A stretch of 64,000 bases of DNA from a virus. The first letter of the stretch is position 1; every line of letters starts with the position of its first letter. The position numbers and the translations under genes were made by a program. The notes under the pieces were generated by a model. That model saw nothing but the letters and a program-made list of their open reading frames with translations, had not been told where the DNA came from and ran no database searches. Positions 1-64,000 of this stretch are shown piece by piece. The stretch lies in IMG/VR virus record IMGVR_UViG_3300025930_000011, positions 1 to 64,000 of that record. One strand, written 5' to 3'.

Positions 1-111
1 GGCTACGGCGACGGCTCCGGCTACGGCGATGGCTCCGGCTACGGCGATGGCTCCGGCTACGGCTACGGCTACGGCTCCGGCTACGGCTCCGGCTACGGCT
101 ACGGCTATTGG
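1..111 (+). repeat. In-frame Gly-Tyr-Asp/Ser repeat
   Basis: Three 18-bp units of the type GGCTACGGCGATGGCTCC (GYGDGS) run from base 1 to 54, followed by degenerate 12-18 bp GGCTAC/GGCTCC units to about 111. The unit length keeps the reading frame, so the tract encodes a flexible glycine-tyrosine N-terminal region of the flanking protein. It probably continues beyond the window edge. Confidence 0.9.
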
Positions 112-456
112 TCAAAACTCGCATGGGCGAGCATCGCTGAATGGTCCGAATCGTTGCGCACCGCCGTTCGTCTGGCGATCAATGCCGGTTCATTCCTCGC
201 GTTCTGGAGATCCGACAAAAGCGGAAAGGCAGCCAATAAAGGTAAGCGCGATTTTGTTGCCGCTCCGGGATTGGTTCAGGAGGTTGATGGCCCACTGCAA
301 CTCTGTACACAGAACGCGCTTCACGCGACACTGAACCCAGAGAAATGGAGTGGTGAGCGGCTCTGGATTGTGGCTCTATACGGCGAGGTGCAATCGGCGG
401 ATGACAAGGTTGGTGCGCTGAAGCGGGAGATTCTTGGTGAGGTGATTCTTAGATGA
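1..456 (+). CDS. DUF7666-like phage protein, 5' end cut by window
   Basis: The frame is open from base 1 to the TGA at 454-456, so the start lies left of the window. The visible protein has about 37 residues of Gly-Tyr-Asp/Ser repeats, then a hydrophobic W-rich stretch, then a C-terminal part (about residues 75-150) with the pattern CTQNALHAT...LWIVALYGEV...DDKVGALKREIL. That pattern matches small phage proteins of the DUF7666 type (CxxGLHA, then G-x-[IV]....DDK..A..R.IL). The function of that family is unknown to me. An ATGA overlap couples it to the HTH gene at 453. Family assignment is from memory of the pattern. Confidence 0.6.
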   Translation, partial: GYGDGSGYGDGSGYGDGSGYGYGYGSGYGSGYGYGYWSKLAWASIAEWSESLRTAVRLAINAGSFLAFWRSDKSGKAANKGKRDFVAAPGLVQEVDGPLQLCTQNALHATLNPEKWSGERLWIVALYGEVQSADDKVGALKREILGEVILR

Positions 457-692
457 CTCCGGAAGCTATCGCCACCGAGAAGCATTACACGGTAAAGGAA
501 GTGGCGGAGCTGTGGAGTATTGGAGAGAACACGGTGCGCCGGTTGTTCGAGGATACGCCGGGGGTGTTGCGAATCTCGATGCCGACATTGACCAAGCGCC
601 GGCATAAGCCCAAAGTGACGCTACGAATTCCGCTGTCTCTTCTGGAGCGGGCTCACGAGCAGTGGTCGAGAAATAGCGGTAGCAGCAGGTGA
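453..692 (+). CDS. Small HTH DNA-binding protein (excisionase/MerR-like)
   Basis: 79 aa. Residues 10-40 (YTVKEVAELWSIGENTVRRLF) form a classical helix-turn-helix of the DNA-binding excisionase/HTH_17 type; the rest is basic. The start codon overlaps the upstream stop (ATGA). The last 72 bases overlap the 3' end of the convergent integrase gene. A position beside int makes a directionality or regulatory role plausible, but this is inference; many such phage HTH proteins are uncharacterised. Confidence 0.7.
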   Translation: MTPEAIATEKHYTVKEVAELWSIGENTVRRLFEDTPGVLRISMPTLTKRRHKPKVTLRIPLSLLERAHEQWSRNSGSSR

Positions 693-1793
693 GGTGAAGT
701 CGAGCAGGGAAGCCGCGGAATCGAGGATGGCCTGGTGCGCGGCGATGAAGTGAGCGTAATGTTTCTCGGTTGTCTTGATAGATTCATGTCCCAACAATTG
801 CTGAACAGTCCGGATATCGACTTCGTGGGTGAGCAGCTCCACGGCGAACGTGTGGCGGAACCGGTGCGGATGCGCATGAACTCCGGCCTTCTTGCCGACC
901 GTCGAAACCGTACGCCACAAGGTTTTCGCGCAGCTTTCCCAGTCTCCGTTCCCCGTCCAGAAAAAGTACTTGGGATTTCCGCCGGGCGCCGGAAGTTTGC
1001 GCAGCGCCTCGGCCGCCTTATCATTCAGCAAAATCTTCAAGGGCACACCATTCTTCGTGATCCTCAGCAGCAGGTGGTTGTGTTCGAGGGCTGCCCGGGT
1101 GAGCTGCGTGACATCCGAGATGCGCAGGCCGGTGTAGAGCAAGGTGAGCATCAATGCCCGGGCTCTGTTGCGCACGTGCGGTGTCTCGCTTCTTCCCTTC
1201 GATCCCAACCGCTCACAGGCCAGCAGCAGCGCCTCGATGTCGGCCTTCGAATAAGGAAGCACCGGGCTGTTCTTGATGATCGGGGCCTTGACGAGCTTCG
1301 CCGGATTCCGCGTGGTCCACTCCCGGACAATACAGAAGGCAAAGAAGCTCCTCAGGTACTCGATCTCCTTCCGCTGGGTGCGCGGCGTCATCTCCCGCCG
1401 GCCTCGGAACCTGCTCACGTGCTCGGCCTTCACCTGGTCAAGCGGCAGATCCTTCACGCCTGCGACTTCGAGAAACTGAGTCAGGGTGCGGGTGATACTC
1501 TTGAGGCTCGATTCCTGAAGGTTGCGATCGCGGGCATCTTTCAGGTAGGCGGTCACTGCCTCTTTAGTCGAGCGTGCGGGCTTCAGCGGGCAGAAGTCCT
1601 GATCCTCGCCGCGCTCCAGTCTTCCGATCCTGCGAAGGGCCAGGGGCATGTCCGTGGTGGCGAGGGACCGGCGAAATCTTTTCCCGTCGAGCTTCCCATC
1701 CGCCCAGATAGGACAAGTGCACAGGGTGTAGTTCCAGCCCTTCTCTTTGTGGTCGCAGCTATCGAGATGCCGGCGGTGCGCGGTGAGGGACAT
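621..1793 (-). CDS. int: Tyrosine recombinase (phage integrase)
   Basis: 390 aa with the start taken at the ATG at 1791-1793. The upstream ATG at 1871 would overlap the divergent gene and precede the conserved N-terminus. The N-terminal arm (residues 1-55) has Cys/His pairs (HLDSCDH, CTCPIW) resembling a small zinc-binding arm domain. A SAM-like core-binding domain spans about 75-170 and the catalytic domain about 180-360. Catalytic residues are visible: R224 in LLYTGLR, K247, H310-x-x-R313 in HPHRFRH, H336 in LGHES and nucleophile Y346 in KHYAHF. It would integrate the phage at the tRNA-type core 0.6 kb away. Its promoter must lie in the 33-bp gap to the divergent gene or overlap that gene. 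Confidence 0.95.
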   Translation of the reverse strand: MSLTAHRRHLDSCDHKEKGWNYTLCTCPIWADGKLDGKRFRRSLATTDMPLALRRIGRLERGEDQDFCPLKPARSTKEAVTAYLKDARDRNLQESSLKSITRTLTQFLEVAGVKDLPLDQVKAEHVSRFRGRREMTPRTQRKEIEYLRSFFAFCIVREWTTRNPAKLVKAPIIKNSPVLPYSKADIEALLLACERLGSKGRSETPHVRNRARALMLTLLYTGLRISDVTQLTRAALEHNHLLLRITKNGVPLKILLNDKAAEALRKLPAPGGNPKYFFWTGNGDWESCAKTLWRTVSTVGKKAGVHAHPHRFRHTFAVELLTHEVDIRTVQQLLGHESIKTTEKHYAHFIAAHQAILDSAASLLDFTSPAATAISRPLLVSPLQKRQRNS

Positions 1794-1826
1794 GGCGCAA
1801 ATTCTATCACGCAGGTGGCCTGCTAA

Positions 1827-2366
1827 ATGGAACCCCGGATCTACCGTCGTCATCTGAAAACCTGCGGTCATCGTTCAGAGCGTGATTCGATGTGTATCTG
1901 TCCGGTTTGGGTCGATTATGCAATCAATGGCCGGCGGATTCGGAAATCACTGGATACCACGAGTCTCCAAGATGCTCAGGCGCACTTCGATCTACTGCCT
2001 CCTGGTCGTTCGGTTGAGCCGATTGACGAGGTTATGGTTGCGAAGGCTATTCTCGCGATCGATTCATTCAGGACAAGTGCGGGGCCGGATCTGGTCTATT
2101 TTATCGGCAACTCCAGGGCTATAAAAATCGGTGTTTCGCGGGATGTCTATAACCGCTTGATGGATCTGCAAAGTGCCTCTAGTACAGAGATCCGAATCAG
2201 GCGCGTATTTGCCGGGGGATACCCACTCGAAAAGGAGCTTCATGCAATATGCTCCAGCTTCAGCACACGTGGAGAATGGTTCCGTCTGTCTCCAACTCTT
2301 GTGGCAATTATCAAGCGTGCGAAAGAACTAGTTTGGTACGGCAATTCGTTACAGGGTGCTGAGTGA
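1827..2366 (+). CDS. Integrase-type N-terminal domain fused to Mug113/T5orf172 GIY-YIG-like nuclease domain
   Basis: 179 aa. Residues 5-50 (RRHLKTCGH, CICPVWVD, GRRIRKSLDTT) are clearly similar to the N-terminus of the integrase encoded 33 bp away on the other strand, including the Cys/His pairs. Residues 88-156 match the Mug113/T5orf172 branch of the GIY-YIG superfamily: VYFIG, then K100-IGVS, R110, E135, H139 and GEWF at 149-152. The central linker is unrecognised. Being head-to-head with int and next to the att core suggests it binds the same arm sites and may act in excision, int control or homing. That role is inference; the two-domain composition is seen directly. Confidence 0.75.
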   Translation: MEPRIYRRHLKTCGHRSERDSMCICPVWVDYAINGRRIRKSLDTTSLQDAQAHFDLLPPGRSVEPIDEVMVAKAILAIDSFRTSAGPDLVYFIGNSRAIKIGVSRDVYNRLMDLQSASSTEIRIRRVFAGGYPLEKELHAICSSFSTRGEWFRLSPTLVAIIKRAKELVWYGNSLQGAE

Positions 2367-2402
2367 CCATGCGTAAACTATTGATTACAATATATTTATA
2401 CT

Positions 2403-2427
2403 TGGTGCGGAAGGTGGGAATTGAACC
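2403..2427 (-). other. Attachment-site core: 3' end of a tRNA gene
   Basis: On the minus strand the 25 bases begin GGTTCAATTCCCACC and end CTTCCGCACCA. That is a T-loop, T-stem 3' strand, acceptor 3' strand, discriminator A and CCA, as in tRNAs whose acceptor starts GCGGAAG (often tRNA-Leu). Upstream sequence does not complete the T-stem or any tRNA body, so this is only a 3' fragment, the usual identity block of attP or attL/attR. It lies 37 bp after the nuclease gene and 0.6 kb from int, in an AT-rich stretch. No second copy was seen in the window. Confidence 0.75.
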
Positions 2428-2544
2428 TCTTTCGCCTGTTTTTCGGCCTCAAGTTACTGATTCTTCGTTCGCCTTATCTTCCTCCAATTCCACAAACCTG
2501 CCCGTTTGGTACGTATGTGACAAGCCGTTTCGGAGGGTTTCCGC

Positions 2545-2775
2545 ATGAGCCGCACCGTCCACTCCATCGCCCTCACCGGCCAGGATCTCGACTCCGCTAT
2601 CCGCATCCTCTTGGATCACCGGATACACCTGGACAGCATGATGCGCACCGCCTTACCTCCAGGAACGAAGTGCCCAGAGGACAGGATCGATCTCATCTGG
2701 TTTGACCAGGCAAAAGAGGATCACAAGGAAGCAGGCAGGCTGGTGAAGCTGCTGCAAGGGGAAAAGAAGGCATGA
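2545..2775 (+). CDS. Small phage protein, unknown function
   Basis: 76 aa with no recognised family. Mostly helical and polar, with an acidic/basic C-terminus (AKEDHKEAGRLVKLLQGEKKA). A good ribosome site (GGAGG at 2532-2536) precedes the ATG. It is the first gene right of the att core and is coupled by ATGA to the next, opening the long rightward early block. Confidence 0.7.
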   Translation: MSRTVHSIALTGQDLDSAIRILLDHRIHLDSMMRTALPPGTKCPEDRIDLIWFDQAKEDHKEAGRLVKLLQGEKKA

Positions 2776-3026
2776 GCACATCATCATCACCGGCTCCCCA
2801 CTTCACCATTCACATCGCAGGCCCAATGATAGATGGCCTTCAGTGCTGCTCACGGTGTGGAGAAGTACTGGTCAATTACCAGGGTGTGATGACCACTGAC
2901 CCTCAGTATCAGGTACGGGGCTGGAGAGAAGGCGCGTTTGTGGGCTTTGGGAGAGGATGCTCCGTGTTGATGAACCGGGATGCCCAGGAGATCGATGAGA
3001 GTTCGTGTGGAGGAATTTTGCAGTGA
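2772..3026 (+). CDS. Small Cys-rich phage protein (zinc-binding candidate)
   Basis: 84 aa. CCSRCGEVL at residues 25-33 gives a CxxC pair, with later single Cys at GRGCS and SSCGG. The pattern IDGLQCCSRCG.VL.NY recurs in small phage proteins that I cannot name further. It overlaps the upstream stop (ATGA) and the downstream GTG start (GTGA at 3023). Confidence 0.65.
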   Translation: MSTSSSPAPHFTIHIAGPMIDGLQCCSRCGEVLVNYQGVMTTDPQYQVRGWREGAFVGFGRGCSVLMNRDAQEIDESSCGGILQ

Positions 3027-3247
3027 CGCATCTGAACGACACGATACGGGGGATCGCCAAGCGGCTTGTCGGGGGTGAGGTTACCGACCTGCAGATTACC
3101 ACGGTCGCAAAAGCGGGAGGATGGGCCGGGCCGATCACTTCTTCGCTGAATGACCTCGATTTTCTCGAGCGCTTCATGCTCGGGAAATACATGGTCTCGC
3201 AGGCGGAGCGCTCCGGGTTGAGTATCGAGCAGATCGCGAGGTTGTGA
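3023..3247 (+). CDS. Small phage protein, unknown function
   Basis: 74 aa from GTG 3023, chosen because GGAGG at 3009-3013 lies 9 nt upstream and the GTGA overlap couples it to the previous stop. An in-frame GTG at 3005 gives a longer form without a ribosome site. The sequence is amphipathic, ending in a possible small HTH-like helix pair (SGLSIEQIARL). Unrecognised. Confidence 0.6.
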   Translation: MTHLNDTIRGIAKRLVGGEVTDLQITTVAKAGGWAGPITSSLNDLDFLERFMLGKYMVSQAERSGLSIEQIARL

Positions 3248-3291
3248 AGTGAGCAGTTTATTTTTCAAACGAAAGAGAAGGTTCTAAAGCC

Positions 3292-3873
3292 ATGAGCGAT
3301 AAAGCAGCAGCCGCAATCATCGACCCGCCTCAACCCGAGGGCAAAGGGGAATATCCATTATCCGATCTTCGTCCGAGCTACATTACCGAGTACTCGACGC
3401 ACGAGGATTACGAGAAGGCAACGGGCAAGACGGCAATGTCCGACCCTCGGTTTCCAAAGAAGCGCTGGACGGATAGCCGCCCTGCTACTGGGCCGATCAC
3501 GACCTATACAACCGCGCACCTCGATGCATCGTTTCAAAAGCCGGTTGTCACGCAGATTCAGATTTCCTCTTTCATGCAGGGCATCGTCAACATGCCTCCT
3601 GACAGTGGTGTGCATGATCCGGCGTGGGATAAAGCGGGAGAGTATTTGGTTCCTATCCGTGACCTGTTGCCCGGTGAGCAGTTGAATCCGCGGCAGATGG
3701 GATTGATAGATGTGGTCAATACGCTCATCTTTAACCCGTTCGCGCCTCCTCCCCCGGCGGCTGGTAGTGGTGGTGGTGCAGGGCTCACTTCGGACCAGGA
3801 TTCGCGTCTCTCGCTGATCCTTGACACGGTTCAGCGGATTGCCGGAGTGATTGTTCCCCCGGCCTCGGCCTAA
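3292..3873 (+). CDS. Hypothetical phage protein, Pro-rich tail
   Basis: 193 aa, unrecognised. The middle is polar and low in predicted structure. Residues 150-165 are a Pro-rich then Gly-rich linker (APPPPAAGSGGGAG), followed by a short helix. GAGAAGG lies upstream of the ATG. A hairpin and a terminator follow, so it closes the first early transcription unit. Confidence 0.65.
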   Translation: MSDKAAAAIIDPPQPEGKGEYPLSDLRPSYITEYSTHEDYEKATGKTAMSDPRFPKKRWTDSRPATGPITTYTTAHLDASFQKPVVTQIQISSFMQGIVNMPPDSGVHDPAWDKAGEYLVPIRDLLPGEQLNPRQMGLIDVVNTLIFNPFAPPPPAAGSGGGAGLTSDQDSRLSLILDTVQRIAGVIVPPASA

Positions 3874-3940
3874 AGGAAGAGTTTCCCTCTCCAAGGGAAA
3901 AGGCAATCGACATCAGATCGGTGCCTTGTGTGTGTGAATC

Positions 3941-3979
3941 GGGGCGTGCTCCCTTACCTGACCGCGCCCCATTTTTTAA
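3941..3979 (+). terminator. Rho-independent terminator
   Basis: GGGGCGTG (3941-3948) pairs with CGCGCCCC (3963-3970) over 8 bp, with one G-T pair, and is followed by ATTTTTT. A weaker hairpin without a T-run (TTTCCCT/AGGGAAA, 3882-3900) precedes it just after the stop codon at 3873. Confidence 0.75.
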
Positions 3980-4238
3980 AAAGGACTTCTGAATTCAGCA
4001 TCTGCGTCGCGCTCTGGGGCAGTGTTACTGACGGAAAAGGCGGCGCTGTACTACCGGGCCAGGTGTTGAATTGAGCAGTTAAAAACTAGGGCGGGGTATA
4101 CACCCGCAGAAAGCGAGGAAAGGCAAACTCACCTCAACTGGGCAATTGAAGACTGCGGAATCTGCTTCCGGGAGGGAGCACTCCGCTGGTGGTCGGGGCA
4201 AGAAAAGGGTCCCGGAGATCAGCAGAGGAGAAAAGTAA
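3980..4238 (+). other. Non-coding stretch between transcription units
   Basis: About 260 bases without a credible gene. It follows a terminator, so a promoter for the next genes is expected here. I see no convincing -35/-10 pair. A small hairpin (GCGGGGTATACACCCGC, about 4092-4108) is present, as is a good ribosome site (GAGGAG, 4225-4230) for the next gene. Confidence 0.4.
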
Positions 4239-4337
4239 ATGGCCTGTCCAAAGAAATGCGTGTCCTGTAAGAAGATCACCGGCTTCCGTCACTGTCCGCA
4301 TTGCGGAGGCAATGCACTGCCAATTCCGGTGAAGTAA
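4239..4337 (+). CDS. 32-aa zinc-ribbon miniprotein
   Basis: Begins ATGGCCTGTCC and ends TAA at 4335-4337. Cysteines form CxxxC-xx-C (C3, C7, C10) and CPHC (C19, C22), the layout of a one-knuckle zinc ribbon. GAGGAG lies 8 nt upstream. Very short, but the ribosome site, two Cys pairs and the tight spacing to the next gene (7 bp) support it as a real gene. Confidence 0.65.
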   Translation: MACPKKCVSCKKITGFRHCPHCGGNALPIPVK

Positions 4338-4344
4338 CAATCTC

Positions 4345-4518
4345 ATGAAAGTAGAGATCCATATTAACGGAGCCTTACAGGTGATCTTAACCCCGGAGAC
4401 TGCCGTAGAGAAGCTGGTGCTCGAGCAAATGCAGGAGAGTGCCGGGAAGGGTGGAGCGGTGAAGCTTGCCTCATGGATACCGGATAAGAGCAGTGTGGTT
4501 GTGAGCGTGGAGGCCTGA
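4345..4518 (+). CDS. 57-aa phage protein, unknown function
   Basis: Starts MKVEIHINGALQVILTPET and ends VVVSVEA. It alternates beta-like strands (KVEIHI, LQVILT, VVVSVE) with one helix, suggesting a compact beta-alpha-beta fold. Similar small proteins with this opening (VxIxINGxxxLxLxPexxxE) occur in phages without known function. It follows the zinc-ribbon gene by 7 bp. Confidence 0.6.
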   Translation: MKVEIHINGALQVILTPETAVEKLVLEQMQESAGKGGAVKLASWIPDKSSVVVSVEA

Positions 4519-4535
4519 AAAGGGAAGGGAATTCG

Positions 4536-4811
4536 ATGTTACTGCCAGTCACCAGTGCCGATCAGATACGAGCGAGAGCCATGGGCATCAGCTTAGTAGA
4601 TCCCGAGTCACAGGAACGGTTGAAGGCCATGAAAGCAGATAGAGATGCGGCACTTGAGGATAACTTGCAGCTTGAGTTTCGGATCGCGGGATTGACTGGT
4701 GCGGTGAGGAAGTGGGAGAGGCGCTGGGTGTGGGCGATGTTCGGTGTGATGGTCGAGATGCTGGCGATTGTCGGCTTGGTGATCTTTTGGCCTCGTGGTT
4801 GGTTCCTATGA
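4536..4811 (+). CDS. Small coiled-coil membrane protein
   Basis: 91 aa. Residues 20-60 are a charged heptad-like helix (LKAMKADRDAALEDNLQLEFRI), and residues 66-86 are one hydrophobic transmembrane segment (WAMFGVMVEMLAIVGLVIFW). GGGAAGGG precedes the ATG. The topology suggests an inner-membrane protein with a cytoplasmic N-terminal coil. It is coupled by ATGA to the next gene. Function unknown. Confidence 0.65.
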   Translation: MLLPVTSADQIRARAMGISLVDPESQERLKAMKADRDAALEDNLQLEFRIAGLTGAVRKWERRWVWAMFGVMVEMLAIVGLVIFWPRGWFL

Positions 4812-5020
4812 TCATGACCATGCCCTTCGGTCCCCATAACGGAACACTTGTATCTGAGTTACCGGATGAGTATCTCTACCAATTAATTGAAGCTCAGTGC
4901 AGAGTGGTGAGGCCCTTGAGGCTGTGGGCTGAATTGGCAGCCGCAGTGGATGAGGAAGCTGAGAAGCGGGGTAAGTTGCGCAGGGCGGAGTCGGTGATGG
5001 CGATGCGGAGGGCGGCATGA
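4808..5020 (+). CDS. DUF3820-like small protein
   Basis: 70 aa from the ATG at 4808 (ATGA overlap). The opening MPFGPHNGTLVSELPDEYLYQL matches the DUF3820 pattern MPFGKHKG..L.DLPDDYL.WL found in many phages. The remainder is helical. Family function is not established. It overlaps the next gene start (ATGA at 5017). Confidence 0.65.
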   Translation: MIMTMPFGPHNGTLVSELPDEYLYQLIEAQCRVVRPLRLWAELAAAVDEEAEKRGKLRRAESVMAMRRAA

Positions 5021-5721
5021 GCGTGAAAGAGAGGCCGATTCTCTTCTCGGGTCCGATGGTGCGCGCCATCCTGGAGCGCCGGAAGACTATGACGCGGAGG
5101 GTGGTCGACCCTCAGCCAAAAGTGGAATTGTTTCCGTTTCTCGGCCAGGATAATAAGCCCACTGGCGAGTTTGCCTTCGTAGATCATCCGCGTGTGATCT
5201 CGAAGCATATTCGATGCCCTCATGGCGTTCCTGGTGATCGGCTGTGGGTGCGTGAAACATGGGTCACGTGTAAGGAATGGGATGCGCTTCCGCCGCGAGA
5301 GATTGATGCGATGTGGGTTCGGCAAACTGAAACCTTTCCAATTTGGAGATTGGCTGATGGGCCGAACGTTGCCTCGAAAAGCGGCGTCGATGGGAAAGTG
5401 CGCCCTGGTATTTTCTTGCCCCGGCGATTTTCGCGCCTCACCTTAGAACTTACTGAGGTGAGAGTGGAGAGGCTCCAGGACATCACTGAAGCTGATGCGA
5501 TTGCGGAAGGCTGCGAGGCATGTGACATCACGGATGCAGATATCCGGGAGGCCCTTAACAATCCCATGGATGAGGGAGCGGCCTATATGGTCGCGTTCGG
5601 CCCGGGGACAATCACCGCAAAATGTGACTTCATTCAACTCTGGGACTCCATCAACGGCAAGAAGCATCCCTGGGAATCGAATCCTTGGATCTGGGTGGAA
5701 AGCTTTCGAAAGGTGAACTAA
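5017..5721 (+). CDS. ASCH-like phage protein
   Basis: 234 aa. The opening RPILFSGPMVRAILERRKTMTRRVV and the later PGDRLWVRETW match a widespread phage family related to ASCH/PUA-like folds, which are usually nucleic-acid binding. The C-terminal half carries VERLQDITEADAIAEG and FIQLWDSINGKKHPWESNPWIWV, both typical of the family. The role in phage growth is unknown; modulation of RNA or of modified nucleotides has been suggested for ASCH proteins in general. Confidence 0.7.
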   Translation: MSVKERPILFSGPMVRAILERRKTMTRRVVDPQPKVELFPFLGQDNKPTGEFAFVDHPRVISKHIRCPHGVPGDRLWVRETWVTCKEWDALPPREIDAMWVRQTETFPIWRLADGPNVASKSGVDGKVRPGIFLPRRFSRLTLELTEVRVERLQDITEADAIAEGCEACDITDADIREALNNPMDEGAAYMVAFGPGTITAKCDFIQLWDSINGKKHPWESNPWIWVESFRKVN

Positions 5722-5729
5722 CGGAACAC

Positions 5730-6041
5730 ATGCGATTATTCGTCGGCGGTATATCTTACGCAACACAATCAGATGAGCTTCAGAAGTACTTCGAGACTTA
5801 CGGCACAGTCACAGAAGTAAAGCTCATCCATGACAGAGAAACGAGTCTTCCCAAAGGATTCGGCCTTGTCGAGATGCCGGAGGCTGATGAGGCAAAAGCG
5901 GCAATTGCTGAATTGCACGGCAAAGAATTCGGAGGGCGGAACCTCACAGTAAACGAGGCGAAACCTGATCCAAGACAAGCTCACGGTCGAGTGAACGGTC
6001 ATCGCGGGCAGGGGCGGGATCGCAGAGGGGCGCGGGAGTAG
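5730..6041 (+). CDS. Single-RRM RNA-binding protein
   Basis: 103 aa from the ATG at 5730. Residues 1-78 are a complete RRM: RNP2 is RLFVGGIS (2-9) and RNP1 is KGFGLVEM (42-49). A basic Arg/Gly/His tail (GRVNGHRGQGRDRRGARE) follows, as in bacterial glycine-rich RNA-binding (Rbp) proteins. It would bind single-stranded RNA. RRM proteins are uncommon in phages, so acquisition from a bacterial host is likely. Dispersed repeat copy 1 lies 55 bp downstream. Confidence 0.85.
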   Translation: MRLFVGGISYATQSDELQKYFETYGTVTEVKLIHDRETSLPKGFGLVEMPEADEAKAAIAELHGKEFGGRNLTVNEAKPDPRQAHGRVNGHRGQGRDRRGARE

Positions 6042-6095
6042 CGGTGAAGCTCTCTGGTTTTTGTAGGGGTCAACATTGCACGATCTTGGCTTGAG

Positions 6096-6120
6096 TCTGG
6101 CTCCCTCTGGTCGGTCGGGA
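6096..6120 (-). repeat. Dispersed 25-bp repeat, copy 1
   Basis: Reads TCTGGCTCCC...TCGGTCGGGA on the plus strand, so the reference orientation (TCCCGACCGACC...GCCAGA) is on the minus strand. One internal mismatch to the others. The flank extends identity to 30 bp with copies 2 and 5. It sits just after the RRM gene. Confidence 0.85.
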
Positions 6121-6146
6121 GAGTACTTTGCTTTGCGCAGTCGTGA

Positions 6147-6521
6147 ATGGCGCAAGTGTTTCTGTGTCGAGGTGTCCCGGTGATAATGGACGCGCGTGAA
6201 AAAGAGTGGAGCGGCCTGCCGCTGGTACGCGCTTTTGTCGATGACAAGGAAGTGCCCCTTGCGTGGTATGCGGACACTGAGGCGGGGATTGTCAAGGCCT
6301 ATGTGACCGTAGATGGTCAGTACGCGCAGCCGTGTTGGGTGCACAACCCTGATCCCCGATGGGAAGACATTGGCGGTGTCTACTCTGAGACGCTTCATGG
6401 AGTCGTTCGATTGGAGCCAGCGGAGCCGCACAGTGAAATAAAATCCCGACCGACCAAAGGGAGCCAGTCTCAATCACCGCAAGGTGAACTGCTCACCAAA
6501 ATTAAGGAGCCTCGCGTATGA
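6147..6521 (+). CDS. Small phage protein, paralogue of the gene at 28840
   Basis: 124 aa. Residues 28-55 (RAFVDDKEVPLAWYADTEAGIVKAYV) and a later ETLHGVVRLE match the 102-aa protein at 28840-29148 (CFVDGVEIQKVWYVDTEAGIVKADF, EIYRGRVELV). The paralogue ends where this one continues, and the extra C-terminus (SRPTKGSQSQSPQGE...) is translated from dispersed repeat copy 2. The ATG at 6147 has no strong ribosome site; ATG 6186 is an alternative. Function unknown. Confidence 0.6.
   Translation: MAQVFLCRGVPVIMDAREKEWSGLPLVRAFVDDKEVPLAWYADTEAGIVKAYVTVDGQYAQPCWVHNPDPRWEDIGGVYSETLHGVVRLEPAEPHSEIKSRPTKGSQSQSPQGELLTKIKEPRV
6444..6468 (+). repeat. Dispersed 25-bp repeat, copy 2
   Basis: TCCCGACCGACC...GGGAGCCAGT on the plus strand, differing from the consensus only at the last base. 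It is inverted relative to copy 1 some 350 bp away. It lies inside the 3' end of the open frame at 6147-6521, where it appears to have extended that frame. Confidence 0.85.
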
Positions 6522-6658
6522 TCACCCGCGCTCCCGGAACCAAGCCGGGGAAAAACGCCTCCCTCATCCGCCTGGACCCACAATATCGTCAACCCTCACA
6601 TCACATCGAATATCCACCTGAAGACGGAAGGCTCATATGGAGGCAAAAACGGTCATGA
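6518..6658 (+). CDS. 46-aa basic peptide (possible gene)
   Basis: ATG at 6518 overlaps the preceding stop (ATGA) and TGA at 6656-6658 overlaps a possible start of the next gene. The peptide is polar and basic (RAPGTKPGKNASLIRLD...WRQKRS) with no recognised motif. Support comes mainly from translational coupling at both ends, so certainty is limited. Confidence 0.35.
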   Translation: MITRAPGTKPGKNASLIRLDPQYRQPSHHIEYPPEDGRLIWRQKRS

Positions 6659-6942
6659 ATAATGAGCGCAGTTGCGCGGACTGCCACGAGCGAATCGAAG
6701 GCGCGTATGTGGGAAACGGAAACGGAACCGTAAGTCATCCAAGGTGCTATTACCTGCATCATCCTCCAAGAGTCGCGGTCAGTCTGGGAGATGTGGTTCA
6801 TTCATCGGAAGACCCTGTGTTATCCCGGCAACTCTGTTTGCGATTTCTGAATCGATGTTTGACAGTCGGGGAGCGGAAAGAGTTTGTCAATCGATTCAAT
6901 ATCGAGATAGCCGCAGCGCACGCGCGAAGGATTGCCCAATGA
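6637..6942 (+). CDS. Small zinc-finger-like phage protein
   Basis: 101 aa. CADCHERIEGAYVGNGNGTVSHPRCYYLH contains CxxCH...Hxx-C, a likely single zinc site. The start is uncertain: ATG 6637 has GGAAGG 5 nt upstream, while ATG 6655 has GGAGG and an ATGA overlap with the small peptide before it. Function unknown. Confidence 0.6.
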   Translation: MEAKTVMNNERSCADCHERIEGAYVGNGNGTVSHPRCYYLHHPPRVAVSLGDVVHSSEDPVLSRQLCLRFLNRCLTVGERKEFVNRFNIEIAAAHARRIAQ

Positions 6943-7163
6943 TGGCTCAATCGACCTGGGAGCAAGTAGAGCGCGGCACTCACCGCTGGGAACTTCGGCA
7001 TGGTGAGAGAAATGAAGTTCGAGCTACCGTGTGGCTGGAGCAAGGCTACTGGCACTGGTCTGTACCAGGAGGCGGTATTCCCAAGAGAGGAATGCGGAAA
7101 GTGTTTCGCGAGGCCACGGTGGAGGCTGAGGGTGAGGCGGCGAAGAAAGGGAAGAGGGCGTAA
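6939..7163 (+). CDS. 74-aa phage protein
   Basis: Starts MMAQSTWEQVERGTHRWELRHG at the ATGA overlap with the previous gene. Rich in Trp and Glu/Arg, predicted as a short beta sheet (RWELRHG, EVRATVWLEQGYWHWSVP) plus a C-terminal basic helix. It shares its last base with the next start codon. Unrecognised. Confidence 0.6.
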   Translation: MMAQSTWEQVERGTHRWELRHGERNEVRATVWLEQGYWHWSVPGGGIPKRGMRKVFREATVEAEGEAAKKGKRA

Positions 7164-7780
7164 TGATCGAGGTCAGGCAAGCGGGGTTCTCCATCACCAG
7201 ATCGCTCGTGCGGTTTTTGTTGGAGCGGGCCGCTAATTATAAGTGGTCGATTCAGGGATTCGGAATGCTTCGCCTGTATCTCGATGGTGACCACGAGCCA
7301 CGTCTGAACATCTGGGATAGCCGGTATCGCATCCCGAACGTTTCAATGATGCACACTCACCCCTGGGATTTCGCGTCTCTTGTAGTCGCGGGTGAGTTGA
7401 CGAATATCCGGTATGTCGAAGCCGCGCCCTCCGAGCAGCACAGAATCATCGAGGTTCACTCTTCGCAAATCAAGCCCGGGCCTGGTGGTGGGCTCCGGCG
7501 CCATGCTGGTGAAGTTCTGGAGGAGCGCGAGGTTTGCCGTTTCATGGCTCAGCGCGAAGAGGTGTATTGCCCCGGGGACGTCTATTTTCAGTTAGCAGAC
7601 GAGATTCATGTCAGCCTGCCCTCTGATGGCTGTATCACGATCAATCTGAGGGAGCGAGTTGGTGCGGATGTTGCGAGAACATTTTGGCCTCGCGGAACTG
7701 ATTGGGTCTCAGCGGAGCCTCGCGTGGCTACGGCGGAGGAAGTTGCCGATATTACTCAATTGGCATTGCGTGGATTATGA
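7163..7780 (+). CDS. Cupin-like protein
   Basis: 205 aa. Residues 45-160 show cupin features: HTHPWDFASLVVAGELTNIRY (His-x-His with a Gly-Glu further on) and a later CPGDVYFQLADEIHVS supplying the second motif His. Such folds usually hold a metal in a beta-barrel, but substrate and reaction cannot be told. It is translationally coupled at both ends, in the middle of the early gene block. Confidence 0.5.
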   Translation: MIEVRQAGFSITRSLVRFLLERAANYKWSIQGFGMLRLYLDGDHEPRLNIWDSRYRIPNVSMMHTHPWDFASLVVAGELTNIRYVEAAPSEQHRIIEVHSSQIKPGPGGGLRRHAGEVLEEREVCRFMAQREEVYCPGDVYFQLADEIHVSLPSDGCITINLRERVGADVARTFWPRGTDWVSAEPRVATAEEVADITQLALRGL

Positions 7781-8625
7781 CCGCCCTCGACTCTCTTCCC
7801 CCACTCGCTAACAAAACCACACTGCTGAAACAGTGCGGCTGGACTCCAGGCCTCATTACCTTGTTACTCGGGAAGCCAGATTTAGAGAAGCGAAAAGCCA
7901 AAGGCTCCTACCGCTGGGTAGAGCACCTGTACTCAAGAGATCGAGTAATGGAAGCGATGCGCGATCCCCGGTTTATCGCACGAGCAGAGGCCCGTCAGCA
8001 GCGTGCAGAGCTTCAGGCACAACGGAAAGCTCAGATCCCCCAGCATTACGGCGGCAACTGGAGAGACGCGCTCCCGGAGGCCTGCGCAGGGATGTTCTCT
8101 TTAAACCGGTATGCCAAGCACCGGAGATGCTCCGAGCTTCATAAAGTCGAAATCTACCGGCTGAAAAATGCGCTCATCGAAGCACTTTACCGGCATGGTT
8201 ACTGCTCGGCATCGTGGATACATCGGCTCGTGCTTGAGGCGCAACTGTGCCGCGGATGCGGAGGCGCTGGGGATCTCGACTGTGAGCGGTGCGGAGGATC
8301 GGGGATCTATCGCAGCGCACGCACACTTGAATTCTGGTGCTTTCAATTTGAAGTTGCCGGGAAGCGGTTCTGCTGGCATCAGCCGCTCGATCTCGTGAAA
8401 TTTTCGCCTCTCGCATCAGTACCTCCCCAGGAGTGGAAAGAGTTCGAGAAGGAAAAGCCTGTGCCGTTGAGAAAGGATCAGTTCGCGAGGGCGAAAGAGT
8501 TGCTCGATTGGGTGATCCGGGAGGCCGGTGGTAGCGGCGAGAACTGGGTGAAGCAGGAGGTCTCGCAAAGGGGAGCAGTTGGCCCTTTTGACTTGGCGCG
8601 GGTTGCTGGGTGGTCCGTTGTTTGA
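7777..8625 (+). CDS. Hypothetical protein with DnaJ-type zinc-finger motif
   Basis: 282 aa from the ATG at 7777 (ATGA overlap). Around residues 160-180 it contains CRGCGGAGDLDCERCGGSGIY, two CxxCxGxG-type knuckles like the DnaJ central zinc finger. N-terminal residues 10-60 may contain a small HTH (LLKQCGWTPGLITLLL). A charged C-terminal helix follows. The knuckles suggest nucleic-acid or protein binding; no enzyme motif is visible. Confidence 0.6.
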   Translation: MTALDSLPPLANKTTLLKQCGWTPGLITLLLGKPDLEKRKAKGSYRWVEHLYSRDRVMEAMRDPRFIARAEARQQRAELQAQRKAQIPQHYGGNWRDALPEACAGMFSLNRYAKHRRCSELHKVEIYRLKNALIEALYRHGYCSASWIHRLVLEAQLCRGCGGAGDLDCERCGGSGIYRSARTLEFWCFQFEVAGKRFCWHQPLDLVKFSPLASVPPQEWKEFEKEKPVPLRKDQFARAKELLDWVIREAGGSGENWVKQEVSQRGAVGPFDLARVAGWSVV

Positions 8626-8676
8626 GGGTTTGGGAGGGAATGCATCGTGATGAAGGATTTGCGCAGAGGAGTTCGA

Positions 8677-9066
8677 ATGGCAGAACGAAATCAGGAAGAT
8701 CAAACGGTGAAGGTGGAGCAGGCGGCTGATATTATCACGATCCTTGCCTCACTGAGTCGGGGAAACTTCATCGTGGAGACAGGCAGGAAGTGCTGGGAGC
8801 TGACAGAGGCGATTGTCGACGTCCGCGCCAAAGGAAAGCTGGTAATCACCCTCGATATTGAGCCGGGTGGATTTGCCAAGGATGGGCGAGTGAATCAGTT
8901 CGTGATTCGCCCGGAAGTGAAGATCACCAAGCCCGAGCATCCTCAGGGCAAGTCGATCTTCTTTGTGACCCCGGATAACAAGCTAACGCGGAACGATCCG
9001 GACCAGGAAGAGTTGGAATTCTCATCATCATCAGAAAAGGAAGGCGATACGAATGGCAGACGTTAA
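8677..9066 (+). CDS. Phage protein preceding DUF2303 gene
   Basis: 129 aa from ATG 8677, chosen for AGGAG 5 nt upstream; GTG/ATG codons at 8647-8650 are alternatives. Contains VEQAADIITILASLSRGNFIVETGRKCWELTEAIVDVRAKGKLVITLDIEP, an alpha-beta domain often found next to DUF2303 genes in phages. An acidic/serine tail (EELEFSSSSEKEG) follows. It overlaps the next start by 14 bp. Likely part of the early recombination/replication module. Confidence 0.6.
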   Translation: MAERNQEDQTVKVEQAADIITILASLSRGNFIVETGRKCWELTEAIVDVRAKGKLVITLDIEPGGFAKDGRVNQFVIRPEVKITKPEHPQGKSIFFVTPDNKLTRNDPDQEELEFSSSSEKEGDTNGRR

Positions 9067-9946
9067 TATTGACGCGAATGTTTTGAGGGATGCGGTGGAG
9101 CTGGGCCAGCGGCTCGGTGAGCCTATGGTAGTGGGCGAAGGGATCGAGATCCCCTATGCGGTAGTGCCGAAGAATGCGGACTTGGTTCCGCTGCTTCATC
9201 TGAAGTACCCCTACGGTCTGCCGCCGCGCAAACCGGATCATATCAAGGCATCAGTGGCGCTTGGGGATGCTGCGAGTTTCTGCCGGTACGTGAAGCTGTA
9301 TCAGGATGAAACTACGCGAGTGTTCGCAAGTCCCGAGCAGTTCGGTTTTCGCGCCATTCTCGATTACCACCCGGCGATTCAGAAGCAGGTGGGCGATGGA
9401 AGCCCTGAGGCCGCCGATCTAGCCCCGGCGCCCGCCTCAGCTAACTTCACCGATCACAGTGCCACGCTGACCTTGAAGCGCTCGGACCAGTGGAACCTCT
9501 GGATGGCGAAAAACGAAAAGGCAATTCCACAAGCTGAGTTTGCGGAGTTCGTGGAAGACAACTACCGCGACATTGCGAGCCCTCCGCCTGCGGTGATGCT
9601 GGAAGTCGCCCGCGACCTAAAAGCCACCATTGATGTCAACTTTGCCTCCAAGGTTACGTCAAAGAATGGCGCGGTGCAGCTCGCCTACCAGGAAGTTGTA
9701 ACTGCCGGAGTGGGTCCGGCGGGCAACATGGAAATACCGGATACCTTCTCAATTCTGATTCCAGTATTCTATGGCGAAAAGCCTGTTCAGATCGAGGCGC
9801 GCCTGCGATTCCGGATTGCCAATGGAAAGTTGACCTTCATTTACAAGCTATACCGGCCTTTGGAGCTTCTCGCGGATGCATTCCAGTTGGCCGCGGTAAA
9901 GATCGGGGAAACGCTGGGGACTGACGTACTGCTCGGCTCGCTCTAA
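9053..9946 (+). CDS. DUF2303 (YfdQ-like) family protein
   Basis: 297 aa, the usual family length. Features of the family are visible: an N-terminal helix followed by PYAVVPKNADLVPL, FCRYVKLYQDETTRVFA near residue 80, WNLWMAKNEKAIPQAEFAEFVEDNYRDI near 150, and a C-terminal IPDTFSILIPVFYG...ARLRFRI...YKLYRP. The family is common in early regions of temperate phages and in the prophage gene yfdQ. Its biochemical role is unknown. Confidence 0.8.
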   Translation: MADVNIDANVLRDAVELGQRLGEPMVVGEGIEIPYAVVPKNADLVPLLHLKYPYGLPPRKPDHIKASVALGDAASFCRYVKLYQDETTRVFASPEQFGFRAILDYHPAIQKQVGDGSPEAADLAPAPASANFTDHSATLTLKRSDQWNLWMAKNEKAIPQAEFAEFVEDNYRDIASPPPAVMLEVARDLKATIDVNFASKVTSKNGAVQLAYQEVVTAGVGPAGNMEIPDTFSILIPVFYGEKPVQIEARLRFRIANGKLTFIYKLYRPLELLADAFQLAAVKIGETLGTDVLLGSL

Positions 9947-9971
9947 AACTCACTCAAGGTCATTCCCCGGT

Positions 9972-10373
9972 ATGAAAACTCAGGACGAAAACCGCGCAGC
10001 ATGGGCCGCGCACGTCGAATACCTGCGCACGCTTCCCTGCGAGAATCTCGACCCATCGACTCTCGATCAGGTGGAGCGTGCCATTCGGCGCTTCCCCTAT
10101 CCCGCAATCTCCGATGCTGTGATGCAGATCAACGGCGGATGGATCTGTAGGCTCAAGTATGATTTGTGCCTCGCCTGGCTGCTGCAAAACGGCTGCATCG
10201 AGCCCTCTGGCTTCGGCGTCTTCCGGATCGACCGGCGAAAACTTCCTCTGATCGAAGTAGAGAATCCCATCGCAGATGCAATTGATGCGGCGCGGATTCC
10301 AGAGAGGCGATCGAGCGCGCCGGTAGAGCCGAGTAAAGCCGAGATTGCCGCGCAATGGGGGCTCTTTGCCTGA
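9972..10373 (+). CDS. Hypothetical phage protein
   Basis: 133 aa, no recognised family. Mostly helical, with a possible small winged-helix core (RRFPYPAISDAVMQINGGWICRLKYDLCLAWLLQNG, FGVFRIDR). It sits directly upstream of the replication gene, so a role as replication accessory or regulator is possible but unproven. Confidence 0.55.
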   Translation: MKTQDENRAAWAAHVEYLRTLPCENLDPSTLDQVERAIRRFPYPAISDAVMQINGGWICRLKYDLCLAWLLQNGCIEPSGFGVFRIDRRKLPLIEVENPIADAIDAARIPERRSSAPVEPSKAEIAAQWGLFA

Positions 10374-10433
10374 TACCGATTCCGCTTCCGCTCCCGCTGT
10401 TCCCCTGCCCGTAGTTTCGTTGGTGACCCACGA

Positions 10434-11264
10434 ATGAGCCTCTGGTTCCGGATGTACACCGGCATCGTCAACAATGCCAAGATTCAATCTCTGCCCACGC
10501 CATTATTCAAGGCTTGGGTGAATTTATTGTGTCTCGCGAAAGACAACGGAGGCGCGCTCCCGCCTCTCCCGGATATCTCCTTCCAGCTCCGATGCACCGA
10601 GGCGCAGGCGAAGAAATGGATCTCGGATCTGTCTGACCGCCGGCTGTTCGATGAGTCAAGCGATGGAGCCGGAGGAAAGGAAATCTGCCCTCATGACTGG
10701 GAGCAGCACCAGTACGTTTCCGACGTTTCAACCAACCGCGTAAAGAAGTTTCGGGAAACGCAAAAGAAACTGCGAGGAAACGTTTCAGTAACGCACTCAG
10801 AGACAGAGCAGAGACAGAGCAGAGACAGAGCAGATTCAGAAACAGAAACTTTTGCGGCGGCTGCGGCGCACACGCCCAAGCCGCCGCCGCCGAGCCTCCA
10901 GGGATGGCCGGTGACGACGGAAAGAATCGCGCGGAGGTTCCCCTCAGTCGATGATGAGATGGTCTGCCGGATCGCCTCCGCCGCGTGCGCGATTGACCCT
11001 GGAATCACTGATGATTCTCTTGCCCAAGTGATTGATTCTGAATGGAAGCCCGGGCAAAACTCCGCCGCGCTGTTTCTCAAAACCGTACCCGCAATTCTGC
11101 GCAATCGGGCCGCCGAAACTGCGGTGCGCAAGGCGGCTGAGGAGCGCAATCTGCGTGATGCGGAGGCAAGAATTCTTGAGATTTATTCCCGATCGGATGC
11201 GGAAACTCGTCTTGATCTGGAAAAAAGTTGGCCAGAACTTTCGGACAAGTGGCCGAAAAAATAG
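10434..11264 (+). CDS. Phage replication initiator-like protein
   Basis: 276 aa. The N-terminal 110 residues (SLWFRMYTGIVNNAKIQSLP, CTEAQAKKWISDLSDRRLF, ICPHDWEQHQYVSDVSTNRVKKFRE) match the winged-helix start of phage replication proteins, with the typical W-x-x-hQ-Y-x-SD-x-S-x-x-R-V-x-x-[FY]R signature. A low-complexity linker at about 120-160 is encoded over three 11-bp tandem DNA repeats. The C-terminal helices may recruit a helicase or loader. By analogy with lambda O the origin may lie within the gene. Confidence 0.65.
   Translation: MSLWFRMYTGIVNNAKIQSLPTPLFKAWVNLLCLAKDNGGALPPLPDISFQLRCTEAQAKKWISDLSDRRLFDESSDGAGGKEICPHDWEQHQYVSDVSTNRVKKFRETQKKLRGNVSVTHSETEQRQSRDRADSETETFAAAAAHTPKPPPPSLQGWPVTTERIARRFPSVDDEMVCRIASAACAIDPGITDDSLAQVIDSEWKPGQNSAALFLKTVPAILRNRAAETAVRKAAEERNLRDAEARILEIYSRSDAETRLDLEKSWPELSDKWPKK
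10799..10831 (+). repeat. Three perfect 11-bp tandem repeats (origin iteron candidate)
   Basis: AGAGACAGAGC occurs three times without spacing. As 11 is not a multiple of 3, the peptide cycles through frames (ETEQRQSRDRADSE), implying that the DNA rather than the protein is conserved. The repeats sit inside the replication-initiator-like gene, the position of the origin iterons in lambda. Confidence 0.6.
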
Positions 11265-11269
11265 CAACT

Positions 11270-11527
11270 ATGCCACGGAAATCTAGCAACAAATCCGCGA
11301 AAAAAGTTGAGCTACCCGCCGGGTGTTACGTCTGCAAGGGCGCTCCGTTTGTGAGTGGTGTTGACCTGTTCGGAAACCACGGCTCGCGGCGCTGCGACTG
11401 TGCGCGGGGCCGGGTACTCAGGGCGATCGACATCGCGCGAAATAACAAACAGCCTCAGCAGCAGAAGCTGACTCCGGCTGCCTCCGCCTCCGCGCCTCAC
11501 TCAGCACAGACCGGTGGCGAATCATGA
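11270..11527 (+). CDS. Small Cys-rich phage protein
   Basis: 85 aa from ATG 11270, 5 bp after the replication gene stop. Residues 18-45 carry CYVCKGAPFV...RRCDCARG, four cysteines in two CxC/CxxC pairs, a likely zinc site. The tail is basic then Ala/Gln/Ser-rich. Probably a replication or nucleic-acid accessory by position. It overlaps the next start by ATGA. Confidence 0.55.
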   Translation: MPRKSSNKSAKKVELPAGCYVCKGAPFVSGVDLFGNHGSRRCDCARGRVLRAIDIARNNKQPQQQKLTPAASASAPHSAQTGGES

Positions 11528-11811
11528 GAGGCAACGTCTCTCGCTCGATCATGCTGGGACGTGCGCTCAGAGAGGTGCTGCAGCCTCCGCGCCACAAGCC
11601 CAAGGCCTGGGCGAGAGTCACGCTTCAGGCTCTCGCATATGTCAAGATCGGGAGGATTCATGTCGACTGGAGATGCTCCAAGCTGCAGTGTCAGTACAGT
11701 AATTCGGCTTCGATGATCGTCCCGATCTCTGGGCCTCTCGTACCGTTCCTCGGCCGCTGTCCCTGGTGCTGCCCAAAGGCGCCAACCCCCACGATCAAAC
11801 ATTTGTCTTGA
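11524..11811 (+). CDS. Hypothetical basic phage protein
   Basis: 95 aa, starting in an ATGA overlap. Contains scattered cysteines (WRCSKLQCQY, GRCPWCCP) and a basic N-terminus; the last four Cys could form a zinc site. It ends just before a non-coding stretch with a possible promoter. Unrecognised. Confidence 0.45.
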   Translation: MRGNVSRSIMLGRALREVLQPPRHKPKAWARVTLQALAYVKIGRIHVDWRCSKLQCQYSNSASMIVPISGPLVPFLGRCPWCCPKAPTPTIKHLS

Positions 11812-11836
11812 CAATCTTTTCACTTTCCTGTTAAAC
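11808..11836 (+). promoter_or_regulatory. Weak sigma70-type promoter candidate
   Basis: TTGACA (11808-11813, perfect -35) is followed after 17 bp by TTAAAC (11831-11836, a poor -10). It would drive the rightward genes from 12066. The strong -35 but weak -10 makes this tentative. Confidence 0.3.
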
Positions 11837-12065
11837 CTGTTATCCAGAAGCACGCAATGCAACACACGACGCGCCTCTTAGTTCCAATTGCAAAGTAGTA
11901 GAACGCGTACCACCACAGTCAACCCCCTGCCGCCACCTGCAACACGGTGAGCGTGCTCGTGTCTTCGGATACCAAATATCTGAGGCCACGAATGACGTCA
12001 GGCTGAAATAGTGCCTGGCGATCTCGGGCGCGAAATGCGCCTGAAACCAATCTTGGGCTGAATAG
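11837..12065 (+). other. Non-coding stretch before gene at 12066
   Basis: About 230 bases with no credible gene on either strand. A hairpin GGCGC-GAAAT-GCGCC (12027-12041) without a T-run is visible. The stretch may be the leader of the next transcript. Confidence 0.35.
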
Positions 12066-12428
12066 GTGGACGTGTCTAAAAAACAACATAAGAGGCAATC
12101 TGCTGTTACTGTGGCGAATCCTCCCATCGGTGGAGATACCCACGTGGACTATGCCACGGCGAAGCGGTATGTGCGCTGCGGTCGAGCCCGGTTCGATTCA
12201 AGCGGCCGGCTGGTGATCAAGTACGGCAGCTCCGTAGATCACGGAAGCGGCGGCCTCAGACTCAAGGGCAAGCCCAATCTACAACTGCTGGTCACTGAGT
12301 TCTCTGGTCTCGATGCATTCCCTGGTAGAGCCGTGATGCCTCCCTCTCCCACTGTGTTGCGCAATATGGGCGGATCGTACCGTGGTCCGTTGCGGCCTCC
12401 GATGATGCGCTCGTCAAGTAACTGCTGA
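12066..12428 (+). CDS. Small phage protein before HNH gene
   Basis: 120 aa from GTG 12066 (GTG 12072 possible). Residues 25-55 (VDYATAKRYVRCGRARFDSSGRLVIKY) match a short motif recurring in phage proteins near terminase genes (A.RYV.RGRA.F...G.L.F). The C-terminal half is disordered and Pro/Gly/Ser-rich. It ends 2 bp before the HNH gene. Confidence 0.5.
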   Translation: MDVSKKQHKRQSAVTVANPPIGGDTHVDYATAKRYVRCGRARFDSSGRLVIKYGSSVDHGSGGLRLKGKPNLQLLVTEFSGLDAFPGRAVMPPSPTVLRNMGGSYRGPLRPPMMRSSSNC

Positions 12429-12430
12429 AC

Positions 12431-12925
12431 ATGCCGTCTCTTGCAAAGCGTCCGTGTTCGGTGTGTGGTCAGCTCGGCTGCAGTGCGCATCGGCGTGACT
12501 ACAGCTATCGCAACACAACGGCAGGCCGAGGTTATGACAAGCGTCACAGGCGACTGAAGCTGCTCTGTCATATGCGTGACGAGTGGCGTTGTGTCGACTG
12601 TGGATGGGAGCCAGAGATTGTCAGGGATTTCCGGGAATCTGGCTTGGGACTGCCTTCGGTCGAGGCCATCATCGAGGCCGGAAAGATCGCGTTTGCGAAA
12701 GGCGAGCGCCACCTCCATGCAGACCATCAGATCCCAATTGAGCAGGCCGAAGACTTGAAGCTGGATCTCGACAACTACAAGACCCGATGCAATGTCTGCC
12801 ACGCCAGTAAGACAGCGCGTGAGGATGGCGGATTTGGTCACTCGGTAGTCGTTTCAAAGTCGCGCAATCCGCGTGATTCGAGCGCGCAAAGCGCCTCTGT
12901 GTCACCGTTTCAATCGGTCGTGTAG
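12431..12925 (+). CDS. HNH endonuclease (packaging-associated type)
   Basis: 164 aa. Two zinc pairs are visible (CSVCGQLGCSAH near the N-terminus; CVDCG and CNVCHASK around the core), with the HNH centre HADHQIPIEQ...DNYKTRCNVCHASKT. HNH proteins of this kind, next to terminase genes, stimulate cos cleavage in HK97-like phages (HK97 gp74), and this gene directly precedes the small terminase. The C-terminus is serine-rich and disordered. Confidence 0.85.
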   Translation: MPSLAKRPCSVCGQLGCSAHRRDYSYRNTTAGRGYDKRHRRLKLLCHMRDEWRCVDCGWEPEIVRDFRESGLGLPSVEAIIEAGKIAFAKGERHLHADHQIPIEQAEDLKLDLDNYKTRCNVCHASKTAREDGGFGHSVVVSKSRNPRDSSAQSASVSPFQSVV

Positions 12926-13109
12926 ACGTGTGCAGACGTCAGCGGGTGGTTACATGCGACGTTGATATGACAGGGGTTGCGCTTCTAGCTACGTAGTACT
13001 ACGTAGTAGGGCGGGGGGGAGGGGTGGGTCGAATCTCTGCATCGAAGGCCCCTGTGACCCTAGCTGGGGTTAACGCGAAAAATCCCAGGTTATCGATGTC
13101 GAAGTTTTG
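12926..13109 (+). other. Intergenic region, candidate cos/packaging site
   Basis: The gap between the HNH and small-terminase genes holds CTACGTAGTA repeated twice in tandem (12989-13008), each copy containing the palindrome CTACGTAG. A G-rich run (GGGCGGGGGGAGGGG, about 13009-13025) follows directly. In HNH-plus-P27 terminase phages the cos site usually lies here. Which bases are cut cannot be read from the sequence. Confidence 0.45.
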
Positions 13110-13643
13110 ATGGGAATTCGTGGTCCAATTCCGAAATCAGCCGAGTCGAGGGAGTTTGAGGGTGGTGCAGCGCACCGTCCGATGCCTCCGGGCCGTCCGC
13201 CGTCCGCCTTCGGAGTGCCAGAGAAGCCGAAGGGTATGCCGGCCGCGGCGAGGCGCTTCTGGGATTTCTACGTTGAGCAGATGCAGTTCAATGGAACCCT
13301 GCGGCCGATCGACGGGCCATGCCTTGAGATGGTCTGCACGCTCAGTGCCGACCTGCAGCAGCTTGAGCGGGAGAAGCGGAAGCTGATCCGACAGCGGAAG
13401 GCCCAGGCGAAAACCGATAACCGGGTGATCATGGGCGGCGCGACGCTCGAGTTCGAGGTTACGGTGGAAGGCCGGCGTCTTGAGCAGACGTTTAACGGCA
13501 AGCGGTCTCAGTTGCGGGCGCTGTGCGACCGATACGGGCTCAACCCCATGGCAGGATCCAGATTACAAACCGGCGAATCGGCTCTGGCGCCAGGCCGGGC
13601 AGTGCAGGCAGAAGTGAATGAAATTGAATCGCTCATTCAGTAG
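13110..13643 (+). CDS. terS: Terminase small subunit (P27 family)
   Basis: 177 aa from ATG 13110 (TTG 13107 possible). The opening GIRGPIPKS..., the proline linker and PKGMPAAARRFWDFYVEQMQFNGTLRPIDGPCLEMVCTLSADLQQLE are typical of P27-like small terminases. The C-terminal RSQLRALCDRYGLNPMAGSRL is the family ending. It recognises phage DNA for packaging and acts with the large subunit at 14507. Confidence 0.85.
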   Translation: MGIRGPIPKSAESREFEGGAAHRPMPPGRPPSAFGVPEKPKGMPAAARRFWDFYVEQMQFNGTLRPIDGPCLEMVCTLSADLQQLEREKRKLIRQRKAQAKTDNRVIMGGATLEFEVTVEGRRLEQTFNGKRSQLRALCDRYGLNPMAGSRLQTGESALAPGRAVQAEVNEIESLIQ

Positions 13644-13971
13644 CCATCAGGAGCAGCTCGGCTTGAAGTTCCGTATCGACTCCGGGTTGCCTCTTACGGT
13701 TTCCCCGCGATCAATGGCAAGTGTCGCCCGCCGCGAATTCTCCTCAACTCCCGATGCTTCGCTCCCTGACCGCCAATTCAAAATCATGCGCTACGCGGAG
13801 AAGGTGGCTCTGTTGCGGAATCTGAGGCGCAGTTACCGGCGGGCCGTTCAGCGTAAAGCCGGCGGAAGTGCCGCTCTCTATGCAGCGACTCCGGAAGGCC
13901 GGCGGGTTCATCGCACCATGCAGACGTTGATGCAGCAAATTGCGGCGGAGCGCAACTCTCTGTGCGGGTGA
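13618..13971 (+). CDS. Small protein in terminase cluster
   Basis: 117 aa overlapping the small terminase by 26 bp. The C-terminal half is basic and helical (MRYAEKVALLRNLRRSYRRAVQRKAGG). The last residues IAAERNSLCG are encoded by the first of two 28-bp direct repeats. ATG 13713 is an alternative start. Unrecognised, but the position between terminase genes suggests a packaging accessory. Confidence 0.5.
   Translation: MKLNRSFSSHQEQLGLKFRIDSGLPLTVSPRSMASVARREFSSTPDASLPDRQFKIMRYAEKVALLRNLRRSYRRAVQRKAGGSAALYAATPEGRRVHRTMQTLMQQIAAERNSLCG
13942..13969 (+). repeat. 28-bp direct repeat, left copy
   Basis: GCGGCGGAGCGCAACTCTCT then GTG, a variable base, then GGGT. It spans the end of the gene at 13618 and the GTG start of the gene at 13962. 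The right copy (14487-14514) has one mismatch. Confidence 0.9.
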
Positions 13972-14516
13972 TCAGTGCCGAATCTCGGAAGTTGCTCATC
14001 GAGCACATGTGTGAAGTTATTCAGCGGGTTATCTCAACTGGCCAGAAGATTGACCTGTACATTCCAGCTCAGTGTTACCCAATGAGCATGGGTGACCAGG
14101 AGGGCGCGTTTTATGCCGCGCAGAGAATTTGCAACGCTTCCGGGCGGGTGTCCCGGCAATTCCGATCTGACGGTGATTGCATTTTTCCTAGAGGGGCAGA
14201 TGCTGCGCAGTTGGCAGACCGGCGAGCTTTACGGTTGGAAAAAGAGCGTGCGGCTGAGGTAGTCCGTGTTGAGAAAGAAGCCGCTAGGCATCTGCGCGAT
14301 CAGGAGATCCGGCAGAGGATTGCTTGCGGGCATTCGGTTGTTGATGTTGCTGAGCAGTTAGGGATTTCATCTCAGACGGTGCGCAACGTATCTGGTGTTA
14401 GGCGCCAGCGGCACTTTGAGCTTTCCTTTTCCCATGACCTGGAAGACATTCAGGAAATGTTACTTCGTATCGACAGGCCGAAAACCGCGGCGGAGCGCAA
14501 CTCTCTGTGTGGGTAG
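13962..14516 (+). CDS. HTH protein on a direct-repeat-flanked insert
   Basis: 184 aa from GTG 13962. A resolvase-like HTH is visible at about residues 125-150 (IACGHSVVDVAEQLGISSQTVRNV), preceded by a long charged helix (ALRLEKERAAEVVRVEKEAARHLRDQEI). The N-terminus is unrecognised. Both its start and its C-terminal AAERNSLCG lie in 28-bp direct repeats, so the gene is exactly one repeat-to-repeat unit and looks inserted between a terminase-cluster gene and terL. Its base composition appears somewhat less GC-rich than its neighbours. Confidence 0.6.
   Translation: MRVISAESRKLLIEHMCEVIQRVISTGQKIDLYIPAQCYPMSMGDQEGAFYAAQRICNASGRVSRQFRSDGDCIFPRGADAAQLADRRALRLEKERAAEVVRVEKEAARHLRDQEIRQRIACGHSVVDVAEQLGISSQTVRNVSGVRRQRHFELSFSHDLEDIQEMLLRIDRPKTAAERNSLCG
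14487..14514 (+). repeat. 28-bp direct repeat, right copy
   Basis: Same sequence as 13942-13969 with one mismatch (T for C at 14510). It covers the end of the HTH gene and the GTG start of the large terminase. The two copies are 545 bp apart. Confidence 0.9.
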
Positions 14517-16318
14517 TCCAATTCCTCCTTACCAGTCTGATGTTCGCTGCTGCATCTGAGAACGCCTCAGGCGCTGCTGTACCTCCCGTCATTCCCGGGC
14601 CGCGTGTTCAGGCCTCCGGATCGGCGCTGTTCGATTACCGCCCGGAGATCTGCGCCTACTGCAATACCGAGACCTGGTGTGAGCTGCGGGCGAATCAGCA
14701 GCGCCAGTGCCGCGGCTGCAAGGTGGTGCGGTTTTTCTCCCGGGTGCTCTATCCGCCTCTCGGGTATGAGTTGATCGGGTGGCAGGAGAAAGTACTGCGG
14801 GACGTTTACGGCACCGTGAGGCCGGAGGATGGTCTCCGCCGGTACACGAGCGCCTTCATTGAAGTCGCGAAGAAGAACGGCAAAAGCTTTTTGATCGGCG
14901 GGATGCCGCTGTACAACCTGCTGATGGAGGATGAGCTGAACCCGGAGGCCTACGGCGCAGCCGCGGCGAAGGACCAGGCCGGACTTGTCTTCAAGGCCGC
15001 TCAGCAGCTCGTCAACGCGAATCCTTACCTGCTCTCGAAGCTGAAAGTCCTGCCGAGCACCAAGCGCATCATCCGGAAAGACCGCGGCGGGTTCTACGCT
15101 GTCATCTCGGCAGACGGCGAATTACAGGATGGTATTGAGCCATCGCTGAGCTTGCGGGATGAGCTGCACCGCTGGAAAACTGCGCGGTCCCTGACACTGC
15201 GGGATGTGATGACGAAAGGGCAGATCTCCCGCCGGGAGCCGCTCGACATCGTGATCACGACCGCGGGCGCCGAATACGAATCGCCGCTGTGGCTCGAAGA
15301 ATACGAGCAGGCAAAGAGAGTGCTCGATGGCTCTCTCGTGATGGACAGCTTGTATGTCGCGGTCTTTGAGCCGGACCTAAAGCGCCTCAACAGCGACTCC
15401 GAATACTGGAAATCGAGAGAAGCGCGGGTAGCCGCAAACCCGTCACATGAAGACCTGGGCGGGTTTCTCCGCGATGCCGCGATTGCTGCTGAGATGCAGA
15501 AGGCGCTTGCGAATCCGCGGGCGAAATCGAAGTACTTCCGCTATAACCTGAACGTCCCGGTGAAGCAGCTCGAAGACCCGATCATCGAGCCTGACAAGTG
15601 GCAGGCGTGCGGCGGTGGAATTGATGTCCGGAAGGTGGTGAAGTACGAGCCTTCGTTGCTGGTCGACGCCTGGAAGCTCGGGAATGAGCAGTGCTGGCTG
15701 GGCGTCGATGCGTCCTGGACTACTGACTTGACCGCTGTGGTCGCAGTGTTTCCCCCGATCGCGGGCGGTCCCACGGATGTCTGGAGCCTGCTTCCGTTCT
15801 TCTGGATGCCTGAGGAAAAGGTGGATCAACTGGAGCGCACCTGCCGCGTGCCGTTCTCCACCTGGATTGAGCAGGGCTTCATCACCAACACGGCTGGCGG
15901 TGCTATCGACCTACGCTCTGTGATCGAGCGAATCGAGTGGGCCAATCAGCAATTCTCGGTAGTCGAAGTCGCGTATGACCGGATGAACTTCCGGGTCGAA
16001 GCGATGAACCTGATCGATAAGGGAATCACATGCTCAGAGGTTCCTCAGACGTTTCTCGGCTTGAGTGCGGCGACGAAATTCCTGCTGAGTATCTATCCCG
16101 AACGGCAACTGCGCCATGCGAATAACCCGGTGCTTAACTGGATGGCCTCTTGCCTTCAGCTCCAGTACGACCAGAAAGACAACTGCCAGCCTTCGAAGCC
16201 CGAGCGTATGAAATCGAGCAAGCGGATTGACGGCATTCAGGGCGGCGTCACTGGACTCAGCCGGGCAATTCTGGAATGGCAGGGTTTCAGCCCCTATACG
16301 GGATTGAGGAGCGTCTGA
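14507..16318 (+). CDS. terL: Terminase large subunit
   Basis: 603 aa from GTG 14507; ATG 14540 is an alternative. A four-Cys knuckle is visible near the N-terminus (C49, C52, C68, C71). The ATPase has a Walker A-like AKKNGKS at about 121-127 and Walker B LSLRDELHRW with D218-E219, followed by VITTAG coupling-motif-like residues. The nuclease domain starts at GVDASWTTDLTAVV and continues to VAYDRMNF. Order and length fit HK97-type (Terminase_1) large subunits. It packages DNA into proheads with TerS and the portal. Confidence 0.93.
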   Translation: MWVVQFLLTSLMFAAASENASGAAVPPVIPGPRVQASGSALFDYRPEICAYCNTETWCELRANQQRQCRGCKVVRFFSRVLYPPLGYELIGWQEKVLRDVYGTVRPEDGLRRYTSAFIEVAKKNGKSFLIGGMPLYNLLMEDELNPEAYGAAAAKDQAGLVFKAAQQLVNANPYLLSKLKVLPSTKRIIRKDRGGFYAVISADGELQDGIEPSLSLRDELHRWKTARSLTLRDVMTKGQISRREPLDIVITTAGAEYESPLWLEEYEQAKRVLDGSLVMDSLYVAVFEPDLKRLNSDSEYWKSREARVAANPSHEDLGGFLRDAAIAAEMQKALANPRAKSKYFRYNLNVPVKQLEDPIIEPDKWQACGGGIDVRKVVKYEPSLLVDAWKLGNEQCWLGVDASWTTDLTAVVAVFPPIAGGPTDVWSLLPFFWMPEEKVDQLERTCRVPFSTWIEQGFITNTAGGAIDLRSVIERIEWANQQFSVVEVAYDRMNFRVEAMNLIDKGITCSEVPQTFLGLSAATKFLLSIYPERQLRHANNPVLNWMASCLQLQYDQKDNCQPSKPERMKSSKRIDGIQGGVTGLSRAILEWQGFSPYTGLRSV

Positions 16319-16323
16319 TACAA

Positions 16324-17712
16324 GTGTTCCCTGAACTATTCGGGTATGCCAAGCGATTGCTCTCTCGGAATACTGAGCCATTGTCGATCGCAAATGAGAT
16401 TAAGGCTGCCGGCGGAGTTTCGTTTAGTGCGATCGATGTCGCCTGGTATGCCAGAAACGGGTATCCCCAAATTGCAGCAATTCTGTCGGGTGGTGCTCCG
16501 GCCTGGTCGGGTGAATCGGTAGGCATCGAGACCTCTCTGAATCACTCCGTGGTGTGGGCCTGTAACCGGGTGATCAGCGAGTCAATTGGCCAGACTCCGG
16601 CAGTGATGATGCAGCGCAAAGGGGCTTACACCCAAGAAGCAAAGCATCCGATGTTCAACGCAATGCGGTATGAGCCGAATTGCGAAATTACATCTCAGGA
16701 ATTACGGGAGTTAAAAACAAGTCACTGTGCTCTCGGTGGTGATGCATTTTCACAGATCCTCAGGAGAAGCGGTACCGGCGTGGCCTTCGAGCTGGACCCG
16801 CTGCTTCCGAATCAGGTTGAGGTGGACCGCGAAAAGCGCGGGCAAAAGCGACTCGTCTATCTTGTAAAAACTAGCGCCGGGGAGCAGGGAAAAACCTATA
16901 CAGTCGAGCGCGGCAAACCTCAAGATATTCTCCATATCCGCGGGATTGGATGGGATGGCCTGCGCGGGATGTCGGTGATCAGTTATGCGCGGCAGTCTCT
17001 CGGCACAGCGCTTTCCGCAGAACGGCATGTTGCCCGGTTCTATGCGAACGGCGGCCGCGTCCCTTATACCCTGGAGCTGCTCCAGAACAACAAGTTCAAG
17101 AACAATCAGGAGTTTGATAAATTCCGCGCGGACTGGGAAAGAATCTACTCCGAACCTGAGCGGGCGCCGATTATCGAGCCTTGGTTCAAATACAACCAGA
17201 TCGGCATCAATGCCGTCGACTCCCAGATGCTCGAGACCCGGCAATTTACGGTGCCGGAGATCTGCCGATGGTTCCGTGTTTCGCCTGACATGGTTGCGGA
17301 CCTCAGTCGAGCAACCTTTTCGAACATTGAGGAACTGGGTCTCCGGTTTGTCACCTACACGCTGAGCGCCTGGTTCACGCGATGGGAGCAGGCCTTCCGG
17401 CGTTGCGTGCTGACCCCGGAGGAAAAAGAGCAGGGCTTCTTCCTGAGCCATGACACCGACCAGTTCCTGAAGGGTGACATCGTGGCTCGGTTCGCCGCCT
17501 ACGCCTCCGCCCTGCAAAACGGCCACATGAACCAGGATGAGGTTCGTGAGGAAGAAGGCCGTGACCCGCTGCCGAACGGTGAAGGTGAAAACTACCGCGT
17601 GCAGCTTAACATGCAAACTCTCGGCGCTCCGCCAGTTGTCGATCCCGCCGTGGAGCTTGCCAAAACCCGGGCAGCCAAAAAGCAAAAGCAGCAAAGGAGA
17701 ATCGCAGCATGA
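16324..17712 (+). CDS. Portal protein (HK97 family)
   Basis: About 462 aa from GTG 16324, chosen because it follows the terL stop with GAGGAG upstream; ATG 16276, overlapping terL, is the alternative. Typical features are SVVWACNRVISESIGQTPAVMMQRKG, RYEPNCEITSQELRE, DILHIRGIGWDGLRGMSVISYARQSLG and a central NNKFKNNQEFDKFRADWERIYS. The C-terminal tail is Ala/Lys/Gln-rich. It forms the dodecameric DNA channel at the capsid vertex and is coupled by ATGA to the protease. Confidence 0.93.
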   Translation: MFPELFGYAKRLLSRNTEPLSIANEIKAAGGVSFSAIDVAWYARNGYPQIAAILSGGAPAWSGESVGIETSLNHSVVWACNRVISESIGQTPAVMMQRKGAYTQEAKHPMFNAMRYEPNCEITSQELRELKTSHCALGGDAFSQILRRSGTGVAFELDPLLPNQVEVDREKRGQKRLVYLVKTSAGEQGKTYTVERGKPQDILHIRGIGWDGLRGMSVISYARQSLGTALSAERHVARFYANGGRVPYTLELLQNNKFKNNQEFDKFRADWERIYSEPERAPIIEPWFKYNQIGINAVDSQMLETRQFTVPEICRWFRVSPDMVADLSRATFSNIEELGLRFVTYTLSAWFTRWEQAFRRCVLTPEEKEQGFFLSHDTDQFLKGDIVARFAAYASALQNGHMNQDEVREEEGRDPLPNGEGENYRVQLNMQTLGAPPVVDPAVELAKTRAAKKQKQQRRIAA

Positions 17713-18707
17713 AAACGAAACTACGGATGAAGCTCGAAATCAAAGAGATCTCGGCAGAGGGAACCTTCGAGGGTCTACTCTCTCCGTACGGTAACGTCGA
17801 CGGCGGCGGTGACGTAGTGGAGCCTGGCGCCTACACCAAGACCCTGAAAGACCAGGGGAACGTGCGGCCGATGCTCTGGCAGCACAAGACGGATGTTCCG
17901 ATCGGTGATCTGACGCTCGACGATCGCCCCGATGGTCTCTGGTGTAAGGGGGCGCTGTTGATGGCGCTGCCCGAGGCGCAGAAGGCTTACCTGCTGATCA
18001 AGGCGCGTATCGTTAAGGGCCTGTCGATCGGCTTCGAGGCGATCCAGGATTCGGTGCAGAACGGTGTCCGCCGGCTAAAGGAGATCAAGCTCTACGAGGG
18101 ATCGATCGTCACCTTCCCGATGAACGAATCCGCGTTGATCACGAGCATTAAAGCGCGGAAGGAAACCAAGGGAGACTTCAATGAGGAACTGGCCGAGATC
18201 CAGTTATCCGACGCACGCTATCAGATGATGGGTGCGCTCTCCTGCGCGCTCTCCTCTGTGATCTGGGCAGACCTGAACCGCGACGAGAAGATTACCGCGG
18301 CCGAAGCGACAATTCAGCAATTCTCTGATGCCTTCATGGGGTTGCTGCCGGCCTACCTCGACATGCTGACTCAGCAGTACGGCGCGATGGAGACCTGGAA
18401 CCAGAAGCTCATCGAAACGAAATCAGGCCGCAAGATCAGCGCGGCGAACAAAGAAACTCTCAAGGCAGCCCACGCGCATATGGATGAAAGCTGTAAGGCC
18501 GCGAAGAGCGCCATGGATGCAATTTTTCCACTGTTTGACGACGGAGCCGAGGAGGAGGACGACGAAGAAAAGTCGAAGCCTCTGGTCATCACTCCACCGC
18601 CGGCAGCCGGATCCAAGCCCGAGCCGGTCAGTGATCACTCGGCATTTCTCGCAGCAATCGATAAATTCACGAAGGAGATTACATGGACCCCCTCGAGCAG
18701 AAACTAG
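17709..18707 (+). CDS. Prohead protease (HK97 family, S78) with long C-terminal extension
   Basis: 332 aa. The protease occupies about residues 8-150, with catalytic His H59 in LWQHKTD and Ser S106 in KGLSIGFEA, and YEGSIVTFPMNESA closing the domain. Residues 165-330 are a helical and acidic extension (EEEDDEEK), longer than in the simplest family members and plausibly a fused scaffolding (delta-like) region. It matures the capsid by cleaving the capsid N-terminal region. It overlaps the capsid gene by 25 bp. Confidence 0.9.
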   Translation: MKTKLRMKLEIKEISAEGTFEGLLSPYGNVDGGGDVVEPGAYTKTLKDQGNVRPMLWQHKTDVPIGDLTLDDRPDGLWCKGALLMALPEAQKAYLLIKARIVKGLSIGFEAIQDSVQNGVRRLKEIKLYEGSIVTFPMNESALITSIKARKETKGDFNEELAEIQLSDARYQMMGALSCALSSVIWADLNRDEKITAAEATIQQFSDAFMGLLPAYLDMLTQQYGAMETWNQKLIETKSGRKISAANKETLKAAHAHMDESCKAAKSAMDAIFPLFDDGAEEEDDEEKSKPLVITPPPAAGSKPEPVSDHSAFLAAIDKFTKEITWTPSSRN

Positions 18708-19891
18708 TCGAACTGACCGGCGTCATTACTACCTTCCGCGACAAAGCGCAGGAAGAGATGAAGACGCTCGGAACCACCACCACGGAGACCGCCACCAAAT
18801 TGGCAGCACTCCAAACGCAAATTGACTCGATCGACGCGAAGATGGCTGACCGCCAGGTTGCCGAAGAGCCGGCGTCGACCGTCGAGAAGGAGTTTAAGGA
18901 GAACGAGCAGATCCAGCGCCTGATGCGGGACAAGTCGGGTCGTGCTGTCATCCATCTCACCGAAAAGACCGCGCGCCAGATCTTCGCCCAGAAGACCACG
19001 ATCACCTCCGGAGCGATCGGTTCGGCAACTTCCGGCGTCTTGCAGATTGACCGCACTCCCGGAATTACCGGTGAGGCTCGGCAGGCTCTCAAGGTTCGCG
19101 ATGTTCTGAGCGCCCGCCCGACTCAGATGCAGGTGATCGACTTCGTGAAGGTGCTCTCCCCGCTAATCGCAGCCTCTCCGGTTTCGGAAGGCAGTCAGAA
19201 GCTCGAGAACGCTCTGACCTTCACCTCCGCCAGCGAGCGCGTGAAGACGATTGCGACCTGGATTCCGGCGTCGAAGCAGATCCTCTCCGACATGGGAGAA
19301 CTGATGGGCTTCATCGAGACCAGCCTGCCCTATTACGTCAATCTGGCGGAAGAACAGCAGCTTCTCTCGGGCGATAACACCGGGGAAAACCTGCACGGTT
19401 TGATTCCCCAGGCGACGGCCTTCAATACCGGCCTTCTGGTCGCGGCGGCCGGATGGAACAAGATCGATATCATCGGTCGCGCAATCCAGCAGATCACCGC
19501 GGCGAAGGAACTCGATCCAACCTTCATCGTTCTCCATCCGAATGACTGGTGGGGAATCCGCCTGACCAAGGACGGCTTCGGGCGTTACATCCTGGGAGAT
19601 CCGCAGCAGCCTTCGAGCGGCGGCACAACCGGAACCGATGTTCGGCCCAATATCTTCGGCCTCACCGTGGTGCACACTACCAGCATCACCACCGGCACCT
19701 TCCTGATTGGCTCGGGCTCTCCGATCGCCTCCGAGATTCGGGACCGCCTGGAGATGCAGGTCGAGGTATCAACGGAACATTCCGATTACTTCACACGAAA
19801 TCTTGTTGCAATACGAGCCGAAAAGAGACTTGCGTTAGTCACTAAGAGGCCAGCTTCGTACGTTACTGGCACATTTACAACCAGTCCGTAG
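18683..19891 (+). CDS. Major capsid protein (HK97 fold)
   Basis: 402 aa. The first ~110 residues are a helical delta-domain (KLVELTGVITTFRDKAQEEM...), followed by the HK97-fold core: VIDFVKVLSPLIAASPVSEGSQKLENALTF, IATWIPASKQILSDMGELMGFI, LLSGDNTGENLHGL, ADWWGIRL-type PNDWWGIRLTKDGFGRY and a C-terminal TRNLVAIRAEKRLALVTKRPASYV. The stop is followed at once by the promoter and hairpin of an HNH gene. The delta-domain is presumably removed by the upstream protease. Confidence 0.95.
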   Translation: MDPLEQKLVELTGVITTFRDKAQEEMKTLGTTTTETATKLAALQTQIDSIDAKMADRQVAEEPASTVEKEFKENEQIQRLMRDKSGRAVIHLTEKTARQIFAQKTTITSGAIGSATSGVLQIDRTPGITGEARQALKVRDVLSARPTQMQVIDFVKVLSPLIAASPVSEGSQKLENALTFTSASERVKTIATWIPASKQILSDMGELMGFIETSLPYYVNLAEEQQLLSGDNTGENLHGLIPQATAFNTGLLVAAAGWNKIDIIGRAIQQITAAKELDPTFIVLHPNDWWGIRLTKDGFGRYILGDPQQPSSGGTTGTDVRPNIFGLTVVHTTSITTGTFLIGSGSPIASEIRDRLEMQVEVSTEHSDYFTRNLVAIRAEKRLALVTKRPASYVTGTFTTSP

Positions 19892-19893
19892 TC

Positions 19894-19922
19894 TGGACTA
19901 TTTCACCAGTAATTGGTATACT
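19894..19922 (+). promoter_or_regulatory. Promoter for the HNH gene after capsid
   Basis: TGGACT (19894-19899) lies 17 bp from an extended -10, TGGTATACT (19914-19922; TATACT hexamer 19917-19922). It starts at the capsid stop codon, giving the endonuclease its own transcription inside the late block. Confidence 0.55.
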
Positions 19923-19926
19923 GTTT

Positions 19927-19950
19927 ACGGGGGATGGAGGAGTCCCCCGT
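19927..19950 (+). promoter_or_regulatory. Hairpin with the Shine-Dalgarno in its loop
   Basis: ACGGGGGA (19927-19934) pairs with TCCCCCGT (19943-19950) over 8 bp. The loop carries GGAGGAG (19936-19942), which is the only ribosome site for the ATG at 19953. A structured ribosome site would lower or time translation of the endonuclease. Confidence 0.6.
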
Positions 19951-19952
19951 AG

Positions 19953-20600
19953 ATGGACAAAAAGGAATATTTCAAACAGTACAAAGAAGCCAACAAAGAA
20001 AAGCTTGCCGAGAAGGCTAAGGAATACTATGCAAAGAACAAGGATAGGATGGCCGAGCAGAAACGAGCCTACTACCTTGCCAACCGGAAGCGTTTCATTG
20101 CGAGGGCCAAAGAGCGTTACGAGGCTGATCCGCAGGCTGTTATTGATAGAGCTGTCGCGTGGAACAGAGACCACCCCGAAGAGCGTAGTGTCATCAATCG
20201 AAAATGGGAATCCGCCAATATCGAAAAGCGCAACAAGTACTGTAAGGACCATCGCGAGCGCTACCCCGAATTTCACAAGAAGCGTCTTGTTGAATGGCGG
20301 AAGAGTAACCCCCTCCTGGTGCGCATGTACTGTGCCAACCGTCGCGGCCGGATCGAAGCGAGCGGAGGAGAAATCACTCCGGAGCAAGTTGAGGCGCTCT
20401 ACGAAAAACAGTCTGGCAAGTGCGCGGCATGCAAAAAGGATCTCAACATGCAGTACCAGTTAGACCACGTAATGCCGCTGTCGCTTGGCGGAGAACACAA
20501 GATCGAAAACGCGCAGATCCTGTGCCGAAAATGCAACCAAATGAAGCATGCCATGCACCCCGACGATTGGGCCGCTCGCATCGGCAAGCTATTCGTGTAA
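19953..20600 (+). CDS. HNH homing-type endonuclease
   Basis: 215 aa. The N-terminal ~140 residues are a Lys/Arg/Tyr-rich helical DNA-binding repeat region (KEYFKQYKEANKEKLAEKAKEYYAKNKDR...). The C-terminal HNH_5-like domain contains CAACKKDLNMQYQLDHVMPLSLGGEHKIENAQILCRKCNQMKH, with both zinc Cys pairs and the catalytic LDHVMPLSLGG. It is free-standing between the capsid and downstream head genes, with its own promoter and a structured ribosome site, as expected of a phage homing endonuclease. Confidence 0.9.
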   Translation: MDKKEYFKQYKEANKEKLAEKAKEYYAKNKDRMAEQKRAYYLANRKRFIARAKERYEADPQAVIDRAVAWNRDHPEERSVINRKWESANIEKRNKYCKDHRERYPEFHKKRLVEWRKSNPLLVRMYCANRRGRIEASGGEITPEQVEALYEKQSGKCAACKKDLNMQYQLDHVMPLSLGGEHKIENAQILCRKCNQMKHAMHPDDWAARIGKLFV

Positions 20601-20653
20601 AGCCGGAGCTGGCCTCTCGTTTGCAGTAGAAGTTCCGAAGGAGTATTACCAAT

Positions 20654-20974
20654 ATGTCCAACGAATCAGTTTTACGAACAGGCTTCACGCCTGGAGAAGT
20701 AATAGCCGGGCCTGGAGTTGAAAAGACTCATCCCTCTTCCGGTCAGGTATCAACCTCGGGAATCACGGCCTCACCGCAAGTCCCCACCGGAACGATCCGC
20801 TTCAAGCTCGATGGTGTGGTGAAGACTATCAATGGCCCTGTTACTGGAGCGCAGCTTCACAAGATGGCGGGCTCCGTCGACGGATACCCGGTAGAACTCA
20901 ACGGAGTGCCGGATACGAACGATCCTTACCCGCTTCACCAAGATCAGGAACTGGCCACTTCAAAAGCCAAATGA
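20654..20974 (+). CDS. Small head-region protein with ubiquitin-like (beta-grasp) pattern
   Basis: 106 aa. After a disordered Ser/Thr-rich 45 residues, the segment TIRFKLDGVVKTINGPVTGAQLHKMAGSVDGYPVELNG...YPLHQDQELA resembles the multiubiquitin-type beta-grasp pattern (strand, strand, T-G-x-x-L helix, strand). There is no terminal Gly-Gly. It follows the HNH gene, with AAGGAG upstream. It may be a head decoration or assembly protein; the fold guess is from pattern alone. Confidence 0.4.
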   Translation: MSNESVLRTGFTPGEVIAGPGVEKTHPSSGQVSTSGITASPQVPTGTIRFKLDGVVKTINGPVTGAQLHKMAGSVDGYPVELNGVPDTNDPYPLHQDQELATSKAK

Positions 20975-21261
20975 AGCTTGTCTGCATCGCCCAGCAGCTC
21001 ACCGGGGAGTACGGAACGGTGACTGCTGGGCAGGAGTTCGAGTGCCGCGAGGATATCGCGATGCAGTTGATTCGTAGTGGCTCAGCGAAGAAGCCCGGGA
21101 ATCCTCGCGTGGTGTACGAGACCAAGCCCAAAACCTTCGAAACTCCCGAGGTGAGTCCGCGGCAACCGTTTCGTGACAGCTCTGTGCCTGACAAGAAATC
21201 GGCCTCAGTGGCTCCCAAAAGCGATCCGGTGCTTTCAGGCTCAGACGTACCCGCACCTTGA
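20971..21261 (+). CDS. Small head-region protein
   Basis: 96 aa, coupled by ATGA to the previous gene. The first 45 residues (MKLVCIAQQLTGEYGTVTAGQEFECREDIAMQLIRSGSAKK) match a short phage pattern in which a beta hairpin is followed by a helix ending in xLI.xGxA, common between capsid and connector genes. The Pro/Ser-rich C-terminal 30 residues overlap the glycosyltransferase start by 89 bp and may be recent. Confidence 0.55.
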   Translation: MKLVCIAQQLTGEYGTVTAGQEFECREDIAMQLIRSGSAKKPGNPRVVYETKPKTFETPEVSPRQPFRDSSVPDKKSASVAPKSDPVLSGSDVPAP

Positions 21262-21775
21262 AATGTTGATCGTAGCGGACGGTCAAGACGTTCGGGACCT
21301 ACTGCCGAGTAGTGACGATCGAATCAGGTTGCTGCATGTTGAAGGAAATTCATCCATTGGCGAAAAGCGAAACTTCGGCTGCCAGCAATCGGCCGGCAGC
21401 GTCATTATCCACTTCGATGACGATGACCATTCCGCGGATGGGAGAGTTTCTGACCAGGTTGAGCGCCTCATGGAAACCGGCAAGGCCGTCACTGGTTATC
21501 ATCGGCTCCGATTTACTGACGGAACTCACTGGTGGCAGTTCTCCGGCGCGCTCGACCGAGCACTCGGAACCTCCCTCTGCTACCGGAAAGCCTGGTGGGA
21601 GCATAGCCGGTTTCTCTCCCTTAACGTGGGTGAAGACAATATTTTTGCTTTCAACGCCTCTTGTGCCGGCCAGCTTTCGACCGCTGATGCTCAAGATCTG
21701 ATGTACGCAACGATTCACCCCGGAAATACAAGCCCCCGAGCCCTAACTGGAAGTGATTGGAGTTTACTGTCATGA
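21173..21775 (+). CDS. Family 2 glycosyltransferase
   Basis: 200 aa from GTG 21173, the first start after an in-frame stop, overlapping the upstream gene by 89 bp. GT-A features are VTALCLTRNRPQWLPKAIRCFQAQTYPHLEMLIVADG, GEKRNFGCQQSAG and the metal-binding FDDDDHSADG. It is paralogous to the gene at 23197, sharing CLTR.R..WLP.AI.CF..QTYP and DLMYATIHPGNTS. It would transfer a sugar from a nucleotide donor to an unknown acceptor. Relative to the paralogue it lacks about 12 N-terminal residues. Confidence 0.85.
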   Translation: MTALCLTRNRPQWLPKAIRCFQAQTYPHLEMLIVADGQDVRDLLPSSDDRIRLLHVEGNSSIGEKRNFGCQQSAGSVIIHFDDDDHSADGRVSDQVERLMETGKAVTGYHRLRFTDGTHWWQFSGALDRALGTSLCYRKAWWEHSRFLSLNVGEDNIFAFNASCAGQLSTADAQDLMYATIHPGNTSPRALTGSDWSLLS

Positions 21776-22110
21776 AGCTGAGTATGAAAAGACGATTTCT
21801 CTTTCTCCTGCTGCTGTTTTCCGTGTTCCTGATGGCCGGCAGCCCCGGCGGCGACATCACCGGGACTGGCGCCACGGTGCAGATCGCGAGCAGTGGCAGT
21901 GCCAGGTGGGTGCAGATCATCGCGGACAGTACAAACAGTGCGGTCGTTCGTACGGATCAGGATTCCTCTGTAAGTTCCACTGTGGGGCTCAAGATCCCGG
22001 CTGGAGGCGGCTTCCTGTATCCGCCTCAAGGGCAGAATTACCGGCTGGCCGGCATCTACGTCTACATCGCTAACGGGGACAAGATCAGCGTGATTTGGGG
22101 AAATCAGTAG
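21772..22110 (+). CDS. Small protein with signal peptide in head-tail region
   Basis: 112 aa from ATG 21772 (ATGA overlap). Residues 1-25 (MKLSMKRRFLFLLLLFSVFLMAGS) are a basic then strongly hydrophobic Sec-type signal or anchor. The rest is a Gly/Ser/Thr-rich beta domain (GATVQIASSGSARWVQIIADSTNSAVVR...GIYVYIANGDKISVIWGNQ) resembling small structural beta proteins in phage head clusters. An exported protein within the connector genes is unusual. Confidence 0.6.
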   Translation: MKLSMKRRFLFLLLLFSVFLMAGSPGGDITGTGATVQIASSGSARWVQIIADSTNSAVVRTDQDSSVSSTVGLKIPAGGGFLYPPQGQNYRLAGIYVYIANGDKISVIWGNQ

Positions 22111-22136
22111 GTAGGAATCCGGCCTCGGTCTAGTTC

Positions 22137-22814
22137 ATGTATCCTACTTTCGGAAACTCGTATCCGTGGTACGACACCTACGCCTCCTATGGGACGCTGG
22201 GCCTCACGGTCACCTCGCCGCCCCAGGTCTTTACCGAGCCCTTCACGCTCGATCAGGCGATCAGCTTCCTGAGACTTCCTCCAACGGCTCCGGCGAATCC
22301 TGGCCGTGACGATGATCTCAGGGACATGATCGTGGCGGCAAGAGTGCAGGCGGAGCTGCTACAGAACCGGGACCTAGTGGTGAAGTCCTTCGATTTATCG
22401 CTCGATTACTGGCAGAACACTTCAATCGAACTGCGGCCTCACTTGAGGACGGTTGACCTGGTGCAGCAGAAGGACTCGACTGGCGCCGTCATCGCTCTTA
22501 CCGAAGGAACCCAGTACGTGGTCGATACCAGTAAGCAGCCAGGTACGATCTCGCCGCCCTGGAGTATTGGAGCGTGGCCGAGTTACACTCCGTGGCCCTC
22601 TTCCTCGATTTTGATCCGTTTCACTGCGGGCGTTTCCTCTGACGATGCGTTCTGGTCAGATACCGGGGCCACGGTCAAGATGGGGATGCGCCGGCTGATC
22701 AACGAATGGTTCAGTAACCGGCTGCCTCTCTCGATGGGGAAGAGCGCGATCGAGGGATATCCGGACATCATTACTGCTCAGCTTTCGTATGGCGCTATCA
22801 CGAGGGTTCGGTAG
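22137..22814 (+). CDS. Head-tail connector (gp6-like adaptor)
   Basis: 225 aa. Contains the typical connector helix segment FTLDQAISFLRLPP...DDDLRDMIVAARVQAELLQNRDLV, then beta strands SFDLSLDYWQ...IELRPHLRTVDLV and a C-terminal VKMGMRRLINEWFSNRLP. This matches gp6-like (phiE125 gp8-type) adaptors that dock under the portal. It lies immediately before the head-closure protein, as usual. Confidence 0.8.
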   Translation: MYPTFGNSYPWYDTYASYGTLGLTVTSPPQVFTEPFTLDQAISFLRLPPTAPANPGRDDDLRDMIVAARVQAELLQNRDLVVKSFDLSLDYWQNTSIELRPHLRTVDLVQQKDSTGAVIALTEGTQYVVDTSKQPGTISPPWSIGAWPSYTPWPSSSILIRFTAGVSSDDAFWSDTGATVKMGMRRLINEWFSNRLPLSMGKSAIEGYPDIITAQLSYGAITRVR

Positions 22815-23204
22815 GTGGCGCAGAACTACCGCCGGCTGGTGGATATCTCGAGCGGCGAGCCGGTAATCGACTCGGGCAAGATGCGGCACTCGATCACCAT
22901 CGAGAGGGACGTGGTTGCAAGTCCTCCTGAGATCAACGAAGGCGGCGTGGTTTCATCGCCTCAAACCATAACCTCTGCCAATGCGGCCTTCGAGACGTAT
23001 AACACCGCGGATCAAATCCGGGATGGCCAGATCACCTCGCATATGGAAACGGTGGTTGCCATGTGGTATCAGCCGGGAATTTTAGGGGGCGACCGGGTGA
23101 TCATGCCAAGCGGCAATAAGTTGATCGTGGAGGATTTGGATAACGTTCTGCAGATGGATATCGTGCTGGTGTTGACGTGTACCGGCCTCGGAACCAATGT
23201 CTGA
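22815..23204 (+). CDS. Head-closure / head-tail stopper protein
   Basis: 129 aa from GTG 22815, directly after the connector stop. DSGKMRHSITIERDVV and QITSHMETVVAMWYQPGILGGDRVIMPSGNKLIVEDL fit phage head-tail joining (SPP1 gp16-like/HK97 gp7-like) proteins with an SH3-like beta barrel. It overlaps the next glycosyltransferase by 8 bp, so the cargo island begins in the connector operon. Confidence 0.75.
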   Translation: MAQNYRRLVDISSGEPVIDSGKMRHSITIERDVVASPPEINEGGVVSSPQTITSANAAFETYNTADQIRDGQITSHMETVVAMWYQPGILGGDRVIMPSGNKLIVEDLDNVLQMDIVLVLTCTGLGTNV

Positions 23205-23883
23205 TTTGACGAAAAGCAGCAATCTTCCCCTGGTGACCGCCCTCTGCCTCACAAGACAGAGAAAACACTGGCTTCCTCAAGCAATCGACTGCTTCAACCT
23301 GCAAACCTACCCGAATAAAGAACTGCTGGTGTTAGGGGACTCAAGAGAAGATCTCGAAGGATTGACATTTCCTCCAGGGTCACTGGTGAAATATACCGAT
23401 GGCGCCCAGCTGGTGGTAGGAGCAAAACGGAATGTCGGCTGCCAGGCGGCGAGAGGCGAAATCATCGCCATCTGGGACGATGACGACCACTCAGAACCGG
23501 GAAGGTTATCGCAGCAGGTGGAAATATTGCAGACGTCTGCAAGGTCCGTTACTGGATATAGAGAAATGAAGTTCACCGACGGCCGGGAGTGGTGGAGATA
23601 CCCGGGACCGGGAAAAGACTTCGTGCTGGCGACTTCCCTCTGCTTCCGGAAAGAGTGGTGGATGAAGCACCGGTTTGCCGAGATCCAGTGCGGACAGGAT
23701 GAGCAGTTTGCGGCGGAAGCGGGGCGGTTGGGGCAGCTCGTCGAGTGTCCCGATATGGATCTGATGTATGCGACGATTCACCCTGGAAATACTTCAGTGA
23801 GGCAGTTGAATGGAGGGCCGTGGTTGAAGATGCCAGCGGGGTTCCAGTGGAAGAAGGAAGCCCGCGAGGAGCAGGCGGCATGA
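23197..23883 (+). CDS. Family 2 glycosyltransferase
   Basis: 228 aa. VTALCLTRQRKHWLPQAIDCFNLQTYPNKELLVLGDS forms the first beta-alpha-beta unit; VVGAKRNVGCQAARGEIIAIWDDDDHSEPGRL holds the DxD-type metal site; SLCFRKEWWMKHRFAEIQCGQDEQF is the acceptor side. It is paralogous to the gene at 21173. A basic C-terminus (KKEAREEQAA) ends in an ATGA overlap with the next glycosyltransferase. Confidence 0.87.
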   Translation: MSDLTKSSNLPLVTALCLTRQRKHWLPQAIDCFNLQTYPNKELLVLGDSREDLEGLTFPPGSLVKYTDGAQLVVGAKRNVGCQAARGEIIAIWDDDDHSEPGRLSQQVEILQTSARSVTGYREMKFTDGREWWRYPGPGKDFVLATSLCFRKEWWMKHRFAEIQCGQDEQFAAEAGRLGQLVECPDMDLMYATIHPGNTSVRQLNGGPWLKMPAGFQWKKEAREEQAA

Positions 23884-24605
23884 CCCCTCAAGGAACAGTG
23901 CGGATGGGACTCTCTGTCATCATCCCGAGCAAGACGGCCTCGAATCTGGTGCCCTGTATGGACGCGCTGAGGAAGCAGCAGCCGGGCATTAATATCTTCG
24001 TTGCGGACGATGGTGTGGACTGGAAAGCTATCATGCTGTGGGTTGAGGCTGATCCGGGATTCACGGTGGGTTGGTGCTCAAGGCCATTTATCTACGCTAA
24101 AAACTGCAACTTTGGAATCTCTAAAACCTGGCAAGATGACATCGTTCTCTTGAACGATGACGCGATCCTTGAGACCCCCGGAGGCTTCACCGCGATGCAG
24201 CAATTCTGCTATGAGCATCCCGAGTACGGCCTCCTGTCAGCGCGGGTCAAAGGCAACGCGCATCACATTCACGCCTACAAGGAAGGTCTGACCGGTATCT
24301 CCGAAGGCGGCTTGGATGTCCCCTTCGTCTGTGTGTATATTCCGCGAAAAGTACTGGACAAAGTAGGGCCTCTCGATGAGCGCTTCACTGGCTCAATCGA
24401 TGGAGAAATGGTGTACGCAGGAGAAGACACAGACTACTGTATGAGAATCCGGCATGCAGGGTACAAGCTCGGAGTGTTTAACGAATGCGTGGTCGATCAT
24501 GGGACTCTGCCGAGTACTTTCCGGGGTCTCAATGGGAGCCTGCCGATCAATGCCACGATGAAGCGCTTCTATGAGATCCACGGCTTCCCCATGTGGAGCA
24601 GATAA
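23880..24605 (+). CDS. Family 2 (rhamnosyltransferase-like) glycosyltransferase
   Basis: 241 aa from ATG 23880. LSVIIPSKTASNLVPCMDAL and VADDG give the nucleotide-sugar fold. ILLNDDAIL-type DIVLLNDDAILETPGGF is the metal site. FVCVYIPRKVLDKVGPLDERFTG...GEDTDYCMRIRHAGYKLGVFNECVVDHG is the acceptor/catalytic region typical of rhamnosyltransferase-like GT2 enzymes. It is coupled to the preceding GT2 gene and 3 bp from a methyltransferase. Confidence 0.87.
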   Translation: MTPQGTVRMGLSVIIPSKTASNLVPCMDALRKQQPGINIFVADDGVDWKAIMLWVEADPGFTVGWCSRPFIYAKNCNFGISKTWQDDIVLLNDDAILETPGGFTAMQQFCYEHPEYGLLSARVKGNAHHIHAYKEGLTGISEGGLDVPFVCVYIPRKVLDKVGPLDERFTGSIDGEMVYAGEDTDYCMRIRHAGYKLGVFNECVVDHGTLPSTFRGLNGSLPINATMKRFYEIHGFPMWSR

Positions 24606-24608
24606 CCG

Positions 24609-25097
24609 ATGCTTAAGCTCAACCTGGGCGCGAATGATGACCGGAAATCGGGCTTCGTCTCGGTGGATATCTGCGAACCGGCAGATGTGGTCCATGACCT
24701 GAACTACCACTGGCCCTGGGAAAACTCGACCGTGGATGAAATCTATGCCCACGATGTTTTTGAGCACCTAGGACCGAGCAAAATCTGGCCGATGAATGAG
24801 GCCTGGAGGGTGTTGAAGCCCGGCGGCATCCTCGATTTGGCAGTACCGTGCGTGATGCTGGCCGATGGAAGAGTGAACCCGGGAGCCTTCGCAGACCCGA
24901 CGCATCGAACCTTCTGGACCCTGGATGATCAGTACTACTTCATGGAGCCATGGAACCATCCGGGAGGGGAAAGAGGAAGATTGGGACCGGCGTATGGGAT
25001 TCAGGCGCTGTTTCGGGGTGAGTGGCGGATGGTTGAGTACGGAGCATCGAATGAGCGGAGGAGTAAGATTCTGGCTCACCTTACGGCGGTGAAGTAG
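24609..25097 (+). CDS. SAM-dependent methyltransferase (class I)
   Basis: 162 aa. LNLGANDDRKSGFVSVDI is motif I with an acidic end of beta 2, STVDEIYAHDVFEHLGPSKIWPMNEAWRVLKPGGILDLAVP covers motifs II and III. The length and sequence fit small Methyltransf_11-type enzymes found beside glycosyltransferases, where they methylate sugars. Acceptor not determinable. Repeat copy 3 follows 58 bp downstream. Confidence 0.85.
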   Translation: MLKLNLGANDDRKSGFVSVDICEPADVVHDLNYHWPWENSTVDEIYAHDVFEHLGPSKIWPMNEAWRVLKPGGILDLAVPCVMLADGRVNPGAFADPTHRTFWTLDDQYYFMEPWNHPGGERGRLGPAYGIQALFRGEWRMVEYGASNERRSKILAHLTAVK

Positions 25098-25155
25098 ATG
25101 GGCGGAAAAGGCGCGGTTGTTGATTTGGTGGAGGGTTCACCTCGCCGCACCTGGG

Positions 25156-25180
25156 TCTGGCTCCCTTTGGTTGGTCGGGA
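25156..25180 (-). repeat. Dispersed 25-bp repeat, copy 3
   Basis: Plus strand reads TCTGGCTCCC...TTGGTCGGGA, with one mismatch (T for C). It lies in the only real intergenic gap of the cargo island, after the methyltransferase at 24609. Confidence 0.85.
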
Positions 25181-25269
25181 CTTGGTTTTGATGTGATGAC
25201 CATCCGCATATTTCTGCTGCTGAGCGCGATTATGGCCTTCTGTTGCCGGGATGGGGTGCGCTGAATTAC

Positions 25270-25356
25270 ATGTCTGAATATCAATTTGGCGTCGTGTCCG
25301 GTGTGCTGATGGCGGGTTGCGTCATCCTCTTGGTTATTCGCCTCCGGCGCAATTAA
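25270..25356 (+). CDS. 28-aa single-span membrane peptide
   Basis: MSEYQFGVVSGVLMAGCVILLV then a basic IRLRRN end: one transmembrane helix with positive residues inside. The TAA overlaps the ATG of the following methyltransferase (TAATG), which argues for coupled translation. Another 22-codon frame (25196-25264) precedes it but is not convincing. Confidence 0.4.
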   Translation: MSEYQFGVVSGVLMAGCVILLVIRLRRN

Positions 25357-25979
25357 TGTTTCACCTCACTCATAAAGAGCTATTGGAGCTGGCCTTCTGG
25401 CTGCGTTGCGACATGCAGGCTGAGGGTGTGCAGCTATTCCGGTATCTCGATGTCCTGAAGATTCCTTCGCCGGAGCAGAGTATCGGGGAATTTGTTAGCG
25501 CGTCCCTGCCGCGGCAAATCCTCGAGATCGGCACTGGGCCTCACTGGGGACTATTGCCCTTCATCGAAGCCGATCTGAAATTCGGAGTCGATCCCCTTTA
25601 TCCGGCATATGAAGCAGTCGGGATCCTGGAAGAACGAAACGGCATCCGGCGAGTGGATGAACCGTTCGAACACTGGGACACGGATCAGCAATTTGACCTC
25701 ATCCTAACGACCAATGCACTGGATCACGGAGAGATGGGATTCTACCTGCTGCCGAAGATCTGGAGGATGCTGAAGCCCGGCGGCCGGTTCTACCTGCACG
25801 TGCATCTGAGGCCAGAGGAACTGAAAAACCTCCTTCACGATCACCCTTTGACAGAAGAGCAGCTCGACAAGCATTTGGGATATACCGATCTGATTCAGGA
25901 GCGGAGAGAGTTGCTCGATAAGGATCTCGATGGGTTTGAGAGTAAGACACTGATCGGGGTGTGGAGGAAGCCGGAGTGA
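25356..25979 (+). CDS. SAM-dependent methyltransferase (class I)
   Basis: 207 aa from ATG 25356. After a helical N-terminus, ILEIGTGPHWGLLPF is motif I, FGVDPLYPAYEAVG holds the acidic residue, QQFDLILTTNALDH is motif II and IWRMLKPGGRFYLHVHL motif III. It overlaps the next methyltransferase start. Sugar methylation is likely from context, unproven. Confidence 0.85.
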   Translation: MFHLTHKELLELAFWLRCDMQAEGVQLFRYLDVLKIPSPEQSIGEFVSASLPRQILEIGTGPHWGLLPFIEADLKFGVDPLYPAYEAVGILEERNGIRRVDEPFEHWDTDQQFDLILTTNALDHGEMGFYLLPKIWRMLKPGGRFYLHVHLRPEELKNLLHDHPLTEEQLDKHLGYTDLIQERRELLDKDLDGFESKTLIGVWRKPE

Positions 25980-26566
25980 CCATCGGCAAGATTCAGCAAC
26001 TGAGCACGCAGGCCCCCGCCCTCGTTGCTCCGCCGCGTCCCCCGGAAATTCGCGCCATCACCCCCTTCGAGCGCTGGGACCATCACACCATCCGTGGGCT
26101 TGAGCGTAATTCCATCCGGGAATTCGTCACGAGGCACAAAGATCTGTTGACAGGCCGCGTGCTCGACTTCGGCGCAGGGAAAGAAGGGACCTGTTTAAAG
26201 CCTCAACCCTACCGTGACTTAGTTTCAGGAGAGTACGAGCCCTGGGAACCCGATGACAAGTGGCCGGTTCCAGAATATGATGCGATCCTTTGCACGCAGG
26301 TGCTGCAATACGTTCCAGATCCGGCGCTTGTCATCCACTGGTTTCATGGATGGCTGAAAGAGGGCGGGTATCTGGTGTTGACAGTGCCGACTTGCTGGGA
26401 CGAAGTGGAAGCCTCTGACTTGTGGAGGTGGACGAAGGCCGGGATCGAGAAGCTGCTGACTGATCAGAAGTTCGAAGTGCTTCAAGTCGAGCGGAGGGCG
26501 GAGATCGAGCTGGGAGGCTTTAAGTTTCCTCTGGGGTATGGAGTGGTTGCGAGGAGGAGGGGATAG
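25976..26566 (+). CDS. SAM-dependent methyltransferase (class I)
   Basis: 196 aa from GTG 25976 (GGAGG 8 nt upstream, GTGA overlap). GRVLDFGAGKEGTCLKPQPY is motif I, YDAILCTQVLQYVPDPALVIHWFHGWLKEGGYLVLTVPT covers motifs II-III. The gene ends with three consecutive AGG codons (VARRRG), codons read by the phage tRNA-Arg(CCU). It is the third methyltransferase in a row. Confidence 0.85.
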   Translation: MTIGKIQQLSTQAPALVAPPRPPEIRAITPFERWDHHTIRGLERNSIREFVTRHKDLLTGRVLDFGAGKEGTCLKPQPYRDLVSGEYEPWEPDDKWPVPEYDAILCTQVLQYVPDPALVIHWFHGWLKEGGYLVLTVPTCWDEVEASDLWRWTKAGIEKLLTDQKFEVLQVERRAEIELGGFKFPLGYGVVARRRG

Positions 26567-26604
26567 CCGGGAGCACCAATTGGCGGTGAAGTAAGCCATC
26601 CGGG

Positions 26605-27219
26605 ATGTCAACTCCGGACCCAATCCAAACTCCCGGTGACATTGGAAATTATATGACACGAGCAGGTTTTTTACAATCCCTCGCGGCGGTTGCGACTGCT
26701 GCGATTTCACCGAAGGGAGAGGCGGTTCACGCGGAGGCCTCCATCACGGCTGAAGAGTTCGTTCCAGAAGGGAAGCATTTTATCCTGAGCGTCCCTGGAG
26801 CACTGAGTCTATCGGCGTATGGGCAGGTACGGCGATGCTGCGATGAGGAGTTCCCGGGCTGCAAAGTTACGATTCTATCCGGCGGTGTGCGCCTTGAAGA
26901 AGTGCGTCCGCTTGGTACCGCCGATATCGCCTCTGCTGTGGAGTCGGGCGTGAGGCGTGCGCTCGAAGCGGATCGGGCCGAGCAGGAGGCGGACAGGGCA
27001 CGTGTTGCCCGAGAGTTGGCGGAAGCCGAGGAAAGGAAGCCCCTGTTCTTTTACGATGCCTTTACTCAGGGTATTGATGCGGGAAGGTATCGAGCGGCGG
27101 GCTACCGGCTGGTGGAAGTGAGGCGTGCCGGAAAGTTGCGCGACAAGGCCGCATGGCAGGAGTGTGTGGATCGCCTCAATCGTGAGCAGCGCCTCCCGAC
27201 CACGGATATCTACGCTTAA
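26605..27219 (+). CDS. Hypothetical protein in glycan island
   Basis: 204 aa, unrecognised. The N-terminal 45 residues include a weakly hydrophobic Ala-rich helix (RAGFLQSLAAVATAAIS), too weak for a certain signal peptide. Residues 110-150 are a charged coiled coil (VRRALEADRAEQEADRARVARELAEAEERK), and the C-terminal 50 residues form a separate alpha-beta unit (FFYDAFTQGIDAGRYRAAGYRLVEVRRAG). It lies between methyltransferases and a GT-D type enzyme. Confidence 0.55.
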   Translation: MSTPDPIQTPGDIGNYMTRAGFLQSLAAVATAAISPKGEAVHAEASITAEEFVPEGKHFILSVPGALSLSAYGQVRRCCDEEFPGCKVTILSGGVRLEEVRPLGTADIASAVESGVRRALEADRAEQEADRARVARELAEAEERKPLFFYDAFTQGIDAGRYRAAGYRLVEVRRAGKLRDKAAWQECVDRLNREQRLPTTDIYA

Positions 27220-27222
27220 AAC

Positions 27223-28056
27223 ATGACCGCCGCGGCTCCAAATCGCTGCTATACCTCCTTCTCAGCAGATGAGAGTGCGATCCTCCTAACACAGAAGATC
27301 CAAGCTCAGGAGCCCTTCTTCTTCGTTCGGTATGGAGACGGAGCCCTGGAATGCATGGCAGGAAAATCAGGGATGACCTGCGACCTGGAGCAGTATTCCG
27401 TGGACCTGGGTTTCCAGCTTCAATGGGCCTTCGAAACTCTGATGCGCGGGGGGCGCTGTAGCGCGCTTAATCCTGCTTGGTGTCGCGCGCCTCAGGAGCC
27501 ATGTGCTAAAGGCAAAAATGACCTGCGAAAGTGCCGGATTTACCCCAAGGTGTATGTGGGAGACTGGCTTTCGGCCTCATTCGACGCAGGCTCAGAGCAT
27601 GCACGGTATGCGCAGCAGTATGCTGAGCTAATCGGATCAGGTACTCCTGAATTCATTCACTTCGAAGCCCTGCTGCTAATGCGGGACTCTCGGGCGCTGC
27701 TCGACTTCTACAAGGCTGTGAAAGTGGATACCCGCCGCAAGCTCTACATGGGGCCACTTGATAATGAGTCCGCGGCGAAGATGCTTGGCGCTGAATTTAT
27801 TCCTACGCCGATGCGCGATCTGTTCCGATTCTCGGAAGTCTACAGTAGGGCTCTGCTCGATCGCGAGTTCGACATTCTGCTGTACGGCGCCGGAATGGCC
27901 GGCAATCTTCCAGTGGTCAAGTGCTGGCAGCAGTATCCAGGGAGAACGTACATCAATCTTGGCTCAGCTCTCGATGTTCTGTTCCAGGGTCACAAGACAC
28001 GAAGGCAGCAGTTGACCCCGGTTGCCGCGCGTCGGCTGTTCCAGGAGTTGCTGTAA
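27223..28056 (+). CDS. GT-D fold (DUF1792/SP_1767-like) glycosyltransferase
   Basis: 277 aa. FFFVRYGDGALECM (R36, GDG 38-40) matches the family signature R-x-GDGE; the motif's final Glu is shifted. RCRIYPKVYVGDWLSAS lies in the middle, and FDILLYGAGMAGNLPVV...RTYINLGSALD matches the family end (VLVIGG.G......iDiG.ALD). GT-D enzymes transfer sugars to protein-bound glycans in streptococcal adhesin glycosylation, a useful parallel for a virion-modifying role here. Exact specificity unknown. Confidence 0.7.
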   Translation: MTAAAPNRCYTSFSADESAILLTQKIQAQEPFFFVRYGDGALECMAGKSGMTCDLEQYSVDLGFQLQWAFETLMRGGRCSALNPAWCRAPQEPCAKGKNDLRKCRIYPKVYVGDWLSASFDAGSEHARYAQQYAELIGSGTPEFIHFEALLLMRDSRALLDFYKAVKVDTRRKLYMGPLDNESAAKMLGAEFIPTPMRDLFRFSEVYSRALLDREFDILLYGAGMAGNLPVVKCWQQYPGRTYINLGSALDVLFQGHKTRRQQLTPVAARRLFQELL

Positions 28057-28070
28057 AAAGGAGTATTTCC

Positions 28071-28262
28071 ATGTTTCCAGCTTTTCTCATTCAAGTTATC
28101 GTGGTGCTGATCATTGTGGGCCTGTTGTTATGGATCGTCCAGCAGATTCCAATGGATGCAGCGATTGCCCGGATTATCCGGGTTGTGGCTGTGGTCGCGG
28201 TTTGCCTCTGGCTGATTTCAATTCTGCTCGGCTATCCTCTGGTGTATCCCGTCAGGCGCTGA
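28071..28262 (+). CDS. Two-span membrane protein, Thivi_2564-like
   Basis: 63 aa from ATG 28071 with AAAAGGAG upstream. Two hydrophobic helices (residues 4-24 and 36-54) are separated by IPMDAAIARIIR. The arrangement LLLWIVQQIPMD...VVAVCLWLISILLGY matches the Thivi_2564 family of small membrane proteins that recur in phages and prophages. A holin-like function is possible, but its place in the glycan island makes this unclear. Confidence 0.65.
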   Translation: MFPAFLIQVIVVLIIVGLLLWIVQQIPMDAAIARIIRVVAVVAVCLWLISILLGYPLVYPVRR

Positions 28263-28843
28263 TGATCGACCTCAAGCAAGTAACCGCCATCATCGTCACA
28301 AAGGGAGATCGGGAGATCACTCCTGTTCTCGATTCGCTCTCTTGTTTCGGTGTGGTCTCAGCCTGGGATAACTCGCGATGCAAGGATCGAAAAGTGTTCG
28401 GGCGGTATCTTGCGGCGTTCTCAGCGTTGACGGATTTCATCTACGTGCAGGACGATGACTGCCTGGTGGACGGCGCGCGCCTCTGCCGCGAGTACGATCC
28501 AGCGTCGGGAGAACTTCTCTGCAACATGCTCAAGGGGCATCAGGCGGATTATCTGAACTGGCCTGGAGTGGCACTGGTAGGGTGGGGCTCGATCTTCCCT
28601 CGGTCGATGGTTGACTTCTCGCCGTACCTTTCGAGGTATCCCGAAGATGAGCTGTTTTACCGGGAGTGCGACCGGGTATTCACATACTTGAACCGGAAGA
28701 AAACGCGCCTCATCGATATCGGAGTTACCCATCTTGAAATCGCCCATGGGAAAGACAGGCTCTCTTTGGACCCCCGGCATGGAAATCACATGAGAGAGAT
28801 TTACCAGAGGCTTCAGGGGATCGAAAGGCAGGCGGCGGCGTGA
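28262..28843 (+). CDS. Glycosyltransferase-like protein (GT-A type)
   Basis: 193 aa from ATG 28262 (overlaps the preceding TGA). QVTAIIVTKGDREITPVLDSL is the first Rossmann unit, and FIYVQDDDCLVDGARLCREY holds a DxD-type metal site. LNWPGVALVGWGSIFPRSMVDF and YRECDRVFTYLNR form the rest. It is shorter than classical GT2 proteins; similar phage proteins occur with other glycosyltransferases. Coupled by ATGA to the next gene. Confidence 0.7.
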   Translation: MIDLKQVTAIIVTKGDREITPVLDSLSCFGVVSAWDNSRCKDRKVFGRYLAAFSALTDFIYVQDDDCLVDGARLCREYDPASGELLCNMLKGHQADYLNWPGVALVGWGSIFPRSMVDFSPYLSRYPEDELFYRECDRVFTYLNRKKTRLIDIGVTHLEIAHGKDRLSLDPRHGNHMREIYQRLQGIERQAAA

Positions 28844-29148
28844 TCATCGATCTCAGGGCTCGGCGTCCCCATACAGCGGAGGAGGCAGAGGTGATCAAGC
28901 GTGCGGAGGACAAGAATCCATGCCGGTGCTTCGTGGACGGTGTTGAGATCCAGAAAGTCTGGTATGTGGACACCGAAGCGGGAATTGTGAAGGCGGATTT
29001 TGATGCGGGTAATGGCGAGACCCTTCACGTTATGCGCTGGGATCGAGTGGCTGATCTGATTGAATCCGCTCGCAAGCAGGGCCGCGAAATATGCGACGAA
29101 GGGCAAGTTATTACTGAGATTTACCGTGGAAGGGTGGAGTTGGTTTGA
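28840..29148 (+). CDS. Small phage protein, paralogue of the gene at 6147
   Basis: 102 aa. CRCFVDGVEIQKVWYVDTEAGIVKADF and a C-terminal VITEIYRGRVEL match the protein at 6147-6521. Between these lies MRWDRVADLIESARKQGRE, a helix missing from the other copy. No known domain. The paralogue in the early region shows the fold is not tied to the glycan island. Confidence 0.6.
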   Translation: MIIDLRARRPHTAEEAEVIKRAEDKNPCRCFVDGVEIQKVWYVDTEAGIVKADFDAGNGETLHVMRWDRVADLIESARKQGREICDEGQVITEIYRGRVELV

Positions 29149-29750
29149 AGCTGTTACTGTCCCCCCACAACGATGACGAGGTTTTGTGGTGCGCGTACAC
29201 AATTATGCGCGAGAGGCCCACGGTGTGCGTGGTATTCGATTCCTACGTGCAGCCGTCGCGTGGCCTGGGGTCGTGTATTGCGGGGCGGCGTCGACAGGAA
29301 ACAATCGATGCGCTGGTGGAGTTGACCCGGGAGGAATACTGTAACGCGATGATAGCAGGCACCGAAGTCGAGCCCGACTTCCTCGGCTTCCGGGACGATG
29401 ACAAATTCTCAATGGACGGCCTGGCCAGTCTGACCGCCGCGCTTCATGGGCACTATAGAAACGTTGAGCAGTTATGGGCTCCCGCGATTGAGCAGGATGG
29501 CCACGAGCAACACAATATGGTGGGAGCCGCCGCGGATGCCGCCTTCCCGGGCCTCGTCACCCACTACCTGACGTACACGCGGAAAGTGGATGGGAAATCG
29601 CGCAACGGTACCGAGGTCCTGCCGCGCTCAGGAGACGACATCGCACGAAAGCTCCGCGCTCTGTCCTGCTATAGGTCGCAGCTCCAGATGGACCCGCGGC
29701 TTGGGTGTTGGCCTCACTTTGTGAATGATCTCCGGGAGTACGTGATCTGA
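29145..29750 (+). CDS. PIG-L/LmbE-family deacetylase
   Basis: 201 aa from TTG 29145, overlapping the preceding TGA. The zinc-binding signature SPHNDDEVLWC at residues 6-16 (PHxDDE) and a later GHEQHNMVGAAADAAF supply the ligands of the PIG-L fold. Such enzymes remove N-acetyl groups from GlcNAc-type sugars or related amides. Placement among glycosyltransferases suggests deacetylation of a glycan or sugar intermediate made by the island. Confidence 0.85.
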   Translation: MKLLLSPHNDDEVLWCAYTIMRERPTVCVVFDSYVQPSRGLGSCIAGRRRQETIDALVELTREEYCNAMIAGTEVEPDFLGFRDDDKFSMDGLASLTAALHGHYRNVEQLWAPAIEQDGHEQHNMVGAAADAAFPGLVTHYLTYTRKVDGKSRNGTEVLPRSGDDIARKLRALSCYRSQLQMDPRLGCWPHFVNDLREYVI

Positions 29751-30655
29751 TGACCACTTCCATTTCAGAGAAAGGAGATAGCGCGGAAGTAACGAGCCGG
29801 AGCACGGTGGGGCCGCTCCAGGCGGCCTCATCACTAGTCTCCAAATCCTCAGCATTGACCATGATCGACCTCCTTTATTTAACCTACAACCGGAAAGACT
29901 TCACTGCTGCTTCACTCAAGGCGCTGAAGCAGAATACCAACTGGTCCCTCGTCCGCAGATTCTCGGTGTACGATGACTGCTCGATCGACGGCACGCGGGA
30001 GCTGGTGGAGCAATTTCTGAACGAGCTGCAATCCATGGAAGGAGGCGGGCCAATTTGCACCTTGACCGTAGGAAAGCTCGGCGGGCCGGTATCGGTGATG
30101 GCCGAATTCCTCCGCGAGAAGAGTGACCTCGATCTGTTCTGCAAGCTCGATTCTGACGTGATTGTGCCTCCCGGATGGCTCGATAGCTGCCTTTCTGTGA
30201 TGAAGCGGAATCCTCTGGTCGACTTGCTGGGAATCGAGCCATGGCAAAGCAGAACGCCTCCACCGTGGGCCGCCGGTGTGCGCTCCGACCTCGATCAGGA
30301 TAAGCACCTGACTGCCTGGACGCAGGGGAAACCCGGCTTCGCAAAGTGTGACTCCATCGGCGGTATCGGCCTCATGCGACGAAAAGCCTGGGAAGGCAGA
30401 GGCTCCATGACTGTGCATGGTCCCAATGGAGTAGGGGGGTTTACCGACTGGCAGGTAGCGCACCGGGATGTCGTGAAAGGGTGGGTGATTCCCCCCTTGA
30501 AGCTGTTCCTGCTGGACAGGCTGCCGATGGAGCCGTGGAAGACCTTGAGTGTCCGGTATGAGGCGAAAGGCTGGCAGCGGCCGTGGAGCCGGTATGGAGT
30601 TGATGCGGCAGAGTTGTGGGGCTGGTGGATCAATGCAGATAACGGTAAACATTAG
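29750..30655 (+). CDS. Family 2 glycosyltransferase
   Basis: 301 aa. The first ~37 residues are Ser/Thr-rich and may precede the true start (ATG at 29861, MIDLLYLTYNRKDF). IDLLYLTYNRKDFTAASLKAL, VYDDCSIDGTRELVE and LFCKLDSDVIVPPGWLDSCL are the GT-A core with its DxD. AKCDSIGGIGLMRRKAWEGRG...GGFTDWQVAHRDVVKGWVIPP forms the acceptor part. It overlaps the tail-completion gene by 23 bp and closes the island. Confidence 0.87.
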   Translation: MTTSISEKGDSAEVTSRSTVGPLQAASSLVSKSSALTMIDLLYLTYNRKDFTAASLKALKQNTNWSLVRRFSVYDDCSIDGTRELVEQFLNELQSMEGGGPICTLTVGKLGGPVSVMAEFLREKSDLDLFCKLDSDVIVPPGWLDSCLSVMKRNPLVDLLGIEPWQSRTPPPWAAGVRSDLDQDKHLTAWTQGKPGFAKCDSIGGIGLMRRKAWEGRGSMTVHGPNGVGGFTDWQVAHRDVVKGWVIPPLKLFLLDRLPMEPWKTLSVRYEAKGWQRPWSRYGVDAAELWGWWINADNGKH

Positions 30656-31073
30656 CGGCTTGCAGGGCGTGGAGGATGCTCTCCATGATGCAGGCCCGAA
30701 GCTCGCAAAAGCGGCGCTTCGGAAGGGGCTAAGGGCCGGCGCGGACATATTCATAGCGGATGCAAAATCCCGCGCTCCCATTCTAAAAAAGCCTCATCCT
30801 CACCGGAATCCCGGAGACCTGAAAGACTCCATTGGCGCGGTGATCAAAATGTCTCCCAAGCAGGAATACGGTACCGTGCATGTGGGGCCGAAGAGGGAGC
30901 GCGGAAAAGGTAGTGAACAGCCTGGAGTGTATGGCATGTTCGTCGAATTCGGTACCGATGATGCTGCGGCGCAACCGTTCATGCGGCCGGCGTTTGATTC
31001 GAAGCACCAGCAGGCACAAGAGGCGTTTACGGCTGAGATGAAGGCTGGCGTGGAGGCGCTCGGTAAGAAGTGA
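30633..31073 (+). CDS. Tail completion protein (HK97 gp10-like)
   Basis: 146 aa from ATG 30633, inside the 3' end of the glycosyltransferase gene. ISGLQGVEDALHDAGPKLAKAALRKGLRAGADIFIADAKSRAPI followed by GDLKDSIGAV and VYGMFVEFGTDDAAAQPFMRPAFDSK is the HK97-gp10 family pattern. It helps finish the head-proximal end of the tail. The overlap shows the island is spliced tightly into the late operon. Confidence 0.85.
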   Translation: MQITVNISGLQGVEDALHDAGPKLAKAALRKGLRAGADIFIADAKSRAPILKKPHPHRNPGDLKDSIGAVIKMSPKQEYGTVHVGPKRERGKGSEQPGVYGMFVEFGTDDAAAQPFMRPAFDSKHQQAQEAFTAEMKAGVEALGKK

Positions 31074-31459
31074 TTGAAGAGGGCCTCGTGAAGCTGATGA
31101 TCGCGAATGCCGGAATCTCAGCGCTGGCGGTGACTCAGGGAATGCACGCGCCACTGCCCGAGAATGCGACGGTCCCCGGATGGTCGTACCAGTTTGCCTC
31201 GAATTCGGGTGACTACACCCTGGACGGAGACCGCGGCATCGACTATACCCGGGTGCAGATCAATTGCCATGGAAACAATGCGGCGGAGGCGATCCGCCTG
31301 GCTGCCGCGATCGACTCTCTGCTCAGCGGCTATTATGGCGTGCTCACCGATTCCGATCACACCTTTCTGCAGGGCTGCTTTCAGACGAACCTCGTAGATT
31401 TTTTCAATGATGCCAGCCGGAGCTACCGGCGGGTTGTCGACTATCAACTCTGTTTCTAA
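31070..31459 (+). CDS. Tail terminator-like protein (DUF3168 type)
   Basis: 129 aa from GTG 31070 (GTGA overlap). GLVKLMIANAGISALAVTQGMHAPLPENATVPGWSYQFASNSG and VQINCHGNNAAEAIRLAAAIDSLLSGYYG match DUF3168 proteins, which cap the tail tube after the gp10-like gene. Order (gp10-like, DUF3168, tube) is as in many siphoviruses. Confidence 0.75.
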   Translation: MIEEGLVKLMIANAGISALAVTQGMHAPLPENATVPGWSYQFASNSGDYTLDGDRGIDYTRVQINCHGNNAAEAIRLAAAIDSLLSGYYGVLTDSDHTFLQGCFQTNLVDFFNDASRSYRRVVDYQLCF

Positions 31460-31526
31460 AGCTTCGGCTCCAGTACTCCCGCATCAATCCCGCATTCCAC
31501 AAATTTCCCATTAGGAGAAAACAGCA

Positions 31527-31988
31527 ATGGCAAAGTCTCGCGCTACCCTCGGCTATCTCGCTACTCTGGAGATCGCCCGATATAACTACTCCGACAGCCC
31601 TCCCAGCTTGGGCTCCTATTTGAAGCTGCTCGAGGTAAAGTCGATCGCCCCGAGTGATTTCACGGTCCCTGTGGTGATCGTCACACACCTCGAATCCCCC
31701 AACGCAACGGAAGAGAAAACCCCCGGCCTGATCATGCCCGGGACTCTCGACGTCTCCGGCAATTTCATCGGAGATGAGTCTCAGCTCCTGCTGCCCGAAC
31801 TGGCCCAGGGTCGCGAAGTTGTCAGCTATCGCCTGACCGCCAAAGTCGACAAGGGAACCAAGACCTATACCCAGACTGCGGATGGGTTCGTCGGTGACTT
31901 CGCGGGTGGCCCTTTCGAGCCCAGCAAAACCAGCGAATTCAAGATGAAGATGGAAGTCGCCGGGAACATCACCTACGAGGTCGTGTAA
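31527..31988 (+). CDS. Major tail tube protein
   Basis: 153 aa with AGGAG upstream. A beta-rich sequence with KLLEVKSIAPSDFTVPVVIVTHLESPNATEEKTPGLIMPGTLDVSGNFIGDESQ and a C-terminal FKMKMEVAGNITYEVV fits the tail tube family (lambda gpV-like fold, TTP). Position directly before the chaperone pair and tape measure supports it. Confidence 0.85.
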   Translation: MAKSRATLGYLATLEIARYNYSDSPPSLGSYLKLLEVKSIAPSDFTVPVVIVTHLESPNATEEKTPGLIMPGTLDVSGNFIGDESQLLLPELAQGREVVSYRLTAKVDKGTKTYTQTADGFVGDFAGGPFEPSKTSEFKMKMEVAGNITYEVV

Positions 31989-31997
31989 TTCATCGAT

Positions 31998-32390
31998 ATG
32001 GCGTCTCCTATCACTGAAAAACTGACCCAGAAAGTCGAGATCAAACTCGACGGCAAGACCTGGCCGCTTGTGCTCGGCACTAACGAGCTGATCGAGTGCG
32101 AGAAGTTGACGGGCCTCAATATGTTGACCGGCGAAGTCAACATCACGAAGCCCAGCATGGCCTTCGTACGGGCGGCGGTGTATGTCTGCCTTGCCCGCTG
32201 CAAAGCAAGGCACGAGGTGGACGGCAAGATGAAGCCCTACACCCTGGACGAAATAGGTTCTCTGATCCATCCCGGTAATCTCGAGACCGTGTCTCTGGGT
32301 GTGATTACGGCGTACATGGCTTCAAAGCCTGAGGACGAACCGGAGGCAGTGGAGGGCGAAGAGGAAGACCCTACGAAGGCGGGGACCTAG
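31998..32390 (+). CDS. Tail assembly chaperone (G-like)
   Basis: 130 aa. EIKLDGKTWPLVLGTNELIECEKLTGLNML and MAFVRAAVYVCLARCKAR...LDEIGSLIHPGNLETVSLGVITAYMAS are typical of lambda G-like chaperones that bind the tape measure. The acidic C-terminus ends at TAG 32388. A -1 frame opens at 32333 and runs into the next reading frame, as in G-GT pairs. Confidence 0.8.
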   Translation: MASPITEKLTQKVEIKLDGKTWPLVLGTNELIECEKLTGLNMLTGEVNITKPSMAFVRAAVYVCLARCKARHEVDGKMKPYTLDEIGSLIHPGNLETVSLGVITAYMASKPEDEPEAVEGEEEDPTKAGT

Positions 32391-32443
32391 ACCCGCCTCA
32401 AACCTGGATAGAACTCTGGTCGATTGCCCGCTATGACCTGGGG

Positions 32444-32692
32444 ATGTCGAGCAAAGAGTGGCTCGATAGTACTCCGCGCATGATTCAGGAGCTGATGAAG
32501 CGGCGGCTCAAGCGCATCCAGCGCGAAGAGTTCATGATGAGCACCATCGCTTCGACTGTTGCCAATTTCTCCATCTGCCGGCCTGAGCCTCCCCTCAAGC
32601 AAGCTCACTTCATGATGAATCCGGAACCGGAGAGGCCGATTACCGGCGAAGAAATCATGGCCATCTTCGGGCACAAGATGCCCGATAAATAA
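32444..32692 (+). CDS. Tail assembly chaperone second frame (GT-like extension)
   Basis: 82 aa from ATG 32444, but the same frame is open from 32333 and the stretch before the ATG (DLDPPQTWIELWSIARYDLG) looks coding. Together with SSKEWLDSTPRMIQELMKRRLKRIQ it matches the T part of G-GT frameshift products. No ribosome site precedes ATG 32444, so expression by -1 frameshift from the upstream gene is more likely than separate initiation. Confidence 0.65.
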   Translation: MSSKEWLDSTPRMIQELMKRRLKRIQREEFMMSTIASTVANFSICRPEPPLKQAHFMMNPEPERPITGEEIMAIFGHKMPDK

Positions 32693-32716
32693 CGCCTTTC
32701 CCAAAAGAACATCATT

Positions 32717-35700
32717 ATGTCCGTCGTAATCGGAACACTCACGATCGACCTGAAGGCGAATACCGCCTCATTTTCCCAGGGCATGGACAAGATGGCGTCT
32801 CTGTCCGCGAAAACGGCGACGGATATTTCTCGATCTCTCCAAAAGATCAGTGCGGCGGCTCTTGCCATGGGTGCGGCGGTTGTTGGCGGGACCGTCGCGC
32901 TTGTTAAAAGTGCTATCGATTCTATCGACGCGATGGGTAAACTGGCCCAGTCGACGGGCACCACGGTCGAAACTCTCTCAAGGCTTAGCTATGCCGCAAG
33001 TCTGAGCAACGCCTCTACCGAGCAGCTCGCGGTGGGACTCGAAAAACTGAGCAAGAACGCCTTCGCCGCGCAGAACGGGAATGAGGGGCTGGCGAGAATC
33101 TTTAGCCGGCTGGGCGTGAGTATCGTCGACTCGACCGGTCATCTGCGGGACAGCGGCGTCATGATGGGGGATCTCGCTGCAAAGTTCTCGAAGATACAGG
33201 ATGGAGCAGGTAAAACGGCTCTGGCTATGGAGCTGTTCGGGAAGTCGGGAGCGGGCCTCATCCCGATGCTCAATCAGTATGGGGCGGAGCAGGCCAAAGT
33301 CAACGAGGAAGCTCATCAGTTTGGCCTGGAGGTTTCGACCAGCACCGCAGAGGTGGCCGGCGCGGCGCATGATAACCTCGATCGCCTCAGCGGTGTGTTT
33401 AAGGGGATGGGCTATGCGCTGCTTGGGGCAACTCTGCCGGCGCTCGCCAAGCTGTCAGACAAGCTGATCGAGGTGGCAAAGGCTTCGAATATTCCGGACC
33501 TTGCGCGCTCCTTTGGCGAGCACGTTTCCTCCGCTGTAACGGCGCTTGGGGATGCGCTTCAATTCGTCACCAAGCATGCCCACGCTTTGAAGGTTGCCCT
33601 TGAAGCCCTGGTGGCGATTAAGATCGCGAGTATCGCAATCCCGGTTTTAGCTACGGCGAATTGGGCCGCGGCCGGAGCGGGGATTGAGAAATTCGTCGTC
33701 GGCCTGCTCGGGATCCAGAAGCTGCTCCCGATCATCACGAGCTTTGCCGGGACTGTTGCCGCTGCAATTCCGCTACTTGCAGAGGCGGGCGGCGTTTCCT
33801 ACGTTTTCGGAACGGCACTCGCTGCCATTGGCGGCCCGATCACGCTTGCGATTGCCGGGATCGTAGCTCTCGGCGCCACGGTCTACCACTTCCGGGATGC
33901 CTTGTTTCAGTTTGAGGGTGAAACCTATCACGTCGGAGACATCTGGTCTGCAGTCTGGATTCAGATGGAGAAGCCGATGCAATGGCTGTCTGACCGGTTC
34001 CACGCCATTGTCAATCTGATGGGTAAGGCTTGGGATGCTTTTGCGAATGGGTTGCGTACGGCGATCGTGGGGGCGATCAGTAATATCTCGCCAATCTTTG
34101 CCGCGCTGATTCCCGGGTTTGATAAAGCTTTGGCAGAGGCGAAGCGCCGGCGGGAAGCGGCGGGATTTAAGGTGAATGGCCCGCCAACACCAGGCCCGAC
34201 CCAGAGTCTCGCTCCGGCAGTGACCGCGGGTCTCGGTCCCGAAAAGAAAGACGTCTACGCTGAGGCGATCGCCAAAATCAATCAGGCGATTCTCGCGCAA
34301 CAGCGGTTTGCTTCTGTGCTTCACGGCACTCCGGACGCGATCTCCGGCGTGAACGTCGCGATGAAGGCAGAGGCGGAAATCCTCAAGCTGAATACCGAGC
34401 GGATGGATGCGCACCTTCCCAAGCTCACTGCGATTCAGGAGGCGACAATTCGTCAGAGGATGGCGTTTGAAGAGTCGCTTGCTGTCGTTAACGCCTATGG
34501 AAAAGAGCTGGTCTCGCAGTCCCAGGCTTCCGAACTTGCAACGATCCAGGCCCGCAAACTGGCAGCGGCGACGCTCGAGGGGGATGAGGCTCTTGAGAGA
34601 GCGGCTATCGAAAATGAGATGCTGGCCCGGACCTGGGGGAAGTCGGAGGCGGCAATTAAGGCATTGAAGCTGGAACTCGATGATTTGAAGACTAAGCTCC
34701 AGGATGCGGCGGTAGCCCAGAAAATCCTCGCTGCTAATAACGATACGAAGAACATTCTCGAAGAAATCGCCGCGCGCGAGGGGATGGTGGCTGCCATCTT
34801 CGGCGGCGATCAGGCAATGCGAGAGGCCTCGCTCAATGCCAAAGTCTATGCGCTCGATCAGAAGATCCTGATGGAAACCGACACCCAGGTGCGGGATGCT
34901 CTGGTGCGAAAGAAGCAGGCCATTGTCGATCTGACGCACGCGGAATGGGGTGAGGCGGATGCTCAGAAAGCAGTAGCGCTCTTTTCCCCGGTGGAGCGGC
35001 TACAGAGGGAGCTTGACAGCCTGCGAGGCGCCACTGAGGCACTGAAGAAGCTCGACGGCGGAACCCTGACCTATGGCCATGCGCTCGAGCTGGCCGCCAA
35101 GCAGCAGGAGCTGTTCAATAAGGCGATCGATGAGACGGTGGCCTCGCTGCTCAGGCAGGACTCTGCAAAGGCCGGGATGACGGCGTTCTTCCTCGATATG
35201 CAGAAACAGGCGAAAACTACGGCTTCTATCATCTACGATGCGTTGCACTCCACCTTCGAAAAGTTAGCCGACAATCTCACGGAGCTGCTCACCGGAGGAA
35301 AGGCCGACTTCGGAAAGATGATGCAGGATATCGGCAAGCAGATGGTGAAAAGCTCGATCCAGAAAGGCCTGCAGGAAGGGATCGGGGCGATCGGGAAAGC
35401 ATTCGGGGTCGACCTTGGAAGCGCGCTTGGCGGCAAGCCTGATGGTTCATCTGAGTCCTCCGCGCTGTGGGTCCGGATGGCGAGTGCGGGCGCGGGGGGC
35501 GGCGGAAGTCTCGGCGGCGCTCTAGCTTCTGCCGGCGCGGGTGGAAAGGGAATCGGTGAGGCGCTATCCGGGGCAGTTGGTAAGCTCGGCGGTGCCTTTA
35601 GCGGGATCGGTAAGGGCATCGGTTCGCTATTCGGCAAACTGTTCGGCGGCGGGGCTGGCGGCGGTGTTGACTTCGGAGGCTTCTATGCAACTGGCGGTTA

Positions 35701-35977
35701 CGTCAGCCCAGGAAAAGCCTATATCGCAGGAGAAGGCGGCCGTGCGGAACTGATCACCGCCGGACCAGGCGGGGACAGCGTCATGAGTAACGCAGTGGCA
35801 CGTAGGACCTTTGGCGGTGGGGGAGTGACTCATACGGGAAATATTAACGTCGATGCCCGCGGAGCACAACAGGGCGTTGAGCAGCAGGTCTACCGGGCCA
35901 TCCGGGCAGCGCATGATTCCTCGATTGCCATGTCTCTTCAGGCAAGCCAGGAGCGTATGCAAAGGGTGCCTCAATAG
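32717..35977 (+). CDS. Tape measure protein
   Basis: 1086 aa. The N-terminal ~250 residues (IGTLTIDLKANTASFSQGMDKMASL, AQSTGTTVETLSRLSYAASLSNASTEQLAVGLEKLSKNAF) are the tape-measure signature. Hydrophobic segments at about residues 285-400 may insert into the host membrane during infection. Coiled-coil helices (about 510-830) and a Gly-rich region (about 900-1000) follow, ending in the ATGGYVSPGKAYIAGEGGRAELITAG motif common at tape-measure C-termini. It sets tail length and is the longest gene in the tail module. Confidence 0.92.
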   Translation: MSVVIGTLTIDLKANTASFSQGMDKMASLSAKTATDISRSLQKISAAALAMGAAVVGGTVALVKSAIDSIDAMGKLAQSTGTTVETLSRLSYAASLSNASTEQLAVGLEKLSKNAFAAQNGNEGLARIFSRLGVSIVDSTGHLRDSGVMMGDLAAKFSKIQDGAGKTALAMELFGKSGAGLIPMLNQYGAEQAKVNEEAHQFGLEVSTSTAEVAGAAHDNLDRLSGVFKGMGYALLGATLPALAKLSDKLIEVAKASNIPDLARSFGEHVSSAVTALGDALQFVTKHAHALKVALEALVAIKIASIAIPVLATANWAAAGAGIEKFVVGLLGIQKLLPIITSFAGTVAAAIPLLAEAGGVSYVFGTALAAIGGPITLAIAGIVALGATVYHFRDALFQFEGETYHVGDIWSAVWIQMEKPMQWLSDRFHAIVNLMGKAWDAFANGLRTAIVGAISNISPIFAALIPGFDKALAEAKRRREAAGFKVNGPPTPGPTQSLAPAVTAGLGPEKKDVYAEAIAKINQAILAQQRFASVLHGTPDAISGVNVAMKAEAEILKLNTERMDAHLPKLTAIQEATIRQRMAFEESLAVVNAYGKELVSQSQASELATIQARKLAAATLEGDEALERAAIENEMLARTWGKSEAAIKALKLELDDLKTKLQDAAVAQKILAANNDTKNILEEIAAREGMVAAIFGGDQAMREASLNAKVYALDQKILMETDTQVRDALVRKKQAIVDLTHAEWGEADAQKAVALFSPVERLQRELDSLRGATEALKKLDGGTLTYGHALELAAKQQELFNKAIDETVASLLRQDSAKAGMTAFFLDMQKQAKTTASIIYDALHSTFEKLADNLTELLTGGKADFGKMMQDIGKQMVKSSIQKGLQEGIGAIGKAFGVDLGSALGGKPDGSSESSALWVRMASAGAGGGGSLGGALASAGAGGKGIGEALSGAVGKLGGAFSGIGKGIGSLFGKLFGGGAGGGVDFGGFYATGGYVSPGKAYIAGEGGRAELITAGPGGDSVMSNAVARRTFGGGGVTHTGNINVDARGAQQGVEQQVYRAIRAAHDSSIAMSLQASQERMQRVPQ

Positions 35978-36607
35978 ATGCCATTCGGCTGGAATCAAGT
36001 AGCATTACCTGTGAGCCCGCCAGCTCCGGCCTCCATTGAATGGAGCGCTCAGGATATCGTTGGCGAAACGGTGAACCCCTTCACCGGGCAGCAGCAGACG
36101 TACCACTGGGGAGCGGCGTGGCTCGAAGCTTCTGTGATGTATCCTCCGATGCCGGATTCGCAGGTTCGCGCCTGGATCGGGTTCCTGATGGGTCTCCAGG
36201 GAGTCGCCAATGTCTTTCAGATGGGAGATCCGCTGGGGAAAACCCCGCGGGGAAGCGCTCTCGGAGCGCCAGTCGTTGCGGGCTCAAACCAGACAGGCTT
36301 CACGCTTACCACAACCGGATGGGTTGGGGATCAGTCGCGCGTGCTCGCGAGCGGAGACTGGATCCAGATCGGCTTGCGGCTCTATCGGATGACGGCAGAC
36401 GCGGCGGCGGACCATGACGGGAATGCTACTCTCGCCATCTGGCCCAACCTTCGGGAGTCTCCGAATCAGGGAAGTCCTCCGCTGATCGATACGATCACGA
36501 CTCACAACACGAAGGGCCTGTTTCGATTGAAGGGCAATATCCGTAAGTTCCCGGTGCAGGGTGACCGGTTCTACCGTCTACAGTTCGATATCCGGGAGGC
36601 GATTTAG
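35978..36607 (+). CDS. Distal-tail/minor tail protein
   Basis: 209 aa starting directly after the tape-measure stop. SIEWSAQDIVGETVNPFTGQQQTYHWGAAWLEASVMYPPMPDSQVRAWIGFLMGLQG followed by GWVGDQSRVLASGDWIQIGLRLYRM and FRLKGNIRKFPV fits a minor tail protein family that follows tape measures in HK97/lambda-type tails. It is probably part of the baseplate-like distal ring. Exact homologue in lambda is unclear. Confidence 0.65.
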   Translation: MPFGWNQVALPVSPPAPASIEWSAQDIVGETVNPFTGQQQTYHWGAAWLEASVMYPPMPDSQVRAWIGFLMGLQGVANVFQMGDPLGKTPRGSALGAPVVAGSNQTGFTLTTTGWVGDQSRVLASGDWIQIGLRLYRMTADAAADHDGNATLAIWPNLRESPNQGSPPLIDTITTHNTKGLFRLKGNIRKFPVQGDRFYRLQFDIREAI

Positions 36608-36610
36608 CCA

Positions 36611-37189
36611 GTGCCGCGGAAGATGTCAGCGGACATGCTGGCAGCCATTCAGGCGAAAGCCCTGTACCCGATCGTCTTCGTGTACGGGACGTTTCTTACT
36701 GGTCCGGTTTACGTGTGGAGCGGTTATGGGCCAACGACCTGGAATGGGCATGTTTGGCAGGGGGTTGGATCGTTGCTCGGCATATCCGTTATTGAAGAGG
36801 GAACTGATGTTGAACCTCGGGCTGTCACTCTGACGCTTTCCGGTTTCGATTCAAATCTGCTGAATTTGGCGCTCGGAGAAGTTCGGCAGGGGCTTCCCGT
36901 GGGGATCTACTTCGGCCTCCGCTACGCCAGCTCGCCGCCGGCTATCATTGTAGACCCGTTGATTTCCTGGGCGGGACGAATGGACCAGCCGGTATTCAAC
37001 GCCGATGGAACCACGGCGAGTATTTCCCTGAGTTGTGAAAACCGCCTCGCCTATATGAATGTGGCCGTCGACCGGCGGTACACGACCGAAGACCAGCAAC
37101 GGGACTGGCCGGGTGATGCGGGCTTGAGCTTCGTTTATGGCATGCAGGACCAGCAGATCATGTGGGGGCGAACTGTAGGGCAGAAGTGA
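36611..37189 (+). CDS. Minor tail protein
   Basis: 192 aa from GTG 36611. MSADMLAAIQAKALYPIVFVYGTFLTGPVYVWSGYGPTTWNGHVWQGVGSLLGISVIEEGTDVEPRAVTLTLSG and later SISLSCENRLAYMNVAVDRRYTTEDQQRDWPGDAGL match a siphovirus tail family (DUF2163-related style: strand-rich with a closing R.YT..DQ motif). The antisense HNH gene starts only 2 bp after its stop. Confidence 0.65.
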   Translation: MPRKMSADMLAAIQAKALYPIVFVYGTFLTGPVYVWSGYGPTTWNGHVWQGVGSLLGISVIEEGTDVEPRAVTLTLSGFDSNLLNLALGEVRQGLPVGIYFGLRYASSPPAIIVDPLISWAGRMDQPVFNADGTTASISLSCENRLAYMNVAVDRRYTTEDQQRDWPGDAGLSFVYGMQDQQIMWGRTVGQK

Positions 37190-37191
37190 GG

Positions 37192-38043
37192 TTAATCTGC
37201 GGGATTGCGGAAAGCAAAGCTTTCCTGTCTTTGTCGCAGTTTTAGATGGCCAAAAGGCTTGTTTCCTGGGGCGATGGTTCCGTTTCGATAACACTCGGTC
37301 ATTGCCATCCACTCTTCGTATGAATAGCGGTCTCCCTTTGAAAAATTGCAACGGACGCAGCAGGCTACTAAATTCTCAACCGTGTACCCGATTTCGTTGT
37401 CTTTGCGGTCCATGTGATGCCCGGAATCGGTTTTGTGTATTGCGTGTTTGGCCCACGTAACCGGGACGTGACAATAATGGCATTTCCCGGTTTCTACGAT
37501 CGACAGGAAGTCTTCAAACGTCAAGGTAAACTCTCGTGCTTTCGCCCTGTCGTATCGCCCGAGGATTCGGTCTCGTGCGGTATTAAATACGGCTTCATAT
37601 GGCCGCTTTTGGTTCTTGTTGGAGCACTTTCTGCATCCCTGGCAGCGCTTCATCTCTGGTACGCTCATCGGTTTTTCAGTACCACATTCACATCGACACA
37701 TCCAAGAGACGTCTTTTCCGGTTCTTTGCTCGACAGGAATTCTATAGAGTGCGGTCCATCGCCCAAATGTCTGGCCGGCTAGATCGTCAAACGTTGAGTT
37801 CTGCGCGGCGCACTTGAGGCATCGTTTCGCACTTCCCCTTCTAAGTCTGAAGCTACTAAGTCTCGCGCGCCGCCCACATTTACATTGGCAATTGTAAAAG
37901 GAATCACTTGCTCCCGTTTTCTTGTCAGCCTTAGAAAGTACCGTCCAGTCCCCGAAAACGGTACCGATGGCGATTTCGATTTGAGGGCGGCCTATTATCC
38001 GAGTTGCCACAATTTCAGCTTTATCGAGTTCTGTTGCCAGCAC
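37192..38043 (-). CDS. HNH homing-type endonuclease, antisense to tail genes
   Basis: 283 aa from GTG at 38041-38043. Two N-terminal zinc repeats are visible (YNCQCKCGRRARLSSFRLRRGSAKRCLKC; WMCRCECGTEKPMSVPEMKRCQGCRKC), the pattern of NUMOD-like/AP2-associated DNA-binding modules in phage HNH proteins. The C-terminal nuclease has CHYCHVPVTWAKHAIHKTDSGHHMDRKDNEIGYTVENLVACCVRCNFSKG. Opposite orientation between two tail genes marks an insertion. It spans the whole gap to 38043. Confidence 0.88.
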   Translation of the reverse strand: MLATELDKAEIVATRIIGRPQIEIAIGTVFGDWTVLSKADKKTGASDSFYNCQCKCGRRARLSSFRLRRGSAKRCLKCAAQNSTFDDLAGQTFGRWTALYRIPVEQRTGKDVSWMCRCECGTEKPMSVPEMKRCQGCRKCSNKNQKRPYEAVFNTARDRILGRYDRAKAREFTLTFEDFLSIVETGKCHYCHVPVTWAKHAIHKTDSGHHMDRKDNEIGYTVENLVACCVRCNFSKGDRYSYEEWMAMTECYRNGTIAPGNKPFGHLKLRQRQESFAFRNPAD

Positions 38044-38096
38044 ATTTTAATGCTAGCGATTTAGCGTAAAAAAACCAATAGAACTAAGGTAACTAA

Positions 38097-38531
38097 TTGA
38101 CACTGCAAAGACTTCCGGACTGGCCAGAACGCCTCGAAAGGTTTTTCGCGGCCAATCAATCCCGGAAATTTCAGCATGGCACCTGGGACTGCTGCCAGAT
38201 GGCGGCGCAGGCAATCGAGGTGATGTGCGATATCGAAATCGAATCCTTCGCAGGCCGCTACACCTCATGGAATCAGGCGATCGGGATTATCCGCAAGGTC
38301 ACGAAGCAATCGCAGGTGCGCGCGATCGTGACTCACGTCATGCAGCGATACGGATGCATTGAGCGAAATCCCAATCTTGCGCAGCGCGGAGACCTGATGC
38401 TGATCTGGCGCGGTAATACCCGTCGTCATTCGGTAGGGCTGCTCGATATGAGCGGCATGATCACAGTTTTAACTGATGCCGGGATGGCGCGGATTCCCCG
38501 CGATCGTGCGGTTACTTCCTGGTCCATCTGA
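38097..38531 (+). CDS. DUF6950-like/NlpC-P60-like tail protein
   Basis: 144 aa from TTG 38097 with AAGG 7 nt upstream. GTWDCCQMAAQAIEVMCDIEIESFAGRYTSW places a Cys at the expected nucleophile site, RGDLMLIWRG and RRHSVGLLDMSGMI supply the His region, and the end RDRAVTSWSI is typical of the family. It takes the place of the lambda K-like peptidase in tail tip assembly. Enzymatic activity is not certain. Confidence 0.65.
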   Translation: MTLQRLPDWPERLERFFAANQSRKFQHGTWDCCQMAAQAIEVMCDIEIESFAGRYTSWNQAIGIIRKVTKQSQVRAIVTHVMQRYGCIERNPNLAQRGDLMLIWRGNTRRHSVGLLDMSGMITVLTDAGMARIPRDRAVTSWSI

Positions 38532-38571
38532 TTTCCCTCTCTTTCCTCCCCTCCTCCTCTCTTTAATATCA

Positions 38572-41500
38572 ATGTCGAAGTTTGTTGGCGTAATCGTTGG
38601 TGGCCTGGAAATTGCAGCAGGCGCTGCCGCTGCGTTCTATGGTCAGAGTGCGCTGGCAAAAGCCCTGATTGTCGCAGGCGCCGGCACTCTGATTAACGGC
38701 CTCGGCACTCTCTTATCCAAAGGACCGCTCGGCGGCAGCGTCAGTTCAAGCAAAAACCCCATCGCCCCCTGGGAGATCAACTACGGTCGAGTCTGCCACG
38801 GCGGAACCGACGTCTACATGAATGCCTGGGGTACCGGGAACAAGTACCTCGACATGATCTTCGTGGTCGGGGCCACGTCGATGAAGGGCATCAACGGCCT
38901 GCGCTTCGACGGAAAGCGCATCCAGCTCGATACGACGGCGACCCCGCCCGGTGTTCAGCCCTCCACCTTCCCGTTCATCAACGGCGGCAGTTCCTTTACT
39001 CCAGTCCAGCAAACCATCCCCATTGGAACGATCTCCCGCTTCAACAACACGGTAACCATAGCTCTCGGCGCCAATGTACCCCTGCTCCAGGTAGGAGATT
39101 GGGTGGAAGTCTCAGGAGTCAGAAACATCGTCGTTGAGGATCTCCAGGATGTGAACGGCCTCTGGCAGGTCTCAAACATCGTCAGCCAGGTCTTCAGCTC
39201 CGGAAGCCCTCCAACCTCCGGCACGATTGTGTTTCAGTACACGAGTCCCGGCGCGGATCTCTCGGGCTATGTCATTGGCGGCGGCGTCGTCAAGACCCAG
39301 TGGCCCGACTACGGCCGCAAGATCTACATGGAGACGCTCACCGGGAAGCAGACCCTGGGAGAAACATTCTGGGGGATGCTGCAGGGTACTCCGAAGGATG
39401 GAGACCCATCGACGCTGATTCATCCGGATGTCGCGAACTGGACCAGCGTCTGTTCCTTGCAGGGAAAATCCGCAGTCTTCTTGCGCCTCACGTACGATCA
39501 GTTCTATTTTTCAAACGGCATCCCGGAAATCTCCTTCCTGATGTACGGCAAGGACGATATCTATGATCCGCGGAACTCTCCTCCAACCTACGGCTACACC
39601 GAGAATGCCGCGCTCATCGTTGCAGATTATCTGAATCAAGGGTATGTCGATCCTTTCGCAAGCCCTCCTATCACAGGTGTTCCGCAATGGGGCTTCGGAG
39701 CGGCCTATGGGACAGAGATCCCGATCCCGGAGCTGATCAACGCAGCAAACATCTGCGACGAAAGAATTTCCCTTGCGATCACGATTGAAACCCTCTTCAG
39801 CCCGAGCTTCGATTCAGAGCCGCGCTATGCCTGCAATGGCCATTTCCCGCTATCGGTGAGGCGCGGAGAGATCCTGGCCAACCTGCTGACCTCGATGGCC
39901 GGCAGGATCACGTATGCGAATGGCCAGTTCATCATTTGGCCCGCGGCCTGGTACGGCGGAGGGATCACCAATGTGCCCACGTTGCGCGGCCGCGGCGCAC
40001 TGATGGGGGCATTTACGACCGGTGTCATCCCCGAGACGCAGGTGATCTCGACGATGTTCATCGGCAAGACGGCCGCCACTTTCAAGGCGCCTCCCGGGAC
40101 CAACTATTTACAGCTCGGCATCAACGGGAAAGTGGGTCTCGGAGATGGCCAATACGACGTCCAGGTAACTGTCAACGGGGCTGATTTTTTCGCTACGGTA
40201 AGCGCGAATACCATCAACTGGAACTATCCGTTCAATGAGCATGCTCCGTTCCAGGTAAGTGTCAATGGAGGGCTGCCGATCGAGAGCGCCATCGGCTTCG
40301 ATCAACCGCAGTACATCCCGTGCAGTGGAGGGGACACGGTAAAGGTGACCTATATCGGAGGCCTCGTACAGGCTCAAGGCCTCGCCGCGTATACCGATGC
40401 GGATGGAGATTTATCAAACCTTGCCGGCGGCGTGGGCGGTAATGATGAACGGGTGCCCTCGCACTGGACGATCACCTATTATCCCGGGGACACTTTCACC
40501 ATCCCGACGCCGTTGCCGGTGCTTGCGGGGCCATTCACCTGGGTGCCGAAACGGAAGGCGCGTGATCTTTTCAATGGGGTGAAGGGGAAATTCGTTTCTC
40601 CTGTGAACAACTGGCAGCCGGCGGATTTTCCTCCGTACTGCGAAGACGGGCGACACGGCTTCGTTGGCTCATCCGGGCGCTACGAAAACGATATCTACCT
40701 CGAGCAGGATGGCGGAATCAGGATCTGGAAGGACATCCAGCTTCCGTTCACCATCAGCTATGCGGCGGCGCAGAGGATCGCCTGTATCGAGTTGAGGCGA
40801 TCCCGGCAGCAGGGGACCGGCACCTTCCGATTCAATATGTGGGGCTACCAGTTAACGGTGCTCGACATCATGAGTGTCACCTTCTCGTTCCTCGGATGGA
40901 CGGATAAGCTGCTCGAAGTCGTCAAGCATCGGTTCCTGATCAATGAGAGGGAAGACAACGGCGTGAAGGTGATCGACCTGTCAACCGAAGTCGACGTGAA
41001 CGAGACAGACCCGAGTGTTTACGCCTGGGACGGGTTCAGCCAGCAGCTTTCGCCCATGGGGTATCAGCAGTCGGTGATGCCGTCGACGGCGCCGAATCCT
41101 GATTTCGTCTTCACGACTTTGGGTATGGCTTCTGGTCCGAAGAACTCGATCGTGGGGGCAGATGGAGTCAGCCGGGCAGCGATTGCGCTGAAATGGCCGA
41201 AGCCTACCGATGGCTGGATGCAGCAGGGTGGCATGGTGCAGGCGAGATATACCCGCACTGCGGATCTTGCCCAGGCGTTTTACGCGGTTCCTCCAACGTC
41301 GCCGCCGACTTATTTTGTGCCTCCGCCTGAAGCGGATGCTGTGTGGGTGCTGATTCCCGACATCAACCCGTATGTTGTGGAGTACAAATTCGACTTCGAA
41401 CTGGACTCCTCCTCCTATGTGAGGGTTCAGATGCGGACTGTGAACTGTGCCGGAGTCCCGTCGAACTGGGTGGACTGTATCAATACGGAATTGCCCCATG

Positions 41501-41586
41501 ACCCGCCGTTTTATACCTTGCTCCCTCACCAGACCGCCTCGCGGATCTCTCCCGCCGATGCCCTTGCTGTCAACGGACACCTGTAA
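38572..41586 (+). CDS. Tail tip / host-specificity protein (lambda J-like)
   Basis: 1004 aa from ATG 38572. The N-terminal 60 residues contain hydrophobic Gly/Ala-rich helices (FVGVIVGGLEIAAGAAAAFYG), then PIAPWEINYGRVCHGGTDVYM, a hub domain with DEPRYACNG-type sequence and RRGEILANLLTSMAGRITYANGQFIIWPA. Repeated fibronectin-like strands form the C-terminal third (about 780-1000). Such proteins form the tail tip hub carrying the receptor-binding fibres. Position after the K-like gene fits. Confidence 0.8.
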   Translation: MSKFVGVIVGGLEIAAGAAAAFYGQSALAKALIVAGAGTLINGLGTLLSKGPLGGSVSSSKNPIAPWEINYGRVCHGGTDVYMNAWGTGNKYLDMIFVVGATSMKGINGLRFDGKRIQLDTTATPPGVQPSTFPFINGGSSFTPVQQTIPIGTISRFNNTVTIALGANVPLLQVGDWVEVSGVRNIVVEDLQDVNGLWQVSNIVSQVFSSGSPPTSGTIVFQYTSPGADLSGYVIGGGVVKTQWPDYGRKIYMETLTGKQTLGETFWGMLQGTPKDGDPSTLIHPDVANWTSVCSLQGKSAVFLRLTYDQFYFSNGIPEISFLMYGKDDIYDPRNSPPTYGYTENAALIVADYLNQGYVDPFASPPITGVPQWGFGAAYGTEIPIPELINAANICDERISLAITIETLFSPSFDSEPRYACNGHFPLSVRRGEILANLLTSMAGRITYANGQFIIWPAAWYGGGITNVPTLRGRGALMGAFTTGVIPETQVISTMFIGKTAATFKAPPGTNYLQLGINGKVGLGDGQYDVQVTVNGADFFATVSANTINWNYPFNEHAPFQVSVNGGLPIESAIGFDQPQYIPCSGGDTVKVTYIGGLVQAQGLAAYTDADGDLSNLAGGVGGNDERVPSHWTITYYPGDTFTIPTPLPVLAGPFTWVPKRKARDLFNGVKGKFVSPVNNWQPADFPPYCEDGRHGFVGSSGRYENDIYLEQDGGIRIWKDIQLPFTISYAAAQRIACIELRRSRQQGTGTFRFNMWGYQLTVLDIMSVTFSFLGWTDKLLEVVKHRFLINEREDNGVKVIDLSTEVDVNETDPSVYAWDGFSQQLSPMGYQQSVMPSTAPNPDFVFTTLGMASGPKNSIVGADGVSRAAIALKWPKPTDGWMQQGGMVQARYTRTADLAQAFYAVPPTSPPTYFVPPPEADAVWVLIPDINPYVVEYKFDFELDSSSYVRVQMRTVNCAGVPSNWVDCINTELPHDPPFYTLLPHQTASRISPADALAVNGHL

Positions 41587-41592
41587 CTTTTA

Positions 41593-43107
41593 ATGGCCCG
41601 ACTTGTAGACTTTCGAGACGACGAACCCGCTGCGCCAAACCGGCAGCAGAACGTCAAATGGCAGAAGGGAACCTCCGATATCGGAGGGCGGATCATCAGC
41701 ACCGCAAACAGCGGGACTTCGGTCACCTTCGTGACGGAGCTACCGCATAACCTGCACAATGGCGATCTGGTATTTGTCCAGGCGGGATCGGACCAGGGAT
41801 CGAGCGGTACGTGGGCAGTTGAGGTGTTAGGGCCGTCGTCTTTCACGATCCCTGCAATCTCAACGGGCGAGAGCTTCCCGGGGGACGGGCTTGCGGTTTA
41901 CGGAGCAGTTAAGTTTTCCGCCTACCTGACGGACTTCATCGGAGATGGCGGCGGTACATCACTTCTGTCGCCTCCGGAGTCTCCACCGAATGGGGGGCTC
42001 GGCGGTGGAGTGCCGGCGCCTCCGGCCGGTTCGGCAGCAGCGGGGATGTTTCTGTACGCCGGGGGGACGTGGGAAACTCCAGGCTCAGTCGGCTCACCTC
42101 CGATCCCGAACACGCGGCGGATCGATACCCTGTATCCCCTCGAAGGCGGCGGCGATCTATCGATTGATCGGGAGCATAGCATTGCCGTGTTCGTGGGGGC
42201 TTACGGCTCTCCGCCTTCCTCGCCTCCGACTGGCGGATTACCAGGGGCTGTTCCTGCACCAGGTCCGGGCGACGTCGGTAAGGTGCTCGGGGCTGATGGA
42301 GGCTGGATCGATGTTCCTCCCGGGGCCGGGAGTGTTCCGGAAACGCGGAGAGTGGATACAGCAGCGCCGCTCACAGGCGGTGGGGATCTCACTGCGGATC
42401 TCGATCTCGGCATTACCGACTTCGTTGGAGATTCCGGCTCTCCTCCAACCGGCGGCGCGCGGGGAACAGTCCCGGCTCCAGCTCCAGGAGATGCCGCGGC
42501 GCAAAGGGTGCTCGGAGCTGGTGGGGGATGGGTCGATACGACTCCTCCGACCAGGCGCGTCGACGCCGAACTTCCTCTGATCGGAGGCGGTGAGCTATCA
42601 ACTGATCTCGACCTGGGCATTAATGATTTCACGGCAGACGCGGTTTCGCCTCCGGCAGCAGGCCTCAGGGGGACAGTTCCGGCTCCCGCCTCAGGAGATA
42701 CAGCGGCTGGTAAGTTTCTGGCTACCACCGGGTGGGAAGTTCTCCCGGGAATTGGGGCTCAGCCTTATGACGTGATCTGCGCGTTTGTGGGGAAACCGGG
42801 GGCGGGGGCAATCGTGTTTCTGTATACCCCACCGCGGACCATCAGCTTTCCGGTGAACTTCAGCGGGGCATCGGGCTCGGCGTCAGGTACGGCGGGGACC
42901 AATCCCAGCTCAACCGCAACCTACACGATTAAGAAGAACGGCTCCACCGTTGGGACTGTTTCCGTTAGCACGGGAGGTGCCTTCACGTTCGCCACGTCAG
43001 GAGGTGCTTTCTCAATCGGCACTACTGACCGGCTAGTTGTAGTCGCGCCAAGCTCGCAGGACGCAACATTATCTGATGTGACGTTCACTCTCCCGGGAAC
43101 CCGGTAA
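41593..43107 (+). CDS. Tail fibre protein with internal repeats
   Basis: 504 aa. The N-terminus includes VKWQKGTSDIGGRIISTANSGTSVTFVTELPHNLHNGDLVFV. From about residue 130 to 400 there are about four units of PPTGGLPGAVPAPGPGD, GKVLGADGGWIDVP and RRVDTAAPLTGGGDLTADL, each around 60 residues. The C-terminal domain (410-504) is a Ser/Thr/Gly-rich beta fold. This is a fibre shaft with a receptor-proximal tip. No signal peptide. Confidence 0.75.
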   Translation: MARLVDFRDDEPAAPNRQQNVKWQKGTSDIGGRIISTANSGTSVTFVTELPHNLHNGDLVFVQAGSDQGSSGTWAVEVLGPSSFTIPAISTGESFPGDGLAVYGAVKFSAYLTDFIGDGGGTSLLSPPESPPNGGLGGGVPAPPAGSAAAGMFLYAGGTWETPGSVGSPPIPNTRRIDTLYPLEGGGDLSIDREHSIAVFVGAYGSPPSSPPTGGLPGAVPAPGPGDVGKVLGADGGWIDVPPGAGSVPETRRVDTAAPLTGGGDLTADLDLGITDFVGDSGSPPTGGARGTVPAPAPGDAAAQRVLGAGGGWVDTTPPTRRVDAELPLIGGGELSTDLDLGINDFTADAVSPPAAGLRGTVPAPASGDTAAGKFLATTGWEVLPGIGAQPYDVICAFVGKPGAGAIVFLYTPPRTISFPVNFSGASGSASGTAGTNPSSTATYTIKKNGSTVGTVSVSTGGAFTFATSGGAFSIGTTDRLVVVAPSSQDATLSDVTFTLPGTR

Positions 43108-43113
43108 TTAAAG

Positions 43114-44184
43114 ATGGCCTTCACTCAAACCTATACCGTGGCGATCGACCGCACCAAATGCGGATCGAGCAACCTGACGAACTTCCCGGTGCGGATCTTC
43201 GCCTCGAATTCGAGTTTGAAATCGACAGCGCATGGAGGCGACGTCACCAGTGCGAGCGGCTACGACATTGTAGTTCTGGCAGACGACGGCACACTCTCAA
43301 CCCTGCTTCCCTGGGAAGTCGACACCTGGGACCCGGTAAACGGCGGCATCAATATCTGGGTGCAGATCCCCTCTGTGAACGGATCATCCGCCGGAGCAAA
43401 CACCACGTTCATCGTGGCCTGGGGAGATTCGGGGATCACGACCCAGCAGAACGTGGGGAGCTTCGCGCCCTCTGCCGTCTGGGACTCCGATTACAAGATG
43501 GTGATCCATTTCGGAGACGGCGCCACGCTGAACCTCAATGACTCGACGACAAACGGGAATAACGGAGTTGATGCTTTCTCGGGAGGAATCGTTGCGACGA
43601 CGGGATTAGTCGGCGGTGGTGTGTTCGTCGGATCAAGCGGCGGGGTGCGTGTTCCGGCATCAGGGACTCCAAGTAATACTCCGAGCGGTGCGGATGTGAT
43701 GACGATGAGCTGCTGGTTCACTTGCGCCTTGGCGGGAGGCGATAAGTTCGCCATGGCCCTCGGTAGCGGCTCAACCACAAACCGCGGATATCTGATCGAA
43801 GCGCACAACGGTGGCGTACATGGAGGACTTGTCGGCAATGTCATCCCGGGCATCGGAATTGCGAGCATCTTTCACTACGTGGTGGTGACATATGACGGGA
43901 CCCAACAGAGGCTTTATGTTGATGGCGTAGAGCCTGCGGGATCGCCAAATACGCAGACGGCAAATATCGACGCAAGTCTAGGCATTTTCACAGGTGTCGG
44001 TCTAAATGGAACAGTAGATGAGGCGCGAGTCTCGAAGGGTGTGGCCCGCAGTCTCGACTGGGCACTCACGGAGTTTCATAACCAGAATGCGCCGGGAAAT
44101 ATCGGAAGTCCTGATTTTCTGATCTGGACTTCAGGGGCGGTTCTCAGTACGGGAGTCCAGCCTCAAATGTTCGTCATGACCTAG
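43114..44184 (+). CDS. DUF2341 + LamG-like (concanavalin A-type) tail protein
   Basis: 356 aa. Residues 1-130 (TVAIDRTKCGSSNLTNFPVRIFAS...VWDSDYKMVIHFGDG) match DUF2341. Residues 140-320 (LNDSTTNGNNGVD...MTMSCWFTCAL...FHYVVVTYDGTQQRLYVDGVEPAG...VDEARVSKGVARS) are a LamG/laminin-G-like lectin fold. This fits a carbohydrate-binding fibre module. The C-terminal 30 residues form a small separate strand-rich tail. Confidence 0.8.
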   Translation: MAFTQTYTVAIDRTKCGSSNLTNFPVRIFASNSSLKSTAHGGDVTSASGYDIVVLADDGTLSTLLPWEVDTWDPVNGGINIWVQIPSVNGSSAGANTTFIVAWGDSGITTQQNVGSFAPSAVWDSDYKMVIHFGDGATLNLNDSTTNGNNGVDAFSGGIVATTGLVGGGVFVGSSGGVRVPASGTPSNTPSGADVMTMSCWFTCALAGGDKFAMALGSGSTTNRGYLIEAHNGGVHGGLVGNVIPGIGIASIFHYVVVTYDGTQQRLYVDGVEPAGSPNTQTANIDASLGIFTGVGLNGTVDEARVSKGVARSLDWALTEFHNQNAPGNIGSPDFLIWTSGAVLSTGVQPQMFVMT

Positions 44185-44211
44185 CTAGGGGAAAAAGGGG
44201 GTAATCACGAT

Positions 44212-45234
44212 ATGAAAAGATTTGTAATTACGTCGCTGTTTTTGCTCACCGTGTTCGTTGCGGCTTTGTCGCAGTATTCGCCCCCCTCGGGTAGTACCGG
44301 AGGGGGTGGTGGGGTTTGGGGTGCGATCACTGGAACTTTGAGCACTCAGAGTGACCTGCAGGCGGCTCTGAACGCAAAGGCCGCTCTCGCCTCACCGACA
44401 TTCACAGGTACGCCGGCTGCGCCAACTCCAAGCGCCGCAGACAACAGCACGAAGCTGGCGACGACTGCCTATGTGGACGCGGCGGATGCACTCAAAGCAA
44501 ATCTCGCCTCTCCCACCTTCACGGGAACGCCGGCAGCTCCAACCCCCAGCGCCTCAGACAACAGTACCAAGATCGCGACAACAGCTTATGTCGATGCCGC
44601 GGATGCGCTCAAGGCGAATCTAGCATCTCCGGCCCTGACGGGGAACCCGACCGCACCAACGCAGACGGCGGGGAATAACAGCACCCGGGTTGCGACGACG
44701 GCCTACGTGGATAGCAGTCGAGCAATGACGCTCATCTCAGACCAATTGCTGGGGTCCGCTGTTGCGACGGTTACCTTCTCCTCGATCCCCGGAACATACA
44801 AGCATCTGAGGCTGATCATTGAGGCGCGAAGCAGCACCGCGGCAACCAACGATATTGTGTATCTGCAGGCCAATGGCGACACGACCCTGAATTACGCGGT
44901 CCAGTCCGTCTACGGGAACAATGCCACGGCGAGTGCAGGTCAATCTCTGAGCGCAACAGCGGAGCTTTTCGACATACCGGGATCTACTGGATCGGCAAAT
45001 GATTCCGGTGTGGGAGAGATCACTTTTGTCAATTACGCGGCGACTACTTTCCTCAAAAAGGCGTTCGCTCACAATGGGACCGTAATCGGAGCAAGTGTCA
45101 CTAACAACATGTTCTCGATCGACCGCATGTGGCGCTGGGGAAGCACGTCGGCAATTACTTCTCTCGTGTTCGGCCTCACTGGTGGCGGGAACTTCATCAC
45201 GGGATCCAGATTCACCCTCTATGGCATCAATTAA
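44212..45234 (+). CDS. Tail fibre-like protein with signal peptide and 39-residue repeats
   Basis: 340 aa. Residues 1-20 (MKRFVITSLFLLTVFVAALS) are a Sec-type signal, then QYSPPSG and a Gly-rich linker. Three 39-residue repeats begin at 44389, 44506 and 44623 (ASPTFTGTPAAPTPSA.DNST..ATTAYVDAADALKANL), the classical phage tail-fibre repeat. The C-terminal 165 residues (LLGSAVATVTFSSIPGTYKHLRLIIEARSS...) are a jelly-roll-like tip. A fibre with an export signal is unusual. Confidence 0.8.
   Translation: MKRFVITSLFLLTVFVAALSQYSPPSGSTGGGGGVWGAITGTLSTQSDLQAALNAKAALASPTFTGTPAAPTPSAADNSTKLATTAYVDAADALKANLASPTFTGTPAAPTPSASDNSTKIATTAYVDAADALKANLASPALTGNPTAPTQTAGNNSTRVATTAYVDSSRAMTLISDQLLGSAVATVTFSSIPGTYKHLRLIIEARSSTAATNDIVYLQANGDTTLNYAVQSVYGNNATASAGQSLSATAELFDIPGSTGSANDSGVGEITFVNYAATTFLKKAFAHNGTVIGASVTNNMFSIDRMWRWGSTSAITSLVFGLTGGGNFITGSRFTLYGIN
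44389..44727 (+). repeat. Three 117-bp fibre-shaft repeats
   Basis: Units start at 44389, 44506 and 44623. The first two are near identical in protein; the third is diverged and shortened. Each encodes SPTFTGTP...ATTAYVD, a unit common in trimeric phage fibres. Confidence 0.85.
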
Positions 45235-46993
45235 AATCCTGATTCCGATTCTGCTAGCGGCCTCGCTGCTGGGCCAATACAGCCCCCCCGCCGGTGGAGG
45301 AGGCGGTGGGGGAGGGACCGGCGTCACGGGTCCGCTCGGCTTCGGGTACACCTTCTACCTGACAAGCGGGACTTACTATGCCAGGAACAATGCTACGCAC
45401 GCGGTGGATTACTCGGGCTCCGATGCGGGAGTGGTGATCCGCTCAGCGATCGCGCACAATGCGGCAGTCTGCGGGCATCTGTACTTCACCTCGGCGGTCT
45501 ACAATATCAACTCCCTGGTGCAGGAAAACACCGGAGGGTACAGCCACTACTACGGAATCGGATTTCCTCATTCGGCAGCAACCGGGTTCAAGTGTCAATG
45601 GACCGTTGAGGGCGATTCGACGCTCGTGCCTCTCGATCAGTTTGCGGCGCCGGCACAGACCAACGGCGCAATCTTCTATGTGACTCCGACCGCAGTAGCA
45701 ACCGTTTCCAGTACCACGGAGATCATGGCCTTCTGGACGCGCCCGGATGCCACCTACATCGTGGGTCCAGTTCTGAGCTTCAAGAACATCGGAGTGCGAT
45801 TTCCCGACAATCAGCGGGGTTCCGAGACAGCCATCAACTCAACGCAGGCGGCCTCCGTCGACTATGAGAGCGTCATGGCAGACTTTGCCACGGCTGAGAA
45901 CGACCTCCAGTTCCCGGTTGCCGGATCACATGGGCTTTACGGTATCACTACCACCGATTCTGTGCATGAGCAGAATTACATGCGCAACACCTACGCCTTC
46001 GGGTATGACCACTGTCTGGACATCCAATCGGAGCACTCCGTATTAATTAATTCCTATGGGGCAAGGTGTAACTACGCGATCGATTATGGGGTGCGCGGAA
46101 CGGGCGGAGTGTCGCATGCATCCTCCTGGATGAGTTCCGGTTGGGGAGAGTGCGCTCACGGGTTGACGCTGGGCTCTATGATGCAGGCGGGCTCAATGCT
46201 CGACATCTCGGGCCTCGACATTGAGGATGCGACTACGGGAACCTGGGTGCCGGTTGCCCACGCATCAGAGGCGCATCCCGGGTATACCTTCGGCAGAATC
46301 TCCTATTCGAGGGTATATCAGGCTGTTGGCTTGTCGCCTCTCGCCTTTCTCTTCGATGGTGGCGGCGGGGGCTCATTCGAGCTGAAAACCTCCAGCCCCA
46401 CCGGAACCTACGTCAGCTTCGATACCTTCGTTGGAACAGCGGGGACACTGCTCTCTGCGCACACGAGCAACACCGGGGGGACCTGGACGCTCTACAACCC
46501 GATCTCAGGGGACCCGTCTAACACCATCAAACTCAATGGAGCGGGGGGAATTGTTGCGACGGATACCACCGGAACGGCCTATTCCGATTACATTTATTCC
46601 TTCGTCCCAGGCTCCGCAGATTATACAGTCGCGGCCAATATCACATTTGTCGGTGGTGCGGCCGGGACCTTTAAACTGGCCGGCAGGATGGATAACGCAG
46701 TCTTCACCGGATACATCTCAACCTACTCAGTAGGTGTCGGTTTGAAGCTGTTCCGGTGTGTGTCCGCGAGTTGCGCTCAAGTGGGCTCCACGTTCTCTCT
46801 GAGCTGGCCGAGCGGATCGAGCCACTCTATTTCGATCACCTTTGCAGGCGGTGTCATCACGTGTCATGCCGATGGTGTTCAGTGGATCAGCTACACCGAT
46901 AGCTCCCCGATCGCTGGACCAGGGCAGGCGATGATCAGCGTGCAGACCATCGCTCCGACCGTGATGACTATGACAAATTTCGGGATTCAGTGA
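45221..46993 (+). CDS. Secreted/virion beta-helix-like protein with signal peptide
   Basis: 590 aa from ATG 45221, overlapping the previous gene by 14 bp. MASIKILIPILLAASLLG is a Sec-type signal, followed by QYSPPAG and a Gly run, the same leader layout as the gene before it. Residues 60-420 look like a right-handed beta-helix (SGTYYARNN..., VVIRSAIAHNAAVCGHLYFTSAVYNI..., ISGLDIEDATTGTWVP). The C-terminal 110 residues resemble a carbohydrate-binding beta sandwich. Possible tailspike or depolymerase; no catalytic residues are assignable. Confidence 0.65.
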   Translation: MASIKILIPILLAASLLGQYSPPAGGGGGGGGTGVTGPLGFGYTFYLTSGTYYARNNATHAVDYSGSDAGVVIRSAIAHNAAVCGHLYFTSAVYNINSLVQENTGGYSHYYGIGFPHSAATGFKCQWTVEGDSTLVPLDQFAAPAQTNGAIFYVTPTAVATVSSTTEIMAFWTRPDATYIVGPVLSFKNIGVRFPDNQRGSETAINSTQAASVDYESVMADFATAENDLQFPVAGSHGLYGITTTDSVHEQNYMRNTYAFGYDHCLDIQSEHSVLINSYGARCNYAIDYGVRGTGGVSHASSWMSSGWGECAHGLTLGSMMQAGSMLDISGLDIEDATTGTWVPVAHASEAHPGYTFGRISYSRVYQAVGLSPLAFLFDGGGGGSFELKTSSPTGTYVSFDTFVGTAGTLLSAHTSNTGGTWTLYNPISGDPSNTIKLNGAGGIVATDTTGTAYSDYIYSFVPGSADYTVAANITFVGGAAGTFKLAGRMDNAVFTGYISTYSVGVGLKLFRCVSASCAQVGSTFSLSWPSGSSHSISITFAGGVITCHADGVQWISYTDSSPIAGPGQAMISVQTIAPTVMTMTNFGIQ

Positions 46994-47000
46994 CCATCCC

Positions 47001-47252
47001 ATGATCTCCCTCCTTCAGAAGAACTTCGCCACCCTCGCCATGCTGCTGGCGCTCGGCATGATCCTCGGTGCTCTGGTGCTGATGTTGTGGCAGAAGATGA
47101 TCGGTCCGGACTCCGCAACGGCCACGGCTCTTGTGACCTCCATCGGGACCATCGTGGGAGGGATCGCGGGCTACTCGATGCACAAGCGTGAAGACTCCAC
47201 CATGCAGACTCAGCAGGGAGTCCAGATTACCAAGTCGGAGACAGGAGAGTAG
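47001..47252 (+). CDS. Holin-like small membrane protein
   Basis: 83 aa. Two hydrophobic segments (about residues 9-30, ATLAMLLALGMILGALVLMLW, and 40-60, ATALVTSIGTIVGGIAGYSM) and a charged C-terminus resemble class II holins. It lies just after the fibre genes and before an endolysin candidate. Confidence 0.6.
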   Translation: MISLLQKNFATLAMLLALGMILGALVLMLWQKMIGPDSATATALVTSIGTIVGGIAGYSMHKREDSTMQTQQGVQITKSETGE

Positions 47253-47260
47253 GTAAAGCC

Positions 47261-47533
47261 ATGATCCAGGTAGACAATGTGACAACGAATCAGCTCGGAG
47301 AATTATTGCTCGAGGTGAAGCGGAGCGGGCAGGCGACGGTGAGCCCGACGGATGGCTTCTCGGGTGTGATCGTCGCGGAGGCGCATATCGGCTTTATTTC
47401 TGTCCATGCCCATGCAAAATATTCTCTCGACCAGGCAGGAACACTGACAGTTGAGTCGGACCGTGGAGAGGACAAGATTGAGAAGCTGTTGAGGGCGAAG
47501 CTTGCCGAGATCCGGATGCGGGACAGTTTGTAA
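47261..47533 (+). CDS. Hypothetical protein in lysis region
   Basis: 90 aa with no recognised family. Central strands (GFSGVIVAEAHIGFISVHAHAKYSLDQAGTLTVES) precede a charged helical end. The pattern resembles small periplasm-oriented or virion beta proteins, without further support. Confidence 0.5.
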   Translation: MIQVDNVTTNQLGELLLEVKRSGQATVSPTDGFSGVIVAEAHIGFISVHAHAKYSLDQAGTLTVESDRGEDKIEKLLRAKLAEIRMRDSL

Positions 47534-47560
47534 GCTTCCTGGTCCTGGGGTAGGCCAACC

Positions 47561-47749
47561 ATGTCCGATTCAAATTTCGCTTCCGTTTCCGCTTTCCTGT
47601 CAGAGCTTGCCGACCGGTTAGAAAAGAAGCCAAGCTTCTCTCCGGATGAGGCGAAGAAGCTGGCCCACGATTGCCGCAACCAGGCGCAAGTCGCTTCACT
47701 GATGTCAGAGGTCGGAAAGTTGCCCGCCACAACGAAGAAGCAAAAATGA
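47561..47749 (+). CDS. Small helical protein
   Basis: 62 aa, two predicted helices (VSAFLSELADRLEKK; PDEAKKLAHDCRNQAQVASLMSEV) and a Lys-rich end. ATGA overlap with the next gene at 47746. Unrecognised; a chaperone or antiholin-like partner of the lytic enzyme is conceivable. Confidence 0.5.
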   Translation: MSDSNFASVSAFLSELADRLEKKPSFSPDEAKKLAHDCRNQAQVASLMSEVGKLPATTKKQK

Positions 47750-48450
47750 ACTCCTCAGACCCACTGCTACTCCGGTGTCTCGCTTTGACGGGCGCCTTTG
47801 AAACTGGCAAGCTCCCGCCGGCGTGCTTCGCGTCTGTTGCCGGAGACTTCGATGGCCAGGGCTTGAGCTTCAGTGCGCTGCAATGGAATCTGGGGCAGGG
47901 GACGCTTCAGCCGCTGTTGCAGCAGATGTTCTCCAAGCATCCGATCGTGATGGCAGGCTGTTTTTTTGAGGCTCACAGCGCGGACCTGCAATACCTTCTC
48001 GGCCAGCCAAAGAACGTGCAACTCGCCTGGGCGCGAAGCATCCAGGGATCGACTCATGCCCTTTCCGCCGACTGGGCGAAATCCTTCAATGCTCTCGGCT
48101 TGACCCCGGAGTGGCAGGAGGTAGCGCAGACATCAGCGGCAGGTTACTTCGACCGGGCCAGGTTTCAGGCCGGGCAACTCGAGGTTCGTTCCGATCGGGC
48201 AATCGCGCTACTGTTCGATTGTCAGGTCCAGAATGGAGGCGTGCCGCGGTTGCAGCTCGAGCATTGCCTTGATACGTTCTTGCCGTCATGGGGAGAAGCC
48301 GAAAAGATGCGTTGTATCGCCAATGCTGTAGCGGATTCGGCAAACCCGAAATGGGCCGCTGATGTTCGGGCGCGGAAACTGACGATCGCCAACGGGTCTG
48401 GGATCGTGCACAGGATGTCTTTCGATCTCGCAAAATCGTTCGCATTGTAG
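47746..48450 (+). CDS. Peptidoglycan hydrolase (endolysin), lysozyme/chitosanase-like fold
   Basis: 234 aa from ATG 47746. CLALTGAFETGKLPPACFASVAGDFDGQGLSFSALQWNLGQGTLQPLLQQMF places a likely catalytic Glu (GAFETG) before a DFDGQGLS turn and a helical core, the arrangement of GH46-like phage lysozymes that open with ETG...DGxGxSxGxLQWN. A signal peptide is absent, so a holin is needed, and one lies 0.5 kb upstream. Family choice is tentative, hydrolase role likely. Confidence 0.65.
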   Translation: MNSSDPLLLRCLALTGAFETGKLPPACFASVAGDFDGQGLSFSALQWNLGQGTLQPLLQQMFSKHPIVMAGCFFEAHSADLQYLLGQPKNVQLAWARSIQGSTHALSADWAKSFNALGLTPEWQEVAQTSAAGYFDRARFQAGQLEVRSDRAIALLFDCQVQNGGVPRLQLEHCLDTFLPSWGEAEKMRCIANAVADSANPKWAADVRARKLTIANGSGIVHRMSFDLAKSFAL

Positions 48451-48472
48451 TTCGCAATTCAACAGGAGCATT

Positions 48473-49114
48473 ATGGCTGCACTCGCCAGAAGCACCCCGG
48501 GGGGACCGTTTCCAATGGCAACTTCAGACGCCAATACCAACAAAATATTGACGGCAATTGAGGATGGCAAGAAAGAGAACCGTGATGCGCACGAGAAGAA
48601 CCGGGAGGCGATCGGGACGGTCACTCTAACGGTAGCCCAGCTCAGTGCCGATGTTGGTCACATGGGCGAGGCGATCACGGAACTGCGGACCACGGTCGGG
48701 AGTCTCGATAAGGAGAAGGTATCGCGCGCCGAAGTGGGGGCGATCGAGGAACGGCTGGAGCGCGGACTCGACCAGTACCGGGTTCAGAACAAGATCGACT
48801 TCGACCAGTACCGGGTGCAGAACAAAATCGATTTCGACCAGTACGGTAAGCAGGTCGACGCAAGGTTTGAAAACGTCAACAAATCCAAGATTGACAAGTC
48901 TGAAATGAACCCCGGCACAATTGATGACGTCCTGGAACGTCTCGGCCATGTAGAGCAAAAGGCCGAGGATAACGAAAAGAAAATTAAGACCTGGGAGGAT
49001 CGGGCGGAGGGTGGCTGGACGGTGCTTGCCAAAATCGGCCTCGTGCTCAGCGCGCTTGTCAGCTCCGTTGCTTTCCTGATTCACGAATTCCTGGCAATCG
49101 GCAGTAAACGCTAA
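48473..49114 (+). CDS. Coiled-coil protein with C-terminal membrane anchor
   Basis: 213 aa. Long helical coils (ILTAIEDGKKENRDAHEKNREAIGTVTLTVAQLSADVGHMGEAITELRTTVGSL) include 2.3 copies of the 11-residue unit DQYRVQNKIDF. Residues 183-205 are a transmembrane helix (TVLAKIGLVLSALVSSVAFLI). The N-in coil plus C-terminal anchor resembles phage spanin or holin accessory proteins (DUF1515/XhlA-like style). Lysis role inferred from place. Confidence 0.6.
   Translation: MAALARSTPGGPFPMATSDANTNKILTAIEDGKKENRDAHEKNREAIGTVTLTVAQLSADVGHMGEAITELRTTVGSLDKEKVSRAEVGAIEERLERGLDQYRVQNKIDFDQYRVQNKIDFDQYGKQVDARFENVNKSKIDKSEMNPGTIDDVLERLGHVEQKAEDNEKKIKTWEDRAEGGWTVLAKIGLVLSALVSSVAFLIHEFLAIGSKR
48770..48847 (+). 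repeat. 33-bp tandem repeat (2.3 units)
   Basis: Units start at 48770, 48803 and 48836 (partial) and encode DQYRVQNKIDF. The two full units differ at a few third positions, so the duplication is old enough to have drifted. Confidence 0.85.
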
Positions 49115-49191
49115 AACTGTTCCCTTTCATTTCCCTTCCTTTCCCCGGCTTCACAACTCCACAATTCCAACCGAAAGAGGTTAAACCCCGC

Positions 49192-51915
49192 ATGGCAGTA
49201 AAACACAAGTACTTGAATCTGTTCTTCGCTCTGGCCCCACTCGTGTGCTTTAGTCAGAATATGCCACCGAGCACCAAGCCAGACCCCGCCCACATCGGGC
49301 CTCTCGCGCCTGACCCGCACTTGAAGACAACTGCTCAGCATCCACAGCCCAAGCTTGCAGAGGTTTCCGAGGCTATGGGCGCGCGCACTTTCCACGTTTC
49401 CGTGATCGACCCTAAGATTCCGGGAATCTCAATAGACGAGCAGTACATCAGGAATGCGTCTGACCGGGCCGTGATTGCGCTGGTGGTCCGGTGTGAATAT
49501 ACAGACGGCACAACTGTACGCTTCCATGAAGACGGCCTGACCACACCATTCGAGGGGATTCCGGAACATGGCGGCAGTATGTATTCTCCCAACAGTGGGG
49601 GGCTTAAAGGGGGCGATTTGAAGTCGCTTTCGATCGAATGGCTCTTGTTCTCGGATGGCAGCTTCTATGGATCGCAGGAGGATGCAGAGGCGCTTGCGGT
49701 CAAAGCTCGCGTTAGAAAGCAGTTCTATGTCGATCTAATGAGGGCGCAGGATCGTGAGGCGTTTCTCGCGCCACTCGAAAAATGCGGGCAGGATGTTGAG
49801 TGCGCCAAGGCTTCGGGTCGACCGTACAACGAATGGAACGAGCTGAACAGGGTCATCCGCGGATACCGCAAGCATGACCGAATGTATCGGCAGAATGGCC
49901 GCTCAGAAGAGATCCTGAAGCGCTTCGCCTTGGCGCATAAATCCTATCCGCCGATTCGTCGCGTAACTCCGTTGCCTGTGACATCCGCCTCCGGTTCGGT
50001 AAAGCCTGAATCTCAAGCTGACGGGTGGGAGTTCTTCAGTCTGACCGCGACCTGTAATCAATTGGCGCCGCCGGCCATGAGCACGATCTCAGGCAACAAC
50101 GCCGGAACAATCATCGGCGCATACAATACTACAATCGATTCCCCGCATGGAAGATGCGGATATTCGACCTTTGACAATCCCGCCAGCAGACAGACCACGT
50201 TCGGTACGTTAATCATTGACCCGGGCGGCGATAAGCTGACCAGCGGGGTCTTTCGTGTTGAGGCAAAGGCATCCTGCTACAACGTTGACACCCTCAAGAC
50301 CAGGCCGATCAACCCGTTTTTCAGCCAAGGGACTCTCATTTCAGGCAGTGTTATTCAGTGGGCTCCGCGGTACTATGCTGAAACTGAAATCAATACGGAC
50401 TGGACGCCTTCGTGGGATGGAAGCACGCTGACTTTCTCGGTGGCCTTCGGGTGGGACGAAACCAAGTCTCCCTTAGCGCAGTTGGACCCGGGGCATACGG
50501 ACGTTTTTGTGCGCTACCGACCGCCGTTTGGCCTTTACCCTAACAACACCATCAGCGGATTGCCTGGTGCGGGAACTGGTCCCACAGGATTATACCTGAT
50601 TCCACTGTTGGGACCCAACACAACGGACGCCCTCATTCTGAATTCGTACGGTTACATGATTGCCAATTACGAGGCGGACTATCACTGCGCGACCGGAGAC
50701 TATGTTGCGGATGTCTCGCCGGCAGTGACAATCGATCCTCCACCCTACGCCGCGCGATTTGGTATTGTGGCATGGCCCAAAATCCATAACGGGCCTGTCG
50801 ATTTAAGAATTGATCACTACCAGGCGACAAACGAAGCGAACAACATCGGGGTATGTGATGCCGTCCATGAATTCTGCTGCTGCATGTCAACATTCGGGGA
50901 TCTCAATTACTGTCTCTGGTTAGGACTTCCCCCATCGGATTCCTGCTCGATCGTTGCTGCTGCTAGAAGCCATTTGCAGACTCTCGGGGTAAGCTACTCA
51001 CCTACGGGTGATTCCGGTGGGTTCGCTGGAGGAAACAGGGCACCTTCAAAGTTGGGAGTGGCGCGCCGCAGTTCTCAGATTTTCATGCTCGACTCGACGG
51101 GACTGAATCAGTATCAGGCGGGGGTTACCAAGATCGATACCTTTATTCCGCCCGGTGGAATCCAGGCCGGTGATGTTCCGGTATCGGGAGACTGGAACGG
51201 GAATGGCCAGACGAAAGTTGGCTTCTTCCGCAATGGAACGTGGTATCTCGACCAAAACGGTAACGGAATCTGGGATGGAGTGGCCGGCGGGGATCTACAG
51301 TACCAGTTTGGTGGCGGCATTGCTCCCTTTGGGCAGCCGAACACCTCGGGCTATGTCCCCGGAGATGTGCCAATTGTCGGTGACTGGCAGGGCGGCGGAA
51401 AAGATTGCGTCGGAGTGTTCCGTTACGGGTACTTCTGGATCATCGACAGCAACTGCGATGGCGCCTACCAGACCGGCGACAATGCCTTCTCCTTTGGTGG
51501 AATTCTCGGTGACACTCCGGTAATCGGAAAGTGGGGCGGATTCTCCAATTCACAGGTTGGCGTTGTCAGGTGCTATATCGATCCGACAACCAATGTTTGC
51601 TCGGGTGCTCCGTATTACTGGGTTCTCGATGCTGGAAGCCCGATGTCCGCTTGGCATGGAGTTGGTCAGGGTATTGGTTGCGGACTGAGCAATCCACTTT
51701 CCTGGTCACAGTGTGTTACGCCGGCGCCTTTCGCCTTCGGCGGCCTCAATGGCGACGTATATCTTTCTGGAGACTGGGTCGGTACGGGTGTGTCCTTCCC
51801 TGGCTTGTACCGCAATGGTCAATGGGTGCTCGATCTCGACGGCACGCAGCAGCATCTTCAAACCTACAACTTCGGCGGTCTTTCCGGCGACGTTCCCTTA
51901 GTCGGCAAGTGGTAG
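49192..51915 (+). CDS. Large secreted protein with C-terminal FG-GAP/VCBS-like repeats
   Basis: 907 aa. MAVKHKYLNLFFALAPLVCFSQ is a Sec-type signal. Residues 30-280 are unrecognised with paired cysteines. Residues 290-600 form a beta-rich domain with many Cys (HEFCCCMSTFGDLNYC). Residues 610-907 contain about four repeats of GDVPVSGDWNGNGQTKVGFFRNGTWYLDQNGNG then FGG, a propeller-type repeat of secreted bacterial proteins. This is most likely lysogenic cargo or a host-surface-binding protein; no phage structural homologue is recognised. Confidence 0.7.
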   Translation: MAVKHKYLNLFFALAPLVCFSQNMPPSTKPDPAHIGPLAPDPHLKTTAQHPQPKLAEVSEAMGARTFHVSVIDPKIPGISIDEQYIRNASDRAVIALVVRCEYTDGTTVRFHEDGLTTPFEGIPEHGGSMYSPNSGGLKGGDLKSLSIEWLLFSDGSFYGSQEDAEALAVKARVRKQFYVDLMRAQDREAFLAPLEKCGQDVECAKASGRPYNEWNELNRVIRGYRKHDRMYRQNGRSEEILKRFALAHKSYPPIRRVTPLPVTSASGSVKPESQADGWEFFSLTATCNQLAPPAMSTISGNNAGTIIGAYNTTIDSPHGRCGYSTFDNPASRQTTFGTLIIDPGGDKLTSGVFRVEAKASCYNVDTLKTRPINPFFSQGTLISGSVIQWAPRYYAETEINTDWTPSWDGSTLTFSVAFGWDETKSPLAQLDPGHTDVFVRYRPPFGLYPNNTISGLPGAGTGPTGLYLIPLLGPNTTDALILNSYGYMIANYEADYHCATGDYVADVSPAVTIDPPPYAARFGIVAWPKIHNGPVDLRIDHYQATNEANNIGVCDAVHEFCCCMSTFGDLNYCLWLGLPPSDSCSIVAAARSHLQTLGVSYSPTGDSGGFAGGNRAPSKLGVARRSSQIFMLDSTGLNQYQAGVTKIDTFIPPGGIQAGDVPVSGDWNGNGQTKVGFFRNGTWYLDQNGNGIWDGVAGGDLQYQFGGGIAPFGQPNTSGYVPGDVPIVGDWQGGGKDCVGVFRYGYFWIIDSNCDGAYQTGDNAFSFGGILGDTPVIGKWGGFSNSQVGVVRCYIDPTTNVCSGAPYYWVLDAGSPMSAWHGVGQGIGCGLSNPLSWSQCVTPAPFAFGGLNGDVYLSGDWVGTGVSFPGLYRNGQWVLDLDGTQQHLQTYNFGGLSGDVPLVGKW

Positions 51916-51950
51916 TTTTCCCCTCCTCGTAAGCAAAAGGCTTTCCTCTC

Positions 51951-52352
51951 ATGGAAGGCGTCACCTCAAACACTACCTCCAGACGTCTGACGCGCCGCGA
52001 AATCTCGTTGATCCAAGGGGTGATCGACGGGAAGAGCAATAAGGCGATTGCGGCGGACCTTGGGCTCAGTTGCAACTCCATCAAGGTTTACTTCTCCCGG
52101 ATTTTCGACAAGCTCAGCGTGGGTAATCGGTCGCAGCTCGCCAACTGGGGCCGCGCGTATGGGGCGGCGAAAGGGCTCGTCGACCGCAGGTATAAAGAAT
52201 TGCATCCGGATGCCGAATTAGCAAAGCGGCCCATCTTCGAGGGTCTGGACCTCGTGGAGTTCGAGGTGTTTCGCGCGATGGCCCTCCAGATTGTTCTGAC
52301 TCCCCAGCAGGTGGAGGAGATCATCTTCATCCTGGACAAGAAAAGAACTTAG
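51951..52352 (+). CDS. LuxR/GerE-type HTH regulator
   Basis: 133 aa. Residues 12-70 (RLTRREISLIQGVIDGKSNKAIAADLGLSCNSIKVYFSRIFDKLSVGNRSQLANW) are a complete GerE-type HTH. No receiver or sensor domain precedes it; the C-terminal 60 residues are a helical unit (FEVFRAMALQIVLTPQQVEEIIFIL). A stand-alone DNA-binding regulator beside two large secreted proteins may control them or a phage promoter. Target unknown. Confidence 0.8.
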   Translation: MEGVTSNTTSRRLTRREISLIQGVIDGKSNKAIAADLGLSCNSIKVYFSRIFDKLSVGNRSQLANWGRAYGAAKGLVDRRYKELHPDAELAKRPIFEGLDLVEFEVFRAMALQIVLTPQQVEEIIFILDKKRT

Positions 52353-52390
52353 AGTTTCGTTTTAAAGGAGGTGGAGATATTTTCGAAAGC

Positions 52391-52909
52391 GTGAGATTTG
52401 AAGTTCACCACTACCACCACTTTCCCGATGCAGTCCCGCACGATTCGCGGCTGGATCAATTACTAACCCTCGTAACCCAACTCAAAGGAGATACAACAAA
52501 ACTTATGGCAAATGACCAAATCCTCATCGATGCCTTGAAAAAGGTCGACGCTACAACTACGCAGCTTGGAACCAATCTCCAGGCCATCGCAACCACCACG
52601 GGCAATATTTCCACCGCTCAGGACAAAATCACGGCCACCGTTACTACCATCAGAACCGAGGTCGACTCCCTGGTGTCGGCGCTGCAGAACGCCGGCGTGA
52701 GCCAAGCCATTGTCGATCAAGCCGTAGCACTTAGCGGCAAGCTTGATGCCGTGGCCGCCACTTCGGGCAACGTCGCCTCGGCTTCCAGTTCGATCGCGGA
52801 TGCCTCCCAGGCGCTAGTGCCGGTGCTCGAAGGGATTGCGGCGAAGGGTGCCGTGGACGTGATCCCTGTTCCCCCGCCGCCGCCTCCGCCGCCGCCTCCG
52901 GGGCTGTAA
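52391..52909 (+). CDS. Helical protein with polyproline end
   Basis: 172 aa from GTG 52391; ATG 52505 is an alternative with AAAGGAG 14 nt upstream. The N-terminus is His-rich (VHHYHHFPDAVPHDSRLDQLL), and residues 40-155 are a repetitive Thr/Ala/Ser helical region like phage coiled-coil structural proteins. It ends in ten consecutive prolines and GL. Similar small proteins occur next to phage fibre-like genes; function unknown. Confidence 0.55.
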   Translation: MRFEVHHYHHFPDAVPHDSRLDQLLTLVTQLKGDTTKLMANDQILIDALKKVDATTTQLGTNLQAIATTTGNISTAQDKITATVTTIRTEVDSLVSALQNAGVSQAIVDQAVALSGKLDAVAATSGNVASASSSIADASQALVPVLEGIAAKGAVDVIPVPPPPPPPPPPGL

Positions 52910-52913
52910 TCAT

Positions 52914-55900
52914 ATGGGGCTGAGACTCAAAAAGGGCGCTTCGCTTCAGTGGGGCGCCCTTGCCCTTTTACTATCGATCGCAGCCGCGCAAACACCCGTC
53001 ACCAAGAAGCCATACATCTATTGGTGGGCTCCTGGTGATGCGGCCTATACCTGGAAGCCGCTCGTGGTCGACCCGCCGCTTACTGTCACAGTGGATGCGA
53101 CGGGGCAATTCCATCTTGGAATCACCACTGCGCCTCCCGCCGCCGCTGCCACTCGGACGGTTTGCGCTTCCGGCTGTGGCTATACCACCATCCAAACTGC
53201 GTTCAATTCCGCCAGTCCTGGCGACACCATCCAGGTAACCTCTGGCTACACCGCAGCGGGGCCACTTACAATACCAGGCGGATCGCACGGACTGACGATC
53301 AAGTCATCGCTGATCGATACCTACCCACGGAATACGAGAATCAAGCGCAACTCTGCGTATACGGCGAAGGTCGACCAGGTGACTATTGGCGATTCTCGAG
53401 CGTTCGGCCTGCTGCCCTCGGCCTCCTCGATCATCACAACTCAATCCCCACATGGGTTCAATGTTGGCGATCCCGTAGTTGTGGGCGCGGAGCGCTTCTC
53501 TGCCTACTACTGCGGAACTCTTTTCCAGCCTCCATACGATACGCTGTACGGCGGTGCTGCTGGATCAGACAAGCTCACCTGCGCCGCATCGCGCGTAGGG
53601 TTTATCAACATCCGAACAGACACAGGGCTATCGAATGGAAAGACGGTCTACTTCACTGGCCGCACCCTTCCTCCTCCGCTTGTTTCCGGCAAGCCCTACT
53701 ACATCGTGAACTTCGCGATTGGGAATTCCTGGCCGCTCAATGCAGACCAGTTTCAGGTGTCGCTCTCCCCCGGTGGAAGCCCCGTTTTGCTGGGGCCGAA
53801 TTGGCAGAACACCTCGATCTCGGGAGTGCCCTTTGACCCCACAGGCCAGGACTTCAACATCGTCGTACCGCCACTCCCTGCGATGGACCAGCAGACGATG
53901 TACATAGTGGGCACTCCAACTCCTAGCCAGTTGCAGCTATCCACCACACTGGGAGGGCAGCCTGTCAATTTCGCGCAAGCCGCAAAGGGCTATAACGGCT
54001 CCGGATTCTCGCTCGGTTTCTACGTCACACGCAACTTTCCGGTGTGGGATATCACCTTCGATGGAATCGAGTTTTCGCCCCCCACGGACAACCAGGTCTA
54101 CTACGTCTTCTACATTCAGAATTCAATCAACTCGGATGCGGGAGAGTCTCACGACATTCGCATTCTACGCTGCTGGGGCCATGGCCACGATGACCAGGAA
54201 GACTTCCCTTTCTCGATCTTTTACCTTACGGGCCGGGATATGGAGGTGGGCTGGAGCATCGCAGAGGGAACCTACGCGACGTACGCCGACACGACCAATA
54301 TTGGCATTGTGTCCACCGGCAACGTGTGGATTCATGACAATGAGCTGGTCGCAGCCACGGAGGGTATCTTTTCCGGCGGAAACTATCCTTGGTTCGCCAA
54401 CGTGAAAAACACGACGGGAATTCGGGTAGAGCGGAACTTCATCTGGAAGCGCCTGAAGGATTTTCATGGCCTCTGGCCCTATCTCATCGACGCCAACCAT
54501 TTCAGTTTGCAGGTGCTCGAGTCTGGGGGGTCCGATTGTGCAGCTAATGCATCTTCTCCAAACCTTGGATTGCAATGCTACTGGTGGGAGACTGACGAAT
54601 CGAGTCCGGATTACACACCAGCGAATCCGAAGATCAGCAGGCATATTTGGGATAAGACCCCGGCCGATTCCATGTTCGCGGTGACAGGCGGAAGCGCGGC
54701 GTGGTGTCCGCAATACCTTTCAGGGCAAGGGCTCGGTCAATGGGGTTGCGGGTTCATTTACTCGCTCAATGGCCAGATCCACATGGACTATTCATTTACC
54801 GGTTCTGTCACGTGTCCATCCGGCGTCGTCTGCACCTATGTGTCCCAGCCATTCTTTCCTGCCGCTTCGTCCCGGCTTGGCATGGCCATGATGAACTTCG
54901 GAGGCTTTCAATCCGATTTCTATATGCAAAACCGGCATGTCTATCAGAAGACTGAAATCGAGAGCAAGTATGCCGATAAGTGGTGCATTTCCGGCAACGT
55001 CTTCCAGCACCAGAGTAACTGTGATGGCGGGACAAGTTGCCAATCCGAGGCGATTCACTGGACGCTTGGAGGAAACGGCAGCGGCAACGGCGAACCGATC
55101 AATTCCGCTGTTTCGACCAGCGATTCGATCGCGACCAATAATATCTTTCGTGGCCTGGCATCGGGAGTCGGTGGAACAGGTGAAACCTACGGGATAAACA
55201 TTGGGGCCCGGGGTGCCACTTACGAGTGGCAGGGATTCGGCAAGAGCGTGAACAATCGCATCGTAAACAACCTGTTCTACGACATCGGCTCGAGTGAATA
55301 CACCCGGTTTTCGAACGATGGATATCTGAACTCGCAAACGAATGCCGGTTACAAGAGCACGCAGCAGCCCACGATCGGCGGATGGGTCGTCAGTCACAAC
55401 ACTGCGGTGGACGTCCGCAGGTTTGTTGTCCCGAACAATCTTTCGGGTGGCGTGTTTGAGTCCAATGTCGTCGTTCCATACAGGTTCGGCGGCGAGAATC
55501 CGGCATCGGGAACTTTACTGCCCTGCCCTGGTCCGAACTGCCCGTACACTCACGTGGCCGCATCGACCCACATAGGAGTGCAGGATGATATCGGGAATGG
55601 ATGGGCGCCGAGTTTTGGCGGGGGGTTCGTGCAGGCTCTGCAACAAGGTCTGATCGATTCCACAACCACGCTGCGCAACAACATTCTGATGAACCGGCCG
55701 GGAATCGTCTATACGACAACGGTGCCGACTAACTATCCCAACGGCACATATCTTGTGCAGGAGTCCGACAGGATGCCGGGCGGTCTCGTCCCTGATCCTT
55801 CGATCTTATTCCAGGTCTGGCACGAACGCGACAACGCACAGCCCCCAACCGGCCTCAATTACCGGAACAGCAACTTTCGCTTGGCGCCGGGTATGGCTGC

Positions 55901-56294
55901 CACTTATCCATCCGCTGATGCGCGGGTCATCGGCGCGGATATTGATGAGATCGAGGCGATCACCGGACCGGCCGGCTTCGATGTGGAGCAGGGCCGCGCG
56001 AAGTTTAGCGACCGATCGGCCCGCCAGATTTCCGCCGGGTCGACCACCGCGGTGATTTCCTATGTCCCCGATGGTCAAACTTGCGCAATTCAGCTTTGGC
56101 CGAACAGCTCATACAGCGGAGCACCCGCGGCGAGTCTAACGGATAGCGGCGCTCCGATTATCAATGGCAGGATATCGGTTACAGTGGCGGGACTTTCCCC
56201 GGGGACCTACTACCAGGGAAAGCGGATTTGTGGAGTACAGGGGAGCTTGACCGCGGGGTACGACATCCTCTCATTCACGACATCGCTGAACTAG
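52914..56294 (+). CDS. Large secreted right-handed beta-helix protein
   Basis: 1126 aa. A Sec-type signal (LKKGASLQWGALALLLSIAAAQ) is followed by a short domain with WWAPGDAAYTW. Residues 75-120 (TRTVCASGCGYTTIQTAFNSASPGDTIQVTSG) are the classical pectate-lyase-like opening. A long parallel beta-helix follows to about 960 (RILRCWGHGHDD, VWIHDNELVAATEGIFSGGN, IATNNIFRGLAS, NRIVNNLFYDIG). A fibronectin-like C-terminus (SAGSTTAVISYVPDGQTCAIQLW...) closes it. Probable polysaccharide-binding or -degrading protein; secretion suggests cargo. Confidence 0.75.
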   Translation: MGLRLKKGASLQWGALALLLSIAAAQTPVTKKPYIYWWAPGDAAYTWKPLVVDPPLTVTVDATGQFHLGITTAPPAAAATRTVCASGCGYTTIQTAFNSASPGDTIQVTSGYTAAGPLTIPGGSHGLTIKSSLIDTYPRNTRIKRNSAYTAKVDQVTIGDSRAFGLLPSASSIITTQSPHGFNVGDPVVVGAERFSAYYCGTLFQPPYDTLYGGAAGSDKLTCAASRVGFINIRTDTGLSNGKTVYFTGRTLPPPLVSGKPYYIVNFAIGNSWPLNADQFQVSLSPGGSPVLLGPNWQNTSISGVPFDPTGQDFNIVVPPLPAMDQQTMYIVGTPTPSQLQLSTTLGGQPVNFAQAAKGYNGSGFSLGFYVTRNFPVWDITFDGIEFSPPTDNQVYYVFYIQNSINSDAGESHDIRILRCWGHGHDDQEDFPFSIFYLTGRDMEVGWSIAEGTYATYADTTNIGIVSTGNVWIHDNELVAATEGIFSGGNYPWFANVKNTTGIRVERNFIWKRLKDFHGLWPYLIDANHFSLQVLESGGSDCAANASSPNLGLQCYWWETDESSPDYTPANPKISRHIWDKTPADSMFAVTGGSAAWCPQYLSGQGLGQWGCGFIYSLNGQIHMDYSFTGSVTCPSGVVCTYVSQPFFPAASSRLGMAMMNFGGFQSDFYMQNRHVYQKTEIESKYADKWCISGNVFQHQSNCDGGTSCQSEAIHWTLGGNGSGNGEPINSAVSTSDSIATNNIFRGLASGVGGTGETYGINIGARGATYEWQGFGKSVNNRIVNNLFYDIGSSEYTRFSNDGYLNSQTNAGYKSTQQPTIGGWVVSHNTAVDVRRFVVPNNLSGGVFESNVVVPYRFGGENPASGTLLPCPGPNCPYTHVAASTHIGVQDDIGNGWAPSFGGGFVQALQQGLIDSTTTLRNNILMNRPGIVYTTTVPTNYPNGTYLVQESDRMPGGLVPDPSILFQVWHERDNAQPPTGLNYRNSNFRLAPGMAATYPSADARVIGADIDEIEAITGPAGFDVEQGRAKFSDRSARQISAGSTTAVISYVPDGQTCAIQLWPNSSYSGAPAASLTDSGAPIINGRISVTVAGLSPGTYYQGKRICGVQGSLTAGYDILSFTTSLN

Positions 56295-56336
56295 AAGACC
56301 GGAAAGCAAAGGGGCGGCTGAGAGTATTTCTTTCTC

Positions 56337-56361
56337 GGTAGTGTCCTAAGGTTGTGTTGGT
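56337..56361 (+). repeat. Left inverted repeat
   Basis: Contains GTGTCCTAAGGTTGTGTTGG (56341-56360). Pairs with 57185-57209; 24 of 25 positions agree. It lies 42 bp after the beta-helix gene stop. Confidence 0.9.
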
Positions 56362-56362
56362 C

Positions 56363-56719
56363 TTAGATTGTAGGACGGTTAACAATAAAATCGATTAGGA
56401 TCGTGACATCGTATCCGTGGACCTGCGTGAGGATCTCCGGTCCGCCGACTTGGGCTTGAAAAATAACGGGTTGTTCGAGTTTTTGGCGCAGCTCCGGTCC
56501 GACGAAATTCGAGATTACTTTGCCGGATATAAAGCGGGGAAGACGGCTCCCGATATTGCCAAGGCCGAGCGCTGCACCCATGTCGCGTTGGCTGATGACA
56601 GCGGTCCTGGCTTCGTCGTTTAGAACGTAACAATCGTATTCGCGACCTTGAAGATAAGCAGTTTGACAAGCTCTACGAGGACCACAAGGAGACCTGGGGG
56701 CCGCTGGCAAAGACAGCAC
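56363..56719 (-). pseudogene. Fragment of a P63C-domain gene
   Basis: The minus frame reads EYDCYVLNDEARTAVISQRDMGAALGL, then RLPRFISGKVISNFVGPELRQKLEQPVIFQ and HGYDVTILIDFIV. That is the first half of the P63C domain (C.VLeDG.RV.......ALG...LP.FL....L..FI..EL....PI.F...G....GY.A..L). It stops at the left inverted repeat, so the second half is missing. The residues before GREYDCY (bases above about 56643) are not family-like. It is a truncated remnant; P63C function is poorly known. Confidence 0.6.
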
Positions 56720-56919
56720 ACCATTATGCGAAGGAAAACATCACCGGGGGAAACGAGCCACGCCCTGACGACATTGCCAAAGTGCTACATCCGATGCTTG
56801 AGGTGCACGCGACCCTACGTGCGCACCAAGAGGATAACAAAGCGCGCGCAGGGCGCTACGTGGACTGGTTCGCAGAGTATATTATAGACAGAGCACTTTT
56901 GAATGGAGGGCGCTCATGA
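56599..56919 (+). pseudogene. 5'-truncated gene fragment, helical protein
   Basis: The frame is open from 56599 to TGA 56917-56919 but has no ATG, GTG or TTG before codon ~60. From about 56640 it looks coding: IRDLEDKQFDKLYEDHKETWGPLAKTAHHYAKENI and RPDDIAKVLHPMLEVHATLRAH, ending RALLNGGRS. The stop overlaps the ATG of the next small gene (ATGA), as in real operons. The 5' part was probably lost at the junction with the P63C fragment. Family not recognised. Confidence 0.5.
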
Positions 56920-57074
56920 GTAAGGAACAAAAGATTCAGGCGAACATTGAACCCGCTAGAGCGTACGTAGATCGGCAACTTCAGACCATGAGGCAGCAAG
57001 GGGCCGTTTCGGATCTCACCCGTGAGCAATACGACGCACTGGTTAGAAAAGTAGCCCTCGCAACGAGCAAGTAG
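56916..57074 (+). CDS. 52-aa helical protein
   Basis: MSKEQKIQANIEPARAYVDRQLQTMRQQG... ends LVRKVALATSK. It starts in an ATGA overlap with the truncated gene before it and GGAGGG lies 6 nt upstream. A terminator follows 25 bp after the stop. Two charged helices, no recognised family. It is the only intact gene inside the inverted-repeat segment. Confidence 0.6.
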   Translation: MSKEQKIQANIEPARAYVDRQLQTMRQQGAVSDLTREQYDALVRKVALATSK

Positions 57075-57098
57075 CGAGGGCAAGAGAGCAGTCTTGAG

Positions 57099-57133
57099 AA
57101 GGGGCCCATCGGACTCACCGAACGGCCCCTTTT
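57099..57133. terminator. Bidirectional rho-independent terminator
   Basis: AAGGGGCC (57099-57106) pairs with GGCCCCTT (57124-57131), with an inner TCGG/CCGA pair around ACTCA. T-runs lie on the right on both strands (CCCCTTTT on plus; the minus strand reads AAGGGGCC... then CTTCTC, weaker). It separates the rightward block from the leftward genes at 57234-58892. Confidence 0.8.
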
Positions 57134-57184
57134 GCATTCTCCGCCACCGCAACCGTGCCTCACCAAACCCCCTCTGCATAAACA

Positions 57185-57209
57185 ACCAACACAACCTTAG
57201 GACACCACC
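57185..57209 (-). repeat. Right inverted repeat
   Basis: Plus strand reads ACCAACACAACC...GGACACCACC, the reverse complement of the left copy with one mismatch. The minus-strand gene at 57234 ends 25 bp further on. Confidence 0.9.
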
Positions 57210-57233
57210 TCTTCCTCGCCGCCCTTGTCCCAT

Positions 57234-57785
57234 TTATGCCGCCCTCTCGTGGTGGTGAAACTGCTGCTGCTGGTGAGGGTCTTTTGAAGCTTGAATGTAA
57301 AGGGTTGCGGCGAGGGCTCGGACATCTTGAGGGCCGAACTCTACCGGGATACCTTTCGATCGCGCGTAGGCTTCGGCATGCTTTACGGCGTCAATGGCGG
57401 CAATTAGGGCATCGCCCATCAGGAGAGAGGGTACTACCGGGGCTGAGGCTGGTGTGGCCGAGATGCTGGTGCGGTGTACCGGGATCGGGGCCGGAGTTCC
57501 GCGCGGAGGCGGTGAGGGCTTTGCAGACGTCTGCACTTCGAAGTATTCGGCACCCTGGGGCGTTTTCCGCTTGCAGAGGGTGAAGAACTCCCGGGGCTGA
57601 ATCTGCAACTGGCTGATCGCTTCGAAGGCGGGTGGAGTCAGGAAGGCTTTGTCGAGGCTTCCATCCTGGTACATGATCGAGTACATGTAGGTGGGTTCCT
57701 GTCTTCCGGGATGGTGGTAGGGTTTCGGATCGAGGCGGGTGAGTGCGATCGATACGGGTTCGTTGAGCTTGAGTGAGAGTGCCAT
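57234..57785 (-). CDS. Early phage protein, possibly nucleic-acid binding
   Basis: 183 aa. An OB-like N-terminal half (SIALTRLDPKPYHHPGRQEPTYMYSIMYQDGSLDKAFLTPPAFEAI) with LCKRKTPQGAEYFEV is followed by a Pro-rich linker and a helical end, ALIAAIDAVKHAEAYARSKGIPVEFGPQDVRALAATLYIQAS. That end (AE.YA...G..v.F...DvRA.A.TL.I) is a recurrent phage motif in early accessory proteins. A DNA-binding accessory role is plausible but not proven. Confidence 0.55.
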   Translation of the reverse strand: MALSLKLNEPVSIALTRLDPKPYHHPGRQEPTYMYSIMYQDGSLDKAFLTPPAFEAISQLQIQPREFFTLCKRKTPQGAEYFEVQTSAKPSPPPRGTPAPIPVHRTSISATPASAPVVPSLLMGDALIAAIDAVKHAEAYARSKGIPVEFGPQDVRALAATLYIQASKDPHQQQQFHHHERAA

Positions 57786-57850
57786 GTTGTTTGGTTTACG
57801 GTTTTCCTTTCTGTTTTGGGTGTGAGCTTCGCACCGAGCCTCGGCTCAGG

Positions 57851-57875
57851 TCTGGCTCCCTTTGGTCGGTCGGGA
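57851..57875 (-). repeat. Dispersed 25-bp repeat, copy 4
   Basis: Plus strand TCTGGCTCCC...TCGGTCGGGA with no mismatch to the consensus. It lies between two leftward genes, 19 bp after the stop of the gene at 57894. Confidence 0.88.
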
Positions 57876-57893
57876 TGTTTCACGCTCTGCGTT

Positions 57894-58223
57894 TTATCCT
57901 CTGATCGCCGGTGCGATTTCCGCGAGCCATGAGGTTAGTTCTTCCACTGACGTGAAGGTGTGATCTTCGGTCACTTCGCGGTACTGGAGTAGTGTGGCGC
58001 GGTATTTTCCCTCTGCTGTTTTCCAGCCATATGCGAGGCCATAATACTCAGGTACGCTGACCACTTCACCCTTCTCGATGCTTTCCCTTGCAATGGCCGG
58101 ATCAAATTCATCACTGTTGAACTCCTTGTGGGTCCCGTCGTCAGGGATATCGGTCTTGGGGACGGGGCGTTGGTGGATGCCCGCCGCGAGCACCATTCCT
58201 GTATCGAGCCGTAAATGATTCAT
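57894..58223 (-). CDS. Hypothetical phage protein
   Basis: 109 aa. Acidic N-terminal half (DIPDDGTHKEFNSDEFDPAIARESIEKGEVVSVPEYYGLAYGWKTAEGKYRATLLQYREV) and a helical end (TFTSVEELTSWLAEIAPAIR). No recognised family. Coupled (ATGA) to the HNH gene upstream. Confidence 0.5.
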   Translation of the reverse strand: MNHLRLDTGMVLAAGIHQRPVPKTDIPDDGTHKEFNSDEFDPAIARESIEKGEVVSVPEYYGLAYGWKTAEGKYRATLLQYREVTEDHTFTSVEELTSWLAEIAPAIRG

Positions 58224-58564
58224 GCTGCTTTTCCTTTCTCCTTCTCATACCGCCGGGCGAACCCGGCAATCAGTTTAAGCCTATCGAGCCCCCAGTGGGA
58301 CCAGAATCTTTTTTGCAATACATGCTGCGACTCAGGACCCTGCACATGATGCGCCGGACACAAGGGAAGAGCTTCGTAATCGCTGCACTTCTGGCCCAGT
58401 CCGCGCATGCCCACGTGGGCCGCTTCCACATACCGCCGAGTTCCGCAACAGATACACGGCTGCTTTCGGAGCCACGCCAGATATTCTTCATCATGCACCC
58501 GGCCTTTGCGCGGAGGGCCGACTCGGATCTTACGCACCGGGCAGCGCGGGGAGAAGGGCGGCAT
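58220..58564 (-). CDS. Ref/YbcO-like HNH protein
   Basis: 114 aa. HDEEYLAWLRKQPCICCGTRRYVEAAHVGMRGLGQKCSDYEALPLCPAHHVQGPESQHVLQKRFW contains the zinc pair CxxC, the catalytic-region EAAHVG and CPAHH. It matches the RecA-dependent nuclease Ref / YbcO family of P1 and lambdoid phages. Such proteins act in recombination or DNA cleavage near single-strand regions. It is followed by a basic KEKGKAA end. Confidence 0.8.
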   Translation of the reverse strand: MPPFSPRCPVRKIRVGPPRKGRVHDEEYLAWLRKQPCICCGTRRYVEAAHVGMRGLGQKCSDYEALPLCPAHHVQGPESQHVLQKRFWSHWGLDRLKLIAGFARRYEKEKGKAA

Positions 58565-58565
58565 C

Positions 58566-58892
58566 TTACGCCACCCTCTCCGAAGCTTTCCCGATCTCCC
58601 GCCCTGCTGGCTTGCGCCTCACAAACTCTACCAGTTCCATATCACAGGCGATGCATCCGGGGCATGACACAACTTCCGTTTGATCGACATCGATGTAGCG
58701 TTCTTCCAGGATCCCGGACCCGTCGCAGTATTGAGGCATTCCCGACAGTTCGGCAATCACCTGCTCGCGAGAAAGATCATTGTCCTGCCAGTCCCGCATG
58801 TCGCGTTCTTCTCTCTGGCGCTCACTGCGCTCATATGCCAATTCGTCATTCATCCAGGTCTGTTCCGTGTCTCCGATGTCGTAGAAGGCCAT
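58566..58892 (-). CDS. Hypothetical early phage protein with Cys cluster
   Basis: 108 aa. The N-terminal half is highly charged (ERSERQREERDMRDWQDNDLSREQVIAELSG), and the C-terminal half has YCDGSGILEERYIDVDQTEVVSCPGCIACDME, with a possible zinc site. First gene of the leftward early unit, preceded by a good promoter. Unrecognised. Confidence 0.55.
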   Translation of the reverse strand: MAFYDIGDTEQTWMNDELAYERSERQREERDMRDWQDNDLSREQVIAELSGMPQYCDGSGILEERYIDVDQTEVVSCPGCIACDMELVEFVRRKPAGREIGKASERVA

Positions 58893-58922
58893 GTGTTTAT
58901 CTCAGCTCCCTGTTACTCTTCT

Positions 58923-58951
58923 ATTATCATCTAGCCGCTTATTGAAATCAA
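58923..58951 (-). promoter_or_regulatory. Leftward sigma70-type promoter
   Basis: On the minus strand TTGATT (58951-58946) is followed after 17 bp by GATAAT (58928-58923). Transcription would start near 58916, 24 bp before the gene at 58892, and drive the four leftward genes. Confidence 0.6.
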
Positions 58952-58997
58952 TAGGCGAATGAAAAGAGAATATCGGGATAGTACTATAACCTTCTGG

Positions 58998-59026
58998 TTG
59001 CATTGTTTGAAAAAGCGGCTTATACT
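58998..59026 (+). promoter_or_regulatory. Rightward promoter giving a leaderless transcript
   Basis: TTGCAT (58998-59003) and TATACT (59021-59026) are 17 bp apart. The expected start is near 59033 and the first ATG is at 59036, so the mRNA would have almost no leader. It is divergent to the promoter at 58923-58951. Confidence 0.5.
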
Positions 59027-59035
59027 CGCGGTTTG

Positions 59036-59230
59036 ATGGCAAAGAAGAAAAGCAAGGGTCCCAGTCAATCCCAGATATCAGAGGTGATGAGGGAGCTGGG
59101 AAGGCGTGGGGGTGAGGCGAAGGTTCCGAAGGGGCTGGCCTCGGTCAGTCCCGAGCGCCGCGCGGAGATTCGCGCCAAGGGACTGAAAACGCGCCTCACG
59201 AAGAAGAAAGCTGCTGCAAAGAAGAAATAA
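59036..59230 (+). CDS. Small basic DNA-binding-like protein
   Basis: 64 aa from ATG 59036. Lys/Arg-rich at both ends, with ISEVMRELGRRGGEAKVPKGLASVSPERRAEIRAKGLKTRLTKKKAAAKKK. The GRRGG.AKV.KG...SPERRAEIRAKG motif recurs in small phage and P63C-neighbour proteins. It may coat or bind DNA. It has no ribosome site, consistent with a leaderless transcript. The tRNA gene follows 6 bp after the stop. Confidence 0.6.
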   Translation: MAKKKSKGPSQSQISEVMRELGRRGGEAKVPKGLASVSPERRAEIRAKGLKTRLTKKKAAAKKK

Positions 59231-59236
59231 ACTTTG

Positions 59237-59312
59237 GTCCCTTTAGCTCAGCGTATAGAGTGCCCCGGTCCTAACGGGGAGGTCGCAGGTTAGAATCCTG
59301 CAGGGGACACCA
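59237..59312 (+). tRNA. tRNA-Arg (anticodon CCU)
   Basis: 76 nt with CCA encoded (59310-59312). Acceptor GTCCCTT pairs with AGGGGAC (one G-T), D-arm GCTC...GAGT, anticodon stem CCCCG/CGGGG with loop GTCCTAA (anticodon CCT, preceded by U33), T-arm GCAGG-TTAGAAT-CCTGC. It reads AGG arginine codons, which the phage genes use, including three in a row at the end of the methyltransferase at 26566. The downstream gene starts 7 bp after CCA. Confidence 0.92.
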
Positions 59313-59319
59313 ACCTTTT

Positions 59320-59706
59320 ATGGCTATTCCATCTAGTATTAGTTTAAGTGAGCGCCAGTCGTTTCCTGTTGTCCAGAAGTCGCTTGAGCATCTCGGGCAC
59401 TTTGATCGCAATACCGGAGAAATTGCGATTAGAAAAGATCAGCCGGAAGCGGGCAAGCACGTCATCCTGCTACACGAATTACTTCACTTTACAGCCGAAG
59501 TCCTAATTCAGGGGCGCGTCATCAAGAGGCAGCCAGACGAGGCATTTATCGCCAATGCCGCTCCGGTATTGCTGTTGATGTTGGTACGGGCGGGGCTTTG
59601 GACCGGAGTGAGTTACAGGCAACTGAAGGCGTTCATGCAAAAGCAATCCGTGGCAGCAGCTCGGGCGAAGAAGCGCGGGAAGGGTAACAAAAAGAAAGGG
59701 TCGTAA
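59320..59706 (+). CDS. HExxH metallopeptidase-like protein
   Basis: 128 aa. Residues 47-66 (HVILLHELLHFTAEVLIQG) contain HELLH (H52, E53, H56), a gluzincin-like zinc site; the downstream EAFIANAAPVLLLML may provide the third ligand Glu. A basic tail AAARAKKRGKGNKKKGS follows. Such small peptidases in phages resemble ImmA/IrrE- or SprT-like proteins that may cleave regulators; this is inference. It begins right after the tRNA. Confidence 0.6.
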   Translation: MAIPSSISLSERQSFPVVQKSLEHLGHFDRNTGEIAIRKDQPEAGKHVILLHELLHFTAEVLIQGRVIKRQPDEAFIANAAPVLLLMLVRAGLWTGVSYRQLKAFMQKQSVAAARAKKRGKGNKKKGS

Positions 59707-59707
59707 C

Positions 59708-60034
59708 ATGGCCACCTTAGAGCAACGCGCCAAGAAATACTTCCTTGGCTTTGAGCAGGCTCCCATTGAACTTCCGCCCTGCGATGGATGGCGGCGCTTT
59801 GATAATGGGCCGGTGACGATCACAACAAGTCGCAAAGTTCACCACTTCTCTGCAGTCGAATTCTGGGGACGCGAAGCTCTGAATGATCAGAATCCAGAGA
59901 AGTACCGGCCTATTGATCCAGTGATGCGCCGCCGGGCTCTCGCGCTCAAGCATAGAATACGGAATATGTCAGATGAGATTGATGCTGAGATGAAGAAGCG
60001 CGGGAAGGCAGCAGGGAAGAAGAAGGAAAAGTGA
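59708..60034 (+). CDS. Hypothetical phage protein, Lys-rich tail
   Basis: 108 aa, starting 2 bp after the peptidase-like gene. YFLGFEQAPIELPPCDGWRRFDNGPVTITTSRKVHHFSAVEFWGREALNDQNPEKYRPIDP has no recognised family. The Lys/Ala-rich end (KKRGKAAGKKKEK) is shared at DNA level with the relic at 60309-60355. Confidence 0.5.
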   Translation: MATLEQRAKKYFLGFEQAPIELPPCDGWRRFDNGPVTITTSRKVHHFSAVEFWGREALNDQNPEKYRPIDPVMRRRALALKHRIRNMSDEIDAEMKKRGKAAGKKKEK

Positions 60035-60044
60035 GGGCTGGCAA

Positions 60045-60227
60045 ATGACCGAAGTCGAAGAACTCCGTGCGCAGGTCGAGCAGTTAAAAGCAGAACTGGC
60101 GGAAAAGACCAGACTGGCAGCCTTCTTTGAAGAACGCGCCGAGTTTTTCGTCAGGGAGTACACGCTGCAACATAACCGGGCTGCGGACCTGGAAACTCGA
60201 TTACGGTATCAGGTAGCAGTAAAGTGA
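60045..60227 (+). CDS. 60-aa coiled-coil protein
   Basis: MTEVEELRAQVEQLKAELAEKTRLAAFFEERAEFFVREYTLQHNRAADLETRLRYQ is a continuous heptad helix. Unrecognised. Repeat copy 5 starts 3 bp after its stop. Confidence 0.55.
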   Translation: MTEVEELRAQVEQLKAELAEKTRLAAFFEERAEFFVREYTLQHNRAADLETRLRYQVAVK

Positions 60228-60230
60228 CTA

Positions 60231-60255
60231 TCCCGACCGACCAAAGGGAGCCAGA
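60231..60255 (+). repeat. Dispersed 25-bp repeat, copy 5
   Basis: TCCCGACCGACC...GGGAGCCAGA, identical to the consensus; the flank ACTCAA extends identity with copies 1 and 2 to 30 bp. Directly after the coiled-coil gene. Confidence 0.9.
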
Positions 60256-60308
60256 CTCAAGCTCCAAGGGCCAGTGCAGAATTGACCCATAAAAAAGCCG
60301 CGACTTTT

Positions 60309-60355
60309 GCAGCAGCTCGGGCGAAGAAGCGCGGGAAGGCAGCAGGGAAGAAGAA
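60309..60355 (+). pseudogene. Chimeric duplicate of two gene tails
   Basis: 60309-60339 is identical to 59653-59683 (tail of the peptidase-like gene) and 60323-60355 is identical to 59992-60024 (tail of the next gene). The result encodes AAARAKKRGKAAGKKK and then TGA, with no start codon upstream. Its TGA overlaps the ATG at 60356. It is the remnant of a recombination between the two lysine-rich tails. Confidence 0.75.
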
Positions 60356-60556
60356 ATGAAATGGTTACGTGCTATTCAGGTCGGCCCGGGAAGATACGGA
60401 ATCCTAACTGTATTATGGCTCGTGTCCGCATATCGCTTTTGGGTACTTCCCATGTCGCATTTCACGATGGGATGGTTTGCCTTTTCTATGTGGGCCGCAT
60501 CGGTTAACTTTGATGAACTACTCAACAGCCTAAGCCGTTCTGACAACAGACAATAG
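60356..60556 (+). CDS. Small two-span membrane protein
   Basis: 66 aa. Hydrophobic segments at about residues 14-32 (YGILTVLWLVSAYRFWVLP) and 36-50 (FTMGWFAFSMWAASV). The ATG overlaps the TGA of the chimeric tail, as if it once followed an intact gene. Function unknown. Confidence 0.55.
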   Translation: MKWLRAIQVGPGRYGILTVLWLVSAYRFWVLPMSHFTMGWFAFSMWAASVNFDELLNSLSRSDNRQ

Positions 60557-60571
60557 CGACTGAAGCCCGCC

Positions 60572-60925
60572 TTACTCCCTCAGCTTAAATGAAATGTCGA
60601 CTGTCGCCTTCCACCTGACCGGCACTCCATCCTTCGTAGCCGGATAGAAGATCCATTTTCGCAGTGCCTCAATCGCCTTCTCATCGAGACCTTTGCCGAG
60701 TGATCTTTCTACCTTGATGTCCACTGCTTTTCCATCGGTATCCACAACGCAGTTGAGGGCCACGAGCCCTTCGATCCGGGCAAGTCGCGCCTTTGCCGTG
60801 TATCTCGGATTGACCTTGAAGCGGACTCGGGGCAAGGTGTCTTTGGGTGTTGGATCGGCTGCCAGTGGGGCGAGAGCAAAAATCAGGCTGAGGAGCGCTG
60901 AGAGTCTCAATTTGAAACCTGCCAT
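60572..60925 (-). CDS. Stand-alone TonB C-terminal-domain protein with signal peptide
   Basis: 117 aa. Residues 1-23 (MAGFKLRLSALLSLIFALAPLAA) are a Sec-type signal. Residues 35-117 are a TonB C-terminal domain: PRYTAKARLARIEGLVALNCVVDTDGKAVDIKVERSLGKGLDEKAIEALRKWIFYPATKDGVPV. The usual N-terminal anchor and Pro-rich linker are absent. Small secreted TonB-domain proteins are frequent in Acidobacteriota. It overlaps the acyltransferase stop by 19 bp, so both form one leftward cargo unit. Confidence 0.75.
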   Translation of the reverse strand: MAGFKLRLSALLSLIFALAPLAADPTPKDTLPRVRFKVNPRYTAKARLARIEGLVALNCVVDTDGKAVDIKVERSLGKGLDEKAIEALRKWIFYPATKDGVPVRWKATVDISFKLRE

Positions 60926-61965
60926 GTCGCCGGAATCTCCGCTGCTTCCACGACGGGCGCCTTCGCCCTCCGCGCCTCCGCAACTTTCTTCGCTAACCGG
61001 TGTCCCAGTCTCTGAAGCGGCCCATCTACCAAATGCCAGCTCACTGAAGCAAACGCAAATGCCGCTACCACGTTAACCGGCGTCCTCTGCCACCAATGCG
61101 GCGAGTGGATAACCTGCACCAAAAACACTCCCTGCCACAAATACAAGCCATAGGAGATCTTTCCGATATACCGCAGCACTCCATTGTCGAGCACCTTACT
61201 CGCGAACCATTCCGGATGCGCGGCCGTGCTTGAGATCAGAAACGGAAACATCACCGCGAACAGCAGCCGGTGAACCGCCGAGGCGTCGAATTGGCCAATC
61301 GAAACGTACAGAAACAGGAAGGGAACGGCCTCTTTCAAAGCTTCGCGCCTCTGCAACACGAACCCGAAGACGCATCCCCACAACAGTGAATCCATCCGGT
61401 AATCGGTCCGGTAGGGAGCAAACGCACCAGGAAACAGACCAGGGAAATAGTGAGACGCGACCGCCCGCCACAACCCAACGGCTACAGCTCCCACCATGGC
61501 CGCGCTCTGCCCATACTTTACCGAAACCCCGACGAGCAGCGCGGGCCAGATCAAATAAAAGTGCTCCTCTACTGCCAGGGACCAAAGATGCGCGGTGTAC
61601 GGGCCTCCGGTGTCGAAGTAGTTGCGGAGGAAGAACAAGCTGCTCAATCCCTCGGCTCGATTCCAGATGAGGCCCAAGGCTCCCAGGGTTGCGAGGTAGA
61701 TGAATGCCGGCGCCTGTACCCGGAAGCAGCGGCGGATGTAGAACGCTTTGAGACTGATCCGGCCAGTGGTCAAGTGCTCCTCAAGCAGCAGGCGAGTGAT
61801 CAAGATGCCGCTCAAGGCAAAGAACACGTCGACACCCAGGGCGCCGAGCTTTGCATAGTTGAGGTAGTCGCTGCCCGGCGCGAAGATGGAGCCCGCCGCG
61901 TGATCCGCGATCACCAGCAGAATGGCAATCGCCCTCCAGCCGTCCAGGGTACTGATTCTTTTCAC
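60907..61965 (-). CDS. Acyltransferase family 3 (O-acetyltransferase)
   Basis: 352 aa from GTG at 61963-61965. STLDGWRAIAILLVIADHA, GVDVFFALSGILITRLLLEEH, FYIRRCFRVQAPAF and HLWSLAVEEHFYLIWP are classical Acyl_transf_3 motifs with about ten transmembrane helices. Phage enzymes of this family (serotype-converting Oac of Sf6/P22-like phages) acetylate O-antigen sugars of the lysogen and block superinfection. A similar conversion role is likely here. The tail is basic and Ala-rich. Confidence 0.88.
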   Translation of the reverse strand: MKRISTLDGWRAIAILLVIADHAAGSIFAPGSDYLNYAKLGALGVDVFFALSGILITRLLLEEHLTTGRISLKAFYIRRCFRVQAPAFIYLATLGALGLIWNRAEGLSSLFFLRNYFDTGGPYTAHLWSLAVEEHFYLIWPALLVGVSVKYGQSAAMVGAVAVGLWRAVASHYFPGLFPGAFAPYRTDYRMDSLLWGCVFGFVLQRREALKEAVPFLFLYVSIGQFDASAVHRLLFAVMFPFLISSTAAHPEWFASKVLDNGVLRYIGKISYGLYLWQGVFLVQVIHSPHWWQRTPVNVVAAFAFASVSWHLVDGPLQRLGHRLAKKVAEARRAKAPVVEAAEIPATWQVSN

Positions 61966-62023
61966 TCAGCCAAGCAATAACGGTTTATAGCCGGAGGTTC
62001 AATGCTATCTTTAGGAAATATAC

Positions 62024-62236
62024 TCACGCCTGTTTATTTTCATTTTCCGAGTAATCCTCGAGCACATCATCAAGCATCTTTTCGGCGAGGTCCGCGCTTT
62101 GTCTGATGCTCCTTATCAATGCGCGTAGCGTCTCGTCTGATGTCGACAGCTTCCTGGAGGGTTCGATCCGCTGAGGTCCCTCCGTGCGGCTGGGGCCTTT
62201 CCGGCTCACCTGTCGGCGGGGCATACTGCCCTCCAT
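62024..62236 (-). CDS. Overlapping frame, possible alternative C-terminus
   Basis: 70-codon frame overlapping the 3' end of the gene at 62070 by 167 bp. Its end (ETLRALIRSIRQSADLAEKMLDDVLEDYSENENK) looks like a natural helical C-terminus, more so than the basic end of the other frame. It may be read by frameshift from 62070-62582, or it may mark a sequence error; as a separate gene it is doubtful. Confidence 0.3.
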   Translation of the reverse strand: MEGSMPRRQVSRKGPSRTEGPQRIEPSRKLSTSDETLRALIRSIRQSADLAEKMLDDVLEDYSENENKQA

Positions 62237-62582
62237 CCAGCTCCGTCAGTCGGGCAAATGCCTCTAAATTCTTCTTTATCGAGGGGGACGCATACGGGTT
62301 GTCTGCCTCTAAAATGTGCAACAAATATAATACCCACTGTCGGAATTCCTCGGGGATTAGCGTGACGCGATTCGAAGATTCTACCACGCCATCAGGTTTT
62401 CCATTAATACCAAAGTTTGCATGTCCGTGATTTTTTAACCACACTGAAACAGCTTCTTCTACCAGGATATTCACGCCCGTGGAGTTGCCGGACATGGTTT
62501 TCTCGTGCGCAATCTGCCTCAGAGACCGTAGCAGGTCCGACGAAAATGACAGGTTGAACTTTTCCCGCTTGATATTTGCCAA
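62070..62582 (-). CDS. Putative ribbon-helix-helix-like DNA-binding regulator
   Basis: 170 aa from TTG at 62580-62582, with GAGG 8 nt upstream. The N-terminal 55 residues (REKFNLSFSSDLLRSLRQIAHEK...STGVNILVEEAVSVWLKN) have a strand followed by two helices, like RHH or MetJ/Arc-type domains. The rest is unrecognised, with a disordered Pro/Arg-rich end. Divergent to another RHH gene across an 86-bp AT-rich control region, it is a repressor candidate. Confidence 0.5.
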   Translation of the reverse strand: MANIKREKFNLSFSSDLLRSLRQIAHEKTMSGNSTGVNILVEEAVSVWLKNHGHANFGINGKPDGVVESSNRVTLIPEEFRQWVLYLLHILEADNPYASPSIKKNLEAFARLTELDGGQYAPPTGEPERPQPHGGTSADRTLQEAVDIRRDATRIDKEHQTKRGPRRKDA

Positions 62583-62630
62583 ACTTATAACCTCATTAGC
62601 TTAATTCATAACCCCATAGTTAAATAACTC

Positions 62631-62660
62631 TTGACTCCTATGACCCTAGGTGCCTATACT
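62631..62660 (+). promoter_or_regulatory. Strong promoter with 8-bp repeats in its spacer
   Basis: TTGACT (62631-62636) and TATACT (62655-62660) are 18 bp apart. The spacer and -10 hold three 8-bp units CCTATGAC, CCTAGGTG, CCTATACT (62637, 62645, 62653), and TAGG-TG-CCTA forms a short palindrome. The expected start (~62667) is 2 bp before the ATG at 62669, so the transcript is leaderless. Confidence 0.6.
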
Positions 62661-62668
62661 TTTTACAG

Positions 62669-62857
62669 ATGGCAAGCAACCACAAACCCAAGGTATCACA
62701 GGGCGAAGGCCAGATCATGGCGATGACCCTTCGGCTCGATGAGCCCATGTGGAGAGCTGTAAAGCTGCACGCTATCGATGAAAAGACATCGGCTCAGCAG
62801 GTGATCAGAAATGCGATCACCGCGTATCTTGAAGCCGAAAAATCCTCTGCCGCTTAA
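62669..62857 (+). CDS. Ribbon-helix-helix (CopG/Arc-like) protein
   Basis: 62 aa. MTLRLDEPMWRAVKLHAIDEKTSAQQVIRNAITAYLEAEK is a complete RHH domain (strand, helix, helix). It starts 2 bp after the predicted transcription start, with no ribosome site. Its promoter contains three 8-bp repeats of the kind bound by RHH dimers, so autoregulation is plausible. It may be the lysogeny switch partner of the divergent gene at 62070. Confidence 0.75.
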   Translation: MASNHKPKVSQGEGQIMAMTLRLDEPMWRAVKLHAIDEKTSAQQVIRNAITAYLEAEKSSAA

Positions 62858-62871
62858 AGGAAATCCACCAC

Positions 62872-63213
62872 ATGCAGAATCCTACAGCCAAATTAGCGCT
62901 CACGAATGAGCCTTCAGTGAAACCCGCTGAAAAGAAAGCATGGCGGGTCAAACGGAAGTCAGTTCCCGCCGAGCTTCAAGCCCCGGCAGTGCGCGTCGTT
63001 GCCCATGACATCTTTGCAGTGAGGCCCAATACTGACGCGATCGGACAGCAGTTTGGTAACTCCCGGGTCGACATGGTGGATGCCGTGATGTACGAGCTGC
63101 ACCGCCGGGTGTCGCGGGTCGAGTCCATGCTCGGGCTTCCTGCGCCTGGCACTGCACTTCCGATCCGCTGCACCGCTGGCATGGTCCTTTCCATCGGACG
63201 GAGGGCTGCATAA
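62872..63213 (+). CDS. Hypothetical phage protein
   Basis: 113 aa with AAAGG upstream. A basic N-terminus (KKAWRVKRKSVPAELQAPAVRVV) is followed by helices (NSRVDMVDAVMYELHRRVSRVESMLGL). No recognised family. It follows the RHH gene by 14 bp and is probably co-transcribed. Confidence 0.5.
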   Translation: MQNPTAKLALTNEPSVKPAEKKAWRVKRKSVPAELQAPAVRVVAHDIFAVRPNTDAIGQQFGNSRVDMVDAVMYELHRRVSRVESMLGLPAPGTALPIRCTAGMVLSIGRRAA

Positions 63214-63387
63214 ATGCGACACGTAGCTGAGAACTTTCTCATCATCTTCGGCACCGCAGTGTTCGGCCTCTTTGTCTTTCGCGGCGCGATCCGCTTGATG
63301 GATGAAATCTTCGGCGCCTCACTGCGCTACCACAATAAGCAGGCCGCGCGTCTCGGAGTCACCCTCTACAAAGGGAGGCAGTTCTAA
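63214..63387 (+). CDS. 57-aa single-span membrane protein
   Basis: MRHVAENFLIIFGTAVFGLFVF is one hydrophobic helix, followed by an amphipathic region ending LYKGRQF. The ATG follows the previous stop directly (TAAATG) and the TAA is followed at once by the next ATG. Unrecognised. Confidence 0.55.
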   Translation: MRHVAENFLIIFGTAVFGLFVFRGAIRLMDEIFGASLRYHNKQAARLGVTLYKGRQF

Positions 63388-63759
63388 ATGCAGACCGGCT
63401 ACCCGAATACCCGCGAGTCCGAAATGGAGTTCGAACTCCGCCAGCCGCGCTACGGCGTTGACCGGCGGCTTCACCTGGTGCTGAGCCTCGACCGGCTAAC
63501 AGAAGGCGTCCCCTACACCTCAGCCCCTGGCGTGCCCATTCTCAATTATCTAATCTTGTCCGTCATGCTGATCTTCACTTTTTTGATGTATCAGCAGGCC
63601 AGAGCTTCGCACGCGGCAGTGGCGGTCCCGAGCTTCGATTCCAGCCACGGTACTCACCAGCAGCAGAAGAATCACAGTTCTCCTCCTCCGAGCGCTGTGG
63701 CGGTTCTTCGGCTCGCTTCGTGCGCAGCTCTGGCCAATCATCAGGGAGAGTGCCGGTGA
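63388..63759 (+). CDS. Hypothetical single-span membrane protein
   Basis: 123 aa. Residues 50-70 (ILNYLILSVMLIFTFLMYQQ) are a transmembrane helix. The N-terminal half is charged (ESEMEFELRQPRYGVDRRLHLVLSLDRL) and the C-terminal 50 residues are polar and low-complexity, possibly spurious read-on. No recognised family. Confidence 0.5.
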   Translation: MQTGYPNTRESEMEFELRQPRYGVDRRLHLVLSLDRLTEGVPYTSAPGVPILNYLILSVMLIFTFLMYQQARASHAAVAVPSFDSSHGTHQQQKNHSSPPPSAVAVLRLASCAALANHQGECR

Positions 63760-63863
63760 AGGCGATGAGGATGACTGAGCAGGTGGCGCTTGCCTTCTGT
63801 ACCGGCCTGGCTCTGATCGTGGCGGCAGTTTTGTTTGGATTTGCAATGGGGGCGAGGTTTTAA
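63756..63863 (+). CDS. 35-aa membrane peptide
   Basis: From GTG 63756 (GTGA overlap): MKAMRMTEQ then VALAFCTGLALIVAAVLFGFAMGARF, one transmembrane helix. GGGAGAG lies about 6 nt upstream. Last gene before the terminator. Confidence 0.45.
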   Translation: MKAMRMTEQVALAFCTGLALIVAAVLFGFAMGARF

Positions 63864-63947
63864 GTTTCAAGCGAATTTCATCGAGTGTTCCGTTCCGTTA
63901 GGTAAGTGTGGGCGCGTTTCAAAACTTTGCAATAAAGTTCCTCTGTT

Positions 63948-63986
63948 GGCGGGCCTGAGCGCATCATTCCAGAGCCCGCCTTTTTT
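63948..63986 (+). terminator. Rho-independent terminator
   Basis: GGCGGGC (63948-63954) pairs with GCCCGCC (63974-63980) and is followed by TTTTTT (63981-63986). It ends the small-gene operon starting at 62669. The preceding 63864-63947 holds no gene. Confidence 0.85.
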
Positions 63987-64000
63987 GGCTAACTTTGCAG

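Follow-up and report, generated by a model that had tools for sequence, protein, structure and literature searches.

The window, a stretch of 64,000 nucleotides that makes up nearly all of a 64,474-base IMG/VR virus record, encodes small and large terminase subunits, portal, tail-tube and tape-measure proteins, an integrase and an HK97-fold major capsid protein (MCP). This combination of integrase, terminase, portal, HK97 head and tail genes indicates that it is the genome of a temperate HK97-type siphophage. Wedged between its head and tail genes are approximately ten genes for putative enzymes that build or modify glycans (hereafter the island). The gene order and reading frames given in a preliminary description of this DNA were found on re-inspection to be as described, and the features that matter here are the following (dN/dS values come from comparison with V2, a near relative introduced below).

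621-1871, minus strand: integrase
18683..19891, plus strand: HK97-fold MCP, the anchor of our comparisons (Phage_capsid E 1e-31, phrog_10)
19953: HNH gene, missing from V2
20971..21261, plus strand: small protein upstream of GT2a (phrog_2616), with an 89-base overlap with the start of GT2a
21173..21775, plus strand: GT2a, glycosyltransferase family 2 (PF00535 E 6e-16; DDDD motif conserved; dN/dS 0.19)
21772..22110, plus strand: small protein with a signal-peptide-like N-terminus (hydropathy)
22137..22814, plus strand: head-tail connector-like protein, in the same place in relatives (position and homologues; no Pfam or PHROG match)
22815..23204, plus strand: head-closure protein (Phage_HCP E 1e-5)
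23197..23883, plus strand: GT2b, a paralogue of GT2a with 47% identity (PF00535 E 1e-10; dN/dS 0.13)
23880..24605, plus strand: GT2c, glycosyltransferase family 2 (PF00535 E 5e-5; dN/dS 0.28)
24609..25097, plus strand: MT1, class I SAM methyltransferase (PF08241 E 7e-5, phrog_6636 E 8e-8; dN/dS 0.03)
25270..25356, plus strand: 28-aa hydrophobic ORF in the gap between MT1 and MT2
25356..25979, plus strand: MT2, class I SAM methyltransferase (PF13489 E 2e-6; dN/dS 0.04)
25961..26566 (alternative start 25976), plus strand: MT3, class I SAM methyltransferase (PF13489 E 7e-11; motif VLDFGAG)
26605..27219, plus strand: protein without a family match, 96% identical to the near relative's copy
27223..28056, plus strand: enzyme with a possible, unconfirmed GT-D fold, also conserved in the islands of relatives (PF22882 E 0.06, below cut-off)
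28071..28262, plus strand: 63-aa two-helix membrane protein (hydropathy 3.18)
28262..28843, plus strand: GTl, GT-A-fold glycosyltransferase with an invariant QDDDC motif (alignment, AlphaFold2, Foldseek)
28840..29148, plus strand: small phrog_3540 protein, an insertion missing from the near relative
29145..29750, plus strand: PIG-L/LmbE-type N-deacetylase (PF02585 27.9 bits; HxDD and HxxH invariant)
29750..30655, plus strand: GT2d, glycosyltransferase family 2 (PF00535 E 2e-8)
30549..31073, likely start 30633, plus strand: tail-completion protein, HK97 gp10-like (PF04883 E 5e-7, phrog_5 E 2e-20)
31070: tail terminator (Pfam/PHROG)
60907-61965, strand opposite to the island: OafA-type acyltransferase, a typical conversion gene

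Most of the enzyme assignments made earlier hold. Specifically, the four GT2 enzymes (21173, 23197, 23880 and 29750) match PF00535 above its gathering score and carry an acidic DxD-type motif, and the three class I methyltransferases (24609, 25356 and 25961/25976) match Methyltransf_11/23 above cut-off. In searches of the PDB the GT2a profile finds GalT1 (5hea), and that of GT2d matches heparosan/chondroitin synthase. The product of 29145 falls 0.3 bits short of the PIG-L family cut-off (PF02585, 27.9 versus 28.2 bits); that it is a PIG-L deacetylase is borne out by its HxDD and HxxH residues, the metal ligands H8, D10, D11, H120 and H123 being invariant in an alignment across 8 homologues, and by a profile that matches solved de-N-acetylases in the PDB. 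The product of 28262, previously termed GT-like, has no Pfam match. A confident AlphaFold2 model of it (six homologues; mean pLDDT 86) gives Foldseek matches in the PDB of which the best are mostly GT-A enzymes (E about 1e-4, TM 0.4-0.56), all of them distant and including STIV A197 and a PBCV-1 capsid-glycosylation enzyme, and on this evidence the protein has a GT-A fold, with an invariant QDDDC motif. We could not confirm the GT-D label of the 27223 product: PF22882 scores below cut-off against the protein and its six homologues (E 0.02-0.06), profile searches against the PDB found no match, and the AlphaFold2 model is unreliable (pLDDT 43) and gave no Foldseek confirmation of GT-D. A PF22882 search of 101 genomes was silent, as were its controls. 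A hydropathy scan found no membrane helices in the island enzymes, which are predicted to be soluble. The preliminary description had also stated that the island leaves no gap for separate promoters. One such gap exists, the 258 bp (25098-25355) from the stop codon of MT1 to the ATG of MT2, which hold tiny hydrophobic ORFs only; promoter- and terminator-like sites in the island are no commoner than in shuffled sequence.

The window MCP is at most ~40% identical to those of cultured phages (Xanthomonas phages MK21 and phiL7), and its nearest bacterial match consists of two contigs of one Acidobacteriia MAG (65-66% identical). Because the closest prophage relatives lie in Acidobacteriia genomes, we assign the host of this soil virus to the Acidobacteriota. 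Island-bearing prophages are present in assembled Acidobacteriota genomes, one of them on a 6.7 Mb single contig. The GT2a profile found copies in 11 of 299 Acidobacteriota-class genomes at E < 1e-20; the six strongest (E < 1e-67) and a weaker one (G048) lie amid phage structural genes, and the remaining weaker copies that we inspected do not. The strong prophage copies occupy the same position as in the window. The GT2a subfamily is a phage enzyme.

The island's position is conserved among relatives, in which we considered plus-strand ORFs. In a search anchored on the MCP, and thus without selection for glycosyltransferases, we kept contigs with an MCP at least 37% identical and at least two downstream genes; all 16 of these relatives, some of which come from the same virus or sample, carry glycosyltransferase genes downstream of the MCP, before the tail genes or the end of the contig. 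A profile scan found no glycosyltransferase there in five relatives with an MCP 34-36% identical. Some ORFs of L024, a distant relative counted as island-free, look glycosyltransferase-like by eye. A search anchored on GT2a gave 80 contigs, and overall 72 loci were scorable, having a recognisable structural gene; GT2a, the conserved first enzyme of the relatives' islands, follows head genes and/or precedes tail genes in 71 of these 72, with both flanks visible in 34. Capsid, adaptor, closure and tail genes of Xanthomonas phage MK21 adjoin directly, with no glycosyltransferase between them, indicating that the island is an insertion. Relatives with these genes outside the late operon would have spoken against the earlier account; in the relatives the genes stay within it.

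Two contigs (L002 and L005) share 3,628 identical overlapping bases and are therefore parts of one second virus (V2), which matches the window in its head genes and island. Comparison of the two gave dN/dS values of 0.03-0.28 for all island enzymes, which argues that these are working genes under purifying selection and not chance ORFs. V2 has neither the HNH gene (19953) nor the small phrog_3540 gene (28840), which are hence separate insertions. Identity between window and V2 stops at 30628, directly after the last GT2: the heads are 82-100% identical, the tails about 35%.

Gene content is hypervariable among the relatives' islands. Additional genes found there encode a DegT/DnrJ/EryC1 aminotransferase, an NAD epimerase, FkbM and Methyltransf_24 methyltransferases, radical-SAM/B12, TOD1/MUCI70, DUF6625, GT9 and YdjC proteins and a 2OG-Fe(II) oxygenase, and the repertoire is, as these family assignments have it, one of sugar chemistry. 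The PIG-L, 28262-type and MT3 genes co-occur (7/7, p 2e-8; 6 shared, p 1e-5 to 4e-6; kinship ignored). In one relative (L039) the gene immediately upstream of the 29750-type glycosyltransferase, the place held elsewhere by PIG-L, encodes YdjC, a member of another deacetylase family, and this points to the de-N-acetylation of an amino sugar as one of the steps in this branch. In four relatives (L130, L132, L129 and L066) the MT1, MT3, 27223, 28262, PIG-L and 29750 genes lie between head-closure and tail terminator in almost the same set and order. L066 has PIG-L and 28262 the other way round, and the L129 contig is short. The proteins of this cassette are 37-67% identical to those of the window in phages whose MCPs have no match to the window's and whose portals are 24-26% identical. 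Whether the island moves as a unit had been raised as a question in the preliminary description; comparison of gene neighbourhoods shows that it does, the same set recurring in phages with unrelated heads. V2 had suggested that the island follows the head module, an idea ruled out by L130 and L132, which share the cassette and the tail terminator and not the heads. Since V2 shares its heads with the window and has swapped tails, and L130 and L132 show the reverse, the cassette belongs to the junction and not to one module.

The explanation that we consider probable, with some reserve, is that the island encodes a pathway, expressed late and acting in the cytosol, by which the phage puts glycans on its own virion proteins. 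Its glycosyltransferases may be co-expressed with the virion genes, to judge from their location, the gene overlaps and the lack of internal promoter signals. Soluble glycosyltransferases encoded in the late operon beside assembly genes are as expected if virion proteins are modified in the cytosol. We infer the order of the steps, the sugars, the acceptor and the benefit of the glycan. Most likely the GT2 encoded at 21173 and/or its paralogue at 23197 would start the chain by attaching a sugar to a protein of the capsid, tail or fibres or to a decoration protein; the products of 23880, 28262 and 29750, and possibly of 27223, would extend the chain with host nucleotide sugars; the PIG-L enzyme would de-N-acetylate an amino sugar; and the three methyltransferases would cap hydroxyls. 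With a different subset in each phage, the surface glycan would be specific to the strain and would serve to shield or tune the particle. Apart from its GT-D component, the earlier proposal of a multi-step glycan pathway in the late operon is strongly supported, and the virion remains the best-supported target, indirectly, on the strength of the junction location, the soluble enzymes, the lack of lipid-carrier, GtrA or thymidylate-synthase-type genes and the mycobacteriophage precedent. Searches with working controls found no GtrA, WecA-type or WbaP-type gene and no thymidylate-synthase homologue in the genome. Among cultured phages there was no match to the island DNA or to GT2a, GT2d, PIG-L or 27223; for the four proteins, this lack of similarity was counted against a virion target. 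The strongest ground for caution is that the head/tail junction is also a recombination boundary, at which V2 has exchanged its tail genes and L130 and L132 their head genes, so that the placement could reflect tolerance of insertions and not function; the second is that signal-peptide proteins present in some islands could be the acceptors.

It is also conceivable, though unlikely, that the enzymes modify host surface glycans or their precursors during infection or lysogeny, resulting in receptor masking or superinfection exclusion. GT2 enzymes and acetyl- or methyl-modifying enzymes are classic conversion genes, this phage is temperate, as its integrase indicates, and has an OafA-type acyltransferase, and the solved relatives of its GT2 enzymes include polysaccharide synthases. 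However, the genes lie within the late operon and not beside the integrase, a membrane glycosyltransferase and a lipid-carrier transferase are both lacking, and the acyltransferase, the one typical conversion gene of the phage, is apart from the island on the opposite strand. The gtrABC/oac O-antigen conversion clusters of temperate phages resemble the island in being phage-borne sugar-modifying genes, but there GtrA and GtrB accompany a multi-pass membrane Gtr next to attP, whereas here there is no membrane glycosyltransferase in the island and no GtrA, and the location is the late operon. Signal-peptide proteins in some islands suggest exported acceptors as a rival. Phage-encoded, secreted fibre-like proteins with signal peptides would then be glycosylated in the cytosol prior to export, as with HMW1 or Fap1, which we regard as decidedly unlikely. 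By a heuristic, signal-peptide-like ORFs number 21 of 455 between the MCP and tail genes versus 12 of 678 elsewhere, roughly five such ORFs separate the 27223-type gene of L130 from its 28262-type gene, and secreted proteins of one family (v6) follow GT2a in seven loci; but the heuristic is a rough one, the excess is slight, most islands are without such proteins, and 28262-type and other glycosyltransferases occur without them. In the Fap1/SRRP system (GT-D/DUF1792 and GalT1; PMC5063993) the likeness to the island is that the GT2a profile finds GalT1 and that 27223 weakly resembles a GT-D-like family, membership of which is unconfirmed; the difference is that no serine-rich adhesin is seen in the window phage.

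A further view holds that the junction simply admits insertions of moron genes of various kinds that share no common pathway. HNH endonucleases and unrelated small genes have also been inserted there, and both flanks recombine. We nonetheless consider this view very unlikely, since the content is overwhelmingly of glycosyltransferases, methyltransferases and sugar-modifying enzymes, subsets co-occur in conserved order, and the genes are under purifying selection. That the enzymes hypermodify bases of the phage DNA has a precedent in phages with glycosylated DNA, such as Shewanella phage Thanatos, for which a pentose on cytosine is reported (PMC12838424), and yet is hardly to be expected here: the genome has no thymidylate-synthase homologue, the methyltransferases match small-molecule families in Pfam and not DNA methylases, and PIG-L and the sugar aminotransferases of the relatives fit the chemistry of sugars and not of bases. 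A search of the genome for Tet_JBP likewise found no match, a weak argument as its control was also silent.

Decoration of virion proteins, the reading that we prefer, has parallels in other viruses. Capsid and tail-tube proteins of mycobacteriophages Che8, Corndog and Myrna are glycosylated by phage enzymes (Freeman 2023, as related in PMC12363180). The island shares with these phages the phage-encoded glycosyltransferases; there they act on capsid and tail proteins. The island differs in comprising, as one block in the morphogenesis operon of Acidobacteriota phages, about six glycosyltransferases, three methyltransferases and a deacetylase. PBCV-1, a eukaryotic virus unrelated to the window phage, similarly encodes soluble glycosyltransferases together with a methyltransferase (A64R has a GT-A and an O-methyltransferase-like domain), and its capsid-glycosylation glycosyltransferase (2p6w/2p72) is a weak match of the 28262 model (TM 0.35-0.42). 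Podovirus ctKR88 (MW202524, Manatee Spring) has glycosyltransferase and methyltransferase genes directly behind its major capsid gene; it is a phage of another type, with other enzymes.

The different versions found at the same spot in many relatives may amount to an exchangeable sugar coat. More tentatively, and at somewhat less than an even chance, we propose that in Acidobacteriota siphophages the head/tail junction is a dedicated glyco-cassette locus at which entire sets of glycosyltransferase, methyltransferase, deacetylase, aminotransferase and epimerase genes are swapped as units, giving combinatorial, serotype-like virion coats. Such coats would include methylated glycans with positively charged, de-N-acetylated amino sugars. 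Consistent with the earlier impression that this combination of enzymes is undescribed, we found no description of it in the full-text literature available without subscription. To our knowledge, the phages in which glycosylation of the virion has been demonstrated are few, and so are the enzymes involved. Virion glycosylation by phages is thus known in itself, and what appears to be new is a larger, hypervariable and exchangeable form of it in the phages of a little-studied phylum. If this is correct, particle-surface glycans would rank among the main dimensions along which phages vary, and the purpose of phage glycans would become testable by comparing natural cassettes.

The window's glycan island, the block of glycosyltransferase (GT), methyltransferase and deacetylase genes between head and tail genes, contains, or has upstream of it, the following small ORFs and insertions:

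25196-25356 and 28071-28262, tiny hydrophobic ORFs of 22, 28 and 63 aa, inside the island
27449-27545, in-frame insertion of 84 bases in the gene at 27223 (possible GT-D-fold enzyme)
19953-20600, HNH homing-type endonuclease, inserted 3′ of the capsid gene

The hydrophobic ORF preceding the methyltransferase gene at 25356 differs in the near relative V2, where it is 71 aa long, and V2 lacks the HNH endonuclease. The insertion in the 27223 gene contributes a Cys-rich stretch that, by alignment, is absent from five homologues.

Signal-peptide-like segments were observed at the N-termini of fibre-like or small phage proteins, an unusual start for virion proteins, in both the window and related contigs:

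Window: 21772-22110; 44212-45234; about 45218-46993; 49192-51915; 52914-56294
Relatives: L130 8723-11404; L066 13205-14218

One example, MKRFVITSLFLLTVFVAALSQ, is followed by a tail-fibre-type repeat. Several signal-peptide-like proteins are enclosed by the relatives' glycan islands. Among the relatives' islands, that of L055 includes a 2OG-Fe(II) oxygenase of the prolyl-hydroxylase-like superfamily (10188-10868), which could yield a hydroxylated acceptor, and those of one phage group (L073, L075, L077, L079 and L091) start with radical-SAM enzymes bearing a B12-binding domain.

Separate from the late operon, at the window's right end, are two genes that likely constitute a lysogenic-conversion pair:

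60907-61965, minus strand, Acyl_transf_3 (OafA-like) acyltransferase
60572-60925, minus strand, protein with a TonB C-terminal domain

L134 (MW202524.1), an unrelated podovirus, has a cluster of GT and methyltransferase genes (679-9510) immediately 3′ of its capsid gene.
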